From: Posidonia oceanica
Lineage: Eukaryota > Streptophyta > Magnoliopsida > Alismatales > Posidoniaceae
Direction of reading: 5' to 3'
DNA length: 64,000 nt
NCBI GenBank assembly: GCA_037176725.1
Contig: JAZBRS010000020.1
Location: forward strand, 57,998,001 to 58,062,000
Below the pieces are notes generated by a model. The model was not told the DNA's origin and did no database searches. It saw only the letters and a list, made by a program, of their open reading frames with translations. This document shows positions 1 through 64,000 of this stretch, piece after piece (positions within the stretch are counted from its first letter, which is position 1; each line of letters opens with the position of its first letter). The position numbers were made by a program, and so were the translations under genes.

Positions 1-422
1 CAAGTTTTAATTAAAAACATCACTTGATTTTACAAGGTTCAAGGTCGTTGGCTGTGGCAAAGCTGACACGCTTAAGCTAGTGGCAAGTTTGAGTACCCTG
101 AACACCTTTTCTTCTACTCAAACTAGTGACAAGTTTGAGTCCCTTTAACGTTATTTAGTGAGAGTTTATTAGCTGTGGCAGAGTTAATACTCTCATTTCA
201 CTCAAATTAGTGGTAGATTTGAGTATCTTAATGTTAAAGAAGAAGTTTCTATGATTTCATGGAATTTCTAAAGTTTTTCAGGCCTTTAACATGTTTCTCT
301 GAATTAAGATAAAAGACAGGGTTAAAAACGCAAAAAGACCAGCTCGTTGCCTCTACAGTCGGTGACACAGCTAGTTGCCACCAGCACTGGCGACTCGATT
401 GTGATGTCGCCATAGAGACAGG
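1..422. other. Left part of an older retroelement, split by the giant element
   Basis: This non-coding sequence continues at 27251 once the giant element and one copy of its target duplication are removed; both sides carry GGCGAC motifs. It holds three perfect hairpin modules of 25 bp. The ones at 116-140 and 200-224 have the stem ACTCAAA..TTTGAGT, and the one at 388-412 has TGGCGAC..GTCGCCA. A related half-module lies at about 71-94. No coding potential was found. It is probably LTR or UTR of the element whose gag lies at 30042; the outer boundary is outside the window. Confidence 0.5.
418..422. repeat. Target site duplication, left copy (ACAGG)
   Basis: ACAGG lies directly before the TG that opens the 5' LTR at 423 and recurs directly after the CA that closes the 3' LTR at 27245. 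A perfect 5-bp duplication is the expected integrase signature and fixes both ends of the element. Confidence 0.93.
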
Positions 423-3400
423 TGTTGACACCCCATTTCGACAAGGCTGAATTGGCAAGATCTCGGGCGGCTAGGAAAAACCAAAATTACACTTTTCCCC
501 CTCACCCTTCCTTTCAAATCAAAACCCCACCTCAAACCTCAAAACCAAACCTAGAACCACACTCATTTTCTAACCCAGAAACCACCCCAAAACCCTCTCA
601 AAACCTTACCCTGAAACCATCCAAACCTAGGTCCAAACCAAACCCTCTCACTCTCCTCTTTACCCTTCAAAACAAGCCCAAACTCAACCTAGGATCACAC
701 CCCTTTCCCGAACCCAAAACCTGACCAAAATCCATAGGAAAACTCATCAACACCTACTTAACAAATCCACCTAAACACCTAGAAATTCTCAAACCAAGAC
801 CATTCCCAAAAATCCTAGAAAACCTAGGCAAAACTACCCCTTTTCTACACCTTAAAACCCCTCCAAAACCTCCTTGGAATTAAACCAAAACTTCAGACCC
901 AGCACTCCAAGTCCTAGCCTACCCACTCACCAATTTTCATCCCATTCCAAGACCTTTAATACCCCCATTCACCCAAATTATCCTTTTCTCTCTCCTGGAT
1001 TATCATTTTCTCTCTCCTCTCTCTCTCCTGATTATCATCTCTCTTTTCATCACCCTCTTGCTCTTTTTCTTGCTTGGCTGTGGGCCCCCTTTGTGCCTCC
1101 ATCCCTTCTCTATCTTATTCCTATTTTTACTTTATTTTTAACATTTTTCCTGAATTTTAAAAAATCATTTCCCTCCAACTCATCTCTTTCCCTTTTATTT
1201 CTCCCTTTTTCCATTTTCTTCCTCCTTCTCTTTTCCTTTTCTTTCTTTTGCAAAAACCCATAAAAACCCCTAAAAATCTGTAAAATTCCAAAACATAAAA
1301 AAAAACAAATCAGAATCCCAAGAAAAATAATTAAAAAACATTAAACAAGCAATTAAAAACTTAAACTTAACTAAATCAAGCTAAAAGGAAAGTCAAGCAT
1401 GTAAACTAAAAAATGCACAACAAACCAAAAGAAAACACTGAAAAATCAAGGAAAAAACTAAAATAAAATCAAAACCCACCAAAAGTAAAAACCCCACTAG
1501 AAGAATTAAAAAACAAACCCTAAAAAGAAGAATTAAGAAACAAACACTAAGATAAATAATTAAAGAAGCAAAAAGACTTAACCTAATAAACATAAGAAAA
1601 ACAACATAAGGACTCAATTAAAAAGAGAAAGAAAAAAAAACACATTTAAAAGACTTAAAAACACCCCATAAAACCAGAGAAACCCAATTAAAAAACATCA
1701 AGAAAAATTAACAAATAAAAAAATCAAAACCTAATTCAAAAGACTTAAGAAAGAAAAACCTAAAAGGCTAGAACTAAAAAGCCCAAAACCCATTCTAATT
1801 AATATAAAAATAAATCTTAAAAATCCTAATTAACATCCTAAGTGCTTAACAAGAAAAATACAATTTAAAAAACAATTTGAAAAGACTTAACAAACACTTA
1901 ATCAAATGGAAAATGAATTAAAGACAAAAGAAAAATCTAAAACCCTAATCAAGCCCAAAACATACTAATTAACCTAAAAAAAGTCACTAAAAATCTAATT
2001 AAAATCCTAACTCACAACACAACTTTTCTAGTATTTTTACTTATTTTTAATTAATTTTTTTTTCTCTTCTAATTTTATTTCCTTTCCTTTCCCTCTCTTT
2101 CTTTCTTTCTTCCTTCCTCCTCTTCCTTTCTCCTTCCCTTTCTTTTTTTTCCCTTTCTTTTCCTATTTGGCAGGCCCAGCCCACGGCCAATTTCTCCTTC
2201 TTCTTTCCCTCCTTCTCTTCTTCTTCTTCTTCTTCTTCTTCCATTCTTCTTCTCTTCTCAAAACAGAAACGACAGTCAACACCTCTCTCTCCTTGGTTTT
2301 TTTTTTTTCAAACCTTCACCTGACAGCCACCTTGACTTCCCAGCACACCCCACTACCCACGACCTCCATCACCACCCTGCCCTGTGGCCTGAAACCAAGG
2401 ACAAAGACCCATGCCCTCTCCCCTTGACCTTGGAAACCAGCAAACTTTGGAGGAACAAAAAGGCTGAGATTTTGGATCCAAAAGAGGTTCGGCTTACACA
2501 CCTGCAAAGACCAAGTCTCCAGCTCTCTCACCCTTCTTCCAGAACCCAAAAACACCCCCAATCCTTCCCGGAATCCTCCCCCGAAGTGGCCAGCACCCAA
2601 ACAGCTCAGAACGACCTTCTTCATTGCAAACCCATCACCACGAGCATCCAAAAATTCCCAAGCTCCACCATCGTACTCACCAAGTTCCCACCTTCGCAAC
2701 CCACCCAGTATCTCACCGTGAAACCTCCCACACTCCTCACAGTCCACTACAAACACTTGGGTCCCCTTTTTTGCCAAAATCTTCCAACATCCATAACTTC
2801 CTCCACACTCAGTGGAATCCACTTCTGTTTCCTCCCACACGCTCCTCGAACAACCACCTAGCCGCCCGTGCCTTGGCCTCGGCCTAGAACGCCGCACAAC
2901 GCCGCACCCACCTCGGCCTTCACAGCAAAGCCTCTACTGAACCAGATCTCGCCCCGGGCCGTAGAACGCGCTCCCGATTGCTCCGTCATCCTCCTTGCAC
3001 CTCCGGCAACGCCCTCGAACCGCCCCCTCGCACCAGCAGCCGCCGTCCTCCGCCGTCTCCACCTCCCTCCGGCCGGCCCTGGATGGGTGGTCTCTTCCAG
3101 CGCGCGTGAGGGGTGAAGCAAGCCTCCACCGGATTCTCCTCCTCTCCCTCTTGCTCCTCGGCCTTTCCCCGAGGGTTTTCATCGCCTGTGCCGCCTGCAA
3201 TCCCTTGCCGAAGTCATCGTCTTCTCCGGCGCCGGCCACCCCTGCAGTGGCCGTCGCGCGCCGTCCGGTCGCCCCACGCCCCGCTGCAAGCCTCCGCAGC
3301 TTCCGTCGCACCCTGCCGCTCTCTCCCCACGCTTCGCCGCCCTGCGACGCCCCTCCTCCGCCGGTCCAGTGCACCGCCGTCGAACCTCCGGCCGTCGTCC

Positions 3401-3589
3401 ACTCCGCTGTAAGCTGCCATTTCGTTTTTCTATTTTTTAGCAAACTTAGCTTAATTTTCTCCACATTGCGTTCATGCCATATTAAGTTTTCAATATTGCT
3501 TTTAGGTCCTAATCAGTTAAGTCATATGTTATATTGAATTTAGAACTTTATTAAATTGCTTTAAATGTTTCTGGTTTTCAGTATTTGCA

Positions 3590-4450
3590 TGATAGTCCAT
3601 TTACTGTGCTGTCCAGTTGTAAAAAATTATGTTTTAGCCCTTCTACTTTTAATTTTTGCATCTGAATCCTGCAGTAGATTATTTAATTTAAATACTGTAA
3701 GTTTGCCTTATTGTATTGCATTCTGGGTCCTTCTTAGTTTCTGTTTTTGCATCTTAGTCCAATGCACTGTAGAACTTAGGGTTAATTTTCGTATTTTGCA
3801 TGCTGCATTGCACATCTGTCCCTCTGTTTTTTCATTTTTGCATATAGATCCATTTAAATGCACAGTAGCCATTTTGCATGCATTTTTGCATATTGCATTG
3901 CATTTTCAACCCTTTTTTTAAAAAAATTGCACATCAGTCCATAGACCTTGATTTCAGAGCACATTTTGCATCTAAAATTGCATACTTGGCCCTTGCACGT
4001 TTTAAAAATGACACGTAGGTCCTTGCATCCTTTTAAAAGCATGTAAAAAGACTGTTTTGCCTCTAAAGTTGCATCTTAGCTCCTATTCTTACAAAATTGC
4101 ATGTAGACCCTCCACTTGCATTCCCAGACCCCCCGGAATCTCATTTTCTGGAAAATTTGCACTCTAGACCCTAGTTTTTCCAAAATTGCATTCTGACCTC
4201 CTTTTGTTTTCAAAACTTCTTCCAACGCATACCCTCTTTTCAAAATGGCTTTCTGAACCCAGTCTTTTGCAAAATAACCCTCTGCCCTCTCCTGTTTTCA
4301 AGACTCTCCCCTGTGGGCCCCATCCTTTTTGAAAATTTGCTTTTAGCCTCCTTTTCCGTTTCAAAAATGCTTTTGAACTCCTGTTTTTCCAAATTTCTTT
4401 TCCTTGTCTTTTCTTACTTTCCGCATGCATTTGCATCCATGTAGCTTTGC
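3590..4450 (+). repeat. Degenerate TTGCA-module array inside the LTR
   Basis: About twenty loosely repeated 35-50 bp modules contain TTGCAT followed by TAG-N-CC or CAGTCC. They are too diverged to give one period by eye. The same region is present in the 3' LTR at about 24646-25508. Confidence 0.5.
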
Positions 4451-5169
4451 ATTAAGCATCTTTTGCACACACTAAAGCCCCCTTAGCTCCCATTCACCTG
4501 GGAGGACCTTTTTGCACACCCCTAGGGTCTCCTGAACACTTAGATCTGTTCTTCTCCCCTGTTCTGGCCCTCCTGCCTTGAAGCTGTGATATCTTCCAAT
4601 CCGACCGTTGGATCTTCTCAAATAAGCTGCCCAGGCGACCGCAGCGAAGCGCTCTTCAGCATGGACCAAGCAGATTTCAGATCAGGCCCCAGGATTTCCA
4701 GATATGTCCTCCTGAACCCCCGTATTGCATTCATTTGCATGCCATTTGCATTCTTTGCCTTGTTTTCGCTTTCTGTCTCTTTGGGCATGTAGAATAGGGC
4801 CTCCACTTCTTGTCTATCAACTCAGATCCCCGTTTCGCGTACTCTTGGGAGTTTTGTGTTGTATTTTCCCTGGATTCATCACTCAATGCGACTTTCTTCC
4901 CCCTTTTCCACGATCCAATCGCATCGCGAGCTTTGGGCAGCGTGCGAGACACATCGTGGAACGGTTTAGTGGGAAACGGTCATAAAGGAGTGGTAATCCC
5001 TCCATTTGCTCACTCTCCCCTTTGTAGGTCTTCACACCTACTCTGTGTGGCCCCGAACAGCGTCTGTTCTCACACACACGTTGTTTTACCTCTCCTTTAG
5101 CCTCTTCTGATCTTTTTCCCTGCATTTGCATTTGTATGGCTTTTCCGAGGTTTTATCTCGCTGCTTTTG

Positions 5170-5530
5170 GCACCGTTTTGCGTGCCTGCTTTCTCTTTTG
5201 CGATGTTTTGCGTGCCGATCTTGTCTTTTTGCACCGTTTTGCGTGCCCGCTTTGTCTTTGGCACCGTTTCGCTTGCCCGCTTCGCTTTCGGCACCGTTTT
5301 GCGTGCCCGCTTCGTTTTGGCACCATTTTGCTTGCCCGCTTTCTCTTTTGTGCTGTTTTACGCGCCCACTAATGTCTTTTGCACCGATTTGCGTGCCGCC
5401 TTGCTTTCTTGCTCGTTTTGCGTGCCGATCTTGTCTTTTTGCTCCGTTTTGAGTGCCGCCTTGCTTTTTTGCTCGTTTTGCGCACTGGTTTCGTTCTTTT
5501 GCACCGTTTTGCGTGCTTTCTTGTTCCTCG
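5170..5530 (+). repeat. 30-bp minisatellite in the 5' LTR
   Basis: About a dozen units share the core GCACCGTTTTGCGTGCC, with clear starts at 5170, 5231, 5261 and 5291. The counterpart in the 3' LTR (26228-26588) differs by a cluster of substitutions near its end, suggesting unit exchange or conversion. The long Lys/Arg- or Cys/Phe-rich ORFs here are translations of the repeat. Confidence 0.85.
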
Positions 5531-5841
5531 CCTCGTTTTACGTGTTTTACGCCGTTTTCTCTTGCATGTCGTCTGCATTGCATGGTTTTCCCGTTGTTTT
5601 GCTTTTTCGCCCGCATTTGCATATAGGGCAGTGATGCTTACTGCCTGGAGTTCTCACGAGCTGGGTTTCGCCCGGTTCGGAACACAGACAGCGTAACTGA
5701 GCACTTTGACAGCACGTTTACTTCCTTGCTTTGCATCCTTCCACTTAGAGCACACCTTGAGCATTCATTTAGGCACATAGGCATTCAGATATGCATTTCC
5801 CTGCGTATGCGAGCGTAAGCCTAGAAAGACCGATTCTCGGG

Positions 5842-5874
5842 CGTGTCGGGGGTGCCTAACACCTTGCCCGCGCG
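5842..5874 (+). other. Conserved LTR stem-loop (giant, 5' LTR)
   Basis: CGTG-T-CGGG pairs with CCCG-CGCG around an apical GGTG-CCTAA-CACC hairpin. The flanks TAGAAAGA..CG and TAACAGGAGTCCTT are shared with five other LTR copies in this window, and the stem sequence covaries between families. Confidence 0.65.
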
Positions 5875-6188
5875 TAACAGGAGTCCTTGCCCAGTCTTTT
5901 GGCCCGCAATGACCATATTGCCCTTATCTTAGGCTAGAGTCATCTCATTCGCATGTATTTGCATTTGTTTCCTTTGCATTGCTTTGCTTTGCATTTCTTG
6001 CTTGGTTTTGCGTGTTAATTCACACATTTCCCCCGGTTTTCCTTGTCTCCCGTTAATAGACATGGTGGCGACTCTGATTTGTCTTATCTTTCTCTTTTCT
6101 CCTCGATTTTAAGTGTTTTCGAGTTGAGCCTCTTCCTCGGATCAATCGCCGCTAATAGTAAGCCTGATTCCGATTGGGATTACTACTG

Positions 6189-6206
6189 TGGCGACTCCGC
6201 TGGGGA
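6189..6206 (+). promoter_or_regulatory. Primer binding site, tRNA-Arg type
   Basis: TGGCGACTCCGCTGGGGA begins one base after the LTR end. Its complement fits, from memory, the 3' end of plant tRNA-Arg including CCA, the primer reported for Ogre/Tat elements. Related sites lie on the minus strand at 36758-36775 and 39075-39092. Confidence 0.8.
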
Positions 6207-7472
6207 TGCCAGACTCCGACTTTCGCCTTCGCTTTCGCTCGCTTGGGATTTGCTTTCTTTGTCTGCCTTTTGTGCCTTCTCTGCCTGTTTTGCTCGCTTT
6301 TCTGTGCAGACTCCTAGCAAGTCGCTTCGTTGCTACTTTGCTTAGGTTTTGCACCTCTTTTCGCCTCGGATTGTGCTCCTTTTTGCTTGGCTTTGCTTCT
6401 CTGCTTGTTTATTTGCTTATTGTCTTGCTTATGCTCCTACTTCCTTTACAGCTTACTTATCTTTATTTTCTGTTGCTTACTTGCTATTTACTGCTTATTT
6501 CTTGCACATTGCATGTCTACATACTTGTTTGGCAACAACACATGCTTTTTGAATGTTGAATGCTTCTTTTACACCTTTGCTATGTCACTACGCACGCACA
6601 TACTTTGCATACATGCCTTTTGACTTGATGAATGTTTCTTTCTTCACTGTTATGCTCACAAACATTCGCACATGCCATGCACTTGCCTTTTGCTGTGTTG
6701 TATGTTGTTTGCTTGCCATGTTTGGTTGATTTTCTTCCCTTTCGCACATGCCATGCCTAGGATAGTAGAGACTTGTCTGCTCTCCCCGTGGTTAACTAAA
6801 AATGGCAAGTAAAAAGAACTTCTAGGAGCAACTAGAGACTACAAACAATCCTTCACTCCCCTTGGGTTAATAAAATGCGCAAGATAAAAGACTTTAATCA
6901 TTTGCATAAGCATCATATAGGGCATGCATTCTTCTCATCTGAGTCCACCTACTAGTTTGCGAAGGACGGTCCCGGCTTCTTGTTCCACCGCTTTGGGCGT
7001 GGCACGAGTCAGTCGGTCTGTCCCCCCTCGTCCGGGGGTCGTGTCAGTGTTAGTAGAGGGTACCACCCACGCTTTGGCGGGGTAGAGGCCACCAACGCAC
7101 CACCCTGTCATTTCCTGAGCTTTGGGCCGGGAGTTAGACCGGGAACCTACTTTTCTGACCTGAGTCGGTGACCCGTACACCCAGGGATACCCGAAGTAGA
7201 TCACCTTGCTAGGAAAGACTAGTTAGGTAAGGGAGGCATACTAGAAAGCATGCATATCATCCATGCCATTTAACTAACTCATTTGCATTCATCTTTTTGG
7301 TTTCTAACCCTAATTTCCTTCTGTTGTGTCAGTAGTGATCGGTAAGCGAGTTCCCTTTTGCCAGAGCTCGAGCACCGACCCCCGTTGACACCCCTTTTGC
7401 GACTTCATTCGCGACCATTCCCCCTCTGAGCTATCTGCATTTGCGACGATAGCTCCTCTTAGGAATCACCGC
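6207..7472 (+). other. Untranslated leader with a conserved block
   Basis: The leader runs between the primer site and gag. The first half is T-rich. 6950-7200 is clearly homologous to the minus-strand leaders at 36060-36300 and 38325-38540, sharing GTTAGTAGAGG and CGCTTTGGCGGGGT-like strings although the surrounding sequence has diverged. This is the expected position of an RNA packaging or dimerisation signal. The gag frame is already open from 7389. Confidence 0.6.
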
Positions 7473-10067
7473 TTGAACACTCGTCGCAGCCCTATTCTCA
7501 CGCGATCTAGGTCAGCAATGGCCCAGTACGTTAGTGAGCCTTCCTTCACTCCTGTCACGGAGGGTGTTTCCGTTCCGGCCCCTCCGGTCGCTCCTTCTGT
7601 CCCCCTTGTTCCCCCTCCGACGCCAGGGTTTCCTCCCCTGACGTCTCTAGGTTCTCAGTACGTCCCGGGACAGTGGCAAGCATCTCTTCCTCCAGATCCG
7701 GTCGCCGAGTCTATCTTGACGGCCATTACTCGCGCTCCGGAGATGCCATTGCCCCCTCCATCCCAAGGATACGTCGCCTATGACATCCCTCCTACCGCTG
7801 CTGCGACCTTTACTATAGAACCCTTTCCTCCCGGACAGTCTGTGTCCGTGCCATTCGCTTCTCAACCTTCACCGGCACGGCACTTCAGCGTTCCCGCTGT
7901 CGAGACGCCCGAGGCGCAGTACCAGCACCTGATGGAGCTTGCCCAGAGACTGCAGGGCATGGCTCTATCAGTTCGTCCTTCCTCTATTTCTGTTGTTCCT
8001 GAGGTTCCTCTGAGGCCAGTTCTTGCATCTCATGCATCAACCTCTACACCTCCGCCTCGACCATCGTCTCAACTGCTCACGGTTCCGACGATGGGGGCCC
8101 GTTTACCGCCTCCTGCTGCACAACACTTAGCACAGCATGCTCCACTTCCCTTTGGTGGTCAGTCTTTTGGACCGGTGGTAGCCCAGTACCTCACTGGCTC
8201 GCTGTCTGGCACCCCGCCTGTACAGCAACTGGTGCTCCGTCATCCTGCTCCTCCCACAGCACAGCATGGCATCTGCTCTTCTCCTCTGCATCAGGTCCAG
8301 CATCCTGCATACACTCCTGCATACACAGTCCCCCAGCATGGATACGCCGGCCATCCTGTTGCTCCACCAAGCGACGCTATGGTAGATCCGGAGGAGCACT
8401 TAGGTGCGACCCATTCGGCGTATGTGCTCGCTACCCCTGCTGATCCCTCTCCTACAGCAGCAATCCCAGACCCCATCAATGACCGGATGAACGTCTTGGA
8501 GAAAGCACTACGATTAGTGCAGGGTACTGAGCACCAGACCTACCAATTCCGGGACCTCTGCTGCTTTCCAGAGGCGGTACTCCCTCTGAAGTTCAAAATC
8601 CCGGACTTCGAGAAGTATAATGGTAGGGGCTGCCCCGTAGCACACTTGAAGGCGTATTGCGGTGATCTCGCTCAGCTTCAGGCTGACGAGAGGTTGCTGA
8701 TCCGCTTGTTCCAGAAGAGTTTGACCAGGCCGGCACTCAAGTGGTTCACATCGCTTGATATGTCAGCCATCAAGACTTGGAACGACCTCAGTCAGGCGTT
8801 CCTGGAACAATACTCCTTCAACCTCGATCTGGTCCCAAAGAGGGCGGACTTGATTGCAATCAAGCAGAATTCTGGCGAGCCGTTCGGGGAGTACGTCGGC
8901 CGCTGGCGCGCCCTTGCCTCTCAGGTTCGAGATAGACCCTCTGACGAGGAGTCTATCGAGATCGTTATCAAAGGGGTGCAGCCATCTCTTGGAGCTCTGC
9001 TTAGCATCCAACCAGTCACTACTTTTGCAGTACTCATCAGAGCTGGAGCGCGCGTGGGGAGTTCTCTGCGGAGTGGCAACTTCCCGGCTCTCTCTGTGTT
9101 CGCTAAGCAAGCCGCGATTAGCAGTAACAGTGCCAACAGCAGCACCTCCAACAACAACAACAGCGGCAGCAGCAACAACCGCCTGAAGAGGAAGGACTCG
9201 CCGAAAACCGCTGTTGCATTCGTCGACTCCCCTGCTGTGCCTGTTCGCTTGCCATCCCGGCCTGCCCCAGCTCAGATGGTGTATGCTCCTGCACCTAGGA
9301 ATCCACCCACACCACAAATCACAACCACCACTAGACCGGTCTACCCTGCCGCACCGGTTCAGCAAGGCTCATACCAGAGGCAGAGAAGGCCACCCATTGA
9401 GAAGCGGAAATTCGCCCCACTGGTGGAACCGCTCACGGTCATCTTGCCAAAGGTTGCATCGCTCCTGAGGTTCCCGGAGGTTCGTCCGCCGCCAAGTTCT
9501 CTGCCGCATTGGTTTAGGGCGAACCTCTTCTGCAATTTCCATCGAAGCGTCGAGCATTCGACGGACAATTGCTACTCCCTGCGGAACGCAATTCAGGATC
9601 TGATCGAATCGGGAACGATTGTGATCAACACGCACGAGGCACCCACTCAACCACACACTCATCCATCTGCACATTCAGCTGCTCCTCCTCATTCTAGCAT
9701 CATCCACCAACCCCTACCGGAGCACACTTATTCGGTAGGGGCTGGAACCTCAGGCATTCACTCTGTCTTCCCTTCTGGGCCTACTACCTCCGTGGTAGAT
9801 CCTTCTAATCTTATTTCGGATATTTTTGAGCCTTTTCCTGTCAGTCTCTATCTTGCGGCAGTCGCCGGCTCCGAGTCGGGAATTCACATGATCCGACTGC
9901 GTGCCAGGCCGGAGCGCCCTCTCGCGCCTCCCACCATGCTTCCCCAGGCTCAATCCCCTGTGCACCTCCTAGCTAGGGCCCAGCCTAGTTCCCCCATCCA
10001 CCTCTTAGGGCGACCTCAGCTACACCTTCTAGGCGGACCTCAACCTGCCCCAGCCTTCCCACCCTAA
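7473..10067 (+). CDS. Gag polyprotein
   Basis: Structural protein of the virus-like particle. The N-terminal 350 residues are Pro/Ser/Ala-rich. The Ty3-type gag core spans about residues 368-525 (KYNGRG, LFQKSLTRPALKWF, RWRALASQ, RPSDEESIEI). Near residue 690 a C-x2-H..H-x3-C motif (CNFH..EHSTDNC) is a Tat/Ogre-type zinc-knuckle variant. The 7473 codon is TTG; the first ATG in frame is 7518, and similarity to the minus-strand gag at 33356-35894 extends upstream to about 7420, so the true start is uncertain. It ends at TAA 10065, after which the same frame continues open into the protease region, so this stop is probably a lesion. Confidence 0.85.
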   Translation: MNTRRSPILTRSRSAMAQYVSEPSFTPVTEGVSVPAPPVAPSVPLVPPPTPGFPPLTSLGSQYVPGQWQASLPPDPVAESILTAITRAPEMPLPPPSQGYVAYDIPPTAAATFTIEPFPPGQSVSVPFASQPSPARHFSVPAVETPEAQYQHLMELAQRLQGMALSVRPSSISVVPEVPLRPVLASHASTSTPPPRPSSQLLTVPTMGARLPPPAAQHLAQHAPLPFGGQSFGPVVAQYLTGSLSGTPPVQQLVLRHPAPPTAQHGICSSPLHQVQHPAYTPAYTVPQHGYAGHPVAPPSDAMVDPEEHLGATHSAYVLATPADPSPTAAIPDPINDRMNVLEKALRLVQGTEHQTYQFRDLCCFPEAVLPLKFKIPDFEKYNGRGCPVAHLKAYCGDLAQLQADERLLIRLFQKSLTRPALKWFTSLDMSAIKTWNDLSQAFLEQYSFNLDLVPKRADLIAIKQNSGEPFGEYVGRWRALASQVRDRPSDEESIEIVIKGVQPSLGALLSIQPVTTFAVLIRAGARVGSSLRSGNFPALSVFAKQAAISSNSANSSTSNNNNSGSSNNRLKRKDSPKTAVAFVDSPAVPVRLPSRPAPAQMVYAPAPRNPPTPQITTTTRPVYPAAPVQQGSYQRQRRPPIEKRKFAPLVEPLTVILPKVASLLRFPEVRPPPSSLPHWFRANLFCNFHRSVEHSTDNCYSLRNAIQDLIESGTIVINTHEAPTQPHTHPSAHSAAPPHSSIIHQPLPEHTYSVGAGTSGIHSVFPSGPTTSVVDPSNLISDIFEPFPVSLYLAAVAGSESGIHMIRLRARPERPLAPPTMLPQAQSPVHLLARAQPSSPIHLLGRPQLHLLGGPQPAPAFPP

Positions 10068-10331
10068 CAACCGTACCCTCTAGAGAGACCTCAGTATCCT
10101 GTAGGTCCCCCTGTAACCTCTCCTGTGCTCGCAACACGTGCTCCAATGGCTATTGACTTAACCTTGGACACCCATCGCGTCCCTTACAGCTACGCCACAG
10201 AGATGTGCGCGGAAGTAACGCGATCGGGGAGGGTTTACAGGCCCCCAACACCGGCAATTAGGCCAACTCACCCTAGACCTGTTGTGCCCCTACCCTCTAG
10301 CCAACCCATAGCAGATCTGACCTCGGGCTAG
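10068..10331 (+). pseudogene. Gag-protease linker between two in-frame stops
   Basis: The gag frame continues between TAA 10065 and TAG 10329-10331 with Pro-rich coding-like sequence (codons RSGRVYRPP recognisable). It has no start of its own and is best read as part of one gag-pol frame broken by two stops. Confidence 0.55.
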
Positions 10332-11891
10332 CCTGTAGCTAGCCAAATCCCTGCCCAACCTGTAGTAACCCAGCTTCCTGCCACTACCCCCTTAGAGCTT
10401 GCCCAAACCACCCCTCCTGTTGCCAAAAAGAACCAGCCCAAGGCAGATATAACCTCCCAACTTAAGAAGGTCAAAGCTGACATATCCATCTGGGACTTGA
10501 TCCACACCTCTGCCGAACACCGCGAGGCTTTTCTTCGCGTGTTCCAGGCTGCCCGTGTGTCCCAGTCTATTGAGCCTTCAGCCTTGGAGAGCATGGTTGG
10601 GTTGATTGCGGAGCCCCAGGTCATCTCTTTTACAAGTGATGAACTACCTCTGGCGGGGATTAATCACAACCAGCCCCTATTCGTCACGGTGCAGTTCAAA
10701 AACTTTCGCATTCCCCTAACACTGGTTGATAATGGGTCAGGCCTTAACGTCTGCCCCTTGCATACAGCAACCAAGCTCGGATTCAAAGTCGAGGACATCA
10801 CGCCAGCCGTGAAGGGAATGACAGCTTTTGACAACACACACCATGACGCTCTAGGGATTCTGATCATCCCCTTTGCTATTGGCCTGGTCGTCTTCGGTGT
10901 AGAATTCTATGTCGTCGACTTGAAGCCCAACTTCAATCTTCTGCTTGGGCGCCCATGGCTCCACAAGCAACAAGTCCTTCCTTCGACCCTCCATCGGATG
11001 ATAAAGTACCGTCGTGGCGATGATGTCATTGTCGTCATGGTGGAGAACTTTGAGAAGGAGCGGATCGAGGCAGTCTCTCCCGTGTCTTCACAAGCTATCC
11101 CATTTGACCCCGAGACTTCTGAAGCTTTATATCACGTTAATCGGTGCGAGCCGGTTAACTTCATTCCTGATCTTGAACGTGTCAACTCTTTGGCCGTTCA
11201 CAGTAACCCCTATCGAATGGTCGAGAATGTATGTCACAGGTGGGGTTACATAAAGGGTACACCACTCGGGCGTCACGGCCAGGGGATCGCAGAGCTGATC
11301 GTAGCAGTGGAGCGAAGGAAATCTGAAGGCCTCGGCTACGAACCCAAGCTCAACGAAGGTCACTGCCTTCAGCTCAAGGATCAAGAGCCAACCATTCCCA
11401 GAGACCTCACTAACTTCACCAGTGCAGGAGTTCTGGGATCGACCGACGATCAAGACACGGCACCGACAGAGGACTGGGTCTGCATTGAGGACTACTACTC
11501 GGATGAGGAGCAGTCTGGCACAGTAGAGGCAGTCCCAACTGGCAGCAAGGCAATGATCAAAGCAGAGGCCACACAGTCAGTCTATTCAGCTCTCCCTCTG
11601 GCAGAAACAGCAGGCAGCTCAGCAGGCCCTGTGGCAGAACTAGCAAGCCTTCACTCTTTTGCAGCCACATCAGCTTCCCAAGTACAGTCAGCAGCAGTGC
11701 AGGAGTCAGAGACACTCCATCTGGCAGAATCAAGCATGCTACCAGCGGTCACAACAACATCAGTGCCACTGTCCCTATCTCTGGAAGGGCAATTAATCAA
11801 CTCAGTCAGCAGCACAGCTCAGCCCGCCTCAGCAGCCACATCTCCAGGAATGCAGCCGGCGCAGTCCACTTCGCATCCTCCTGACAACTAG
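10332..11891 (+). CDS. Retroviral-type aspartic protease with G-patch-like segment
   Basis: Processes Gag-Pol. The frame is the same as gag. A lineage-typical lead-in (SIWDLIHTSAEHREAF) is followed by the active-site motif LVDNGSGLNVCP, where the canonical DTGS/A is replaced by DNGS, and by LLGRPWLHKQQVLPSTLH, the conserved C-terminal part of the protease fold. A glycine-rich segment (RWGYIKGTPLGRHGQG, then GLGY) resembles the G-patch found after protease in Ogre-like elements. The tail is Ser/Ala/Gln-rich. The frame ends at TAG 11889-11891, but the same frame is open again at once. The protein would normally be made as part of Gag-Pol, not from its own start. Confidence 0.82.
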   Translation, partial: PVASQIPAQPVVTQLPATTPLELAQTTPPVAKKNQPKADITSQLKKVKADISIWDLIHTSAEHREAFLRVFQAARVSQSIEPSALESMVGLIAEPQVISFTSDELPLAGINHNQPLFVTVQFKNFRIPLTLVDNGSGLNVCPLHTATKLGFKVEDITPAVKGMTAFDNTHHDALGILIIPFAIGLVVFGVEFYVVDLKPNFNLLLGRPWLHKQQVLPSTLHRMIKYRRGDDVIVVMVENFEKERIEAVSPVSSQAIPFDPETSEALYHVNRCEPVNFIPDLERVNSLAVHSNPYRMVENVCHRWGYIKGTPLGRHGQGIAELIVAVERRKSEGLGYEPKLNEGHCLQLKDQEPTIPRDLTNFTSAGVLGSTDDQDTAPTEDWVCIEDYYSDEEQSGTVEAVPTGSKAMIKAEATQSVYSALPLAETAGSSAGPVAELASLHSFAATSASQVQSAAVQESETLHLAESSMLPAVTTTSVPLSLSLEGQLINSVSSTAQPASAATSPGMQPAQSTSHPPDN

Positions 11892-13265
11892 CAGCAGCTC
11901 TCATGGCAAGACCCCATGGCGTCAGAGGCTGCACTCTCTCAGTTACGGCCCGATACAAATGGCCAACTGAGCACTACACTCTCCGGGCCCTTGAGCCCTC
12001 AGAAGAACGTCTCGGCTTACCCTTCACCCGCAACAGTGACCCTGGCAGCTTATCCATCTGTGGCACCGCTGACCTGTTTATTTGGGCCTTTTACATCAGA
12101 GTTGCCACCATCGGACGCACCCGTGAACCGGATTATGCAGATTCCAAGGGCAGCAATCCGTCTTGCAGCCGGGCCAGTGCCGCAAGCCCCCGGCGCCTAC
12201 TACGTCGACTCCCCCTCAGACGAGGAAGAAGGAGTGGCGATAGAAGCCCAGGTCGATTCTTGGATGTCCGACTTAGAGCTACTTTATCAAGAACAACTCG
12301 AGTCGATAGCAGAAGACCTGGCAGAGCACCAAGCTGCAGAAAGGAAAGGGAAAGCCGTGGTCACGGACCCTCCTCTGCAAGAAGACCATGCCTCTATCAT
12401 GGTCCTGGAAGAAGACTCAGCAGCGCCGGACTCCCATAGACCAGATGAGCTCATCACTCTCCAATCAGAAGGCGGGTCTAGGTGGTTTGTGCAACGCATG
12501 CCTCACCAGAGCAGCATAGCAAGCGGCAATGCCCAAATCAGCCGCCGGTCCGGCATACCCTCCCCAAGCACACTGGAAGACCCAGAGGAGGAAGCATCAG
12601 TAGTGCAAGCAGCAGCAGTAACAGAGCAGAAAGCAGAATCAGTAACAGAGCTGACAGCAGCCTCAGCAGCAGAACAGTCAGCAGTTTCAACAGCAGAGTC
12701 AGCATGGCCCTCAGTAGTATCAGCAGAGTACCCAGCAGAAGCAGTCAGGCCAGAGCAAGCAGTAGAAGGAGTTGCAGAGATGGAGGTCGCGCACCGAGGG
12801 TACAAGAACACTCGAGTAAGCGTGACCATCCTGAAGCGTCACCAGGGCCAAGCAGCGGAACACATGCACTCTTTCGACATCACAAGTCCTTTTGAGAAAG
12901 AGATCCTCTCGGAACTTATTGCTTATGGAGAGGAGGACGATACGGGCATGGATGAGATTGATGAATCATTGCCCGAGTTCCGGCCCTATGACGACGACCC
13001 AGAAGGCCCCAACCTCCACGTTGAAGAAGAAATAGAGGTTGTCAACATCGGCACAGCTGAGGAAGTCAGAGAAGTTCGTATCAGTGCCCAGCTGTCCACC
13101 CAGGCTCGAGCAGAGTTCATCGCATTCCTGAAAGAATATGCGGATGTCTACGCCTGGAGTTACGAAGATATGGTCAGCCTTGACATAGAGATAGTGGTGC
13201 ACAATCTGCTCTTAAACCCGGATGCCAAGCCAGTGAAGCAGAAACTAAGAAGATGGCGGCCGTAG
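11892..13265 (+). pseudogene. Pol linker and N-terminal edge of reverse transcriptase
   Basis: Same frame as gag and protease. The first ATG is 11916. Most of it is a low-complexity acidic linker (Glu/Ala/Ser repeats around 12600-12760). The last 60 residues (FIAFLKEYADVYAWSYEDM, then PDAKPVKQKLRRWRP) are the conserved entry to Ty3/gypsy reverse transcriptase. It stops at TAG 13263-13265 immediately before the RT fingers, with no frame change, so a single base change separates this ORF from the next one. Confidence 0.8.
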
Positions 13266-14639
13266 TGGCTGCTCATGATCAAAGAAGAGATAATGAAGCA
13301 GCTCAGAGTCAACTTTCTGAAGGTCGTCCTTTATCCTGAATGGCTGGCAAACATTGTACCTGTGCCCAAGAAAGATGTCCGAATCCGGATCTGCATCGAC
13401 TACAGGGACCTGAACAAGGCGAGTCCCAAGGACGACTTCCCCTTGCCTCACATTGACGTCCTAGTCGACAATACAGCGGGCCACAAGATGCTCTCCTTCA
13501 TAGACGGCTTTTCTGGATACAACCAAATCAAAATGGCAGAAGAAGACATGGAAAAGACTTCATTCATCACCCCATGGGGAGTCTTCTGCTACCAAGTCAT
13601 GCCGTTCGGCCTGAAGAATGCTGGTGCGACCTATCAGAGGGCCATGACAGCGCTGTTCCACGACCTCATGCACCAAGAAGTGGAGGTCTACGTAGACGAC
13701 ATGATTGCTAAAACCAGAGAGCCTGAACATCACCTTGCCTGTCTAAAAAAGCTCTTTGACCGTCTACGGAAATACAAGCTGCGCCTGAATCCCAAGAAGT
13801 GCGTATTCGGGGTGTCTTCTGGCAAATTGCTCGGCTACATTGTTAGCCAAAAATGGATTGAGGTGGACCCCTTGAAAGCGCAAGCCATCGTGGACATGCC
13901 ACCCCCCAGAACTGAAAAAGAAGTCAGAAGTCTGCTTGGGCGTTTACAATATATCAGTCGCTTTATTGCACAGCTTACGCCCATCTGTGAACCCATATTC
14001 AAATTCCTGAAGAAGAATGCGCAGATTCACTGGAGCGAGGAGTGTCAGGCTGCATTTGCCAAGATCAAGCAGTTGTTGATCAAGCCTCCTGTCCTGGTTC
14101 CCCCTACACCAGGGAGACCTTTGCTTCTCTACCTTTCTACCACGCAGCATTCCATGGGCGCCGTCTTGGGCCAACATGACGAATCTGGTAGAAGGGAGCG
14201 CGCCATCTATTACCTGAGCAAGAAATTTAATGAATGCGAAGCCAGGTACAGTACACTAGAGAAGACTTGCTTGTCCCTTGTCTGGGCTACACAAAAACTA
14301 AGGCACTACATGATGGCATACCTAGTTCAGCTCTTATGCCGGCATGATCCTATCAAGTTCCTCTTTCAAAAGCCGGCCATGGTAGGTAGATGTGCTAAGT
14401 GGCAGGTGTTATTGTCTCAGTACGGCATCACCTTTGTCACACAGAAATCCATGAAGGGTCAGGCCATGGCAGACCATCTTGCTGATCTTCCCCTGCTTGA
14501 ATACCAACCCCTCCAGACGCAGTTCCCTGATGAAGACATCCTCTTCGCAATGGAGGGCTCTGAGCAGAAAGATCCTGAAGAACAAGAGGAATGGCAGCTC
14601 TACTTCGATGGTGCAGTCAACAAAAGGGCCGAGGCGTAG
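13266..14639 (+). CDS. Reverse transcriptase and RNase H (Pol core)
   Basis: Same frame as the preceding ORF; coding probably resumes right after the stop, and the first ATG is 13275. Numbering from that ATG: IDYRDLNKAS at 41-50, SFIDGFSGYNQI at 74-85, MPFGLKNAGATYQRAM at 109-124, catalytic YVDD at 139-142, thumb SLLGRLQYISRF at 219-230, connection and RNase H from about 275. In RNase H the first acidic residue is not evident (LLLYLSTTQHS), while E329 and D400/D404 are present. Degeneration of this RNase H is usual in Tat elements, which carry a second one. The second RNase H starts at EEWQLYFDGAVNK (438-450), after which the frame is lost near 14627. Confidence 0.92.
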   Translation, partial: WLLMIKEEIMKQLRVNFLKVVLYPEWLANIVPVPKKDVRIRICIDYRDLNKASPKDDFPLPHIDVLVDNTAGHKMLSFIDGFSGYNQIKMAEEDMEKTSFITPWGVFCYQVMPFGLKNAGATYQRAMTALFHDLMHQEVEVYVDDMIAKTREPEHHLACLKKLFDRLRKYKLRLNPKKCVFGVSSGKLLGYIVSQKWIEVDPLKAQAIVDMPPPRTEKEVRSLLGRLQYISRFIAQLTPICEPIFKFLKKNAQIHWSEECQAAFAKIKQLLIKPPVLVPPTPGRPLLLYLSTTQHSMGAVLGQHDESGRRERAIYYLSKKFNECEARYSTLEKTCLSLVWATQKLRHYMMAYLVQLLCRHDPIKFLFQKPAMVGRCAKWQVLLSQYGITFVTQKSMKGQAMADHLADLPLLEYQPLQTQFPDEDILFAMEGSEQKDPEEQEEWQLYFDGAVNKRAEA

Positions 14640-15000
14640 GCGCAGTGCTGACCACGCCCTAGGGACAGATGATTCCCGTCGCGAGGAAGCTGACTTTCAC
14701 CTGCACAAACAATGAAGCTGAATGCGAAGCATGCATCCTAGGGTTGAAGGTCGCCCTCGAGCACAAGGCGTAGAAGCTGCATGTGCACGGTGATGCCATG
14801 CTAGTGATCTCTCAAGTGAACGGCGACTGGAGGACAAAAGACCCCAAACTTGTGCCGTATCACGAACACCTGCTGAGGCTGATGGAAGAATTTGAGAGCA
14901 TCTGCTTCACATACATGAACAGAGCGAAGAATGCGTACGCAGACGCACTAGCAACTCTGGCATCCTGGCTCACTATACCTGAAGACAGTACAGTAGATGT
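14627..15000 (+). pseudogene. Archaeal-type RNase H (aRNH), frameshifted
   Basis: The domain begins at the end of the RT ORF (LYFDG). An indel near 14627 moves coding from the +0 to the +2 frame, where GAVLTT, CTNNEAECEACILGLK, HGDAMLVISQVNG and KNAYADALATLAS follow in order. Two TAG stops (14660-14662 and 14771-14773) interrupt this frame. The NNEAEC and HGDxxL motifs carry the catalytic acidic residues of the family. This second RNase H marks the Tat lineage. Confidence 0.8.
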
Positions 15001-16315
15001 ATCTGTTACTCGCATTGAGCAGCCTGCATATTGCCTGAGCATAGAAGAGGCGGATCCAGCAGAGGAGCAGCCCTGGTATCAAGATATAAAATCTTTCCTG
15101 GAGTCTGGCAGCTTTCCTCCTGATACCGCGGCAGCAGACAAGAGAACTCTGGTGCGTCTGGCGTCAAAATATGTGTTGGGGGCTGGGCAGCTGTATAGAA
15201 GGTCGTACAATCAGATGCTACTGCGCTGCCTGGACAAATCAGAGGCGGACACGCTGATGCTTCAAGTGCATGCAGGGACCTGTGGCCCGCACATGAACGG
15301 CGTCCTCCTAGCCAAGAAGATCATGCTCCAAGGATATTTCTGGCAGACCATGGTTGCAGACTGCTACCGGTTTGTGCGTAAATGCCACAACTGCCAGATC
15401 CATGGTAACTTCATCAAGGCCCCCCCACAACAGCTGCATAACATGTCTTCGCCATGGCCTTTCTCCACCTGGGGGATCGATGTCATTGGCGCCATCCACC
15501 CTACTACTTCAAATGGTCATCGCTACATTCTGGTAGCGATCGATTACTTTACCAAGTGGGTGGAAGCGGCCTCTTATAAGACAGTCACCGCTGTGGCAAC
15601 AGAAAAATTTATCAGGAACAATATCGTTGCCCGATATGGGGTCCTGCACTTTGTCATCTCTGATAATGGCACAAACTTCATTGCCAAAAGGACCGAGGAA
15701 TACTTGCAAAGTCTCAAGATCAAGCATCATCGATCCTCGCCCTATCGGCCCCAGATGAACGGAGCGGTGGAGTCTGCAAACAAGAACATTGTCAAAATCC
15801 TGAAGAAAATGGCAGAAACCCACAAGGATTGGCACGACAAGCTCCCGTACGCACTCTGGGCGTACAGGACATCAATCCGGACCTCGACGGGGGCCACCCC
15901 GTACTCTCTGGTATACGGTATGGAAGCGGTGTTACCTGTTGAAGTGGAGATCCCCTCTCTGTGGATCCTACGAGAAGCTGAGTTGGAAGAGGCAGAATGG
16001 GTCGAAGACCGCTACATCCAACTGAACTTAATTGATGAGCGCAGACTGCAAGCTATGCACAACGCTCACTGCTATCAGAAGCGGATGGCCAGAGCATTCT
16101 TGAAGAAGGTCCAGCCTAGAAACTTTCAGCCAGGTGACCTTGTCTTGCGCGCCATTCATTTGCCTGACGGTCGAGGAAAATTCCGACCCAATTGGCGTGG
16201 CCCCTTTATGGTCAAGCAGATCTTTTCGGGAGGCGCTGCAACTCTCGAGGATATGGACCGGGTCGAGCAGTCTGAGCCCGTCAACCTCTGCTATCTCAAG
16301 AAGTACTATCAGTAG
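14783..16315 (+). CDS. aRNH C-terminus and integrase
   Basis: The annotated first codon is GTG; the frame is open from 14774 and this would be the C-terminal part of Gag-Pol. Residues 1-65 finish aRNH. The integrase zinc domain has H163, H170, C201 and C204. The catalytic core has D233 (WGIDVIGA), D294 (ISDNGTNF) and E330 (NGAVESANK), giving the D,D-35-E spacing. The C-terminal part ends with FQPGDLVLR, RGKFRPNWRGPF and a NLCYLKKYYQ terminus typical of Tat elements; no chromodomain is seen. All key residues are present, so this portion would be functional if it were translated. Confidence 0.92.
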   Translation: MHGDAMLVISQVNGDWRTKDPKLVPYHEHLLRLMEEFESICFTYMNRAKNAYADALATLASWLTIPEDSTVDVSVTRIEQPAYCLSIEEADPAEEQPWYQDIKSFLESGSFPPDTAAADKRTLVRLASKYVLGAGQLYRRSYNQMLLRCLDKSEADTLMLQVHAGTCGPHMNGVLLAKKIMLQGYFWQTMVADCYRFVRKCHNCQIHGNFIKAPPQQLHNMSSPWPFSTWGIDVIGAIHPTTSNGHRYILVAIDYFTKWVEAASYKTVTAVATEKFIRNNIVARYGVLHFVISDNGTNFIAKRTEEYLQSLKIKHHRSSPYRPQMNGAVESANKNIVKILKKMAETHKDWHDKLPYALWAYRTSIRTSTGATPYSLVYGMEAVLPVEVEIPSLWILREAELEEAEWVEDRYIQLNLIDERRLQAMHNAHCYQKRMARAFLKKVQPRNFQPGDLVLRAIHLPDGRGKFRPNWRGPFMVKQIFSGGAATLEDMDRVEQSEPVNLCYLKKYYQ

Positions 16316-17780
16316 CCGAAGGCGGCCCCGTTGCAGATGCCCTTCTCCCACCTACGCACTTGCATTCTCACATCTTGCATTCTCGTCCTACCTACATCGT
16401 CTATCTATCCTACTCTTGCATTCTCTCTTTTCCAAATCATCATCGTCATTCTCTCAAATCATGCATCACATTTTCGGCCCGGTGATGAAGACCGGAAGTG
16501 CTTGCCTGCTCTGGAAAGAGTCCGCCCTACCTCACCCGGCACTACTTAGATGTCTTAGCTAGTGAGGGAGCCACCAACGAGGACAGGCGAACTGCCTAAT
16601 CTCGCAAGGGCATACATCTCTGAGGGAGAAAAAATGTTAGGATGTGAGTCTAAAAAAAAAAAAAGTAGTAAGAGTAGACACCTAGGTTTGGGCACATCCA
16701 AGGAACAGAAGACGAAGACAGAAGCCGGCCCCTGAGATAGGGGTGTGCAGTCTAACCCTGCTCCTTCTACCCATCACACAGCAAACCCAAAGCCCAGATC
16801 TATCACGACTCAAGCACCCTTCTTTTGCCACCAAAATGGGGATAGCAAAAGCCTAAAAAACAAAAAAGAGAAAAAAAATCAAACAAGCAAAAAAAAAGAA
16901 AAAGAAGAGAGATAGAACAAAAACCAAAAAAGGGGAAAAAAAGCAAAAGCAAAAAAAAAGAAAGAGAAAAAGAAAAAAAAAGGCAAGTTTCAGCCCAAGA
17001 AAACAACAGGCACCATTATCCCCCATACCCTACTAGAAGATCCCCAGCATGTCGAGCTTAAAAGGATCTACCACATCCCTCCAAGAGCAAACACTCACCC
17101 TCTCCTGGCTAGGGGCAGAAAAAGACTGCATACCTATGAGGGAGAAATCAAAAAAAGAGAGCTGAAAGAATAAGTGTAGGTCCTGAGAGTTTGGCCAATA
17201 GCCTGTCCTCACCACACCACCACCTGTACAATGCCAGCAACCCGTTCCGGAGTGCCACCAGCAAGCCAAGAGTCTAGGTAGGGCCCAGTGAGTCAGGGAC
17301 CACTCCCTTCCTTTGCAGCAGGCACCAAAGCACTCCGTATGCTGAAAGCATCCAAGCATACTCATCCATCCAAGCATACTACTCATCTTCATAAGCATAT
17401 CACTTGCATCCTGCATCAATGCATCCCCATCCATCATTCCTCTCCTTTCCTATCAATCTCTCCGCTCTACAACGCGCTTCGGCCCTGAGACAGTACTCCT
17501 CCCCAGCAGAGCGCATTGACGCCACTCGAGCTGTGCTGGCCCAGATCTCCTGCCGGCCCTCGACCCCGTTTTTTTACAAGACCGCTGCATATCTCCTTTG
17601 TTTACTTGTGCTTAATTGCTATGTTCTGTTATCAACTGCTATGATGCATATGGAACTACTTTATCAGCCTCAGATTCTGCTTTCTATCAAAGATTATATG
17701 CCTGTGAGATCTGATTGTTTATTGATAGCAGGTACCATCAAGCTCTGCAGCTATCAGCCTGTATCTCTGCGATCTGCGCA
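16316..17780 (+). other. Spacer between pol and the extra ORF
   Basis: Non-coding. It includes a short direct repeat CATCCAAGCATACT near 17350, a strongly A/purine-rich tract at 16640-17000, and a possible splice acceptor (pyrimidine-rich stretch ending TAGCAG) at about 17715-17732, just upstream of the extra ORF. That position would allow a spliced subgenomic mRNA; this is inference only. Confidence 0.5.
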
Positions 17781-18983
17781 ATGGGCTTCCCTACTCTGTT
17801 AACTCCAACACACTGCTCGGAAACCCTGCGAGAATGGATCGGCAGGCTCACTCAAGAAGACTATGAGAAGCTGCGCCTTTGGGGGATCCCAACTAAACTG
17901 CTGAAGGCCGCTGATGTAAGAGTGGGCCGCCATCTTCTGTGCGCCGCCGCAAGATTCTGGAAACCGGCGCACCACGTCTTTCGCTTTGGCAGAACTGAGC
18001 TGACACCTACACTAGAAGAGGTGCGTCGGATCTGCGGCTTTTCAAAGATCATGGGGCCGCCTGTTTTCATGAGGCGTGACGGATATCTCGAGGTCCTGAG
18101 CCAGCTGACTGGGCTCCCCACTCGAAGCTGCCAACAAAGACTGATCTGCACCAGTGGGCCTGAACCCATGCTTCGCCTAGCGCACTTTGATGATGTCATG
18201 AAAAAGCGCGTCGAACTCGGAGATGAGTTGTGGCTCCGAGGGTTTGTCATCCGCTTCCTGGGCGAGCTGATCTTTACTCATGGCCGACTGACAGTGGCCA
18301 TTGAGGTTGCAGAGATAGCATTAGCTGTGGTGACCCAGCACATAGACCTGGCACCAATTGTTCTGGCAGAGACATATCGCGGGCTGGACCGCATCTCACA
18401 CCGCTGCCGCCACTTCCACGGCTGCGGGGCACTCATACAAGTCTGGTTAGCTGCACACTTAGAAATGAACTTTCTGCGCCCCCAGGTGCATGCTTTTGAA
18501 GCCTACTGCAGCAGCAACTGTGCCAAGACAGTCAGGAGCGTCAAAGAAGAATACGAAAGGCTATCAGCACTGACTGATGACGCTGTAACCTGGCGTATCA
18601 TCCCCTCTGAGGCCGAGCCATTCACTGTCTTTTTCAGCGCGCGTGACACGTGGCTGATGGTGCTGCTAGGATTCACTGCGGGTGTGGAATACCACCCTAT
18701 CAGGGTCATGCGCCAGTTTGGCTTCCGGCAGGGCGCCTTTGTTGATAGCACAGCCCCCAAGCTTCTACAGACATATCCTCTTAGCACGACTGCCCCAACA
18801 AAGAAGCTCGCTAGTCTGATGCAGCATGGAGTGCAATCAACAGATATCGCAGCTGCGAGAGGTGTAGGATGTACCCCTGAGTACCTGACCGAGGTCCAAG
18901 AGCTCTGGCCCGTCAATGAAATCCCGCCAGGCGGCCCTCTATTCCCCGACTCCAGGCAGTCGAAGAAGGCCCGAACCGGCTAG
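17781..18983 (+). CDS. Plant-mobile-domain/DUF7745-like ORF downstream of pol
   Basis: About 400 codons from ATG 17781; the frame is open to 17715 but only via a TTG. The layout fits the plant mobile domain (aminotransferase-like)/DUF7745 group: an N-terminal helical part, RFWKPAHHVFRFGRTELTPTLEEVRRICGF at about residues 60-90, a central GELIFTHGRLTVAIEVAEIALAV helix, and PFTVFFSARDTWLMVLLGFTAGVEYHPIRVMRQFG. Such domains occur in plant host genes (MAIL1/MAIN family) and inside transposons; their biochemical role is not settled. The frame is uninterrupted although gag-pol carries seven lesions. The 3' flank has a plant-like polyadenylation context (TCAATGAAAAAG at about 19067). It could have been captured from a host gene. 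Family assignment is from motif memory and needs a profile search. Confidence 0.7.
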   Translation: MGFPTLLTPTHCSETLREWIGRLTQEDYEKLRLWGIPTKLLKAADVRVGRHLLCAAARFWKPAHHVFRFGRTELTPTLEEVRRICGFSKIMGPPVFMRRDGYLEVLSQLTGLPTRSCQQRLICTSGPEPMLRLAHFDDVMKKRVELGDELWLRGFVIRFLGELIFTHGRLTVAIEVAEIALAVVTQHIDLAPIVLAETYRGLDRISHRCRHFHGCGALIQVWLAAHLEMNFLRPQVHAFEAYCSSNCAKTVRSVKEEYERLSALTDDAVTWRIIPSEAEPFTVFFSARDTWLMVLLGFTAGVEYHPIRVMRQFGFRQGAFVDSTAPKLLQTYPLSTTAPTKKLASLMQHGVQSTDIAAARGVGCTPEYLTEVQELWPVNEIPPGGPLFPDSRQSKKARTG

Positions 18984-19270
18984 GGCACTTATGCAGCTAC
19001 TATGAACTTTCTTTTCAAGTTATGCTGTATCTTTTGGCCTGCCACAGGCATGTAATCAAGATCTTTCAATGAAAAAGTGTTTTCTGCTGTCTGCTTGCAC
19101 TTCAACACCTGCTTATTGCATCGCATAATCATTGTCAACCTCATCTTGGGCCCTCTGGCCAGACTTGCAGCCAACACAACGCAGGAAAAGTCCTCAGCAG
19201 CCAATCCGGAGTCCAGAATCTCTGCAGACCCACGCCGTCAAGCCAAGCCATCCGGCGTCCCCAGCTGAGT
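18984..19270 (+). other. 3' flank of the extra ORF
   Basis: Non-coding. A TCAATGAAAAAG string near 19067 resembles a plant near-upstream poly(A) element. The rest leads into the repeat region. Confidence 0.35.
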
Positions 19271-19275
19271 CTTCT

Positions 19276-19420
19276 GCGGGCTGGCACCCCCAATTGCTCG
19301 ACGATAGGTCCGTCAACCTGTCATCTTCAGCGGGCTGGCACCCCCAACTGCTCGGCGATAGGTCCGTCAACCTGTCAACATCCCCAGCAGGCTGGTACCC
19401 CAAACTACTCGTCTGACAAA
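19276..19420 (+). repeat. 54-57 bp tandem repeat, three copies
   Basis: Units start at 19276, 19330 and 19387 with GCGGGCTGGCACCCC, then a GATAGG..CCTGTC hairpin (one wobble pair). The third copy has lost the hairpin. Modules of the same type occur in the minus-strand 3' UTR near 62120. Confidence 0.8.
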
Positions 19421-19475
19421 CACGTCAGTTTTGTCTTCATCCTTCTGCTTTCGATGCCAAGGACGCGCTGGCCAA

Positions 19476-19502
19476 CCCCTGGTGTCATCCCGACACCAGG
19501 GG
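19476..19502 (+). other. Perfect 11-bp hairpin CCCCTGGTGTC/GACACCAGGGG
   Basis: Stem arms 19476-19486 and 19492-19502 flank an ATCCC loop, followed by GCATCTT. A diverged but still paired counterpart lies at 62176-62203 in the other Tat element's 3' UTR. Confidence 0.7.
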
Positions 19503-19599
19503 CATCTTTTGATCGCCCCTTGGTATCATCCTCCCCCTCCTTCCCCCATGATATTCCTGGTGTCATGGGATGATTTGCTCTCGCGAAACCTTATCAATC

Positions 19600-19960
19600 A
19601 TCAATCCCATCATTACCTCATCCCCTCTTTGCCGGCCGATAAGTCCGATATCTTATCATCTCTCATCATTACCTCATCCCCTCTTTGCCGGTCGATAAGT
19701 CCGATATCTTATCATCTCTCATCATTACCTCATCCCCTCTTTGCCGGTCGATAAGTCCGATATCTTATCATCTCTCATCATTACCTCATCCCCTCTTTGC
19801 CGGCCGATAAGTCCGATATCTTATCAATCATCAATCTCATCATTACCTCATCCCCTCTCTGCCGGCCGATAAGTCCGATATCTTATCATCTCTCATCATT
19901 ACCTCATCCCCTCTTTGCCGGCCGATAAGTCCGATATCTTATCAATCATCAATCTCCTCT
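19600..19960 (+). repeat. 56-bp tandem repeat with GATAAG..CTTATC hairpin
   Basis: Six units start at 19631, 19687, 19743, 19799, 19861 and 19917 (GCCGGYCGATAAG). Each contains GATAAG-TCCGATAT-CTTATC. Two units end in AATCATCAATCTC instead of ATCTCTCATCATT. Tandem repeats at this position are typical of the hypervariable 3' UTR of Tat/Ogre elements. Confidence 0.9.
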
Positions 19961-20095
19961 CTTTCTTATCAATCACTCAATCAATCAATCAATCTCCTCT
20001 CTTTCTTATCAATCACTCATTTCTTATCAATCACTCAATCAATCAATCAATCACTCTTTTTTTTATCAATCTCTCAATCAATCAATCAACAATCA
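19944..20095 (+). repeat. AATC microsatellite-like tract
   Basis: Runs of (AATC)n alternate with CTCCTCTCTTTCTTATC. It appears to have grown from the AATCATCAATC end of the preceding 56-bp unit. Confidence 0.8.
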
Positions 20096-20099
20096 CAGC

Positions 20100-20905
20100 T
20101 CTCTCAGGCTGATAACCTAAACTATCATCTGGGCCGATCCATGGTTGGCCCGCAGTTGTGTTATACGGCTGACATCCAGTAACTGTCCCTTGCAATTGCG
20201 GTTTCCAGTTGATAGGTCTGTAAACTATCCTCCAGTTGATAGGTCTGTAAACTATCCGCCAGTTGATAGGACTGTAAACTATCGCTAGGCTGATATCCTA
20301 AACTATCACCAGCAATTGCATTATACGGCTGATATCCAGTAACTATCCCTCATCATTGCGCGTTTCCAGTTGATAGGTCTGTAAACTATCCGCCAGTTGA
20401 TAGGTCTGTAAACTATCCGCCAGTTGATAGGTCTGTAAACTATCGCTCCAGTTGATAGGACTGTAAACTATCACATGCAATCATGTTATACGGCTGACAC
20501 CCAGTAACTGTCCCTCACAAATGCCATTTCCAGTTGATAGGTCTGTAAACTATCCGCCAGTTGATAGGTCTGTAAACTATCGTTCCAGTTGATAGGACTG
20601 TAAACTATCTGGCATTTGCGTTATACGGCTGATACCCAGTAACTATCACTCATGGTTTGTGGCTTCCAGTTGATAGGTCTGTAAACTATCCACCAGTTGA
20701 TAGGTCTGTAAACTATCCGCCAGTTGATAGGACTGTAAACTATCCCTCACAACCATGTTATACGGCTGATATCCAGTAACTATCACTCACAACTGCTCCG
20801 GTTGATAGGCCCGTAAACTATCACTCCAGGCTGATAACCTAAACTATCACTCCCGGTTGATAGGACCGTAAACTATCCGGACGATAAGCCCGTCACCTTA
20901 TCACC
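20100..20905 (+). repeat. Hairpin-module array in the 3' UTR
   Basis: About 25 modules of 20-27 bp. The main unit is CCAGTTGATAGGTCTGTAAA followed by CTATC; others are GGCTGATAACCTAAACTATC and ACGGCTGATATCCAGTAACT followed by ATC. Each has a GATA(G)..(C)TATC stem. TTATACGGCTGA recurs at 20161, 20321, 20486, 20621 and 20758, giving a higher-order period of 135-165 bp. A last GATAAG..CTTATC unit is near 20884. Confidence 0.88.
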
Positions 20906-21443
20906 TTTTTTGGCATGGCCTTGTCCCAGGAAGGCAAAGTCGCGCACCCCCCTTTTGGCGATAGGAGAGTTGGCCTCTCTCCCCTCGCACCCCCTTTTTT
21001 CCCTTTTCTGCTAGCTCGCTCCCCGGGCGGGGACAAGCTGCACCCTTTTTTTCCTGGCTTTGTCGCGCAAGTCTGGCCTTCCTGCCAGATCCTCGTGCCA
21101 CATCGCGCTTTCCCTTCTTTCAGCATTTCTTTCGCATCATCTCTGCACCTTCAATTGCTAGCATTACAAGCCAGTCTAACATCATCAGTATCATCTGCAC
21201 TGCATCAGCATTCTTATCTGTACTAACTTTTGCACTAACATTTGCATTGCATATGCACTAGCATGCATTGTATGCATTGCATTTCATCCATCTGCATTTG
21301 CATCTTGCATTGCGGCAACGGGCTACGACGTTCGGTGTGTCCGCCGAATAAGTAACTCACGCCAATAGCAATCATTTGGCTCTCTGGTCGAATGGGGCGT
21401 CTTCTCAACCCTGAGCAGCGGTCTTGGTCCCCTTGACCTCGCT
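20906..21443 (+). other. Distal 3' UTR
   Basis: A GC-rich stretch is followed by a TTGCAT-rich stretch. 21310-21420 resembles the minus-strand sequence at about 61640-61740 next to another Tat LTR, so this end of the UTR is conserved between families. Confidence 0.5.
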
Positions 21444-21454
21444 CAGGGAGGGGC
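21444..21454 (+). promoter_or_regulatory. Polypurine tract
   Basis: CAGGGAGGGGC lies four bases before the 3' LTR, the expected plus-strand priming site. The minus-strand element has GGGAGAGGC at the same place (61593-61606 in complement). Confidence 0.75.
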
Positions 21455-21457
21455 ATC

Positions 21458-24400
21458 TGTTGACACCCCATTTCAACAAGGCTGAATTGGCAAGATCTCG
21501 GGCGGCTAGGAAAAACCAAAATTACACTTTTCCCCCTCACCCTTCCTTTCAAATCAAAACCCCACCTCAAACCTCAAAACCAAACCTAGAACCACACTCA
21601 TTTTCTAACCCAGAAAACCACCCCAAAACCCTCTCAAAATCTTACCCAGAAACCATCCAAAACCTTGCCCTAAAACCATCCAAACCTAGGTCCAAACCAA
21701 ACCCTCTCACTCTCCTCTTTACCCTTCAAAACAAGCCCAAACTCAACCTAGGATCACACCCCTTTCCCGAACCCAAAACCTGACCAAAATCCATAGGAAA
21801 ACCCATCAACACCTACTTAACAAATCCACCTAAACACCTAGAAATTCTCAAACCAAGACCATTCCCAAAAATCCTAGAAAACCTAGGCAAAACTACCCCT
21901 TTTCTACACCTTAAAACCCCTCCAAAACCTCCTTGGAATTAAACCAAAACTTCAGACCCAGCACTCCAAGTCCTAGCCTACCCACTCACCAATTTTCATC
22001 CCATTCCAAGACCTTTAATACCCCCATTCACCCAAATTATCCTTTTCTCTCTCCTGGATTATCATTTTCTCTCTCCTCTCTCTCTCCTGATTATCATCTC
22101 TCTTTTCATCACCCTCTTGCTCTTTTTCTTGCTTGGCTGTGGGCCCCCTTTGTGCCTCCATCCCTTCTCTATCTTATTCCTATTTTTACTTTATTTTTAA
22201 CATTTTTCCTGAATTTTAAAAAATCATTTCCCTCCAACTCATCTCTTTCCCTTTTATTTCTCCCTTTTTCCATTTTCTTCCTCCTTCTCTTTTCCTTTTC
22301 TTTCTTTTGCAAAAACCCATAAAAACCCCTAAAAATCTGTAAAATTCCAAAACATAAAAGAAACAAATCAGAATCCCAAGAAAAACAATTAAAAAACATT
22401 AAACAAGCAATTAAAAACTTAAACTTAACTAAATCAAGCTAAAAGGAAAGTCAAGCATGTAAACTAAAAAATGCACAACAAACCAAAAGAAAACACTGAA
22501 AAATCAAGGAAAAAACTAAAATAAAATCAAAACCCACCAAAAGTAAAAACCCCACTAGAAGAATTAAAAAACAAACCCTAAAAAGAAGAATTAAGAAACA
22601 AACACTAAGATAAATAATTAAAGAAGCAAAAAGACTTAACCTAATAAACATAAGAAAAACAACATAAGGACTCAATTAAAAAGAGAAAGAAAAAAAAACA
22701 CATTTAAAAGACTTAAAAACACCCCATAAAACCAGAGAAACCCAATTAAAAAACATCAAGAAAAATTAACAAATAAAAAAATCAAAACCTAATTCAAAAG
22801 ACTTAAGAAAGAAAAACCTAAAAGGCTAGAACTAAAAAGCCCAAAACCCATTCTAATTAATATAAAAATAAATCTTAAAAATCCTAATTAACATCCTAAG
22901 TGCTTAACAAGAAAAATACAATTTAAAAAACAATTTGAAAAGACTTAACAAACACTTAATCAAATGGAAAATGAATTAAAGACAAAAGAAAAATCTAAAA
23001 CCCTAATCAAGCCCAAAACATACTAATTAACCTAAAAAAAGTCACTAAAAATCTAATTAAAATCCTAACTCACAACACAACTTTTCTAGTAATTTTACTT
23101 ATTTTTAATTAATTTTTTTTTCTCTTCTAATTTTATTTCCTTTCCTTTCCCTCTCTTTCTTTCTTTCTTCCTTCCTCCTCTTCCTTTCTCCTTCCCTTTC
23201 TTTTTTTTCCCTTTCTTTTCCTATTTGGCAGGCCCAGCCCACGGCCAATTTCTCCTTCTTCTTTCCCTCCTTCTCTTCTTCTTCTTCTTCTTCTTCTTCC
23301 ATTCTTCTTCTCTTCTCAAAACAGAAACGACAGTCAACACCTCTCTCTCCTTGGTTTTTTTTTTTTCAAACCTTCACCTGACAGCCACCTTGACTTCCCA
23401 GCACACCCCACTACCCACGACCTCCATCACCACCCTGCCCTGTGGCCTGAAACCAAGGACAAAGACCCATGCCCTCTCCCCTTGACCTTGGAAACCAGCA
23501 AACTTTGGAGGAACAAAAAGGCTGAGATTTTGGATCCAAAAGAGGTTCGGCTTACACACCTGCAAAGACCAAGTCTCCAGCTCTCTCACCCTTCTTCCAG
23601 AACCCAAAAACACCCCCAATCCTTCCCGGAATCCTCCCCCGAAGTGGCCAGCACCCAAACAGCTCAGAACGACCTTCTTCATTGCAAACCCATCACCACG
23701 AGCATCCAAAAATTCCCAAGCTCCACCATCGTACTCACCAAGTTCCCACCTTCGCAACCCACCCAGTATCTCACCGTGAAACCTCCCACACTCCTCACAG
23801 TCCACTACAAACACTTGGGTCCCCTTTTTTGCCAAAATCTTCCAACATCCATAACTTCCTCCACACTCAGTGGAATCCACTTCTGTTTCCTCCCACACGC
23901 TCCTCGAACAACCACCTAGCCGCCCGTGCCTTGGCCTCGGCCTAGAACGCCGCACAACGCCGCACCCACCTCGGCCTTCACAGCAAAGCCTCTACTGAAC
24001 CAGATCTCGCCCCGGGCCGTAGAACGCGCTCCCGATTGCTCCGTCATCCTCCTTGCACCTCCGGCAACGCCCTCGAACCGCCCTCGCACCAGCAGCCGCC
24101 GTCCTCCGCCGTCTCCACCTCCCTCCGGCCGGCCCTGGATGGGTGGTCTCTTCCAGCGCGCGTGAGGGGTGAAGCAAGCCTCCACCGGATTCTCCTCCTC
24201 TCCCTCTTGCTCCTCGGCCTTTCCCCGAGGGTTTTCATCGCCTGTGCCGCCTGCAATCCCTTGCCGAAGTCATCGTCTTCTCCGGCGCCGGCCACCCCTG
24301 CAGTGGCCGTCGCGCGCCGTCCGGTCGCCCCACGCCCCGCTGCAAGCCTCCGCAGCTTCCGTCGCACCCCGCCGCTCTCTCCCCACGCTTCGCCGCCCTG

Positions 24401-27245
24401 CGACGCCCCTCCTCCGCCGGTCCAGTGCACCGCCGTCGAACCTCCGGCCGTCGTCCACTCCGCTGTAAGCTGCCATTTTGTTTTTCTATTTTTTAGCAAA
24501 CTTAGCTTAATTTTCTCCACATTGCGTTCATGCCATATTAAGTTTTCAATATTGCTTTTAGGTCCTAATCAGTTAAGTCATATGTTATATTGAATTTAGA
24601 ACTTTATTAAATTGCTTTAAATGTTTCTGGTTTTCAGTATTTGCATGATAGTCCATTTACTATGCTGTCCAGTTGTAAAAAATTATGTTTTAGCCCTTCT
24701 ACTTTTAATTTTTGCATCTGAATCCTGCAGTAGATTATTTAATTTAAATACTGTAAGTTTGCCTTATTGTATTGCATTCTGGGTCCTTCTTAGTTTCTGT
24801 TTTTGCATCTTAGTCCAATGCACTGTAGAACTTAGGGTTAATTTTCGTATTTTGCATGCTGCATTGCACATCTGTCCCTCTGTTTTTTCATTTTTGCATA
24901 TAGATCCATTTAAATGCACAGTAGCCATTTTGCATGCATTTTTGCATATTGCATTGCATTTTCAACCCTTTTTTTAAAAAAAATTGCACATCAGTCCATA
25001 GACCTTGATTTCAGAGCACATTTTGCATCTAAAATTGCATACTTGGCCCTTGCACGTTTTAAAAATGACACGTAGGTCCTTGCATCCTTTTAAAAGCATG
25101 TAAAAAGACTGTTTTGCCTCTAAAGTTGCATCTTAGCTCCTATTCTTACAAAATTGCATGTAGACCCTCCACTTGCATTCCCAGACCCCCCGGAATCTCA
25201 TTTTCTGGAAAATTTGCACTCTAGACCCTAGTTTTTCCAAAATTGCATTCTGACCTCCTTTTGTTTTCAAAACTTCTTCCAATGCATACCCTCTTTTCAA
25301 AATGGCTTTCTGAACCCAGTCTTTTGCAAAATAACCCTCTGCCCTCTCCTGTTTTCAAGACTCTCCCCTGTGGGCCCCATCCTTTTTGAAAATTTGCTTT
25401 TAGCCTCCTTTTCTTTTTCAAAAATGCTTTTGAACTCCTGTTTTTTCCAAATTTCTTTTCCTTGTCTTTTCTTACTTTCCGCATGCATTTGCATCCATGT
25501 AGCTTTGCATTAAGCATCTTTTGCACACACTAAAGCCCCCTTAGCTCCCATTCACCTGGGAGGACCTTTTTGCACACCCCTAGGGTCTCCTGAACACTTA
25601 GATCTGTTCTTCTCCCCTGTTCTGGCCCTCCTGCCTTGAAGCTGTGATATCTTCCAATCTGGCCGTTGGATCTTCTCAAATAAGCTGCCCAGGCGACCGC
25701 AGCGAAGCGCTCTTCAGCATGGACCAAGCAGATTTCAGATCAGGCCCCAGGATTTCCAGGTATGTCCTCCTGAACCCCCGCATTGCATTCATTTGCATGC
25801 CATTTGCATTCTTTGCCTTGTTTTCGCTTTCTGTCTCTTTGGGCATGTAGAATAGGGCCTCCACTTCTTGTCTATCAACTCAGATCCCCGTTTCGCGTAC
25901 TCTTGGGAGTTTTGTGTTGTATTTTCCCTGGATTCATCACTCAATGCGACTTTCTTCCCCCTTTTCCACGATCCAATCGCATCGCGAGCTTTGGGCAGCG
26001 TGCGAGACACATCGTGGAACGGTTTAGTGGGAAACGGTCATAAAGGAGTGGTAATCCCTCCGTTTGCTCACTCTCCCCTTTGTAGGTCTTCACACCTACT
26101 CTGTGTGGCCCCGAACAGCGTCTGTTCTCACACACACGTTGTTTTACCTCTCCTTTAGCCTCTTCTGATCTTTTTCCCTGCATTTGCATTTGTATGGCTT
26201 TTTCGAGGTTTTATCTCGCTGCTTTTGGCACCGTTTTGCGTGCCTGCTTTCTCTTTTGCGATGTTTTGCGTGCCGATCTTGTCTTTTTGCACCGTTTTGC
26301 GTGCCCGCTTTGTCTTTGGCACCGTTTCGCGTGCCCGCTTCGCTTTCGGCACCGTTTTGCGTGCCCGCTTCGTTTTGGCACCATTTTGCTTGCCCGCTTT
26401 CTCTTTTGTGCTGTTTTACGCGCCCACTAATGTCTTTTGCACCGATTTGCGTGCCGCCTTGCTTTCTTGCTCGTTTTGCGTGCCGATCTTGTCTTTTTGC
26501 TCCGTTTTGCGTGCCGCCTTGCTTTTTCGCTCGTTTTGCGTGCCGATCTTGTCTTTTTGCACCGTTTTGCGTGCTTTCTTGTTCCTCGCCTCGTTTTGCG
26601 TGTTTTACGCCGTTTTCTCTTGCATGTCGTCTGCATTGCATGGTTTTCCCGTTGTTTTGCTTTTTCGCCCGCATTTGCATATAGGGCAGTGATGCTTACT
26701 GCCTGGAGTTCTCACGAGCTGGGTTTCGCCCGGTTCGGAACACAGACAGCGTAACTGAGCACTTTGACAGCACGTTTACTTCCTTGCTTTGCATCCTTCC
26801 ACTTAGAGCACACCTTGAGCATTCATTTAGGCACATAGGCATTCAGATATGCATTTCCCTGCGTATGCGAGCGTAAGCCTAGAAAGACCGATTCTCGGGC
26901 GTGTCGGGGGTGCCTAACACCTTGCCCGCGCGTAACAGGAGTCCTTGCCCAGTCTTTTGGCCCGCAATGACCATATTGCCCTTATCTTAGGCTAGAGTCA
27001 TCTCATTCGCATGTATTTGCATTTGTTTCCTTTGCATTGCTTTGCTTTGCATTTCTTGCTTGGTTTTGCGTGTTAATTCACGCATTTCCCCCGATTTTCC
27101 TTGTCTCCCGTTAATAGACATGGTGGCGACTCTGATTTGTCTTATCTTTCTCTTTTCTCCTCGATTTTAAGTGTTTTCGAGTTGAGCCTCTTCCTCGGAT
27201 CAATCGCCGCTAATAGTAAGCCTGATTCCGATTGGGATTACTACA
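21458..27245 (+). repeat. 3' LTR of the giant element
   Basis: TGTTGACACC..TACTACA, 5788 bp. It is collinear with 423-6187 with the same internal landmarks, including the 30-bp minisatellite (26228-26588). It ends in CA and is followed by the target duplication. Confidence 0.95.
26900..26932 (+). other. Conserved LTR stem-loop (giant, 3' LTR)
   Basis: Identical to the copy at 5842-5874. Confidence 0.65.
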
Positions 27246-27250
27246 ACAGG
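27246..27250. repeat. Target site duplication, right copy (ACAGG)
   Basis: Matches 418-422 exactly. Confidence 0.93.
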
Positions 27251-28602
27251 CGACTAGAATCCTGCCACTCTCTCTTAGTATATTTTGTCATCCTGGGCAT
27301 TAATATAATATATGGGATTTTTATAAACTATTATAACATTTTCCCCATAATTATTGATATTTCTACAATTTTTCTAACATTAAATTTATGGTATATTATG
27401 TATATCATGTAAAAATAATTGATTAATGAAGATTCTAGAAAATCCTAGATTTGGGTGACAACCAGACTTTATCCAGATTTTTAACACGTTTTTAATGTAT
27501 CATATCCTTCTTAAAAATCTAAAATCACATTTAAAATTAAGTCTGGAATATTCCAGGAGGTAGGCGCCGCTAAGAGTGGCGACTAGACTCCACATATATT
27601 TTATTCATATCTTCCACGTCATTTCGAAGTCATTAAAAATAAAATATCTCCTCTAGGCATCACATCAACAGGCGACTAGATGACGTGGAAATTGCTGTTA
27701 CGAGTTGCAATATCTAGCATGACTTTATCGCGCTAAGATATCTGCAACTAGGCGCCACTTCAAGCAGCGACTAGTTGACGTGGACCGTTCTGTTGCTCGA
27801 ACATCGAACTTTCACATCATTTCCACGTCATTAATTTGGGATATTTGTGCTTATCGCCGCTCCTATAGGCGACTTGTTATAAATATCTAATTTATTTCTA
27901 GAAAATTCCTAGATATAATCCATTCGAGCCCCATATCTCTATAAATAGGCCCTAAGAGCTATTGCTCAAAGGGAGGCACTTTTTAGCGTTAAGAGTTCCT
28001 AGTGATATTTCTGAGTGTTAGGAGCTATTTTCTAGATTAAGAGAGAGATCCCTAGCCTCCATTTTGTCAAAATATTTTGAGAAACCCTAGATCCCAGAGA
28101 TCATCAACCTTAGATTATCAACTTTAGATCCCAGAGATCAGCTTAGCCGGAGCTCCGTCCATGCCTCCACTTCCTCAGTCCACGCCATTAGAGTACGAGG
28201 GTGAAGGGAGTATTTCTTCCAATCTATTTTTTTTTCATTATTGCATTCCTTAATTAGGACCCATAGCATATGCATGTGGGGAACCACCCTCGGTTAGTAT
28301 TAGATTCGTTTATTTATGTTATTTTCTTGTTTATCTAATCTGTTTACTACACCCAGACTTACCTAGATCTCTGTTATTTGTTTTGAAGGAAAGGAACACG
28401 CTCACGTAGCACCAGGACGCCGTTGGATGACATCCTGCCGTTGATCCAGTGAGCCGACGACCCACATCATCCACATCTCCCCCAGGCGTCTTGTCAGCCA
28501 GCATCAAGCGAATCGACGAGTGGCGATCACAATAAGTAGACGACATCGTGGAAGTGCCGACTACTTCACCTTCATCAACACACCCCAAAATCCACATCCA
28601 CA
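27251..28602 (+). repeat. Right part of the LTR of the older element
   Basis: Continues from 422. It contains GGCGACTAG-type motifs at 27250, 27576, 27672 and 27763, two of them followed by TGACGTGG, and ends TCCACA at 28602, five bases before a candidate primer site. A strong TATA box lies at 27940. The left LTR boundary is unknown, and the matching 3' LTR is not in the window. Confidence 0.55.
27940..27947 (+). promoter_or_regulatory. TATA box of the older element's LTR
   Basis: TATAAATA in a CTCTATAAATAGG context, about 660 bp before the LTR end, as expected for the U3/R transition. The sequence downstream changes to transcribed-leader-like composition. Confidence 0.7.
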
Positions 28603-28607
28603 AAAAG

Positions 28608-28625
28608 TGGCGATCACGGTGGGAC
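28608..28625 (+). promoter_or_regulatory. Candidate primer binding site
   Basis: TGGCGATCACGGTGGGAC starts with the invariant TGG five bases after a CA terminus. I cannot name the tRNA with confidence; it differs from the giant's site. Confidence 0.45.
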
Positions 28626-30041
28626 CGGCTTGAGCCAACCCTCCGTGCTATGTGAGTATACTTTTCCTTCCTTTTTCTTTTTTTTTTATATAGATCTAGG
28701 TGTAGTTTTCGGTTTGGGGGTCGTGTGCATAGGTTTTCGCGACAACCAAACCTTTTATCAGGTTTTTTATTTCTGACGTTAGTAAAACCTTATATCTAGT
28801 CGTTTTCTGCTTAGGTCGTTGAGTCTCGTTAGCACTTTAAGGCAACGACTCACTTCGGTGTCCAGAGCTTCGACGACTAGGATCGTTTTACTAAGGTTAG
28901 AAAACTCCCGAGCACAACCGCTTTGATAGTGGCGCCTTCTCTCGTCGCGACTTTGTGTGGTGATTGACATAGGCGCCCCTTAAAGAGGCGACTGGCTCCG
29001 GTTACAGTTTCCACTGTAGATCAGTAGTTTTTTAGTAGTTTGCGTTGTGTTTTAGATCTGCAGTTGCATAAAATCAATCTAAAATCATTCCTGTTTACCA
29101 TATTTTTATTTTTTTAACGGTTTTTAGGCCTATTTATGTCCACCACTAGGGTGGAAACCATTTTCCTGATATTAGAGTTAATGTTCCTTGAGGAAATCTC
29201 CCTCTAACTAGAATGATCAACCTGAACGAACCGGGCTAGTGCAAGTCGCTCTCCCATACTCAGTGTTGATTGTAATAGTTAGATTGAGAACTCAAGGTGT
29301 CCTAAGGTTTTATTATTGACTCCTTCTCCCTGAGTCAATAATAATCCTTGATAGATACTTGATACTCTAATATTTTGTATTTATTTACCGCTTTGTGGTT
29401 TGTTAGGATATGAGCCTAAGGATAGAATCCTAGGTTGCGGGCCCCTCTATAGAGAGACAAACCTACCGCCTAGGCCCTCTTGGTGGACCCTAACGAAGGT
29501 CAAAGGGAGGTACCAAAGTGTCAAAAATCCCATTGAGTGACCCTTAGATCCCACAAAATTGTCTTTACCCCCAGCCTAGGAACCTAATTACTGAGAGCAC
29601 ATAGGTTAAATCAAATGATTAATTAACTATTTAAACAAGTAAAACTCGCGTTCTATCTGAAACATGTTTGCTTAGTTAGCCTTGTTTGATTCGTGGTCTA
29701 TCAAGGACAGATTCTAGTTGCCAAAAAGACAGAGGCTTCCATCGCCTGTCTTGTCGGCTTGTTCCATCGCCTGTTAAATCGGCGACGTGTGTTGTCGCCT
29801 CTCTGAAAGGCGACACACTCCAGAACACGACAGCGTGACTTGTTTGCAGGGTGGTTTGGCCGTGACCAGTAACACAGATTGTAGAGACATCAGAACGGTT
29901 GCTGGGCAGTCATTTACTTTCCTTTTATTTCATTAAATCGAGTCTGTAATTTTCTTTTTTAGGAACCTTGTGTAGGTCATTTTTTAGAGTCTGTAATTTC
30001 CTTTTTCAAACATTTGTAATAGCACTTGTAATCATTCTACC
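28626..30041 (+). other. Leader of the older element
   Basis: Non-coding, 1.4 kb. It holds GGCGAC-stem hairpins, the best at 29794-29814 (GTCGCCT..AGGCGAC) and another at 29767-29785, of the same kind as in its LTR (388-412). Confidence 0.5.
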
Positions 30042-31265
30042 ATGGAGGCCAATCAGTACCGTCAAGAGTGTATCAATCTATCCTCCGCCTCGACTTCTGC
30101 GGCACAAGTGAGCAACTCAATGGGCCAAAGTGAATTCCTGTTCAGAACTCCAGTATCACATACAGAAGAGCCAGAAACCCCCAACTTTTCACAGCAAATG
30201 GGCCATCGCAAGTTCCCTCATGCCTCCATCCTGTTTGACTGCACCTTTGGAGGCCCCACTCCCGTCTTCTCTTCACCTAATTACAGTAAGAGTCTATCTT
30301 ATGAAGAGGAGACTGGAGGGGAAAGAGAAACAAGCTGCCCGCAATCGTGGAGTACCCTGCTTGAACACATGCTTCCCAACGTAACCTCCCATGTAGTGCT
30401 GCTTACGTCGACTACTTCCTATTTGTCTGAGGAAGCGACTAACGAGATCTATCAATTCCTGACACAGCACCACCCCTCGTTTAGGAGCCCGCATATTCCA
30501 TCCGTCCACCAACCATCTCTCCTAAACCCCCTCCAAAGCCCATCAACCACGCCCACTCACACCTATACCATACCACCAAACCCTGCGGTAAACTTCCCTA
30601 CCAAAAATCCATCCGTAGAATACCATCCAACACCAACCTATCCCTCCATACCTCAAACCTTGCCATCCCCAACAAGCTACCACCAACCACACCATTCACC
30701 ACTCCCGACCATGCAGTCCTACTACACTCCACTTTAATCCCTACCCTTCTCTCCACCATATAACCCTCCATCACCACAATTCCATCAAACCCACGGGCAC
30801 CCAAACCAGAGGCAACAGGCCATGTTAGGGCCGGACGTCAAGAAAATGATCTCAGAGCCACTAGCAGAGGCAAGGGTTACATCAAGAGCCCCAGTAGGCT
30901 TTGACACCTCCAAATTTCCTCATTTTACTCTTCCACCTAGATTTAAAATGCCAAAGATGAGGAGATACAATGGGACAGAGGATCCAAGGAGCCATTTGGC
31001 CACCTTCACAATGGATGCTTTACCCTATCATTATGACCATGGGTTCACGGTCTACCTCTTCTTCAAAACACTGGAAGGGGAGGCCTTGAAATGGTTTGAC
31101 ACACTCACGGCCCATGATCTCCAAGACTTCAGGACGGTGGAGGAAAAATTTCTAAGCCAGTATAGCCATCGAGTACCACACAAGCCCACTGTGGGAGATC
31201 TCATTGCAGAGAAGATGAGGGCCAATGAAGACTTTGTCACCTTCTCTAGCATAAGATCAAAATAG
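30042..31265 (+). pseudogene. Gag of the older Ty3/gypsy element, 3'-truncated
   Basis: One frame from ATG 30042, broken by TAA at 30735-30737 and ended by TAG at 31263. The N-terminal 230 residues are Ser/Thr/Pro-rich and end in a Pro-rich stretch. After the stop, residues corresponding to 30822-31265 form a gag core: MPKMRRYNGTEDPRSHL, YLFFKTLEGEALKWFDTL, FLSQYSHR, KMRANEDFVTF. This is the capsid-like region of Ty3/gypsy Gag, most like Tat-type Gag but distinct from the giant's. Homology stops at about 31265, where another element's sequence begins; protease and pol are missing. The element is dead and older than the giant, which split its LTR. Confidence 0.8.
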
Positions 31266-31370
31266 GATGCCAATGAGTTTAGAACAAATGCATGCACCAA
31301 ATGCCAGATCTCAGAAAACATCTAAATCTCATTTGTAAAAGAAAACATGTTGAAAAAATGCAACAGAGGC

Positions 31371-31426
31371 GTAAGACACTGGTTTTTGTGCGTCTTACAT
31401 AAGACGCACCAGTTCTAGCATCCTAC
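31371..31426. repeat. Tandem pair of 28-bp hairpin units
   Basis: 31371-31398 and 31399-31426. Stems GTAAGAC../GTCTTAC and ATAAGACGC/GCATCCTAC flank variable loops. The centre of the pair is a GCGTCTTACATAAGACGC palindrome. Confidence 0.85.
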
Positions 31427-32369
31427 ACCATGGGAGGTTTTAGTGTAGAATTAAACATCCAAATCGATTCAAATCGGACGAAAAGCTATCGAATAAGAAA
31501 GAGCATCCAATGACGAACAAAATCATGCAAATTATATGGCAAATGGGCATCTGGATTGCTCCACCCACCTCCACTTGCTTTTGCCAGAAACTGATGAGTT
31601 CTCCGGCCACTAGAGGGACGGGAATCCCATGGAGCTCGACTACGACTCATTGTGGAGGCTTGGGAAGGTGGAGGGATGACTTTCTAGAGCAATGCAGGCC
31701 AAAACATGGGTCCCGGATGGATGGGTGAGCTTCGCATTCAATGGCTGATGGCCTCATGCGAGCAGACCCATCGCTGGAGACGAAGAAGAAGGCAAACAGA
31801 GATGCAAAATGCAAGGAAAACTCAAAGAATTACGTTGAAACAAAGCATCCACAATGGAGAAACAAAGGCTCCTACTAGGGAGAGGAAGAAACCAACCTGT
31901 GGTGCCGTTTGCTTGTGTTCCTCGACGCCGACGGTTCTCCCGGACTGCGGCTCAGGCGGTGACGGAGGGGAGTTGCTGGTGGTCCGATGGTGCTCGGGCC
32001 TGGTCTCGAGTGTTGCTGGAAGGGAAGCTTCGAGGTCAGGAAGGTGGAGGCTATGCTCTGGTTGGATGAATTATAATGGGTGGTCGGAGTTGGCTTGGGT
32101 TCCTCATGGATTGTGTTGGGGTGTGTGGGCAAAGTGGAGGTTGAGGTGGTTTGCTGGGACTGTGGAGTGGCCTGAGCGTGGAGAATTGATGCTGGATGGG
32201 AGGTGTGATGGCTGTCCAGATGCGGTGGCTGCGATGGGTGTGCTCTTGCCGAAGAAGAGAGAATTGACCGGTGAGAGGGGCTGTTGGATGTGCTGGTGGC
32301 TTGGGAAGCAACCAGGGGAGCAACAACTAGGGGAGAGGCAACCAGAGGGCTGGAGGTCGGTGGAGAGTG

Positions 32370-32376
32370 TTTTATA
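32370..32376 (-). promoter_or_regulatory. TATA box of the truncated LTR
   Basis: TATAAAA on the minus strand, about 460 bp from the LTR start, upstream of the GC-rich segment. The position matches those at 40749-40757 and 55131-55138. Confidence 0.55.
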
Positions 32377-32599
32377 CGAGTGGACGTTGCATGGATGCCA
32401 TCCATGCAGATCTAAGATTCCAAATAGCCAGCTGAGATGCATGTAGCAGATTGGATGGGAATTTGGCTTGCAAAGGGGGGCACGATGGTCCAAAAATAAC
32501 CAAGGAACACGCCCAGATCTGCACGGACCAATGGGGAGCGAGGATCAAGTGTTCTGGATGCAAATGGGCAAACCAATCCTCAGCTATTGATGCAGGGGT

Positions 32600-32714
32600 G
32601 TAAGACGCAATACTGACACGTGTCTTACATAAGACGTATAGAAACACAGCGTCTTATGTAAGACACAGAGAAACTCAGCGTCTTACGTAAGATGCAGAAG
32701 CTCTAGCGTCCTAC
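32600..32714. repeat. Four tandem 28-29 bp hairpin units
   Basis: Units at 32600-32628, 32629-32657, 32658-32686 and 32687-32714, without spacers. Each has RTAAGAYGC-like and GCGTCYTAY-like arms and a different loop. This is the longest run in the window. Confidence 0.88.
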
Positions 32715-32836
32715 AGTCTACAATGTGTTTTGGGGTGTTCTAGGTTGGGTTAAGGTTTAGTGGGGTCTGCCACAACCAAGCACATTCTTTGGGGAGAAAA
32801 CCGCCGACGAATGACTACAAAATGAAGGTGTCTACA

Positions 32837-33355
32837 ATCTCGCTCTTGTAATTTGCACTGTATTCAGCAGGATTCTCTGATCTGCTCTGGGTCTCAAACA
32901 TTTGGCCATAGGGGATGAGATGGCATTGCTTGGGTAAACGCTGCCTGAGACTCTAATGCTTGGCATCCTCTCAGAGCTGCTTACTGTCCAAAGCCAGATT
33001 TTTTGGATTTTACAAAATTTTATTGGTTTTTTGCATTTTAAAGAAGCAAGCATGTTTTTTTGGGCTTTTGTGGGTTTTGCAGTTTTTATGGATTTTTTCT
33101 TTTTTAGAAAACATAAAGTTGAAAACCAACAAAAGGGAAGAACATGTTTTTGTTGTTTTGGTCATATTTAATTTTTTGGTTTTTGTATTTTTGTGGGGAT
33201 GTAGGAAATGAGCATGCAATAAATGTAAAAGCATGTTCTTGGTTTCTTGGAGGATTTTATATTTTTTATGGGTTTTGATTGAAGCGAGAAAACGCAAAAA
33301 CAAACAAAAACTGAAAACGAAAGACAAAGCAAGCAATAGGGAAGGTGGGAGGGAC
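32837..33355 (-). other. Non-coding segment between decayed gag and LTR
   Basis: AT-rich on the minus strand, with runs of AAAAAC and AAAATCC. It begins on the minus strand at a perfect splice-donor match (CTAACAG/GTAAGTCC at 33355) and ends at the LTR start at 32836. It may be 3' UTR joined to gag by deletion. No polypurine tract is obvious. Confidence 0.35.
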
Positions 33356-35894
33356 TTACCTGTTAGTAACATCGGGATGGAGGTGCTGGATCCGCTCCAG
33401 CGTTGATGATGTTGCTGGTGCTGCAGAAGTTGCTGAAGCCTTTGGTGGGCCTGCTGTGGTGGCTAGTGATGCCATGGAGACTACTGATGGTGATTCTGGG
33501 AGCGCTGGGGATACTGGGGCCGATGGAACTGCTGACAACATTGCTGATGGTCCTGTAGCATCCTCGGAGCCTGTAGGCTCAGGCAAGGAAGGGTCGGCTA
33601 CACTAAGGTGTGCCGGTGCAGGTGCAGGTGTTTGTGTTGCCTCCTGCGCAACGATGCTGACGACCTTTCGGTCAATCAGGTTCTGAATAGCGTCCCGTAA
33701 GGTGACGTAGTTATCAGTCAAGTGCCCCGTGGGTCCATGAAAACTGCAGAACTGGTTCGTGTCGTGCCACCGTGGAGGTGGGTTCGGTGGCTAACGAACA
33801 GTCGGGAGCCTCAGAAGTGACTCGACCTGGGGAAAGATGACACTCAATGGCTCAGCAAGAGGAGTATAACCGCATTCAGCGCGACGAGGTCGTCTTTGCC
33901 CTGGTTGTAGTGCTTGCCGAGCTTGTGTGACATGATGCACCAGTTCGACGGTAGTGGCGATTTGTGAAGTGTGTGAAGGACTAAGTGCGTAAGCTAACTG
34001 AGTAGGGCCTGGTTGGCTCGTTGTATTGACAAGCTTTGTAGGAGATTTGATGTATGCAACGGCTTGTTGATTGGGGTTGCTGGTGACAGAGTCATTGTGG
34101 CTGTTGCTAATGCGGCGATTGTTGCTTCTAGGGTTGGCCTACCCAGCCAATGCGGTGAGTGCGAGGAAGTTCCCACTTTGCAGTGAGCTTTCCACGTGGG
34201 CACCAACTATAATCAGTGATGCAAAGCTAGTGATGGGCTGAATTCAGAGTAGAGCCCCAGTTGCTGGCTGCGCCCCCATGATAATCATCTCGATAGACTC
34301 CTCATCGGAGGGTCTATCCCTGACTTGGGCGGCTAGGGAATGCCAGCGATCGACATACTCCTTGAATGGCTCATGGGGCCTCTGCAGGATTGTGACAAGA
34401 TCCTTGTGCTTGGGGATCAAGTCGATGTTAATGGAGTACTGCTCGAGGAACGCCTGGCTGAGGTCATCCAAGGTCTTAATCGAGGCCATGTCTAGGGAGG
34501 TGAACCACTTTAGAGCAGGTCTGGTAAGACTCTTCTGGAACAGGCAGATCAAAAGCCTCTCGACAGCCTAAAGCTGAGCGAGGTCTCCACAGTATGCCCT
34601 CAGATGTGAGATTAGGCAGCCTCTACTGTTATACTTCTCAAAATCTGGGATGTGGAAGTTCGGAGGGAGTGTTGCCTCTAGGAAGTAGTAGAGGTCCTAG
34701 AATTGGTAGGACTCGTGGTCCCCACCTTGCACTTGACAAAGTGCTCTCTCCAGATCACCCTTCTTAGCAAGGATGGTGTCTAAGGTCGCTGCTGATGAGA
34801 CTGGTGCAGCTGAGGAGGTGCCGCGTACGCTGTATGGGTCGCACCTAGGTGCTTCTCCAAACCCACCATCACGCCACCTGGTGTCGAGGCGTGAGGACCA
34901 GCGTACCCGTGCAAAGGTGATGAGTGTAGTGGCATGCATGCTGGGATCTGTATCTGCTGATGCATGGTAGACGGATAGGTTAGATGCTGTGCTATGTAAG
35001 GTGTACTGTGTGGAAGCAGTAGCTATTGCACTAGGACGGTCCCAGGCAATGGGCTCAAGGGGTGCTGTGCTCTTACCAACCTAGGGGAGTGGCCATCAGG
35101 TGATGGAGTAGCATGCTGTGCAAAGTGCTGTGTAAATACAAGAGGGAGAGATGGCGCCCCCATCGTCGAAGCTGAGAAGAGCTGGGGTGATGGTAAGGGC
35201 GGAAGTGCAGTGAGGTGAGCCTGTAGAGATAAAGTGGGTTGCACCAGAACCTCAAGGGTCGAAAGAAATGGGACAATCGAAGTAGGATCGACGGAAAAGA
35301 CCATGCCTCGCAGCCTCTACGCTAGAGCCATCAGATGCTACGCTTAAAGGACTCGTCGACAGGCAAGTCGGAAGGCAAAAGGATGACTGCCAAAGGGGGC
35401 ACGAAAGCAGAAGAGCCAAAAGGGAGAGGCCCTATAGCAGAGGCAGCCGCAAATGACTGGATTCCTGAAGCAGGAAGGCCTAGGGAAGGGAAGACAGGCG
35501 ACACACCTGGAACTCAAGTGGCGGTCATTGTGATAGATTTGGTAACGGGCTCTAGACCAGCCTAGGTCTGCCATTGTACCAGAGTGAGAGGAAAGGAATT
35601 CCCTTGCGCCTGATACTGGCACATAAGAGGGGACAAAGGGATGACAAAGGTCAAAGTGAGAGAAGGAGGGACCGAAATCGGGATCTCCTCTGATGCAGCA
35701 GAAGAAAGAGGCTTGCTGGTTTTTTGGGCAATGGCTGACTGCGAGTGGGTACGGATAGGGCTGCGGTTGAGAGTAGAAACACGAGACCTAAGACGAGCTA
35801 TTTTCGGAGGCGACAGATAGCTCGAGGATAGGAAGGAGGACCATGGGAAGCTGCCCATGACAAGGACGCTCGAGCTCTTGGCTGAGGACCTCAC
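33356..35894 (-). pseudogene. Decayed Tat-type gag
   Basis: Homologous to the giant's gag throughout but split among frames. The N-terminus (RSPIRTHSQSAIAQ at about 35690-35780) matches the giant's RSPILTRSRSAMAQ. The capsid core is open at 34244-34552 (LFQKSLTRPALKWFTSLDM, RDRPSDEESIEM). The zinc-knuckle region near 33720-33770 reads CSFHGPTGHLTDNY, with the last Cys changed to Tyr. Coding ends at 33356; protease and pol are absent. On its right it connects to leader, primer site and LTR in the correct order for a minus-strand element. Confidence 0.8.
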
Positions 35895-36757
35895 ACCTAC
35901 CTATGGACTGGCAAAAACAACAACAGGTGTCAGAACATGGACACAATGCAGGTTATTATGGTGGCATGAATGGCACACATGCGAATGAATGTCCTAACAT
36001 GTGCTCTTTCACCATCTATGTATGTCCTTAGTAGGCTGTCTACTCTGGAATCACTCAGGGGTATGGGTCATTGATTTAGGATAGAAAGTAGGTCCCCGTG
36101 TAAATCCTGGCCAAAGCCCAGGCAGTAAACAAGTGGTGCGTCCGGAGCCTCGACCCTGCCAAAGCATGGACTGTATCCTCTACTAATACCAACACAACCC
36201 TGGACAAGGGGGGATAGACCGACAACTCGTCCAACGCCAAAGCCATAGAACGAGAAACTGGGGGTCCTTCTTTGACTGAGTGTGTGGACTCAAGAGATGA
36301 GTATATGCATGCTTCTATATGCTTATTCATGCAAATATGCTTTGTTTTTTTTACTTGCACTTTATTAAGCCAATGGGGGAGGCTGCAGATTTGGCTCTAG
36401 TTGTGTCTAGATGTTGTTGTTTTGCTTTTTTGGTAGCTTTTAGATTAAGCCAGAGGGGAGGCAAGCATATCTCTAATTTTCCTAGGCATGGCAAATGCGA
36501 AAAGGGGAAAGAGACATGAAGTCATGGCATGCAAGCAATCATACATCAAGCAAAAGGCATGAGCATGGCCTGTGCAAGTGTGGTTGCATAGTATATGTGT
36601 GCGAAATAAACATCTGCCATAGAAAAGGCATGCAATATAGCATTAAGCAAGATATAAACGCATGGATAAGCACAATAAGGCAAGCAAAGGCAAGGCAAGC
36701 ACAAACAATAAACCATGCAAGTGAGAAAAAGCCAAAACAAAAGCCAGAGTCTAGCAT

Positions 36758-36775
36758 TCCCCAGCGGAGTCACCA
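36758..36775 (-). promoter_or_regulatory. Primer binding site, copy 1
   Basis: TGGTGACTCCGCTGGGGA, one base different from the giant's site, five bases from the LTR end at 36781. Confidence 0.75.
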
Positions 36776-36780
36776 GTTCC

Positions 36781-38029
36781 CGTGACCACGCCGGTGACGT
36801 GGGTCGGCACGCGCAACTGGAGAGAGCCACGCACGCAAATCTGATAAGGTCTCGGCGAATGGTGCATCTGAGGATAACTCGACTCGAAAACACCGAATGC
36901 GAAGAAAACAAAAGATAAGACAATGGAGTCGCCATCTAGTCTATTGGAATCGGAAGACCAGGAAAATCGAATGCAAAACACGATTTGCATTGCAATATTG
37001 AAAACAAAGTGATCCGTGCCAATGGATGAGACACATTGGTCATTACGGCGTAAAGAAAGGGTAAGGACTCTTGTTACGCATGGGGAAGGTGTTAGGCAAC
37101 CCCATGCACCCGACAAGTCGTTCTTTCTAGGCTTAATCGCTCACTTGTATGGCTAATGTAAGCAATGAATGCCGATAAATGTATGACTCAAGGGCAATAT
37201 GAGATTCCTTGCAAATATGAATGTGTGCTCCTAATGTATGCCTAGATGCCATGATGTTAGATGCAAAATGCCATGCAAATGTTTGTAAAACATGCGATCA
37301 GAAGAAAATCAGAAGCTATAAGTCTGAAGAGAAGCAACAAAGCAAACAATCATGTGCTCTATTTGCACTGTTCTTGATCTATGCAAAAACAGAGGGCAAC
37401 CACGGTGGCTACAAGCGGTACATAGCTGTGGTAACTACACACGTGCCAGTGTTCTGCTTCTAGACAGTAAACATTCCTTACACGAATTGCATAACGAAAG
37501 CGATTCAAATCAGTTAAGCAATCATCAACAAAGCAAGAAGGAACACTCACGAACAAAACAATGTGATAAAACAATATCAGGGATTCACGTCGCCAGAGTT
37601 CTATGGGTCCGACGGACATGGAGAAGGTCGGGAACCTCTAGGACTCTCTCACGGCTTACTACAGACGGAGAGGAAGAGAGTGAGAAGAGATAATGCAATG
37701 CCGATGCAAAATAAATCAAGTGTGATTCCTCCCCGTCCTCGTTGGGTCACGCCAGAGTTCTCGGGCCCGTTCGGCCATGGGTGAGGCCATGACCATGAGA
37801 AACTCCTCTGTAGTGTCTTGGAGGATGAAGGGGAGGAGGAAACCAAACAATGCAAGAAAAACTAAAAGCAACTTGTCGAGATGGGTTGAGCCTCGTGTTC
37901 AACGGCCGACGGTCTCATGTGGGTGGTGAACCCATTGCCAGATAAGACAGAGAATGCAAGTTGAGAAGAAAAATAGACAAAACATAGATAATTCCACATC
38001 AAGGAAGCAAACCACAGCAAGCGGAAAGG
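36781..38029 (-). repeat. Partial Tat-type LTR (3' portion)
   Basis: Carries the conserved stem-loop (37078-37107) and the U5-like end with the AATAGACTAG..GGCGACTCC string shared with the giant's LTR. The 5' portion is missing. Confidence 0.75.
37078..37107 (-). other. Conserved LTR stem-loop (minus element, copy 1)
   Basis: GCATGGGG pairs perfectly with CCCCATGC around the invariant CCTAACACC; the stem sequence differs from the giant's but pairing is kept. Confidence 0.65.
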
Positions 38030-39074
38030 ACCTATGACGAGCTATTGTTGGAGGTGACAAATAGCTCAAGGACAGGAAGGAGGACCACAGGAAGTTGCCC
38101 GTGACAGGGACGCTCGAGCTCCTAGCTGAGGACCTCACACCTACCTATGGACAGGCAAAAACAACAACAAGTGTCAGAACATGGACACAATGCTGGTTGT
38201 TATGGTGGCATGAATGGCACACTTGCGAATGAATGTCCTAACATGAGCTCTTTCACCATCTATGTATGTCCTAAGTTGGCTGTCTACTTTGGACTCGCTC
38301 AGGGGTATGGATTATTGACTCAAGATAGAAAGTAGGTCCCCATCTAAATCCTAGCCAAAGCTCAGGTAGTGAACGGGTGGTGCGTTCAGAGCCTTGACCC
38401 AGCCAAAGCATGGATTATACCCTCTACTAACACCGACACGACCCCAGACAAGGGGGATAGACCGACAACTCGTTCCATGCCAAATCCATAGAATGAGAAA
38501 CTGGGACTGTCTTTCTCAGACTGAGTGGGTGGACTCAAGCAATGAGAAGATGCATGCTTCTATATGATCATTCATGCAAATATGCTTTGTTTTTTTTACT
38601 TGCATTTTATTAAGCCAGTGGGGGAAGCTGTAGATTTGGCTCTAGTTGTGTCTAGATGTTGTTGTTTTGGTTTTTTGGTAGCTTTTAGATTAAGCCAGAG
38701 GGGAGGCAAGCTTATCTCTAATTTTCCTAGGCATGGAAAATGCGAAAAAGGGAAAGAGACATGAAGTCATGGCATGCAAGCAATCATACATCAAGCAAAA
38801 GGTATGAGCATGGCATGTGCAAGTGTTGTGTCAACATGACGGTGAAGATAGAAAACATCCATCACATCAAAAGGTATGTGGCTTAGCATGTGCAAGTGTG
38901 GTGGCATAGTATATGTGTGCAAAATAAACATCGCCATAGAAAAGGCATGCAATATAGCATTAAGCAAGATATAAAGGCATGGATAAGCATAATATGGCAA
39001 GCATAGGCCAGGCAAGCACAAACAATAAACCATGAAAGTGAGAAAAAGCCAAAACAAAAGCCAGAGTCTAACAA

Positions 39075-39092
39075 TCTCCAGTGGAGTCACCA
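39075..39092 (-). promoter_or_regulatory. Primer binding site, copy 2
   Basis: TGGTGACTCCACTGGAGA, a decayed version of the site at 36758, five bases from the LTR. Confidence 0.7.
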
Positions 39093-39097
39093 GTTCC

Positions 39098-41293
39098 TAT
39101 GAACATGCCGACAACGTGGGTCGGCACGCACGACCGGAGAAGCCACGTGCTCGAATCCAATAAGGTCACGGTGAATGGTGCATCCGAGGAGAACTCGACT
39201 CGAAACACCGAATGCGAAGAAAACCAAAGATAAAATAATGGAGTCGCCACCTAGTCTATTGGAATCCGAAGATGACGAAAATCGAATGCAAAACACGATA
39301 TGCAATGCAATATTGAAAACAAAGTGATCTGTGCCAATGGATGAGACACATTGGTCATTACGGCCCAATGAAAGGGTAAGGACTCCTGTTATGCATGGGA
39401 AAGGTGTTAGGCAACCCCATGTGCCTGACGAGTCGGTCTTTCTAGGCTTAATCACTCACATGTGTGGCTAATGTAGGCAATGAATGTCGTTAAATATATG
39501 CCTCAAGGGCAATATGAGATGCCTTGCAAATATGAATGCATGCTCTTAGTGTATGCCTAGATGCCATGATGTTAGATTCAAAATGCCATGCAAATGTATG
39601 TAAAGCATGCGATCAGATGCAAATCAGAAGCAATAAGTCCAAAGAGAAGTAACTAAGCAAACAATCATGTGCTCTGTTTGCATTGTTATGGATCTTTGCA
39701 AAAAGCAGAGGCAACTATGGTGGCTACAAGCGGTACATAGCCATGGTAGCTACACACGTGCCAGTGTTCTGCTTCCAGACAGTAAACATTCCTCACACGA
39801 ATTGCATAACGAAAGTGATTCAAATTAGTTGAGCAATCATCGACAAAGCAAGAAGGAATACTCACGAACAAACCAATGCGATAAAACAATATCGGGGATG
39901 CACGTCTCATCTTCCCACCTCCGTTTACACGTCGCCGGAGTTCTATGGGTCCGACAACCATGGAGAAGGCCAGGAACCTCTGGGATTCTGTCGTGGCTTA
40001 CGGTAGATGGAGACGAAGTGAGAGAGAAGAGATAATGCAATGCCGAAGCAAAATAAATCAAGTCTGATTCCTCCCCGTCCTCATTAGGTCACGTTGGAGT
40101 TCTCGGGCCTGTTCGGCCATGGGTGAGGCCGTAAGCACGAGAAACTCCTCTAGAGCCTCTTGGAGGATGAAGGGGAGGATGAAACCAAACAATGCAAGTA
40201 AAACTAAAAGCAACCTGTCCAGATGGGTTGAGCCTCGCGTTCAACGGCTGACGGCCTCATGCGGGTGGTGAACCCATCGCCGGACAAGACAGAGAATGCA
40301 AGTCGAGTAGAAAAACAGACAAAACACAGATGATTCCTTGTCTAGGAAGCAAAGCACAACAAAAGGAAAGGATAGCTAGACTAAGGGAGTGGGTGCTTGG
40401 ATGTCTCTCCCAACGTCGGCGATTCGCTCCGGGTTGTTGCTGCTTGGGCGGCGACGGAGGAAGCAATGAAGGCTTGGCTAGTGGTCAGGGGACGGTTGGA
40501 GGTGCTTAATCTCCCTCTCACTGGCTCAAGGAAGGCTTGGGTGGAGGAGGTGAAGGCTGTGCTCTCGGTGTTCTCTCGATGGTAGGGTGTTAGGCTAGTG
40601 CAGTGGTTTGCTATGGTCAGCAGTGCTAGCGGATGCAAGGGAATGCAACTAGAGAGTCGTGGGAGCAACCAGATGCAAGGGAGGCAAGAGTCTAGGAGCA
40701 AGAGAGGTTAGCCAGCCAAGAGAGGCTTCTCGTGGGAGAAGAAGGCTAGTTTTATAGAATCTGAAATGCATGAAGGCCGTTGATGCATAACAGAATTTGA
40801 AGTGGTTGGTTGGGATTAAATGAAGAGGATTGGATGGGGATTTGGATTGGGATGAGGGGTACGATGGTCTTGGCACACCTAGGTACATGCTTAGATCCAT
40901 GCGAGCCAATGAGAAGCAGGGAATCAGTGATCCAAAGGCAAATGGACCAATCGACCCTTTGGCTGCTGCTACTGACACAGGGCATCTGCAGTAGTTATCC
41001 GCAGTACTCACCAACGATGCCTAACAACAGTGGTCACTAGTGGTGGTTAGCCGCAGGACACCTGTTGCAGGGCCTGTTGCATGATTTTTTGGCCTGTTTC
41101 CATGAGTGCTTAGACCACAATGGGCTCTAGGCTTGTGGTTCTGGATAGATTTATGGTCTTGGGTTAGGTTCGGGATATTGGGTTGATTTATGAGAAGGTG
41201 GTTGGGTCTTCCACGTCGCAATTGGAGCAAGCTCTTCCAAAGGAGTTCGTAGAGAAGTTCGCTGACAAATGGCCTCAAATCGGGGTGTCTACA
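39098..41293 (-). repeat. Complete Tat-type LTR, 2.2 kb
   Basis: On the minus strand it starts TGTAGACACCCC at 41293 and ends TTCATA at 39098. It is the same family as the solo LTR at 54579-56922, collinear from end to end. TATA box TATAAAAC at 40749-40757, stem-loop at 39394-39421. It lies directly against the LINE endonuclease frame at 41294; a predicted CCATC duplication cannot be confirmed because the other end of the element is lost. Confidence 0.85.
39394..39421 (-). other. Conserved LTR stem-loop (minus element, copy 2)
   Basis: CATGGG/CCCATG pairing around CCTAACACC. Confidence 0.6.
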
Positions 41294-42200
41294 GATGGTC
41301 TCGTAAATATCACCAAATGCAGATTTATTCCAACATCTGAGATCTTCTTTGAGCCTCTTAGTCTTGAGGAACCACCTGAATGACATGTCCCCCTCATCCA
41401 CTACTGCTTTATCCCATGAGCTCTTCCTCTTAATAGTTTGCATGCACGTCTCATCTTCTAACCACACATCGAGAAATTTAAACGGTTGAGGTCTAGAGTC
41501 CACTGGCTTAGCAATATTAAGCAAGAGTGAAGCATGATTCGAGTTGACACGAGCCAGATGAGTAACTGTGACATGGAAATCTTGACAAGTGGCATTCAGC
41601 AAACACCTATCAAGTCTAGCCAAAATTCTGGAATCACCATGTTGATTGTTGCACCAAGTAAAGGGGAATCCACAAACCCGACATCCACAAGACCACACGC
41701 TGACAAGCACTCCAAGAAATCTTCTATATATAACTGACTGGGGAACGTACCACCCTTCTTTTCAGAAGAAGATAACACAGAATTAAAATCACCAACCACA
41801 CACCAAGGAACTCCAACTCACATCTAAGATAACGACCCCAGGTGTTCCCAAAGTCTTTGCCGTTCACCACCCTCACAACTAGCATACACCAACGTAACTG
41901 GAACTCTACTCCTAATGACACTGTCAAAAATAGACACAGTAAGAGCTGAGAACCCACCTGCAACACTTCCAGTTGTATCGACACCATGCTGAAAACCCAT
42001 ATCTTGGCCAACTCAACATCAATAGCAACGAACTGATCGAAACCCAAGCGTTCCTTAATATCCTCACCTCTATCCATAGCAACAAAATGCTCAAGAACAA
42101 CCATCAACACTGGACAATGGGTTTTCACTAGGATCTTCATCCTCTTGATGGTGGGACGATTCCCATCGCCACTAGCATTCCATACCACACTCTTCATCAG
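41294..42200 (-). pseudogene. LINE endonuclease (APE type), truncated
   Basis: Three frames together cover an L1-type endonuclease: KILVKTHCPVLMVVLEHF near 42140, then GDFNSVLSSSEKKGG (41750-41800), then FPFTWCNNQHGDSRILARLDR and NSNHASLLLN (41500-41650). GDFN, FTW..N, RLDR and the S/N-x-HA/P motif are family landmarks. Frameshifts break it. It ends at 41294, where an LTR begins (after FGDIYETI), so the reverse transcriptase is missing. Confidence 0.8.
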
Positions 42201-43035
42201 AAAGAATTTGAAAGGCATTGTGAAGGCCACTAGAAAAAGATTGGCTGCGAGTAACCGGCTCCTTCCTATAGTCTTTAGCATTACTGATCGCTGAAGCACA
42301 CGACTCATTAGCATATCCACTATGCAAGATAGACACCTTCTTCCTAGGACGACTTGGACTCCGTATATTAGGAATAACCAAATCCTCATTGCCCAGAGAC
42401 CCATCCTTCCCAACAGCGAGCACAACAGTACTCTCCAAAACCAACGCAACACTGTCAAGGCTTCTAGATTGATCAACACCTTTCTTCTTCAACCCTGAGC
42501 TCACATGCATAGTATCAGAACCATTCTTCTCATTACTATCTGCATCTTGAGACGTATCCGCTATCCTCTCTTCATCCTGTCCAAACCCCTCACCCTCTTC
42601 TTGGAAAACCTTAGCCAACATATCACGTATCTCCGGATCATCATCCCATAGAAAGTCTGGTTTGTCTACAATGACAAGGTCCTTCTTAAGAGTTTGCAAG
42701 ACCTTAGATATAGGAATATTCGCATGATCTTGAATTGAATGAACGTCCTTGAGCTCCAAGATCTTCCCTGTAGGTTGCCACCATTTCTTGGACTTCCTAC
42801 TGCCCATCTTGTCCCACTTATGCTTTGAATCTTTGGAAGAACCCAAAACCTGAACATCCTTGCCAACCACCTTGTTTTCAGGATTTCTCCCACAAGAACT
42901 GAATATATGACCTTGCTTTCTACATCCCATGCAAAACAAAGGTCTATTCTCCGTAACTATGGGCTGAAAGCCAACAGTTGCCTCCATTCCCACATAGATC
43001 TCCAACGGAAATGTTTTAGATAAGTTCATCTCCAA
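42172..43035 (-). pseudogene. LINE ORF1 C-terminal part with zinc knuckle
   Basis: 288-codon frame. A CMGCRKQGHIFSSC zinc knuckle (C-x2-C-x4-H-x4-C) at about residues 35-48 follows EIYVGMEATVGFQPIVTENRPLFC. The rest is a charged, low-complexity linker. This is the RNA-binding ORF1 protein of plant L1 elements. It is frame-disconnected from the DUF4283 part upstream. Confidence 0.82.
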
Positions 43036-43960
43036 GCAAACCTAGCACAAGTTGTCATGGATTGTGAGGTAGTAGGAGAAGCATCCACAGCAAGGAATCG
43101 AAGATCTTAGACACAGAATGAATGAAACCAGGTTTATAATAACACTGAGGCAAAAAGGGAAGAGCAACCTACACCGGTGCAATGTCGCTTTCCATTCCTG
43201 GCCGGAACCATGGCGACCACCGGAATACCTTCAAGGTTTGACCTTTCATCATCCATTTTTCTCTAGTGTAAACCTTAAGGAAATCCGGTTCAACAAGAAA
43301 ACGAACTATATGATGCCTTCTGTCCACCACCGATATAGCCATAGCGCCCTTAACACCCCAATTCGTTAAACATCTTTGGACCTCCACAGTAGGAAGATGC
43401 AAGGAATAGAATTTGAAGATTAGAGCATACCTGTATGGTAAAGAGATCGGAGCAATCTCCACATTAGAAAGAATTATCGCAGGCCTTCCAAACTTTATAG
43501 TTGGTTAATGGAAACGGATATCATCTCGTAGTCCCTTATCACGTAAAGAAACCACGTCCAAGCGCCTTCCAGAACCTTCTAATACCTGCACATAGGATCG
43601 ACCTTCCGACTGATCTCCCCTTGGTTCAACCGGCAGAGAAGCTATAAACAACGTTGCAAAAGAGAAGAACCCAACACCGAGACCCAGTTGCAGCACAATA
43701 ACCAAATAAAGAAAGAAAGGTCGGAACCCTAGCCTATTAAGAAGTCGACCAAGGACCAAAAGAAAGAAATAAGATTTGCTTCCCAAAGAAAACCAAGAAA
43801 AATCTGCACTGGAACCCATCAAGAATCTCCGTCGGTCCATTGGAACCCTAAGACGAAGGTTGAAGAAACCTTCCCAATGGAAAAAGCCTGAGCCTCCCTG
43901 CTGGGGCCCACCGAACCCAGCATTAGAGGAGAGAAACTGCTAACAAGCACCGGACGAGAG
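43036..43960 (-). pseudogene. LINE ORF1 N-terminal part (DUF4283) and 5' UTR
   Basis: 43169-43462 encodes SLPYRYALIFKF..VQRCLTNWGVKGAMAISVVDRRHHIVRF and VFRWSPWFRPGMESDIAPV, typical of DUF4283. The frame around 43505-43840 gives an upstream RGDQSEGRSYVQVL-like N-terminus. Frameshifts separate these parts. The element's 5' end is probably near 43960. Confidence 0.75.
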
Positions 43961-44380
43961 CCTACCTTCAAAAGAGCCTGCTGTCGAATAAACGGAACCC
44001 ACTAGCCACTAGAAACACCAACACCCAAAAAAATAAATAACATTTCGAGTTTTCTCTTAATGAATTGCTTGGCCCCAAGGAACTATTTTGATTGAGTCTA
44101 CTCTTAGGCTATACAAATAACTAATCATGTCCCTAACATCTCTATTGTGAAGGCTTGAAGAAGGTATTTGTGTTGTCATTCTTGTTCACAAAGATTGTTC
44201 CTCTCTCCCTCTATCTTTTGTAAAAGTGAATTTGAACCCCAAGGTTAGAATTCTTCTCTCCCCCCCCCCCCTCCCCCCCCCCTCTTCTTGGTTTTTTGTG
44301 GTTTGATTGTTACTGCCAAAGACACCTAATCTTGGGTGGACGAAGCTCTACCTTTATGGGAATGAGATCGAGTGCTCTTG
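43961..44380. other. Unassigned sequence with a poly-C tract
   Basis: No gene or element recognised. 44259-44282 is nearly pure C and is a likely sequencing or assembly weak point. Confidence 0.4.
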
Positions 44381-44403
44381 AACTACTAGAAATTCTATAT
44401 TTT

Positions 44404-44545
44404 GCGAGGACTTAGTGAGAAAAAGTCCTCGCTAACTTTTAACGAGAACAAATAGCGAGGACATGTCCTCGTAATATTATGATAAGGATTTAACGAGGAA
44501 ATATCGTCGTTATGTCCTCGCTATATAGCATTAGTAGAATTTTTT
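44404..44545. repeat. CACTA subterminal inverted repeats
   Basis: GCGAGGACTT..AAGTCCTCGC (44404-44432, 10-bp stem), then GCGAGGACATGTCCTCG near 44454 and further CGAGGA/TCCTCG copies. Such motifs are the usual transposase or TNPA binding sites. Confidence 0.7.
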
Positions 44546-46998
44546 AATTTCATGAGGACATGTCCTTGCCAATTTAGATCTAAAATATCCAGCACTGTGG
44601 GCCGTTTTCCCCCTTTCTTTCCTTGCTTCCTTCCTTCCTCTCCTCTACACAATCTCCTCCATGCACTCCCTCTCCTCCTCCTGCACACACTGTTTTCCTC
44701 TCCTCCTCCTCCACACCCTCTTCCTATCCTCCTCCTGCGCACCCACTCCTCCTCCTCCTTGCCACCACTCATTGTAACGACCCTAATCGTCACACACTTA
44801 ATAATTTTTTTTACATCACATATCACTACAGAAACTAAATCCAAATGCATAATATAAAGCACTGTAATCAACATAATTGAATCTAGAATAGTTTACTTAC
44901 CCAGAACCCTTGATGTGTGACAGAGTGACTCCCTTCTATGTGCACTAGCAAGATATCCTACTCCTATCCTACACCTGTAAAATATAAAACAAAGCACACA
45001 TGAGTGACCACTAAAAAGGTCACCCAGGACACACCCACCCTATCACAAACCAAAACCAACTCTACAGAACATCACTGGAAAAACTAGGTGCAAAACCATG
45101 CAGAAACAACAGAACTCATGCATCACACCTGGACGCCACAAAACCACAACTAGGCAATCCACCATTGCCCAACAAGCATAAATCCCATAAAATATGCCTT
45201 TCAAAATCATTTTTCTCTTTTTCAACCAAAACCATATGCATATTTTCAAACCTCTTATGCATGTTTGAAATGGCTACTCTACGCCAAGTCAAGTCAAAAC
45301 TAGTTTCATTGTACTTCTCCAATATCGAAGCCACAATGACTGAAGCACAGAAAATATGATGCATCTTCCCAAAGAAGCATGCATCCAAAGCTCAAACACC
45401 AAATATGCTAAAATCTCGAAGCAGGATGGAGTACTCAACTATCTTGAGTACTCAAAACCACGAGGTTTGAACCCACACACTCTCTGTGTGGAACAGATAG
45501 CAATGGTATTTGAATGCTCTCTATCGCAAACAGCACAACCACAACAACCACACACATACACTGGCCACAAGCTGCAGCCGTTGAAGCACCACTGCACTAC
45601 CACTGACAAGCCCACAGCCTATCCGTCTCATAGTCCAACCTCCTTGGATGGACCCTCAACAATGTGTCGTGTTGCCCGGCGCCAAGCAACCAACACTGGC
45701 CACAAGCAGCTACCGAAGTGCACTGCACTGCCATGGACAAGCCACCCTGTGAGGAGCTTGCCCGTCTTGAAGTCCAACCTCTTTGAAGGACACTCAAAGT
45801 GCTAACCCTCCTTGGGAAAGCTGTCCTCTCTCTCAGGATGTCATCAGAAATAGGGCACGTGCAACTACTCGTACTGGCCAAACAACACAGGGTCCACCCT
45901 CTCGGCGTCCTAGTCTCAGTGCCAGGAGCAACCAAAGTCTCTCACCTCCGGTCTAGTCGGCACCAGAAGTCTCAATGCCCTGAGCAACCAGAGTCTGATA
46001 TCTCTGGGTCCGGATGGCACATCAACCTATGAACCTCAGCCTAGGCTTCGTGCTTGACCACTCAGGAGTCTCATCATACTCCCTGGTCCCGACAACACGA
46101 CCCTCCAGCCTATTGGCTCTAGAACCTCATCCTTGGACATCACACCCAGCTACATAATGCTATCATATCCCCTGGGCCCACTGTCATGATTCCTCGACCT
46201 CTTGGTTCCTAGACCTCAGCCTTGGACTTGTGCTTAACTTTTCCAGAAGTATCATACTCTCTAGATCCACCAGCACAATCCTACAACCTCTTGGTCTCCA
46301 CAAACAAAAATCAGTGAAAAACATTTTCCAAAACCTTTGCAAAACGTATGCATTTCTTTTCCAAATCCCTTTTGGAAAATCATTTTTAGAATCCTTTCAT
46401 AATCACTCCAAAACACCATGCAAAACTCTGCATAAACACTACACCGAAAACACCACACAAAACCAACACAGGATCAATTCACAAACTTTGAAAAGCAAGC
46501 CTAACTCACTACTAGGCCAGAAACTCGCACAGACATTATGCGGCAGAGACAGGTGCCTGTCTCCCACACCATCGGCACAAACCAAAACACATTTGGGAAT
46601 TGATCTCAATATCCTAGCACAAAACGATGAAAGAAACACAAGGCATCAAATCCAAAACTCTTAGAATAAAGGTCTTGAAGCCTCGTTAGCCACAAGACTA
46701 AATCTAGAAAAAACCAACACCCAAAACTTCAAGTTATGGAAAAGAAGTGTAGGATGCAAGCTGCCCTGGGTCCAACATAGGACACGTCCAGGTATTCGTT
46801 CTACACCCACACTAGTACCCTTAAATCCATAACTCAATGCACCACACACATACTTACAAATTGTCAAGTTATGGTCAATATCATAAAATCAACCATAACC
46901 CTACCATCATTCAAAGCCATTAGGGGAGTTTAGTTTCCTAGATCATCATATTATTGAATTTCTAAGCAGAGAAATGACCAAAATCTAGCTTCGTAGGT

Positions 46999-47054
46999 GT
47001 TAGATGCATAGAATGCTGCGTCTTATATAAGACACATCAAATCATGCGTCTAAC
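46999..47054. repeat. 28-bp hairpin unit pair 1
   Basis: 46999-47026 and 47027-47054. Outer arms GTTAGATGC and GCGTCTAAC, centre GCGTCTTATATAAGAC. Confidence 0.82.
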
Positions 47055-47226
47055 ACTCATGCCATAGATTCCTAACAAATTCTTCCTAAAAATCCTCGTG
47101 CACCCTAATCATCGCATTGAGGGATCAAAATATTACTAAAAGGCATCTATTTCCATTGCATGCAATCTATTTCAACTCTCAGAATCAATTTATAATACAT
47201 CAAATCATGCATTGCCTGCCTGGGGT

Positions 47227-47282
47227 GTAAGATGCTACAAATCATGCATCTTATATAAGACTCATGCAGCTCCGCGTCATAC
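47227..47282. repeat. 28-bp hairpin unit pair 2
   Basis: 47227-47254 and 47255-47282. Outer arms GTAAGATGC and GCGTCATAC, centre ATCTTATATAAGA. Confidence 0.8.
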
Positions 47283-47461
47283 ACCCAACACTCAGATCAT
47301 TCAATAATCTTCTAGAAAACTATCATGCACATACATTACATGATCAAGGATTCGAAATAGGAAAGGAACGAAGTATTTTCTACTGCATGCATCACATATC
47401 CAGATCTCAAAACCAATATGCTACTCTATAAGAAAAACCTTCAGAAATCTGTAGAATAGGT

Positions 47462-47517
47462 GTATGGCACAGCTGAGCATGCATCCAATATAGGACGCAC
47501 TAGACTGTGCGTTCTAC
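47462..47517. repeat. 28-bp hairpin unit pair 3
   Basis: 47462-47489 and 47490-47517. More decayed arms (GTATGGCAC, GCATCCAAT, ATAGGACGC, GCGTTCTAC), but the spacing is exactly kept. Confidence 0.72.
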
Positions 47518-48347
47518 AACCAAACTACAGAAACTAAATAGAAACTCCTAGATTAAGCATACAAATCTAACCATCTCATGCATGTACCATAGTATAACTA
47601 GAAGAGCATCTAATACCCTACGTGCAACATAAATCTAACCATTAAATAAATCTAAGCTACTTCTAATTGGGTGTGTACCTTGCACCCAAGAGAAAAACCC
47701 ATGTCCAAGCAACAAATCCTCCATGTAAGGCCAGAGCTCTAAGAATCCTTCTAACCACTCTTCAAGAATCCTCTGAGCTCCCATGATCCCCTAGCCACAC
47801 ATGTAGCACCAAAGATCCAAACAATGAGTGCATGCATGCATGAAAGAAGGGATGAGAAGAAGAGAACCCAAAACCAAGGAACCTAACACTCACCTGGAAA
47901 CTCATGGTTGCTGCATGCCTTCCAAAACTCCAAAGAGCACTCATAGAACTTCCTCCATCAATCTCAGAGCTCCTCCAACTCCCAGTAGCACATGTAACAC
48001 CAAAGATCAAATCAAAGAGTGCATGCACATAAAAAGGAGAGGGAAGACAATGCTCAACCTCAAAAAGCCCTTACATTCAACTCTAGGTTGCATGCACCAC
48101 AAGATCTCTCCTCCTGAAGCTCCAGAGACGACCAAGTTCTTCCAAGAAACACCTTCACAGCCACTAACAACATGCATGAAGAAGAACCCAACATGCAAGC
48201 TCAAACACACCTTCTTCTCCAACATGCAAGCTTCAAGCAACCCCCATCTCTCTCTCTCTCCCTCTCCTAAGAATCCTCTGGAACCCTCTCTCGCTAGGTA
48301 GGGAAGGAGAAGAGAAGGACAAACAAGAGAAGTGGCAATGGCAGGGA

Positions 48348-48355
48348 CTTATATA
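48348..48355 (-). promoter_or_regulatory. TATA box of the 3.8 kb LTR
   Basis: CTATATAAGT context on the minus strand, followed downstream by CCCTGCC and a C/T-rich stretch. Confidence 0.5.
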
Positions 48356-48396
48356 GGCAGTAGGCACACGAAGTAATTCTGGAAATGACTCAAGGT

Positions 48397-48452
48397 GTTA
48401 GATGCAAGATCTATTGCATCTTACATAAGATGCATGAATATACGCATTGATC
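48397..48452. repeat. 28-bp hairpin unit pair 4
   Basis: 48397-48424 and 48425-48452. First unit GTTAGATGC..GCATCTTAC; the second unit's right arm is decayed. Confidence 0.75.
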
Positions 48453-48476
48453 AACCTGAGTTTCTTCAAGCCAAAT

Positions 48477-48532
48477 GTTAAATGCAGCATATATAGCGTC
48501 TAACATAAGACGCAACTATTTCAACATCTAAC
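48477..48532. repeat. 28-bp hairpin unit pair 5
   Basis: 48477-48504 and 48505-48532. Arms GTTAAATGC..GCGTCTAAC and ATAAGACGC..ACATCTAAC. Confidence 0.8.
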
Positions 48533-48891
48533 ACACTAGGATTTCCAAATTAAATTCCTGGCCTAAACTGCTACATAAAATCTAGGTCGTTACACTCCTC
48601 CTCGATCGCTGCCGACTGCAACTCCACTTCGGCACTCCTCCTCGATCGCCAGCCTTCCTCCACCACCCTCTCTGCCTCCACCTACACCTTTGAATGTGAC
48701 TCCTCTCTGAGGCCACTGATTGCGCCTCTAACTCCGCCTGCACCTCTGACTTTGCCTCCTCCCTCCGCTTGCGCCTCTGACTTCGCTTGTGCCTCCGACT
48801 TCGCCTGTGCCTCTGACTCCACCTCCTCCCTCAGCCTCGCTGTGCATAGTATGTTTTACTCTCTTGTGTTACAAGATGGTTGTGTTTTACT

Positions 48892-49690
48892 CAAGGTTCA
48901 AAACATCGATGTCGTGTCGGACTTCGGTCCGACAGAAATAGGAAACGTGTCGGACATCAGTGGAAATGTCGATAGAAACACGGTAATTTTACGAAAGTTC
49001 ATGAAAATGGTCAAAAAACTTCGAGTTTTGCTTTGAAACTTTAGGATAAGCTAAAGTAAACAATAATCTACATTTAAGACTACTTAAATCAACTTTCTAA
49101 ACATGTATCATGTTGAAATACACTATATGGACTTAATACAAATATTTTGAAGTATAAATAATATGTAAAAATACTTAATAAATAAAGTTAAGAGAATACT
49201 TAAGTGTTGGATATGTGGAATATGATTGAGGATTACCCAGATGTTGCCACTTCACAGAGTTCACGGGGGTCTCGCTCTCGTCCCGAAACGGTACACGATT
49301 ATATGAGTATCTTGATTTTACAAATTTTATAGATTTTATAGAATCATTAGGTTAGATCTATGTTTTATTAGGTTAGATAAATGTATTATTAGGTTAGATT
49401 TATGTAATATCAAGTTATTAATATCAAAACACAAAAAAAAACATAAAAAAACCTATGACCGAAATTTTGCCCGTGTCGGTACTAAAAATGAGCATGTCAG
49501 CCGACACGTCATTCTTGTGTTGTAAAAACTCAACGTGTCAGTCGACACGGTCGACATGCTCGACTTGGGACCGAAATTACCATTGAAATCTAGCATTCAC
49601 CGATTTACTCCCTAATGTCGTTTCTCTATTTTGCATTTCCGACACGTGTCGGCGACATTTCGCTGACACGTGTCGATTTTTTGAACCTTG
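48892..49690. mobile_element. hAT-like MITE, 0.8 kb
   Basis: Inverted termini start CAAGGTTCAAAA and extend imperfectly for about 25 bp (ATCGA..GTGTC). They are flanked by a perfect 8-bp duplication GTTTTACT (48884-48891 and 49691-49698), as for hAT. The interior is non-coding with GACACGTGTCGG-type palindromes. The flank contains other GTTTTACTCTCTTG copies, so the duplication is less diagnostic than usual. Confidence 0.7.
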
Positions 49691-49698
49691 GTTTTACT

Positions 49699-51190
49699 CT
49701 CTTGCGTTTTACTCTCTTGTGTTTCACTATTGTACATGATTCGCTCACATAAACTTGGGATGATGGTTGTGTGAAAAAGGAAAGAGATTATGCTCTCCCA
49801 TAGTTGTAGTGGCTGATGATAGTCATGCTGATGTTAATCAATAGCCTCCAGTGGATGTTAAAATAGAGGATTTAGAATTGGGAGGGAGTAACAAGCAACC
49901 AACATTGGATATAGTCCAACTGATTTTGAAGGGCCAATCTAAACAAACAAAAGAACAAGATATCTGCTGTATTGGAGTCAAGATTTGAACAAAATCTTAA
50001 TATGACAATGACTGAAATAAGTACATATAGAGAAACTTAGAAGTAAGTACATTAAAATAAGCATGAAAGAGTGCAAGTTAGAATGCTTAATACCTTAAAC
50101 ATCGTTATCATGCCTCTCAAAGAGTGTGAATAGGACATGATTTTATCTTAACTTCCACAATAATATAAGAAATTTTCATGAGTGATTTAACGAAAAACAT
50201 ATATGAGATTAGTATTGTAAAGTAGAAAGTGAGCATGGCCCTTTCCTTTACTGGCTTTCCTTGACTGTTAGGTGGTATGATAATTTATTCAGCCAAAGGA
50301 CCATATTTATATCTTGGATCTTGACATATTTACTTGGCAATTGTTGCATATGATAAACTACAAAAACTTTCTAGTGTTTGCTGACATTTAGCGATGCAAG
50401 TACTATGTAACTGCAATCATATATTTTAGTATTTTACTTTGTGTTTTTTTATATAAAAAATGGTCCAAGATTTGCTCTTGGAGGGTATAAACACTAATAT
50501 CAACATATTTTATTCATTTCCTGGATCAGTTACTCTGTTCCTATTCTTGTCTACATACCTAGCCTATGTCACTGTGTTTATCTTAGTAAATGTCATTTCA
50601 GCTTGTTAACCTTTTTCTTCTCAAAGTAACACTACATTTCAATCTCTTCCAAGTTGAAATCTGCCAATCCAATGTAGGTTTAGTAGCAAGGAGACTTGTG
50701 CATCAATGGGGCATTAGTCAACAACTAGTGAAATATATTTTTGGTAACTATAGAGAATTGTTTAAAATGCATAACTATTTAATCCCTCAAGGAGGGAGAG
50801 ATTCATATGCTATGACACAGATAAATATTTTCTACATTGAAAAACCTTATATGTCATATCTAAAGCCAGAAGAGGACATATTATTTTAGTTTATAGGATA
50901 CCATATATTTAAAAAAAGATCTTAATTTGGTTGGTGATATGCTTATCAAATAATGTTTTTGTGCACAACATGCTCCAAGGTGTAGTAGTGGTTTCATAGA
51001 TTTATTTTAATTTGTTGAAATATGGACATAAAAACACTCACTAATCTTTTGATCCTAGGAAGTGAGTCTTTCTTGAAAACAATTGAAACATAATTTTGTA
51101 ATAGTCATTGTGATTTCTTGAAAACTCTCACTAATAAGCTTTTTTTTTTTTCAATCTAGACATCTTATTGTAACTTGTTTTTAGAAAGTA
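49699..51190 (+). other. CACTA 5' interior, mostly AT-rich non-coding
   Basis: No recognised gene. A 99-codon frame at 50590-50889 resembles no family I know and has no supporting context. This is probably 5' UTR, intron or promoter region of the TNP2 gene. Confidence 0.4.
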
Positions 51191-54100
51191 ATGTCTTCTC
51201 ATCGTGATTGGATGTATACACGAGTCGTGGATGGAAAGTGTGTAACAGTTTTTAGCGTGGTGTTCAGGAGTTTGTGGATTTTGCATATAGTCAAGGTTAG
51301 GGCATTGTGGAAAGTGATGGTAGGATTATATGTCCTTGTTAAAACTGTGTACTACTGAAAAAACAATTAGAAAGGATGTGGAAATACATTTGTATAAGAA
51401 GGAGTTTGTGGAAGGCAACAAGTGTTAGTTTAAACATTGAGAGGCCTTTCCTTGCCATGGGAATGTTACTCTGATTAGTATGGATCCTATTGTGGACATG
51501 GTGATGGATGCGGCAGGTCCTGAGTTTGACCCGTCTATTGATGAAGAGCCACATGGGGAATCCAAAGAGTTTTATGAGTTGTTATGAAAGGTAGAGGAGC
51601 CATTGTGGCCAGGTTGCAAGAATTACACAAAGTTATCGACAGTGTCTGAGTTATTGGCTTTGAAGATCGACTACAACATGACAGATAACTGTTTTGATGC
51701 TATGATAGGTAAAATCAAGAAAATGCTACCAGATAACCATGAATTGCCAAAGAACTACTACGAGATGAAGAAGATGAAGAGAAAGATGAGGTTGGCAGAG
51801 GTGAAAATTGATGCTTACTCAAAACATCACATGCTATACTACAAGGAATACGAAGACAAATTAGAGTGTCTAGAATGTCACGAGCCTTGTTACAAAAGAG
51901 ATTCAAAGACACGTGTACCTCAGAAGGTGCTTCGTTACTTCCCTTTAGCACCGAGACTGAAGAGGTTGTACTATTATTGAGAGACTGCAAAAAGATATGA
52001 CATGGCATGCAGATCATACACAGGACACTGATATGGAGCATCCTTTTGACACCGAGTGTTGGCAAGTCTTGAAGGAGTCCTTCCATTCATTTGTTGCAAA
52101 AAATCGCAACGTTGTTGTCGGTCTTTCTAGTGATGGATTCAATCCACATGGTAGAGGAAAAGATTACTCGTGTTGGCCTGTCATGATCACACCATACAAT
52201 CTACCTCCTTTGATGTGTAATAAGAGGCCGTACATGTTTTTGTCTCTGCCTAAGTCATCCTAGAAAACACATTGATGTGTACTTGAGGCCTCTTATAGAT
52301 GAGTTGAAGATGCTTTGGGACATTAGGGTTGAGACATATGATGCATGCAAGAGGCAAACTTTCAACATGAAGGCTACCTTGCTTTGGACTATTAGCGATT
52401 TCCCTACATATGGGATGTTGTCTGGTTGGAGCACGCATGGAAAGATGAGTTGTCCTTATTGTATGGAACACACAAAGTCATTTCAGCTTCAATATGGTCG
52501 CAAGTCATGTTTCTATGACTGCAATCATCAATTCTTGGCCATGGACCACTCAGATCGAAAATAGAGGCAAGCTTTTAAGAAGAACACAGTCGAATTGTCC
52601 AACTCACCTCCTAGGTTGTTGGGAGAGCAATTGTTTAGTTGACTGTCAAAATTTGAGTAGATCATTTTTGGGCATGGTGTTGGTCTACAAACTTTAGAGG
52701 GACTCGAGAATACTCACAATTGGATGAAGATCAGCATATTCTGGGAGTTACTGCATTAGTCGAAGCTCCTAATTCATCACAACTTAGACATCATGCATAT
52801 CGAGAAGAATGTATGTGACAATGTTTTCTACACGGTATTGTATGTCAAGGGTAAGACAAAGGACACATAGACTGCACATAGCAATTTGAAGATGCTTTGT
52901 AGTCGTAAGGACTTGCACCTGATAGAGCATGCCAATGGAAAGATTGGAATGGCTAAGGGAATGTACACACTCGATAAGAATCAGATAAAGGTAGTGTGTG
53001 AGTGGGTCATCAACTTGAAATTTCTAGACTGGTTTGCATCAAATATATCAAAACTTGTGAATCTCAAGAAATACATTTTCAAGAGAATGAAAAGTCATGA
53101 TTGTCATGTGTTCATGGAGAGACTGCTTCCCCTTGCATTTAGAGGTTTGTTGCCTAAGCCCATTGTAGATGTACTTACAGATCTAAGTAAATTCTTCAAG
53201 GCCATTTGCTCCTCAAAATTGTTTGTGAAATACATCGAGACTTTAGAGGGAAATATTGTTCTCATATTGTGCAACCTTGAAAAGATATTTTCCCCTGCCT
53301 TCTTTGACTCGATGGAACACCTCATGGTTCACTTGCCTTATGAAGCCAAAGTGGGTGGACTGCACAATATCGTTGGATGTATCCTTTCAAGAGGTATATG
53401 TTATTCTAAAGACAGTTTGTTCTTTCATTTGTTATTGCGAGCACTTTTATCTAATTTATCCACATTCTTATTAGGTACATGCTTTTCTTGAAATGAAAAG
53501 TTTGAAATAAGAGTAGAGTGGAAGGTTCAATAAGTGCTCAATATATCTACGAAGAGGTTGCCACATTTTGTTTTAGATATTTCTCACTAGAGGTTGAAAC
53601 AATGCATAATCGAGTACAGAGGAATGATGATATGGGAGTTGAGGAACAAAACGATATACTTTCTATCTTTTGTTCTAGTGCTCGTCCATTTGGAAAGGCA
53701 AAAGAACGCCTACTGACTCAGAGTGAGAAAGATGCTGTAGAGTTATATGTTCTTGACAATTGCGATGAAGTATCACCCTTTGTCGAGTATATATCACTAT
53801 CTTTTTGGATATTTCCATTTAATAAATTTAAATAATGTATTATCTGACTATGTTCTAAATTTTCAATTGCAGGCAATTCAGAGAACAATTAATGGTCGAC
53901 TGTCCTACTCTAAAAGATGATGATAGCTTGGACTTATTCAGGAAGACATATCCCAAGTGGTTTAGAAAACATGTAAACCAACTTGATCCTAACCCTAAGA
54001 AAAAGCTCTTGAAGGACTTGGCTTACAATCCTATTTTCCAAGTGGAGTCATATGGAGCTTGCTTTGCAAATGGGTACCGATTTCACACATAAGAATATGG

Positions 54101-54573
54101 TTGGGGATTGACTACTCAAAATTCAGGGGTTATGCTGAAAAGATCATGTTCCCAAGAAGACCATATTGACTATTATGGTATCTTAAAAGAGATCCTCAAG
54201 TTGAATACTCTGGGGCAAAGAAAGTGATATTGTTTCTCTATGATTGGTATGACCTTAAGGAGGGAGTCACACATGACTTCAGGCATGATATTGTAGATTT
54301 TATACCAACTAAATACTTGAGGAGATTCGAGCCATTTGTGTTAGCTTCATAGGCTGATCAAGTCTGTTATGTATCTCAAGTTTCAAGAAAGAGGAAGAAA
54401 GATGATTATTTTTATGTGATGAAGATCAAAGCATGTGCCTACATTGCTATGGCCGACAAAGCTCCAAATAATGAGTTTGAAGACTTGTATCAACTTGACT
54501 ACGAGCCTCCACAACCAATAGTTGTAGACGATGCTCTTGACCAAGTCTCTACAATTACACCTAATTCAGTGTT
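51191..54573 (+). pseudogene. CACTA transposase TNP2, decayed
   Basis: It would cut and join the CACTA ends. It starts at ATG 51191 with the transposase-associated domain (MSSHRDWMYTRVVDGKC, then GVQEFVDFAYSQG after a frameshift). The TNP2 core is in pieces at 51603-51980 (PGCKNYTKLSTVSELLALK), 51997-52263 (GLSSDGFNPHGRG, WPVMITPYNLPP) and 52277-52564 (YLRPLIDELKMLWD, GMLSGWSTHGKMSCPYC). DUF4218 lies at 52886-53400 (KSHDCHVFMERLLPLAFRGLLP, FFDSMEHLMVHLPYEAK), and an intron probably follows near 53395-53475. DUF4216-like sequence lies at 53892-54560 (ACFANGYRFHT). Several stops and frameshifts make it non-functional. The 3' end of the coding region is cut by a solo LTR and resumes at 56928. 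Confidence 0.88.
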
Positions 54574-54578
54574 GTGGC
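54574..54578. repeat. Target duplication GTGGC, left copy
   Basis: Matches 56923-56927 and flanks the solo LTR. Confidence 0.85.
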
Positions 54579-55130
54579 TATAGACACCCCGATTTGATGC
54601 CACTTGTTAGCAGAATCCTCTGGAAGAGCTTGCTCCAATTGCGACGAGGCATTACCCAACCACCTTTCCATAAACCAATCCAAAATCCCACACCAATATC
54701 CCAAACCTAACCCAATACCATAAACCTACCCAGAACCACAAGCCCAAAGCCCACTAGTGGTCAAACACTCAAGAAACAGGCCCAAAATCCATGCAACAGG
54801 CCCTGCAGTGGTCATCCCACTGGTAACCACTGCTGGAAGCTGCCGCTGGTAACTACCATAGGTGGGCACCACTGGTAGGTACCGTGGGTCACTGCCGCGG
54901 ATGCCCTGTGTCAGTAGCAGCAGCTGCAAAGGGTCATTTGGTCCATTCACCTTTGGATCATTGATTCCTTGCTTCCTATTGGCTCTCATGGATCTGAGTG
55001 TGTGCCTTGATGTTGCTTGACCATCATACCCCCCATCCAAATCCTAATCCCCATCCAATCCACCCAATTCAATCCAAACTATCCATCTCAAATTCTATTA
55101 CAAGCCAACGGCCCCCATGCAATTCAAATC

Positions 55131-55138
55131 CTATAAAA
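55131..55138 (+). promoter_or_regulatory. TATA box of the solo LTR
   Basis: CTATAAAA, 550 bp after the LTR start, followed by the GC-rich segment. Confidence 0.6.
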
Positions 55139-56605
55139 CGACCTCCATTTTCGACGTCGAAGCTGCTGGCTTTGGTTGGACTTACTGGCTAGACTCACTG
55201 GATGGACTCCCACACCTCTTGGCACCGCCCCTGAGCATCTCAACCATTCTCCCATAGCCCAGCACCACCGCACACCCATGTCGGCCATCTACTTGCATTC
55301 CTCCGAGCAACCAACACCACACTCTGGTCTCTCGGAGGGCTGACCATTTCCCCACACCACTGGCACTCTCAACTCTCATCTGGCTTTCCTAGCATCGCCC
55401 AGTGACCCCCTTGAGCATTCACCACCACCGCAACAACCTTCCCTTCCACCTCTAGACACCACACTACCATCCTTCGGCCACCCAAGCACAACTAGCCACT
55501 GCATTGCCCCACTTCTCGAACTAGACAACACATTAGCCATCTCGAGCATCCGCAGCAACCTCTACAACCCCGTAGCCTCTGCCTCCATTGCACCTGAGCA
55601 TCGACATCCTAGAGAAGCTCTGTCGTGAGCCAACGTCCCTGGGAGGGACAATCCATGCATCAATAGGTGAGTTTCTTTGCTCCCTAGGATTGTGGCTTCT
55701 TCCTTGAATATGGTCTGATTGGTTTCTGGCTTGGCATTTCGTTTTGCACCTCATTTTTCGTGTTTGCACTTTGCATTCCGCCAGCGATGGGTTCGCTGAC
55801 CGTGTGAGGCCTTTGGCTACTGAGCATGTGCCGTGACCCATCACTGTGTGTCCACTCATCTCTCATCTCCTCTCTGATGCATCAAATGCATCCATGGCCT
55901 CGACACCACTGTGTTATGGTTGGTTGCTCGTCGACGGCTGGGAGGTGCATGCGTCACAGTGAGTTGTGTTGATGAGAGTCGACAAGCACTTGTTTTTGTT
56001 TCTGTTGCATTGGCATTACATGTTCTCATCATCCCTTGCTTCCTTTACCCTCCATCGATGTTGAGACAGGGTCCCTGGAGCTTATGACCCATTTCCAGGT
56101 CGTGAGAGTCGACTGGACCCGACGGCAGGCCAGGGAGGTGGGGAGGGGTGCTTGAGCATTCTAGAACTTATCTGGATCTTGAGGAACGTTCACCGGCACC
56201 TAGGCTTGCTCCTCAAATGGTGCATTGCATGTTTCCATCATCCTCTTGCATCATATTTGCGATGAATGTCTACTGTCCAGGCAAAAATACTAGAACACTT
56301 GTTCCCACCGCTTACAGGTCCCGCTTATTGCCATTGCGTAAACCTAGGGTCCAGAATAGTGAATAGAGCACTGATTTGCTTCATGCCTTGCTTGGTTTTG
56401 GATGATTTGCCTCTGATCTGTTTTCCCACCATGCTTTACTTGTTCATCATGGCATCTTGGCATCAAGCATCCATGTCTAGCATACATGCATCCATATTTG
56501 TAAGGCATTTCATCATATTGCCCTTGAGGCATACATTTTGGCATTCAATTGCCGACATAGCCACACATGTGAGTGATTAAGCCTAGAAAGATCGACTCGT
56601 TGGGC

Positions 56606-56635
56606 GCATGGGGGTGCCTAACACCTTCCTCATGT
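56606..56635 (+). other. Conserved LTR stem-loop (solo LTR)
   Basis: GCATGGGG pairs with CCTCATGT through two G-T wobbles around GGTGCCTAACACC. Confidence 0.6.
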
Positions 56636-56922
56636 GTAACAGGAGTCCTTACCCTTTCTTTGGGATACAATGACCATTGTGTCTCATCCATTGGCATGAA
56701 TCATTCATTTTACAACATTGCCTGTTTACCATGTTTTGCATTCGATTTTCCTCGTCTTTCCAATAAATAGACTAGGTGGCGACTCCATTGTCTTATCTTT
56801 CATTTTCTTTGAATCCGGTGTTTTTGAGTCAAGTTCTCCTCAAATTCACTACTCCGCTGTGACTCTATTGGTGTATGCGTTGGCTCTCCGGTCCCGTGTA
56901 CCCCATCGCTGGCATGGTCATA

Positions 56923-56971
56923 GTGGCAAACTGACGATGAAGAAGGAACATTTGTAGAAGATGATGAATAA
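56923..56971 (+). pseudogene. Last codons of TNP2 after the solo LTR
   Basis: 56923-56927 is the second GTGGC copy. From there an acidic tail (TDDEEG..EDDE) runs in frame with 54573 to TAA 56969-56971. Continuity across the insertion confirms both the LTR ends and the transposase frame. Confidence 0.8.
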
Positions 56972-57356
56972 AATGAACAAGAAGAGAGTGTTGGACAAAG
57001 ACTAGGAGATTTTTTGTCATTTTTGTATATTTCTTCTTTATTTTGCTTTGTAATCTCATATTGCACTTGCATTCTATAGAGATATACTAGTAGTGACACA
57101 TTGATATGTTATTTTAAGAAAGTTTTGTTTTTGAATTTTGATATATACCAACTAATTAAGATGATATAGAACACTAACAAATTAGATGATAGGTTTGTCA
57201 TGGCATTCTTATTCAGCATTGTCGCTGTTCTTGTACTTGTAAGTACCATCAAGTTCCTTGTTTAATTCACTTGTGGTTTTCATAATGGCTCCTTGTTTAT
57301 TTAGCAAATTAGATGAATCTTACATGAATATTTTTATGTATTGTTTATGGTATTAG
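56972..57356 (+). other. Intergenic stretch of the CACTA element
   Basis: AT-rich, non-coding; separates TNP2 from the second gene. Confidence 0.4.
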
Positions 57357-58167
57357 ATGGCTAGGTTTAGTAGAGGTGGTCGACACTCCAGTGGATCTGG
57401 TGGACGTAGTTCATTGGAGGATCGAGAGATTGATCCTAGTACTTTCATGAGTGCTCAGTTGATTGAGTACATGCGCTCACAGGGTATGCCATTACCTGGA
57501 GCAAGGTGGACACCTCCAACCACTTTGGTTTAGGCTCCCACCTCTCCTCCTGTGATTAGACATAGTACTACTCTACAGAGTAGTACTACACATCAGGTCC
57601 AGCATGAGTTCTTTTCTCCCCATCCAGTTGTAGGTAATTATTATATTGAAATTGTAGGTTTTAAATGCAGATATTAAATATACTTAATGACATATGTGTA
57701 ATTTTAATGAAAATTAACAAGAACGACAAGAACAAGTAGGGCATGCTCAAGTTTCTCAGGGACCTAGAATTGTTCTAGAGCTGATGTCAGACAAGTAACT
57801 TATTTTTGTTTTTAATTTGGTGTTAGTCAATATGTTACCTATTTTCTGTACTTAACTTGATTTAAGTGAAGTATCTTCAAGAAGAGTAACAAGATCTCGT
57901 CCGAGATTACAAAAATATTTAGATCTTATGCATCGACCATCGAGTACTAATGGACACATTTGCATTCGGCTGAGAGGAAAAGAATGTTTGATGCACTATT
58001 AGTAATAAGTAATCCTTAGAGTTAGCTTTTGTGTAAACAATTAGTATATTAAATTAACAATCATGTTGGATTTATACAGAGCAAGTTTACTATTTCACCT
58101 AAGTGTACCAAGGAGGATTATCGTGCTCGTTTTACAAAATTAATCAAGAAAAGGATGAACGATATAT
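57357..58167 (+). pseudogene. Second CACTA gene (possible Ptta/En/Spm type), partial
   Basis: ATG 57357 starts a basic Gly/Ser/Arg-rich N-terminus (MARFSRGGRHSSGSGG, then FMSAQLIEYMRSQGMPLPG), stopped by TAG 57531. Coding-like blocks follow at about 57850-57950 and at 58080-58160 (FTISPKCTKEDYR), probably separated by introns. Position and composition fit the second protein of CACTA elements, but no diagnostic domain is complete. Cut off at 58168 by the LTR. Confidence 0.5.
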
Positions 58168-58496
58168 TGTAGCGATCCCATGAGTTTCGCGATCGTCCGT
58201 GGACGTTGCCAGAGCTCGCGTGCACCTATCAGAAATCAGGTTCACTATTAGCAGGTGATATGAGGAGGAAACTCGACTCAAAACACCGAAAACAGAGGCA
58301 AAAAGTCAAAGGGAAAAAGAAAGAAAAAGGAAAAGGGAGTTGCCACCTAGTCTATTATGGGGAAGATGAGGAAAACTAAGGAAAAGCATAGAAAACAAGC
58401 AAATAGATGCAATGCTATGCAAAAATGGATGACTCGTGCCAAAGACGAGGGCAAAATGGTCACTACGGGCTAGAGAAAGGGTAAGGACTCCTGTTA

Positions 58497-58529
58497 CGTG
58501 CGGGGAAGGTGTTAGGCACCCCCGACACG
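58497..58529 (-). other. Conserved LTR stem-loop (58-61 kb LTR)
   Basis: CGTG-CGGGG pairs with CCCCG-A-CACG on the plus strand; the apical GGTG..CACC is kept. Confidence 0.65.
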
Positions 58530-59041
58530 CCCGAGAAGTCGGTCTTTCTAGGCTAACTCGCTCGCATATGCTGGAAAATGCATGCTTTGAATGCCTAAGT
58601 GCCATGAATGCCATGTATGGAAATTAAACATGCTGTCTATGCGCTCAGCAGCACTGCCAGTGTTCCAAACCGGGTGAACCCTGGTTCGTAAGAACTCCAG
58701 GCAGTAAGCATCACTGCCCTAAATGCGAATGCAGGTGATAAAACAAAACGGTGAGGAAAACCATGCAATGCAAGCGACACGCAAGGGATAAAGCAAAAGC
58801 GGGTGTGGAAAACGATGCAAAAGCACGAAGAGTGATACAAGCGAGCGATATGCAAGAGAGAAAGCGAAAGCAGGTCAGAGGTGAAAACCATGGGAAAGCA
58901 TGCAAGGCAAGGCACAAAACCAAAACAGGGTGGTAGGCAGCGTGCACGGGTGTCATAGCATACATAAGAAGCAATAAAATGTGGAAAACGGCGAGCAAAG
59001 CAAAATTGGCATTTCAAAATCAAGTTTAGCCAACTTCAAAC

Positions 59042-59098
59042 ATTGGACATAGCAATAATTGCGTCCAATGTTGGACGCTGGAATTGCTGGCGTCCAAC
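59042..59098. repeat. 29-bp hairpin units, pair
   Basis: 59042-59069 (ATTGGAC..GTCCAAT) and 59070-59098 (GTTGGACGC..GCGTCCAAC). Confidence 0.88.
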
Positions 59099-59278
59099 AC
59101 CTGTTGAAGGCAAACAGCATGCAATTTTTAAAAAAGATGCATTCTAGCTATATGAATGTGTTGCAGATGTAGAGATGCAGTAGAATGGGTGGATGACATG
59201 CAGAGCAATTAGGACAGCAAACCAGAGACAAGCTCAGAACAGGATGCAAGCAAAGATCAGCATTTAAGCAAGCAGGGC

Positions 59279-59336
59279 GTTGGACGCCTGATGGCATGGC
59301 GTCCAACGTTAGACGCTAGAGTGACTAGCGTCCAAC
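59279..59336. repeat. 29-bp hairpin units, pair
   Basis: 59279-59307 has perfect 9-bp arms GTTGGACGC/GCGTCCAAC; 59308-59336 has GTTAGACGC/GCGTCCAAC. Confidence 0.9.
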
Positions 59337-59507
59337 ATAGGCCAAAGGACAGCATAGCAAATCAGCACACAGACGATGAACAAACTATGTAAGCAGGCAT
59401 TCAGGCCACTGTAAGCAGGCATAGGCTAAACATGCAAGCACAGGATATGAAAAATTCGAGAAAAACAACATCTGCAACGCATGCAAGGCATAAAGCCCAA
59501 CCAGAGC

Positions 59508-59565
59508 GTTGGACGTGAGCTACACTTGCATCCAACACTGGACGCGACGAACAGCAGCGTACAAC
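59508..59565. repeat. 29-bp hairpin units, pair
   Basis: 59508-59536 (GTTGGACGT..GCATCCAAC) and 59537-59565 (ACTGGACGC..GCGTACAAC). Arms decayed, unit length exact. Confidence 0.8.
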
Positions 59566-59737
59566 GCACTGGGAGGCACAATCAAACAAAAAACCTGCAT
59601 AAAACTTGGATATAAGCTATAAAAGCTGAGGAGCAGTTGCTACGAAGGCCAAGCAAACATACAAGCATAGAGAACTTGCAAACAAAGGGATCAGAGCATC
59701 ATGCAAGCACCTAAAACAAGAATAACTGAGCAGCGAC

Positions 59738-59795
59738 GTAAGATGCTGGTAGCAGCAGCGTCCAACGTAGGACGTTAAAGCCCCCAGCGTCCAAC
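59738..59795. repeat. 29-bp hairpin units, pair
   Basis: 59738-59766 (GTAAGATGC..GCGTCCAAC) and 59767-59795 (GTAGGACGT..GCGTCCAAC). The first unit's left arm is of the TAAGA type seen in the other LTRs. Confidence 0.85.
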
Positions 59796-60119
59796 ACATG
59801 AAGGATGCAAACCTACCTGCAAAGGGGGAGCTCAGCTCTAAATCCCACTTAAACATGCATGCAAGCTACTGAGGACATGCCAGATCAAGAAAAAACACTT
59901 ATACCAAGCATATAATACATGAGAAGCATGTAAGAAAGAATATGCATAGGAATAAAGGGGTAAAAACCCATGAAAAATAGCATGCAACTTGAGGGGAGAC
60001 TAGCAAGCTTAAGTATGGTTGCCATAGGGGCCAGGCATCACTAAACATGCATGGATCATGTATAAGTCTCAAAAAGAAGCAGGATACAAGTATGGCAGCA
60101 GATGTAAGCTAGCAGATAT

Positions 60120-60177
60120 GTAGGACGCTGGATGAACCAGCGTCCAACGTTGGACGTGACTCACTCCAGCGTCCAAC
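60120..60177. repeat. 29-bp hairpin units, pair
   Basis: 60120-60148 (GTAGGACGC..GCGTCCAAC) and 60149-60177 (GTTGGACGT..GCGTCCAAC). Confidence 0.88.
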
Positions 60178-60367
60178 GCAGGCAGACAGCAGAATGATCT
60201 AAAGCATGCAATATTGATTCAAGATGGGATCAAAACATGAAAGCAGACATGGCACAGCATCTGTAAGCATGTAAGGAAAGCATGCAGAACAAACTCATAA
60301 AAGGCAAGCACAGCAAAGCATGGTAAATTCCAAAGTCGAAGTGAAGGAAGACAAGGCACAGCAGGGT

Positions 60368-60395
60368 GTTGGACGCACCAGGCTGTGCATCCAAC
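60368..60395. repeat. Single 28-bp hairpin unit
   Basis: GTTGGACGC..GCATCCAAC. The only unpaired unit in this LTR. Confidence 0.75.
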
Positions 60396-61264
60396 AAGGC
60401 AAGAATCCTTCCGGCCAAGGACGGTGGCCAAATCGGCCCAAAACTTCAAACAAACTTGCTAGGGAGCAAGTGTGGCCGACGACAAGCATGGTGGTATGGT
60501 TGGTGCCGAAAATAGGTGGGTGGATTGCTCCACCCACCTCCTCCTCCTCGCGGCCAGAAAGCCAAGGCAGGGAGGGGTGTGTGCTGTGCTAAAGGGCGTG
60601 GAAAGCATCTAGGAACATTCCTACACACATGCACGAGCTATGGGGATCGAGAGCCTACCTTGGCGCGGCCTGAAGTGGCTGTTTGCGTTCCTCGTCGGCG
60701 CTACGGAAGGTGGCGGCCGGCGAACTCCGGCGAGCTTGCAGAGTGCGTAGGAGGCACGGGAGAGGGAGCCAGAGGTCTAGGAGTGGAGGTGGGAGATCAC
60801 TCTTTGCTCTGGAGGTGGTGAATTCTCTCTTGGATGGGTGTGGTGTCTTCTGGAAGGGGGAGAAGTTGCTGGTTTTGTTGATGGGTTCATGGGTTCGTGT
60901 GCATGGCAGTGGCTTTGGGCTGGCTTTGGACGGATTTTGTAGGCGATTGCAGGTGTGGTAGGGGCTGCTGTGAGTGGGGAATCCACGAGGGATGTCAAGC
61001 GAAGGCATGGGGCTTGTTAGAAGGTCGAGGAAGTCTTGGTGGTGGCAGGTGGAGGCAGCCAAAGTCAGTGACCGCGGAGAGAGTGGAGGTCACGTTGGGG
61101 CGGAGGAGATGGCTTGGCAGGGCAGTTACTCAGCCTTGGCAGCTAGTGGATGGCTTGGAGTGGCGAGTAATTGGCCGAGGAGACTAGTAGTAAGTGTGTG
61201 CAGGCGGTGGAGTGGACGGGAGGTGAGCCAGAGGTGGCGGAGCAGCTGCTGCACCTCTCGAGTC

Positions 61265-61351
61265 GTTGGACACTAGTGCAGAGCGCGTCTAACACTGGAC
61301 ACTAGTGCAGAGCGTGTCCAACGTTGGACGCTGCCCGTGCCAGCGTCCAAC
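61265..61351. repeat. 29-bp hairpin units, triple
   Basis: 61265-61293, 61294-61322 and 61323-61351. The first two share the loop core ACTAGTGCAGAGCG, so they look like a recent duplication. Confidence 0.88.
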
Positions 61352-61592
61352 ATGCCCAGGAGGCCAAAGGCTGGAATGGGCTTGGTCCTTGGTTTTAAAA
61401 AGTTTTAAAAAGGTGTAAAAGGCTTGGGTGATGGTTTTAGGGTTTAGGTGAGGTTTTAGGGTTGGTTTAGGAATGGGATTTGATTTTAAGGTCAAAATGG
61501 GTTAATTTGAAAAAGGAGAGCCATCCCAGAGTCCAAGCAAGCTTTCCAGAGAGGTCGATCATCTTCTAAGCAGTCAAAATGGGTTGTCAACA

Positions 61593-62248
61593 GATGCCTC
61601 TCCCTAAGCGAGGTTAAGGGGGACCGAGGCTGCTACTTAGAGTAGACATGACATCCCTCTTGATGCCAGTAGAAGCGCGAAATTGCTGTGGGCCTGAGTC
61701 ACTTATTTGGAGGATACACCGAAAATCATGACCCGTTCCCGCAATGTGAATGCAAATGTACATGCGAATGTAGATGCAATGCAAAGTGATGCAATAATGC
61801 TGGTGCTAAAGTAAAAACCTGCACTAGTGTTTGCTGCATTGAACTCCGTGGGGGAGATGAGGGCGATGCATGCTGATATGATATGAGATGCGACCTCGTT
61901 GGGGAAAGCATGTAATGCTTGTGTGTATGATGCTGATATCTATCACGCAATGCTGGTATTGCTATCTAACATGCAATGCTGATGCAATGAATAATGAGTT
62001 GACGAACTCATTGCTGGATAGTTTGGGTTATCGGCCCAAGGAGTTGACAGACTCTTTACTGGATAGTTAGGGCTATCAGTCCAAAGAAAAGGACACCGGA
62101 CAGGGTGACGGGTGTCATCCGAGCAGTTTGGGTTGCCAGCCCAGAGAAGATACCGAGGGCAGCAAAAATAAGATGCCCCTGGTATCAGGGATGATACTAG
62201 GGGATAGCTAAAGTGCCCGTGGCATCGAAAGAAGGGTTGGACAGTTAT
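61593..62248 (-). other. 3' UTR of the minus-strand Tat element
   Basis: Next to the LTR on the minus strand is a GGGAGAGGC polypurine-like tract. Further upstream are modules also found in the giant's 3' UTR: GGCCGATAACCCAAACTATC, ACTGATAGCCCTAACTATC, GGCTGGCAACCC, the CCCCT..AGGGG hairpin (62176-62203) and CTTTCGATGCCAC. Module order differs from the giant. Interrupted at 62249. Confidence 0.75.
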
Positions 62249-64000
62249 TGTAATATCCTGATTTTCCTTAATATAATTGGAGTTAAATATTTTGGAAAAT
62301 CATTCCCTATTGTTGTTGTTGTTGCTGTTGGTTGTGGTGTGTTGGTGTTTGTGTGTCTCTGGTGGTTTTGTTTCTGGCTCCTTGGTGTGTTTGGGGTGGC
62401 CGGGAGAAAGTAAGGGCTTGGTTGAAGGAAGTTAGGGGCTTATTTGAGGTTTGTGGATTGAGAGGGTGGGAAATGCAATTTCCCCATTTTCTCCCCCACA
62501 CGTGCCCTTTCCTTCTCTTCTTTCTTCCCTTCTTTCTTTTCCTCGTTTTTCTTCCCCCCACCACCGACGATTGCTGCTACCCTAGGGGATCGCCGGCTGT
62601 CAGAGGAGGAACGACTGGTGCTGGAGGAGGCATGGAGGCAAGCCAGAGGGTGTAGGGTGGTGCTCGTCGGTCGGTGGAGGCATTGTTCGTCGGTCGACCA
62701 GGTTGGAGGAGAAGACCTCACTAGAGTTGGTGCGTGTCCTCCCTTTCGTTTCTTTTCCTAAATTCATGCCTAAATGCTTTGAATGCATGTGATCTAGTTA
62801 TGCCATGATGGTTGTAGGATTTTATTTGGCTTTAAATGGTTTTTGGATTGAATGTGGAATGGGTTCGTTTTGACCTTTTGAGCTTTGCAATTTAATATCT
62901 TGATGCATGATGCATGGATTGGTTTGATTTTTGTGCCCAAGTGTAGTGCACTCGTGAGGCTTTGATTCTAGTATTTACTCATGATTTATGGATTTTTGTG
63001 GTGGAGTCGGTTGAGGTTTCAAGCTCGGGCGATTTGTTTTGGATTCTGTTTTGGTTTTCTAAAATCGCCCAAATCGGTACGCCCTTTTTGAACGGTATGC
63101 CGATTTCTGTAGAAATCGGTACAACCGGTCAACATCGGTGTCCCATTTTGCCGTTAGTTTTAGACCAGAACCTGATTTCGGTCTACCGAAATCGATCAGT
63201 CCGCCGATTTCTACGCGGATCGGTTCGACCGGTGGTTTTGGCTCCACTGAACCAGGGATTTTCGGTCGACCGGTGGCTTTTTCGGTATGCTGTTTTAGGT
63301 TTGAACCTGGACTCGGTACCTAGAAGGGTTAACCGGTTGATTTGGCTCTTCTGAATCAGGGATTTTTGGTCGACCAGTAGCATTTTCGGTGTACCGTTTT
63401 AGGGGTAAAATGGTTTCTAAAGAAGGAAGATTTGGATTTTCGATGCATTTGGCTTTATTATGATTTGGTATGGTTTTGTGGATTATGAGGAATGATTTTG
63501 AAAAGATTTCCAAATGATTTTGGAAAAGAAATGCATGTTTGTGAAAAGAGTTTGGAAATGGTTTCCGTGGTTTGAAGGACCAATAAACCGAAGCTTCTGA
63601 CTGGTAACTAGGGGTGTTTGAATACACTCTATGGTTCAAGAGTTAGGTAGCCTAGGGTGAGGTTAGCGGTACAGTAGGCCCCATTGAAATAGATGGTCTA
63701 CCCTCTGTGCCAGTGCTGGCTGGGGCTGGGGCTGGGGATGGAGTCCCCAGACACTAGGGCACCAAAGGGGCGCCAGAGTGCGTAACCCCGTGTTGATATG
63801 ATGTTGATCATGGAAATGATCATGATATAAATTGAGGGCTGAGTTCCCGGGGCGGATTGTTCTCCCACATGGGGTAGTCTTCCACGGCATTGCAGCCAAG
63901 AGATGCGTGTGTCATCTGTAACTACTTGTAGCTGGTGTCGTTCACCTGTGGCCAGGGTGTTCGATTAGATTTGGAATCGATGTGTGTGTGAGTGTGGATT
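62249..64000 (+). mobile_element. LTR of another retroelement, left part
   Basis: TGTAATATCCTGATTTTCC starts abruptly inside the 3' UTR of the preceding element; such starts are common in Tekay/Del-type LTRs. The expected duplication is GTTAT (62244-62248), with its partner outside the window. It contains a GC-rich segment near 62560-62740, a palindrome-rich region (63060-63420) and a GGGGCT minisatellite near 63717. No coding region recognised. Confidence 0.5.
63060..63420. repeat. Palindrome-rich repeats with ACCGGT and CCGATTTC cores
   Basis: CCGATTTC-TGTA-GAAATCGG near 63099 and GATTTCGGT-CT-ACCGAAATC near 63174 are near-perfect palindromes. Degenerate copies of a GGGATTTTCGGTCGACCGGT block recur at about 63255 and 63360. 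Confidence 0.75.

Follow-up and report, generated by a model that had tools for sequence, protein, structure and literature searches.

Spacing-locked palindromic units in Ogre/Tat-like LTRs of Posidonia oceanica: a possible protein-binding array of a form not described before

Long terminal repeats (LTRs) of Posidonia oceanica carry runs of a short palindromic unit, and the resulting spacing-locked array resembles a docking site, of a type so far undescribed, for a DNA-binding protein. Between copies, mainly the arm motif, the arm direction and the spacing are kept, and some pairing signal remains. A single motif geometry, fixed to the base, is retained in LTR stretches that are no longer mutually alignable. 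Units were analyzed in a window of 64,000 nucleotides (GenBank assembly GCA_037176725.1, contig JAZBRS010000020.1, positions 57,998,001 to 58,062,000), in 20 loci and across the window's own genome (2.96 Gb). The window holds 32 units in three stretches, designated D, C and E (Table 1).

LTR D contains all 14 units listed in a preliminary description, at the starts given there. Twelve are 29 bp long and two are 28 bp long, they form runs of 2, 2, 2, 2, 2, 1 and 3, and each has 6 to 9 Watson-Crick arm pairs out of 9. The scan was open to unit lengths of 24 to 35 and scored out of 18; 25 of the 32 window units score at least 16, a strength reached by one other match in the window (56599, 24 bp), and 7 units scoring 14 to 15 were retained for an adjoining stronger unit, their length being partly chosen. 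Hairpin matches in LTR D numbered 22 (overlapping lengths counted), whereas 60 shuffles averaged 1.6 and never exceeded 7. An arm-agnostic scan of the window found seven joined hairpin pairs, four in LTR D and three in the run at 32600, and ten Markov-shuffled windows gave one in total. A chance origin of the units was ruled out by the shuffles together with the reversed-pattern controls given below.

Table 1. Unit-bearing stretches of the window and features within them (lengths of units in brackets)
Feature	Position	Strand	Remarks
LTR D of Ogre/Tat-like element	58168..61592	- (sense)	3425 bp, TG...CA ends
U5-side block of D conserved with LTR A	58397..58791	-	76% identity to 5555-5974 and 26613-27032
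Doublet of D	59042..59098	.	Units 59042 (28) and 59070 (29)
Doublet of D	59279..59336	.	Units 59279 and 59308 (29 each)
Doublet of D	59508..59565	.	Units 59508 and 59537
Doublet of D	59738..59795	.	Units 59738 and 59767
Doublet of D	60120..60177	.	Units 60120 and 60149
Single unit of D	60368..60395	.	Unit of 28 bp
Promoter-side triplet of D	61265..61351	.	Units 61265, 61294 and 61323; 241 bp inside LTR start
Stretch C, second unit-bearing stretch	44773..48594	-	Ends TGTAACGACC...GGTCGTTACA
Four doublets of C	46749..47517	.	Doublets at 46749, 46999, 47227 and 47462; units taken as 28 bp
Two promoter-side doublets of C	48397..48532	.	Doublets at 48397 and 48477
TATA-box-like sequence in C	48348..48356	-	CTATATAAG
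Stretch E, third unit-bearing stretch	31267..32836	-	Left boundary approximate
Doublet of E	31371..31426	.	Units 31371 and 31399 (28 each)
Four joined units of E	32600..32714	.	Units 32600, 32629, 32658 (29) and 32687 (28)
TATA-box-like sequence in E	32369..32377	-	GTATAAAAC; 224 bp downstream of four-unit run

The units had been described as confined to one LTR; in fact 18 more, some of them weak, lie in two other LTR-type stretches of the window, 12 at 46749-48532 and 6 at 31371-32714. Outside the three stretches, the window gave no unit match at E below 2. Stretch C is probably a solo LTR (we infer both the LTR assignment and the strand); no long direct repeat was found inside it, and its flanks hold a possible 5-bp target duplication (CTCAT/CTCCT, 4 of 5 bases). 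Its doublets are spaced by 250, 228 and 235 bp, its weak units are those at 46777, 47255, 47462 and 48425, and its promoter-side doublets begin 62 bp in from the start of the LTR, with a TATA box 42 bp downstream of them. Stretch E would be an LTR that has lost its 3' end, with a promoter-side cluster starting 122 bp inside. The TATA-like boxes of C and E are both downstream of the promoter-side cluster. In D-like copies, this cluster begins 188 to 261 bp inside the LTR in 6 of 10 (those with the start found).

The internal region of the element carrying D extends beyond 61592, and its 5' LTR is outside the window. LTR D reads on the minus strand, a correction to the preliminary description. 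Its U5-side block matches, in reverse, the LTRs of a second element in the window, element A (423-27244), and 61577-61783 matches the stretch that precedes the 3' LTR of element A. D-like stretches (whole or U5 part only) stand upstream of gag in loci L020, L021, L025 and L039, where gag follows in sense at 37 to 54% identity. From the gag and pol beside the D-like LTRs of these relatives, which we take to belong to the clade named Tat/Ogre, D appears to be carried by an Ogre/Tat-like Ty3/gypsy element. RT-RNase H before integrase is the gene order of Ty3/gypsy elements, and element A has this order; it also encodes a plant mobile domain (PMD) protein (open reading frame 17715-18983). The gag, RT or integrase of A matches 15 of the 20 unit-bearing loci, and the PMD protein matches one more. 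In a protein search with RT, the top-scoring matches (best 120 of 7275) were about 65% identical, and the named ones came from plants. Among viral contigs, four stretches had a D-type junction, none of them with units, and none had an E-type junction.

Genome-wide, the pattern GTTnnnCGC-loop-GCGnnnAAC, with only GTT, CGC, GCG and AAC fixed, occurs 307 times at loop 9, 65,123 times at loop 10, 123,619 times at loop 11 and 110 times at loop 12, against 71, 5, 117 and 21 for a reversed-pattern control. Loops of 10 or 11 bases thus make up 188,742 of 189,159 places (99.8%) among the four loop lengths counted, which bears out the constant unit length described despite loop divergence; the counts come largely from retrotransposition copies and are not independent events. 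When any loop from 0 to 37 was allowed in the 20 loci and the window, 96 of 99 strict arm patterns fell at loop 10 or 11. The junction GCGnnnAAC-GTTnnnCGC is found 81,048 times joined directly (control, 9) and 4 times with one base between (control, 81). Same-direction arm pairs at loop 11 number 1,399 and 1,354 on the two strands, and 96 of 100 listed rows start GTTT or GTTC and resemble other repeats. The commonest arm is GTTGGACGC. Runs of two units predominate (122), followed by one (80, which include chance matches), three (7) and four (1), and the period of doublets in the LTRs is about 230 bp. The paired layout described earlier as unlike microsatellites or ordinary minisatellites is supported. 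The flanks of 144 runs (20 loci and window) form 12 groups with no between-group similarity detected, where only units with 10- to 11-base loops were kept and one LTR can give two groups.

Arms are conserved beyond their surroundings. Against six copies (two close, four diverged), D is 88.5% identical in arms, 65.5% in loops, 73.4% in spacers and 70.0% in the rest of the LTR, with 0.46, 0.77, 1.13 and 1.49 gap openings per 100 bp, respectively. L023 and L025 are the two close copies, in which 10 and 13 of the D units, respectively, could be compared out of 14. Here transversions affect 1 of 414 sites in arms but 16 of 250 in loops (Fisher P, 1e-6; L025 alone, P 0.0009), whereas transitions do not differ between arms and loops; arm transversions are about 26-fold rarer than loop transversions at similar transition rates. 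Some arm mismatches are common to all three copies (60120, position 3; 59738, positions 3-4). Units also differ in presence, compared at two places in these three copies only: where D has the doublet 59508..59565, L023 and L025 each have a single unit, exactly one unit having been gained or lost, and a unit left of 60368, absent in D, is present in both relatives, so the single unit of D is a doublet elsewhere.

Selection for structured RNA or a cruciform, with fold-backs in the LTR transcript or in extruded DNA and arms kept because they pair, is an unlikely explanation that nonetheless accounts for several results; packaging, dimerization, RNA stability and a small-RNA template are the roles it would offer. 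Predicted RNA folding of doublets is strong (z of -3.9 to -9.6 in six runs tested) and counts against a binding array, as do the position of most window doublets downstream of the presumed promoter, where RNA structure is also possible, and the lack, in all 10 D-like LTRs, of any TATA-like box up to 700 bp from the promoter-side cluster. The test for an excess of compensatory arm changes, proposed in the preliminary description, gave mixed results. Middle triplets are exact complements in 33 of 100 listed loop-10 units (14.2 expected; 7 against 3.0 after an overly strict de-replication to 30 rows) and in 53 of 96 strict units found in the window and the 20 loci, in which 225 of 288 middle-triplet pairs match (214.3 expected; P 0.008), and 130 de-replicated units show a within-locus pairing excess (z 3.1). 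No excess appeared in the 32 window units shuffled within locus (P 0.26), nor among 63 listed loop-11 units, of which 36 had exactly complementary middles where 34.4 were expected (P 0.30). Covariation over the 32 window units gave 26 cells with changes on both sides, compared with 16.7 when shuffled. Against selection for pairing, middles are not exactly complementary in 67 of 100, 27 of 63 and 43 of 96 units. The own, junction and outer arm partners moreover show similar excess in the 130 units, as expected if the arms of one doublet are merely alike, and the mismatched arm pairs noted above are inherited unchanged. Bases at the two ends of the loop, first and last, can pair in 43 of 63 listed loop-11 units (29.1 expected; sd, 2.8). 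Loop-end pairing is also more frequent than expected by chance within LTR D (19 of 42; P 0.003) and over all 32 window units (33 of 96; P 0.036), but it is not significant in the 130 de-replicated units (z at most 1.9) nor in C and E. An RNA loop should tolerate changes in length, yet 9- and 12-base loops are only 0.2% of the four lengths counted, and units of C and E also lie upstream of a TATA-like box. An Rfam search of the window at the gathering threshold returned no match.

The units could instead be a functionless palindromic minisatellite that changes by slippage or unequal exchange and is homogenized by conversion. Whole exact units were gained or lost between close copies, runs of one to four all occur, and 3 of 28 spacer pairs keep a weak similarity that none of 200 shuffles reached, so the period of about 230 bp may be what is left of an eroded tandem repeat. 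We consider such neutral dynamics rather improbable, since conversion would have to homogenize 9-bp arms yet spare the 10- to 11-base loops and the spacers, the deficit of arm transversions arises at similar transition rates, and the spacing is identical in 12 flank groups. Hairpin cassettes that insert as units, in the manner of the bacterial REP or mitochondrial double-hairpin elements to which the units had been likened, might explain a unit shared by 12 flank groups and variable in presence between copies. Both differences in presence, however, are one exact unit beside another without target duplication, as expected from exchange between direct arm repeats. The absence of units outside three stretches of the window and the regular placement every 230 bp or so also speak against insertion, so the likeness did not hold up at the two places compared and mobile cassettes seem very improbable.

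As it is mainly motif, direction and spacing that are kept, a protein-binding array at the DNA level is favored over an RNA hairpin or a mobile REP-like element. With moderate confidence, we propose that the units work as DNA in a cis-regulatory array, with each GTT-nnn-CGC arm as a half-site for a sequence-specific protein. The arms alternate in direction (> < > <). Facing arms lie at a distance of 19 or 20 bp, roughly two turns of the helix, and the middle two abut with zero tolerance to form an 18-bp dyad. A dimer might sit rigidly on this junction and touch the outer half-sites, whose position could vary by one base, which would make the doublet one composite site. Because doublets recur about every 230 bp on both sides of the presumed promoter, the putative factor, host- or element-encoded, most likely controls LTR transcription or chromatin state. 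A narrower and doubtful version is that many Ogre/Tat families share a dedicated trans-acting system with the doublet as its composite operator, in which a possibly element-encoded protein binds the spacing-locked half-sites and keeps LTRs open or silenced; the plant mobile domain protein of element A would be one candidate, acting as VANC does for VANDALs, which are DNA transposons.

Several known systems resemble the array in part. Tandem BII boxes in the U3 region of Tnt1 form a repeat of about 30 bp with dyad symmetry that serves as an LTR enhancer, and they differ from the units in being Ty1/copia, in few copies and of other sequence. The closest known system is the palindromic motifs of Sirevirus LTRs. 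These repeated motif (RM) boxes of Ty1/copia elements are described as a high-copy, dyad-symmetric short motif with divergent flanks, of sequence that varies by element and proposed to be cis-regulatory, with 117 of 127 LTR copies clustered in the upper half, from 200 to 400 bp off the edge and upstream of the TATA box (Bousios et al. 2010, PMC2829016). The preliminary statement that no plant LTR feature of this form has been described was therefore too strong. The units share the high copy number, dyad symmetry, LTR position and divergent flanks, but reside in Ogre/Tat-type Ty3/gypsy elements, lack the CGG-CCG core (the commonest arm contains no CGG) and have arms separated by a locked 10 to 11 free bases rather than the few given for RM. 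They also differ from RM, as it is described there, in forming head-to-head doublets with a period of about 230 bp that occur downstream of the presumed promoter as well; a TATA-like box lies downstream of a cluster in C and E, and none in the 10 D-like LTRs. In maize, Sirevirus LTR palindrome clusters are given as small-RNA sources (Bousios et al. 2016, as cited in PMC10760457), concentrated in the LTR cis-region in a suggested tug of war between regulation and small-RNA production. The same account has maize Ty3 elements generally without such a palindrome peak; the units here are in Ty3/gypsy LTRs. VANC target motifs of VANDAL transposons (8-9 bp, YAGTATTAY and AGTTGTCC/AGTTGTAC; Hosaka et al. 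2017, PMC5735166), to which a protein encoded by the element binds, are likewise short, noncoding, spread via tandem repeats, coevolving within a family and different between families, and the consulted portion of that paper describes no counterpart to the locked inverted spacing. Retand elements, also plant Gypsy and of a related lineage, carry family-specific tandem repeats, which are placed between pol and the 3' LTR in the internal region (PMC11963269), whereas the units lie in LTRs with one motif geometry across families. Among the literature matches listed, no title or abstract opening described spacing-locked palindromes in Ogre/Tat LTRs, and none of the titles listed for the 9-base arm words concerned plant LTRs.

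The Ogre/Tat clade builds a large share of some plant genomes, and a reader of the motif, whether the host's or the elements' own, would offer a general means of controlling such elements. Other species could be searched precisely with the length rule, which also predicts that one extra base abolishes function. With 188,742 strict copies in one genome, the units would be a large binding-site sink for a host factor. If the doublet is a composite operator of the elements themselves, it would be, to our knowledge, the first self-versus-host address system of LTR retrotransposons in plants, and a single genome would hold close to two hundred thousand copies of the address.

A preliminary description placed fourteen hairpin units of constant length in one long terminal repeat (LTR D). 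All 14 were recovered where it had put them, each 28 or 29 bp long with a GTTnnnCGC-like arm, a loop and a GCGnnnAAC-like arm, but D is not their only site: a window scan for these arms at any unit length from 24 to 35 found 12 further units in C and 6 in E, both putative LTRs judging from their ends and architecture. The main arm spelling is GTTGGACGC in D, GTAAGACGC in E and a mixture in C, and self-comparison of the window gave no match among the three. At least 16 of 18 was scored by 25 of the 32 units, all 28 or 29 bp; the other 7 (14 to 15) were retained for adjoining a stronger unit. The scan gave one further match of at least 16/18, 24 bp long, at 56599, away from the unit-bearing stretches. 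The suggested covariance model, built from the 32 units, recovered 32/32, by construction; its best other match had an E value of 2.3. With arm sequence left free, seven joined hairpin pairs occur in the window (four in D, three in a related run at 32600), against one in total in ten shuffled windows.

The stretch past 61592 matches sequence preceding the 3' LTR of element A, and gag follows in sense after D-similar stretches (whole or U5 part) at four loci of the same genome (L020, L021, L025 and L039). We take element A and the relatives of D to belong to the Ogre/Tat clade. The 30-bp array of LTR A stands just before a conserved U5-side block and may correspond to the D units; arrays with GATAG...CTATC come after the 56-bp repeats. 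No units were found in the duplicated Ogre-like stretch.

Features of the window, with strand where assigned
Feature	Position	Strand	Description
Ogre/Tat-like element A	423-27244	+	gag, RT with RNase H, integrase, plant mobile domain ORF
LTR pair of element A	423-6186 and 21458-27244		near-identical (98.9%), 5.8 kb each
Different array in LTR A	5163-5544 and 26221-26602		about 12 copies of 30-bp repeat, GGCAC-8 bases-GTGCC dyad
Plant mobile domain ORF of element A	17715-18983		
56-bp tandem repeats, 3' internal region of element A	19608-20883		GATAAG-8 bases-CTTATC hairpin, 7 places
Putative LTR E	about 31267-32836		
Ogre-like stretch, tandem duplication	35785-40372	-	about 2.3 kb, 87-90% identity
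Putative LTR C	44773-48594		
Several inverted repeats	48926-49672		on CGTGTCGG/CCGACACG
LTR D	58168-61592	-	3' part matches LTRs of element A
Short repeats, internal region of D	61993-62143		GAGTT...AACTC and TTGGG...CCCAA dyads

Genome-wide, where retrotransposition raises every count, GCGTCCAACGTTGGACGC occurs 47,725 times and GCGTCTTACGTAAGACGC 1,303 times (reversed controls, 0 and 0). With only GTT, CGC, GCG and AAC fixed, loops of 9, 10, 11 and 12 gave 307, 65,123, 123,619 and 110 places (controls 71, 5, 117 and 21), putting loop 10 or 11 in 188,742 of 189,159 places (99.8%) of the four lengths counted; among 63 listed loop-11 places, 5 belong to a different inverted repeat, GTTAGTCGCC...GGCGCCTAAC. 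Arms abut head to head at 81,048 junctions (control 9); a single base separates them at 4 (control 81). Same-direction arm pairs at loop 11 number 1,399 on one strand and 1,354 on the other; of 100 listed rows, 96 start GTTT or GTTC and resemble other repeats. The genome also carries two more short repeats, the inverted GTTAGTCGCC...GGCGCCTAAC pairs and direct GTTTTCCGC-like repeats.

Twenty 9.9-kb loci from one contig, picked for the D-type junction and hence not random, were scanned together with the window for loops of 4 to 18. Constancy of unit length extended to these copies: the loop was 10 or 11 in 253/256 units scoring at least 16/18 and in 187/188 scoring at least 17/18. Gaps between neighboring units were zero in 139 cases and never 1 to 9, the next mode being 160 to 199 bp (61 gaps, peak 172). 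Runs of two were commonest (122), followed by one (80, including chance matches), three (7) and four (1). Unit-masked flanks of 144 runs formed 12 groups with no between-group similarity detected; these count contexts, not families, D and C giving two each. Five loci (L022, L024, L028, L035 and L036) represent another Tat-like family with groups of units at separations of 15 to 20 bp, four of them holding RT pieces 49 to 66% identical to element A; loop-10 units in the L022-L036 part of the contig have richer middle triplets (ATA, GGC, GTA, AGC).

Pairwise comparison of D with six copies (two close, four diverged) gave identities of 88.5% in arms, 65.5% in loops, 73.4% in spacers and 70.0% elsewhere, with gap openings overall least frequent in arms. 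Against the two closest copies, L023 and L025 (10 and 13 of 14 units comparable), the 414 arm sites compared held 31 transitions and a single transversion, and the 250 loop sites held 22 transitions and 16 transversions. Transversions differed (P = 1e-6, or P = 0.0009 for L025 alone, tested because the two copies share ancestry) and transitions did not (P = 0.56). In our reading, the arm transitions arose as methylated cytosines decayed in inserted copies, and arm transversions are nearly absent because the active lineage is under constraint. Relative to both copies, D has an extra exact unit at 59508 and lacks one to the left of 60368, whole-unit differences that exchange or slippage between directly repeated arms explains. 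The period of about 230 bp may be a decayed tandem repeat, since weak similarity persists in 3/28 spacer pairs.

Were the arms maintained because they are complementary, as hairpins, changes should be compensatory; the test suggested earlier gave a mixed result, with an excess in several samples and none within loci of the window or in loop-11 middles. Own-arm pairs in the 32 window units (222/288) exceeded expectation when right arms were shuffled over all units (203.4, P = 0.0001) but not within locus (219.0, P = 0.26). Among 130 de-replicated units, within-locus own-arm pairing was in significant excess (z = 3.1), but so was pairing with the junction partner (z = 2.5) and with the outer partner (z = 3.2). 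Free middle triplets of loci and window were exact complements in 53/96, with 225/288 positions paired (214.3 expected, P = 0.008); listed loop-10 places gave 33/100 (14.2 expected) and loop-11 places 36/63 (34.4 expected), all GGA with GGA. Single strands fold well, necessarily so for such palindromes. Pairing between the two end bases of the loop occurs in 43/63 units of the loop-11 list (29.1 expected, SD 2.8), and because of this result we raised maintenance by pairing marginally, to a still unlikely explanation, and lowered protein binding to the DNA as marginally. Against pairing, D, L023 and L025 share the same bases at the mismatched sites of units 59738, 60120 and 59308; the mismatches were therefore inherited, not repaired. 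What is mainly maintained, we conclude, is the sequence of the half-sites with their direction and spacing, pairing being a weaker or indirect constraint.

According to the sources cited, Sirevirus LTRs carry high-copy palindromic boxes (CGG-CCG core) upstream of the TATA box (PMC2829016), such LTR palindromes in maize are tied to small RNAs and maize Ty3 elements are generally without a peak of structure (PMC10760457), and VANDAL transposons have arrays of motifs that their own VANC protein binds and that evolve via tandem repeats (PMC5735166). The present units may work like the Sirevirus palindromes and VANDAL arrays, but by membership tests probably belong to neither system.

The promoter-side cluster begins 188 to 261 bp into the LTR in 6/10 D-like copies (the start was not found in four), 62 bp inside C and 122 bp inside E. 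A TATA-like box follows it in C and E; within 700 bp none was found in the 10 D-like copies. A second cluster lies about 1 to 2.6 kb into LTR D. A protein assembly on DNA would occupy the array of alternating half-sites, and fits because units flank the presumed promoter on both sides, half-sites alternate, the junction has no tolerance and loops tolerate one base. From sequence, we consider it somewhat probable that these LTRs carry an array read by a putative DNA-binding protein.
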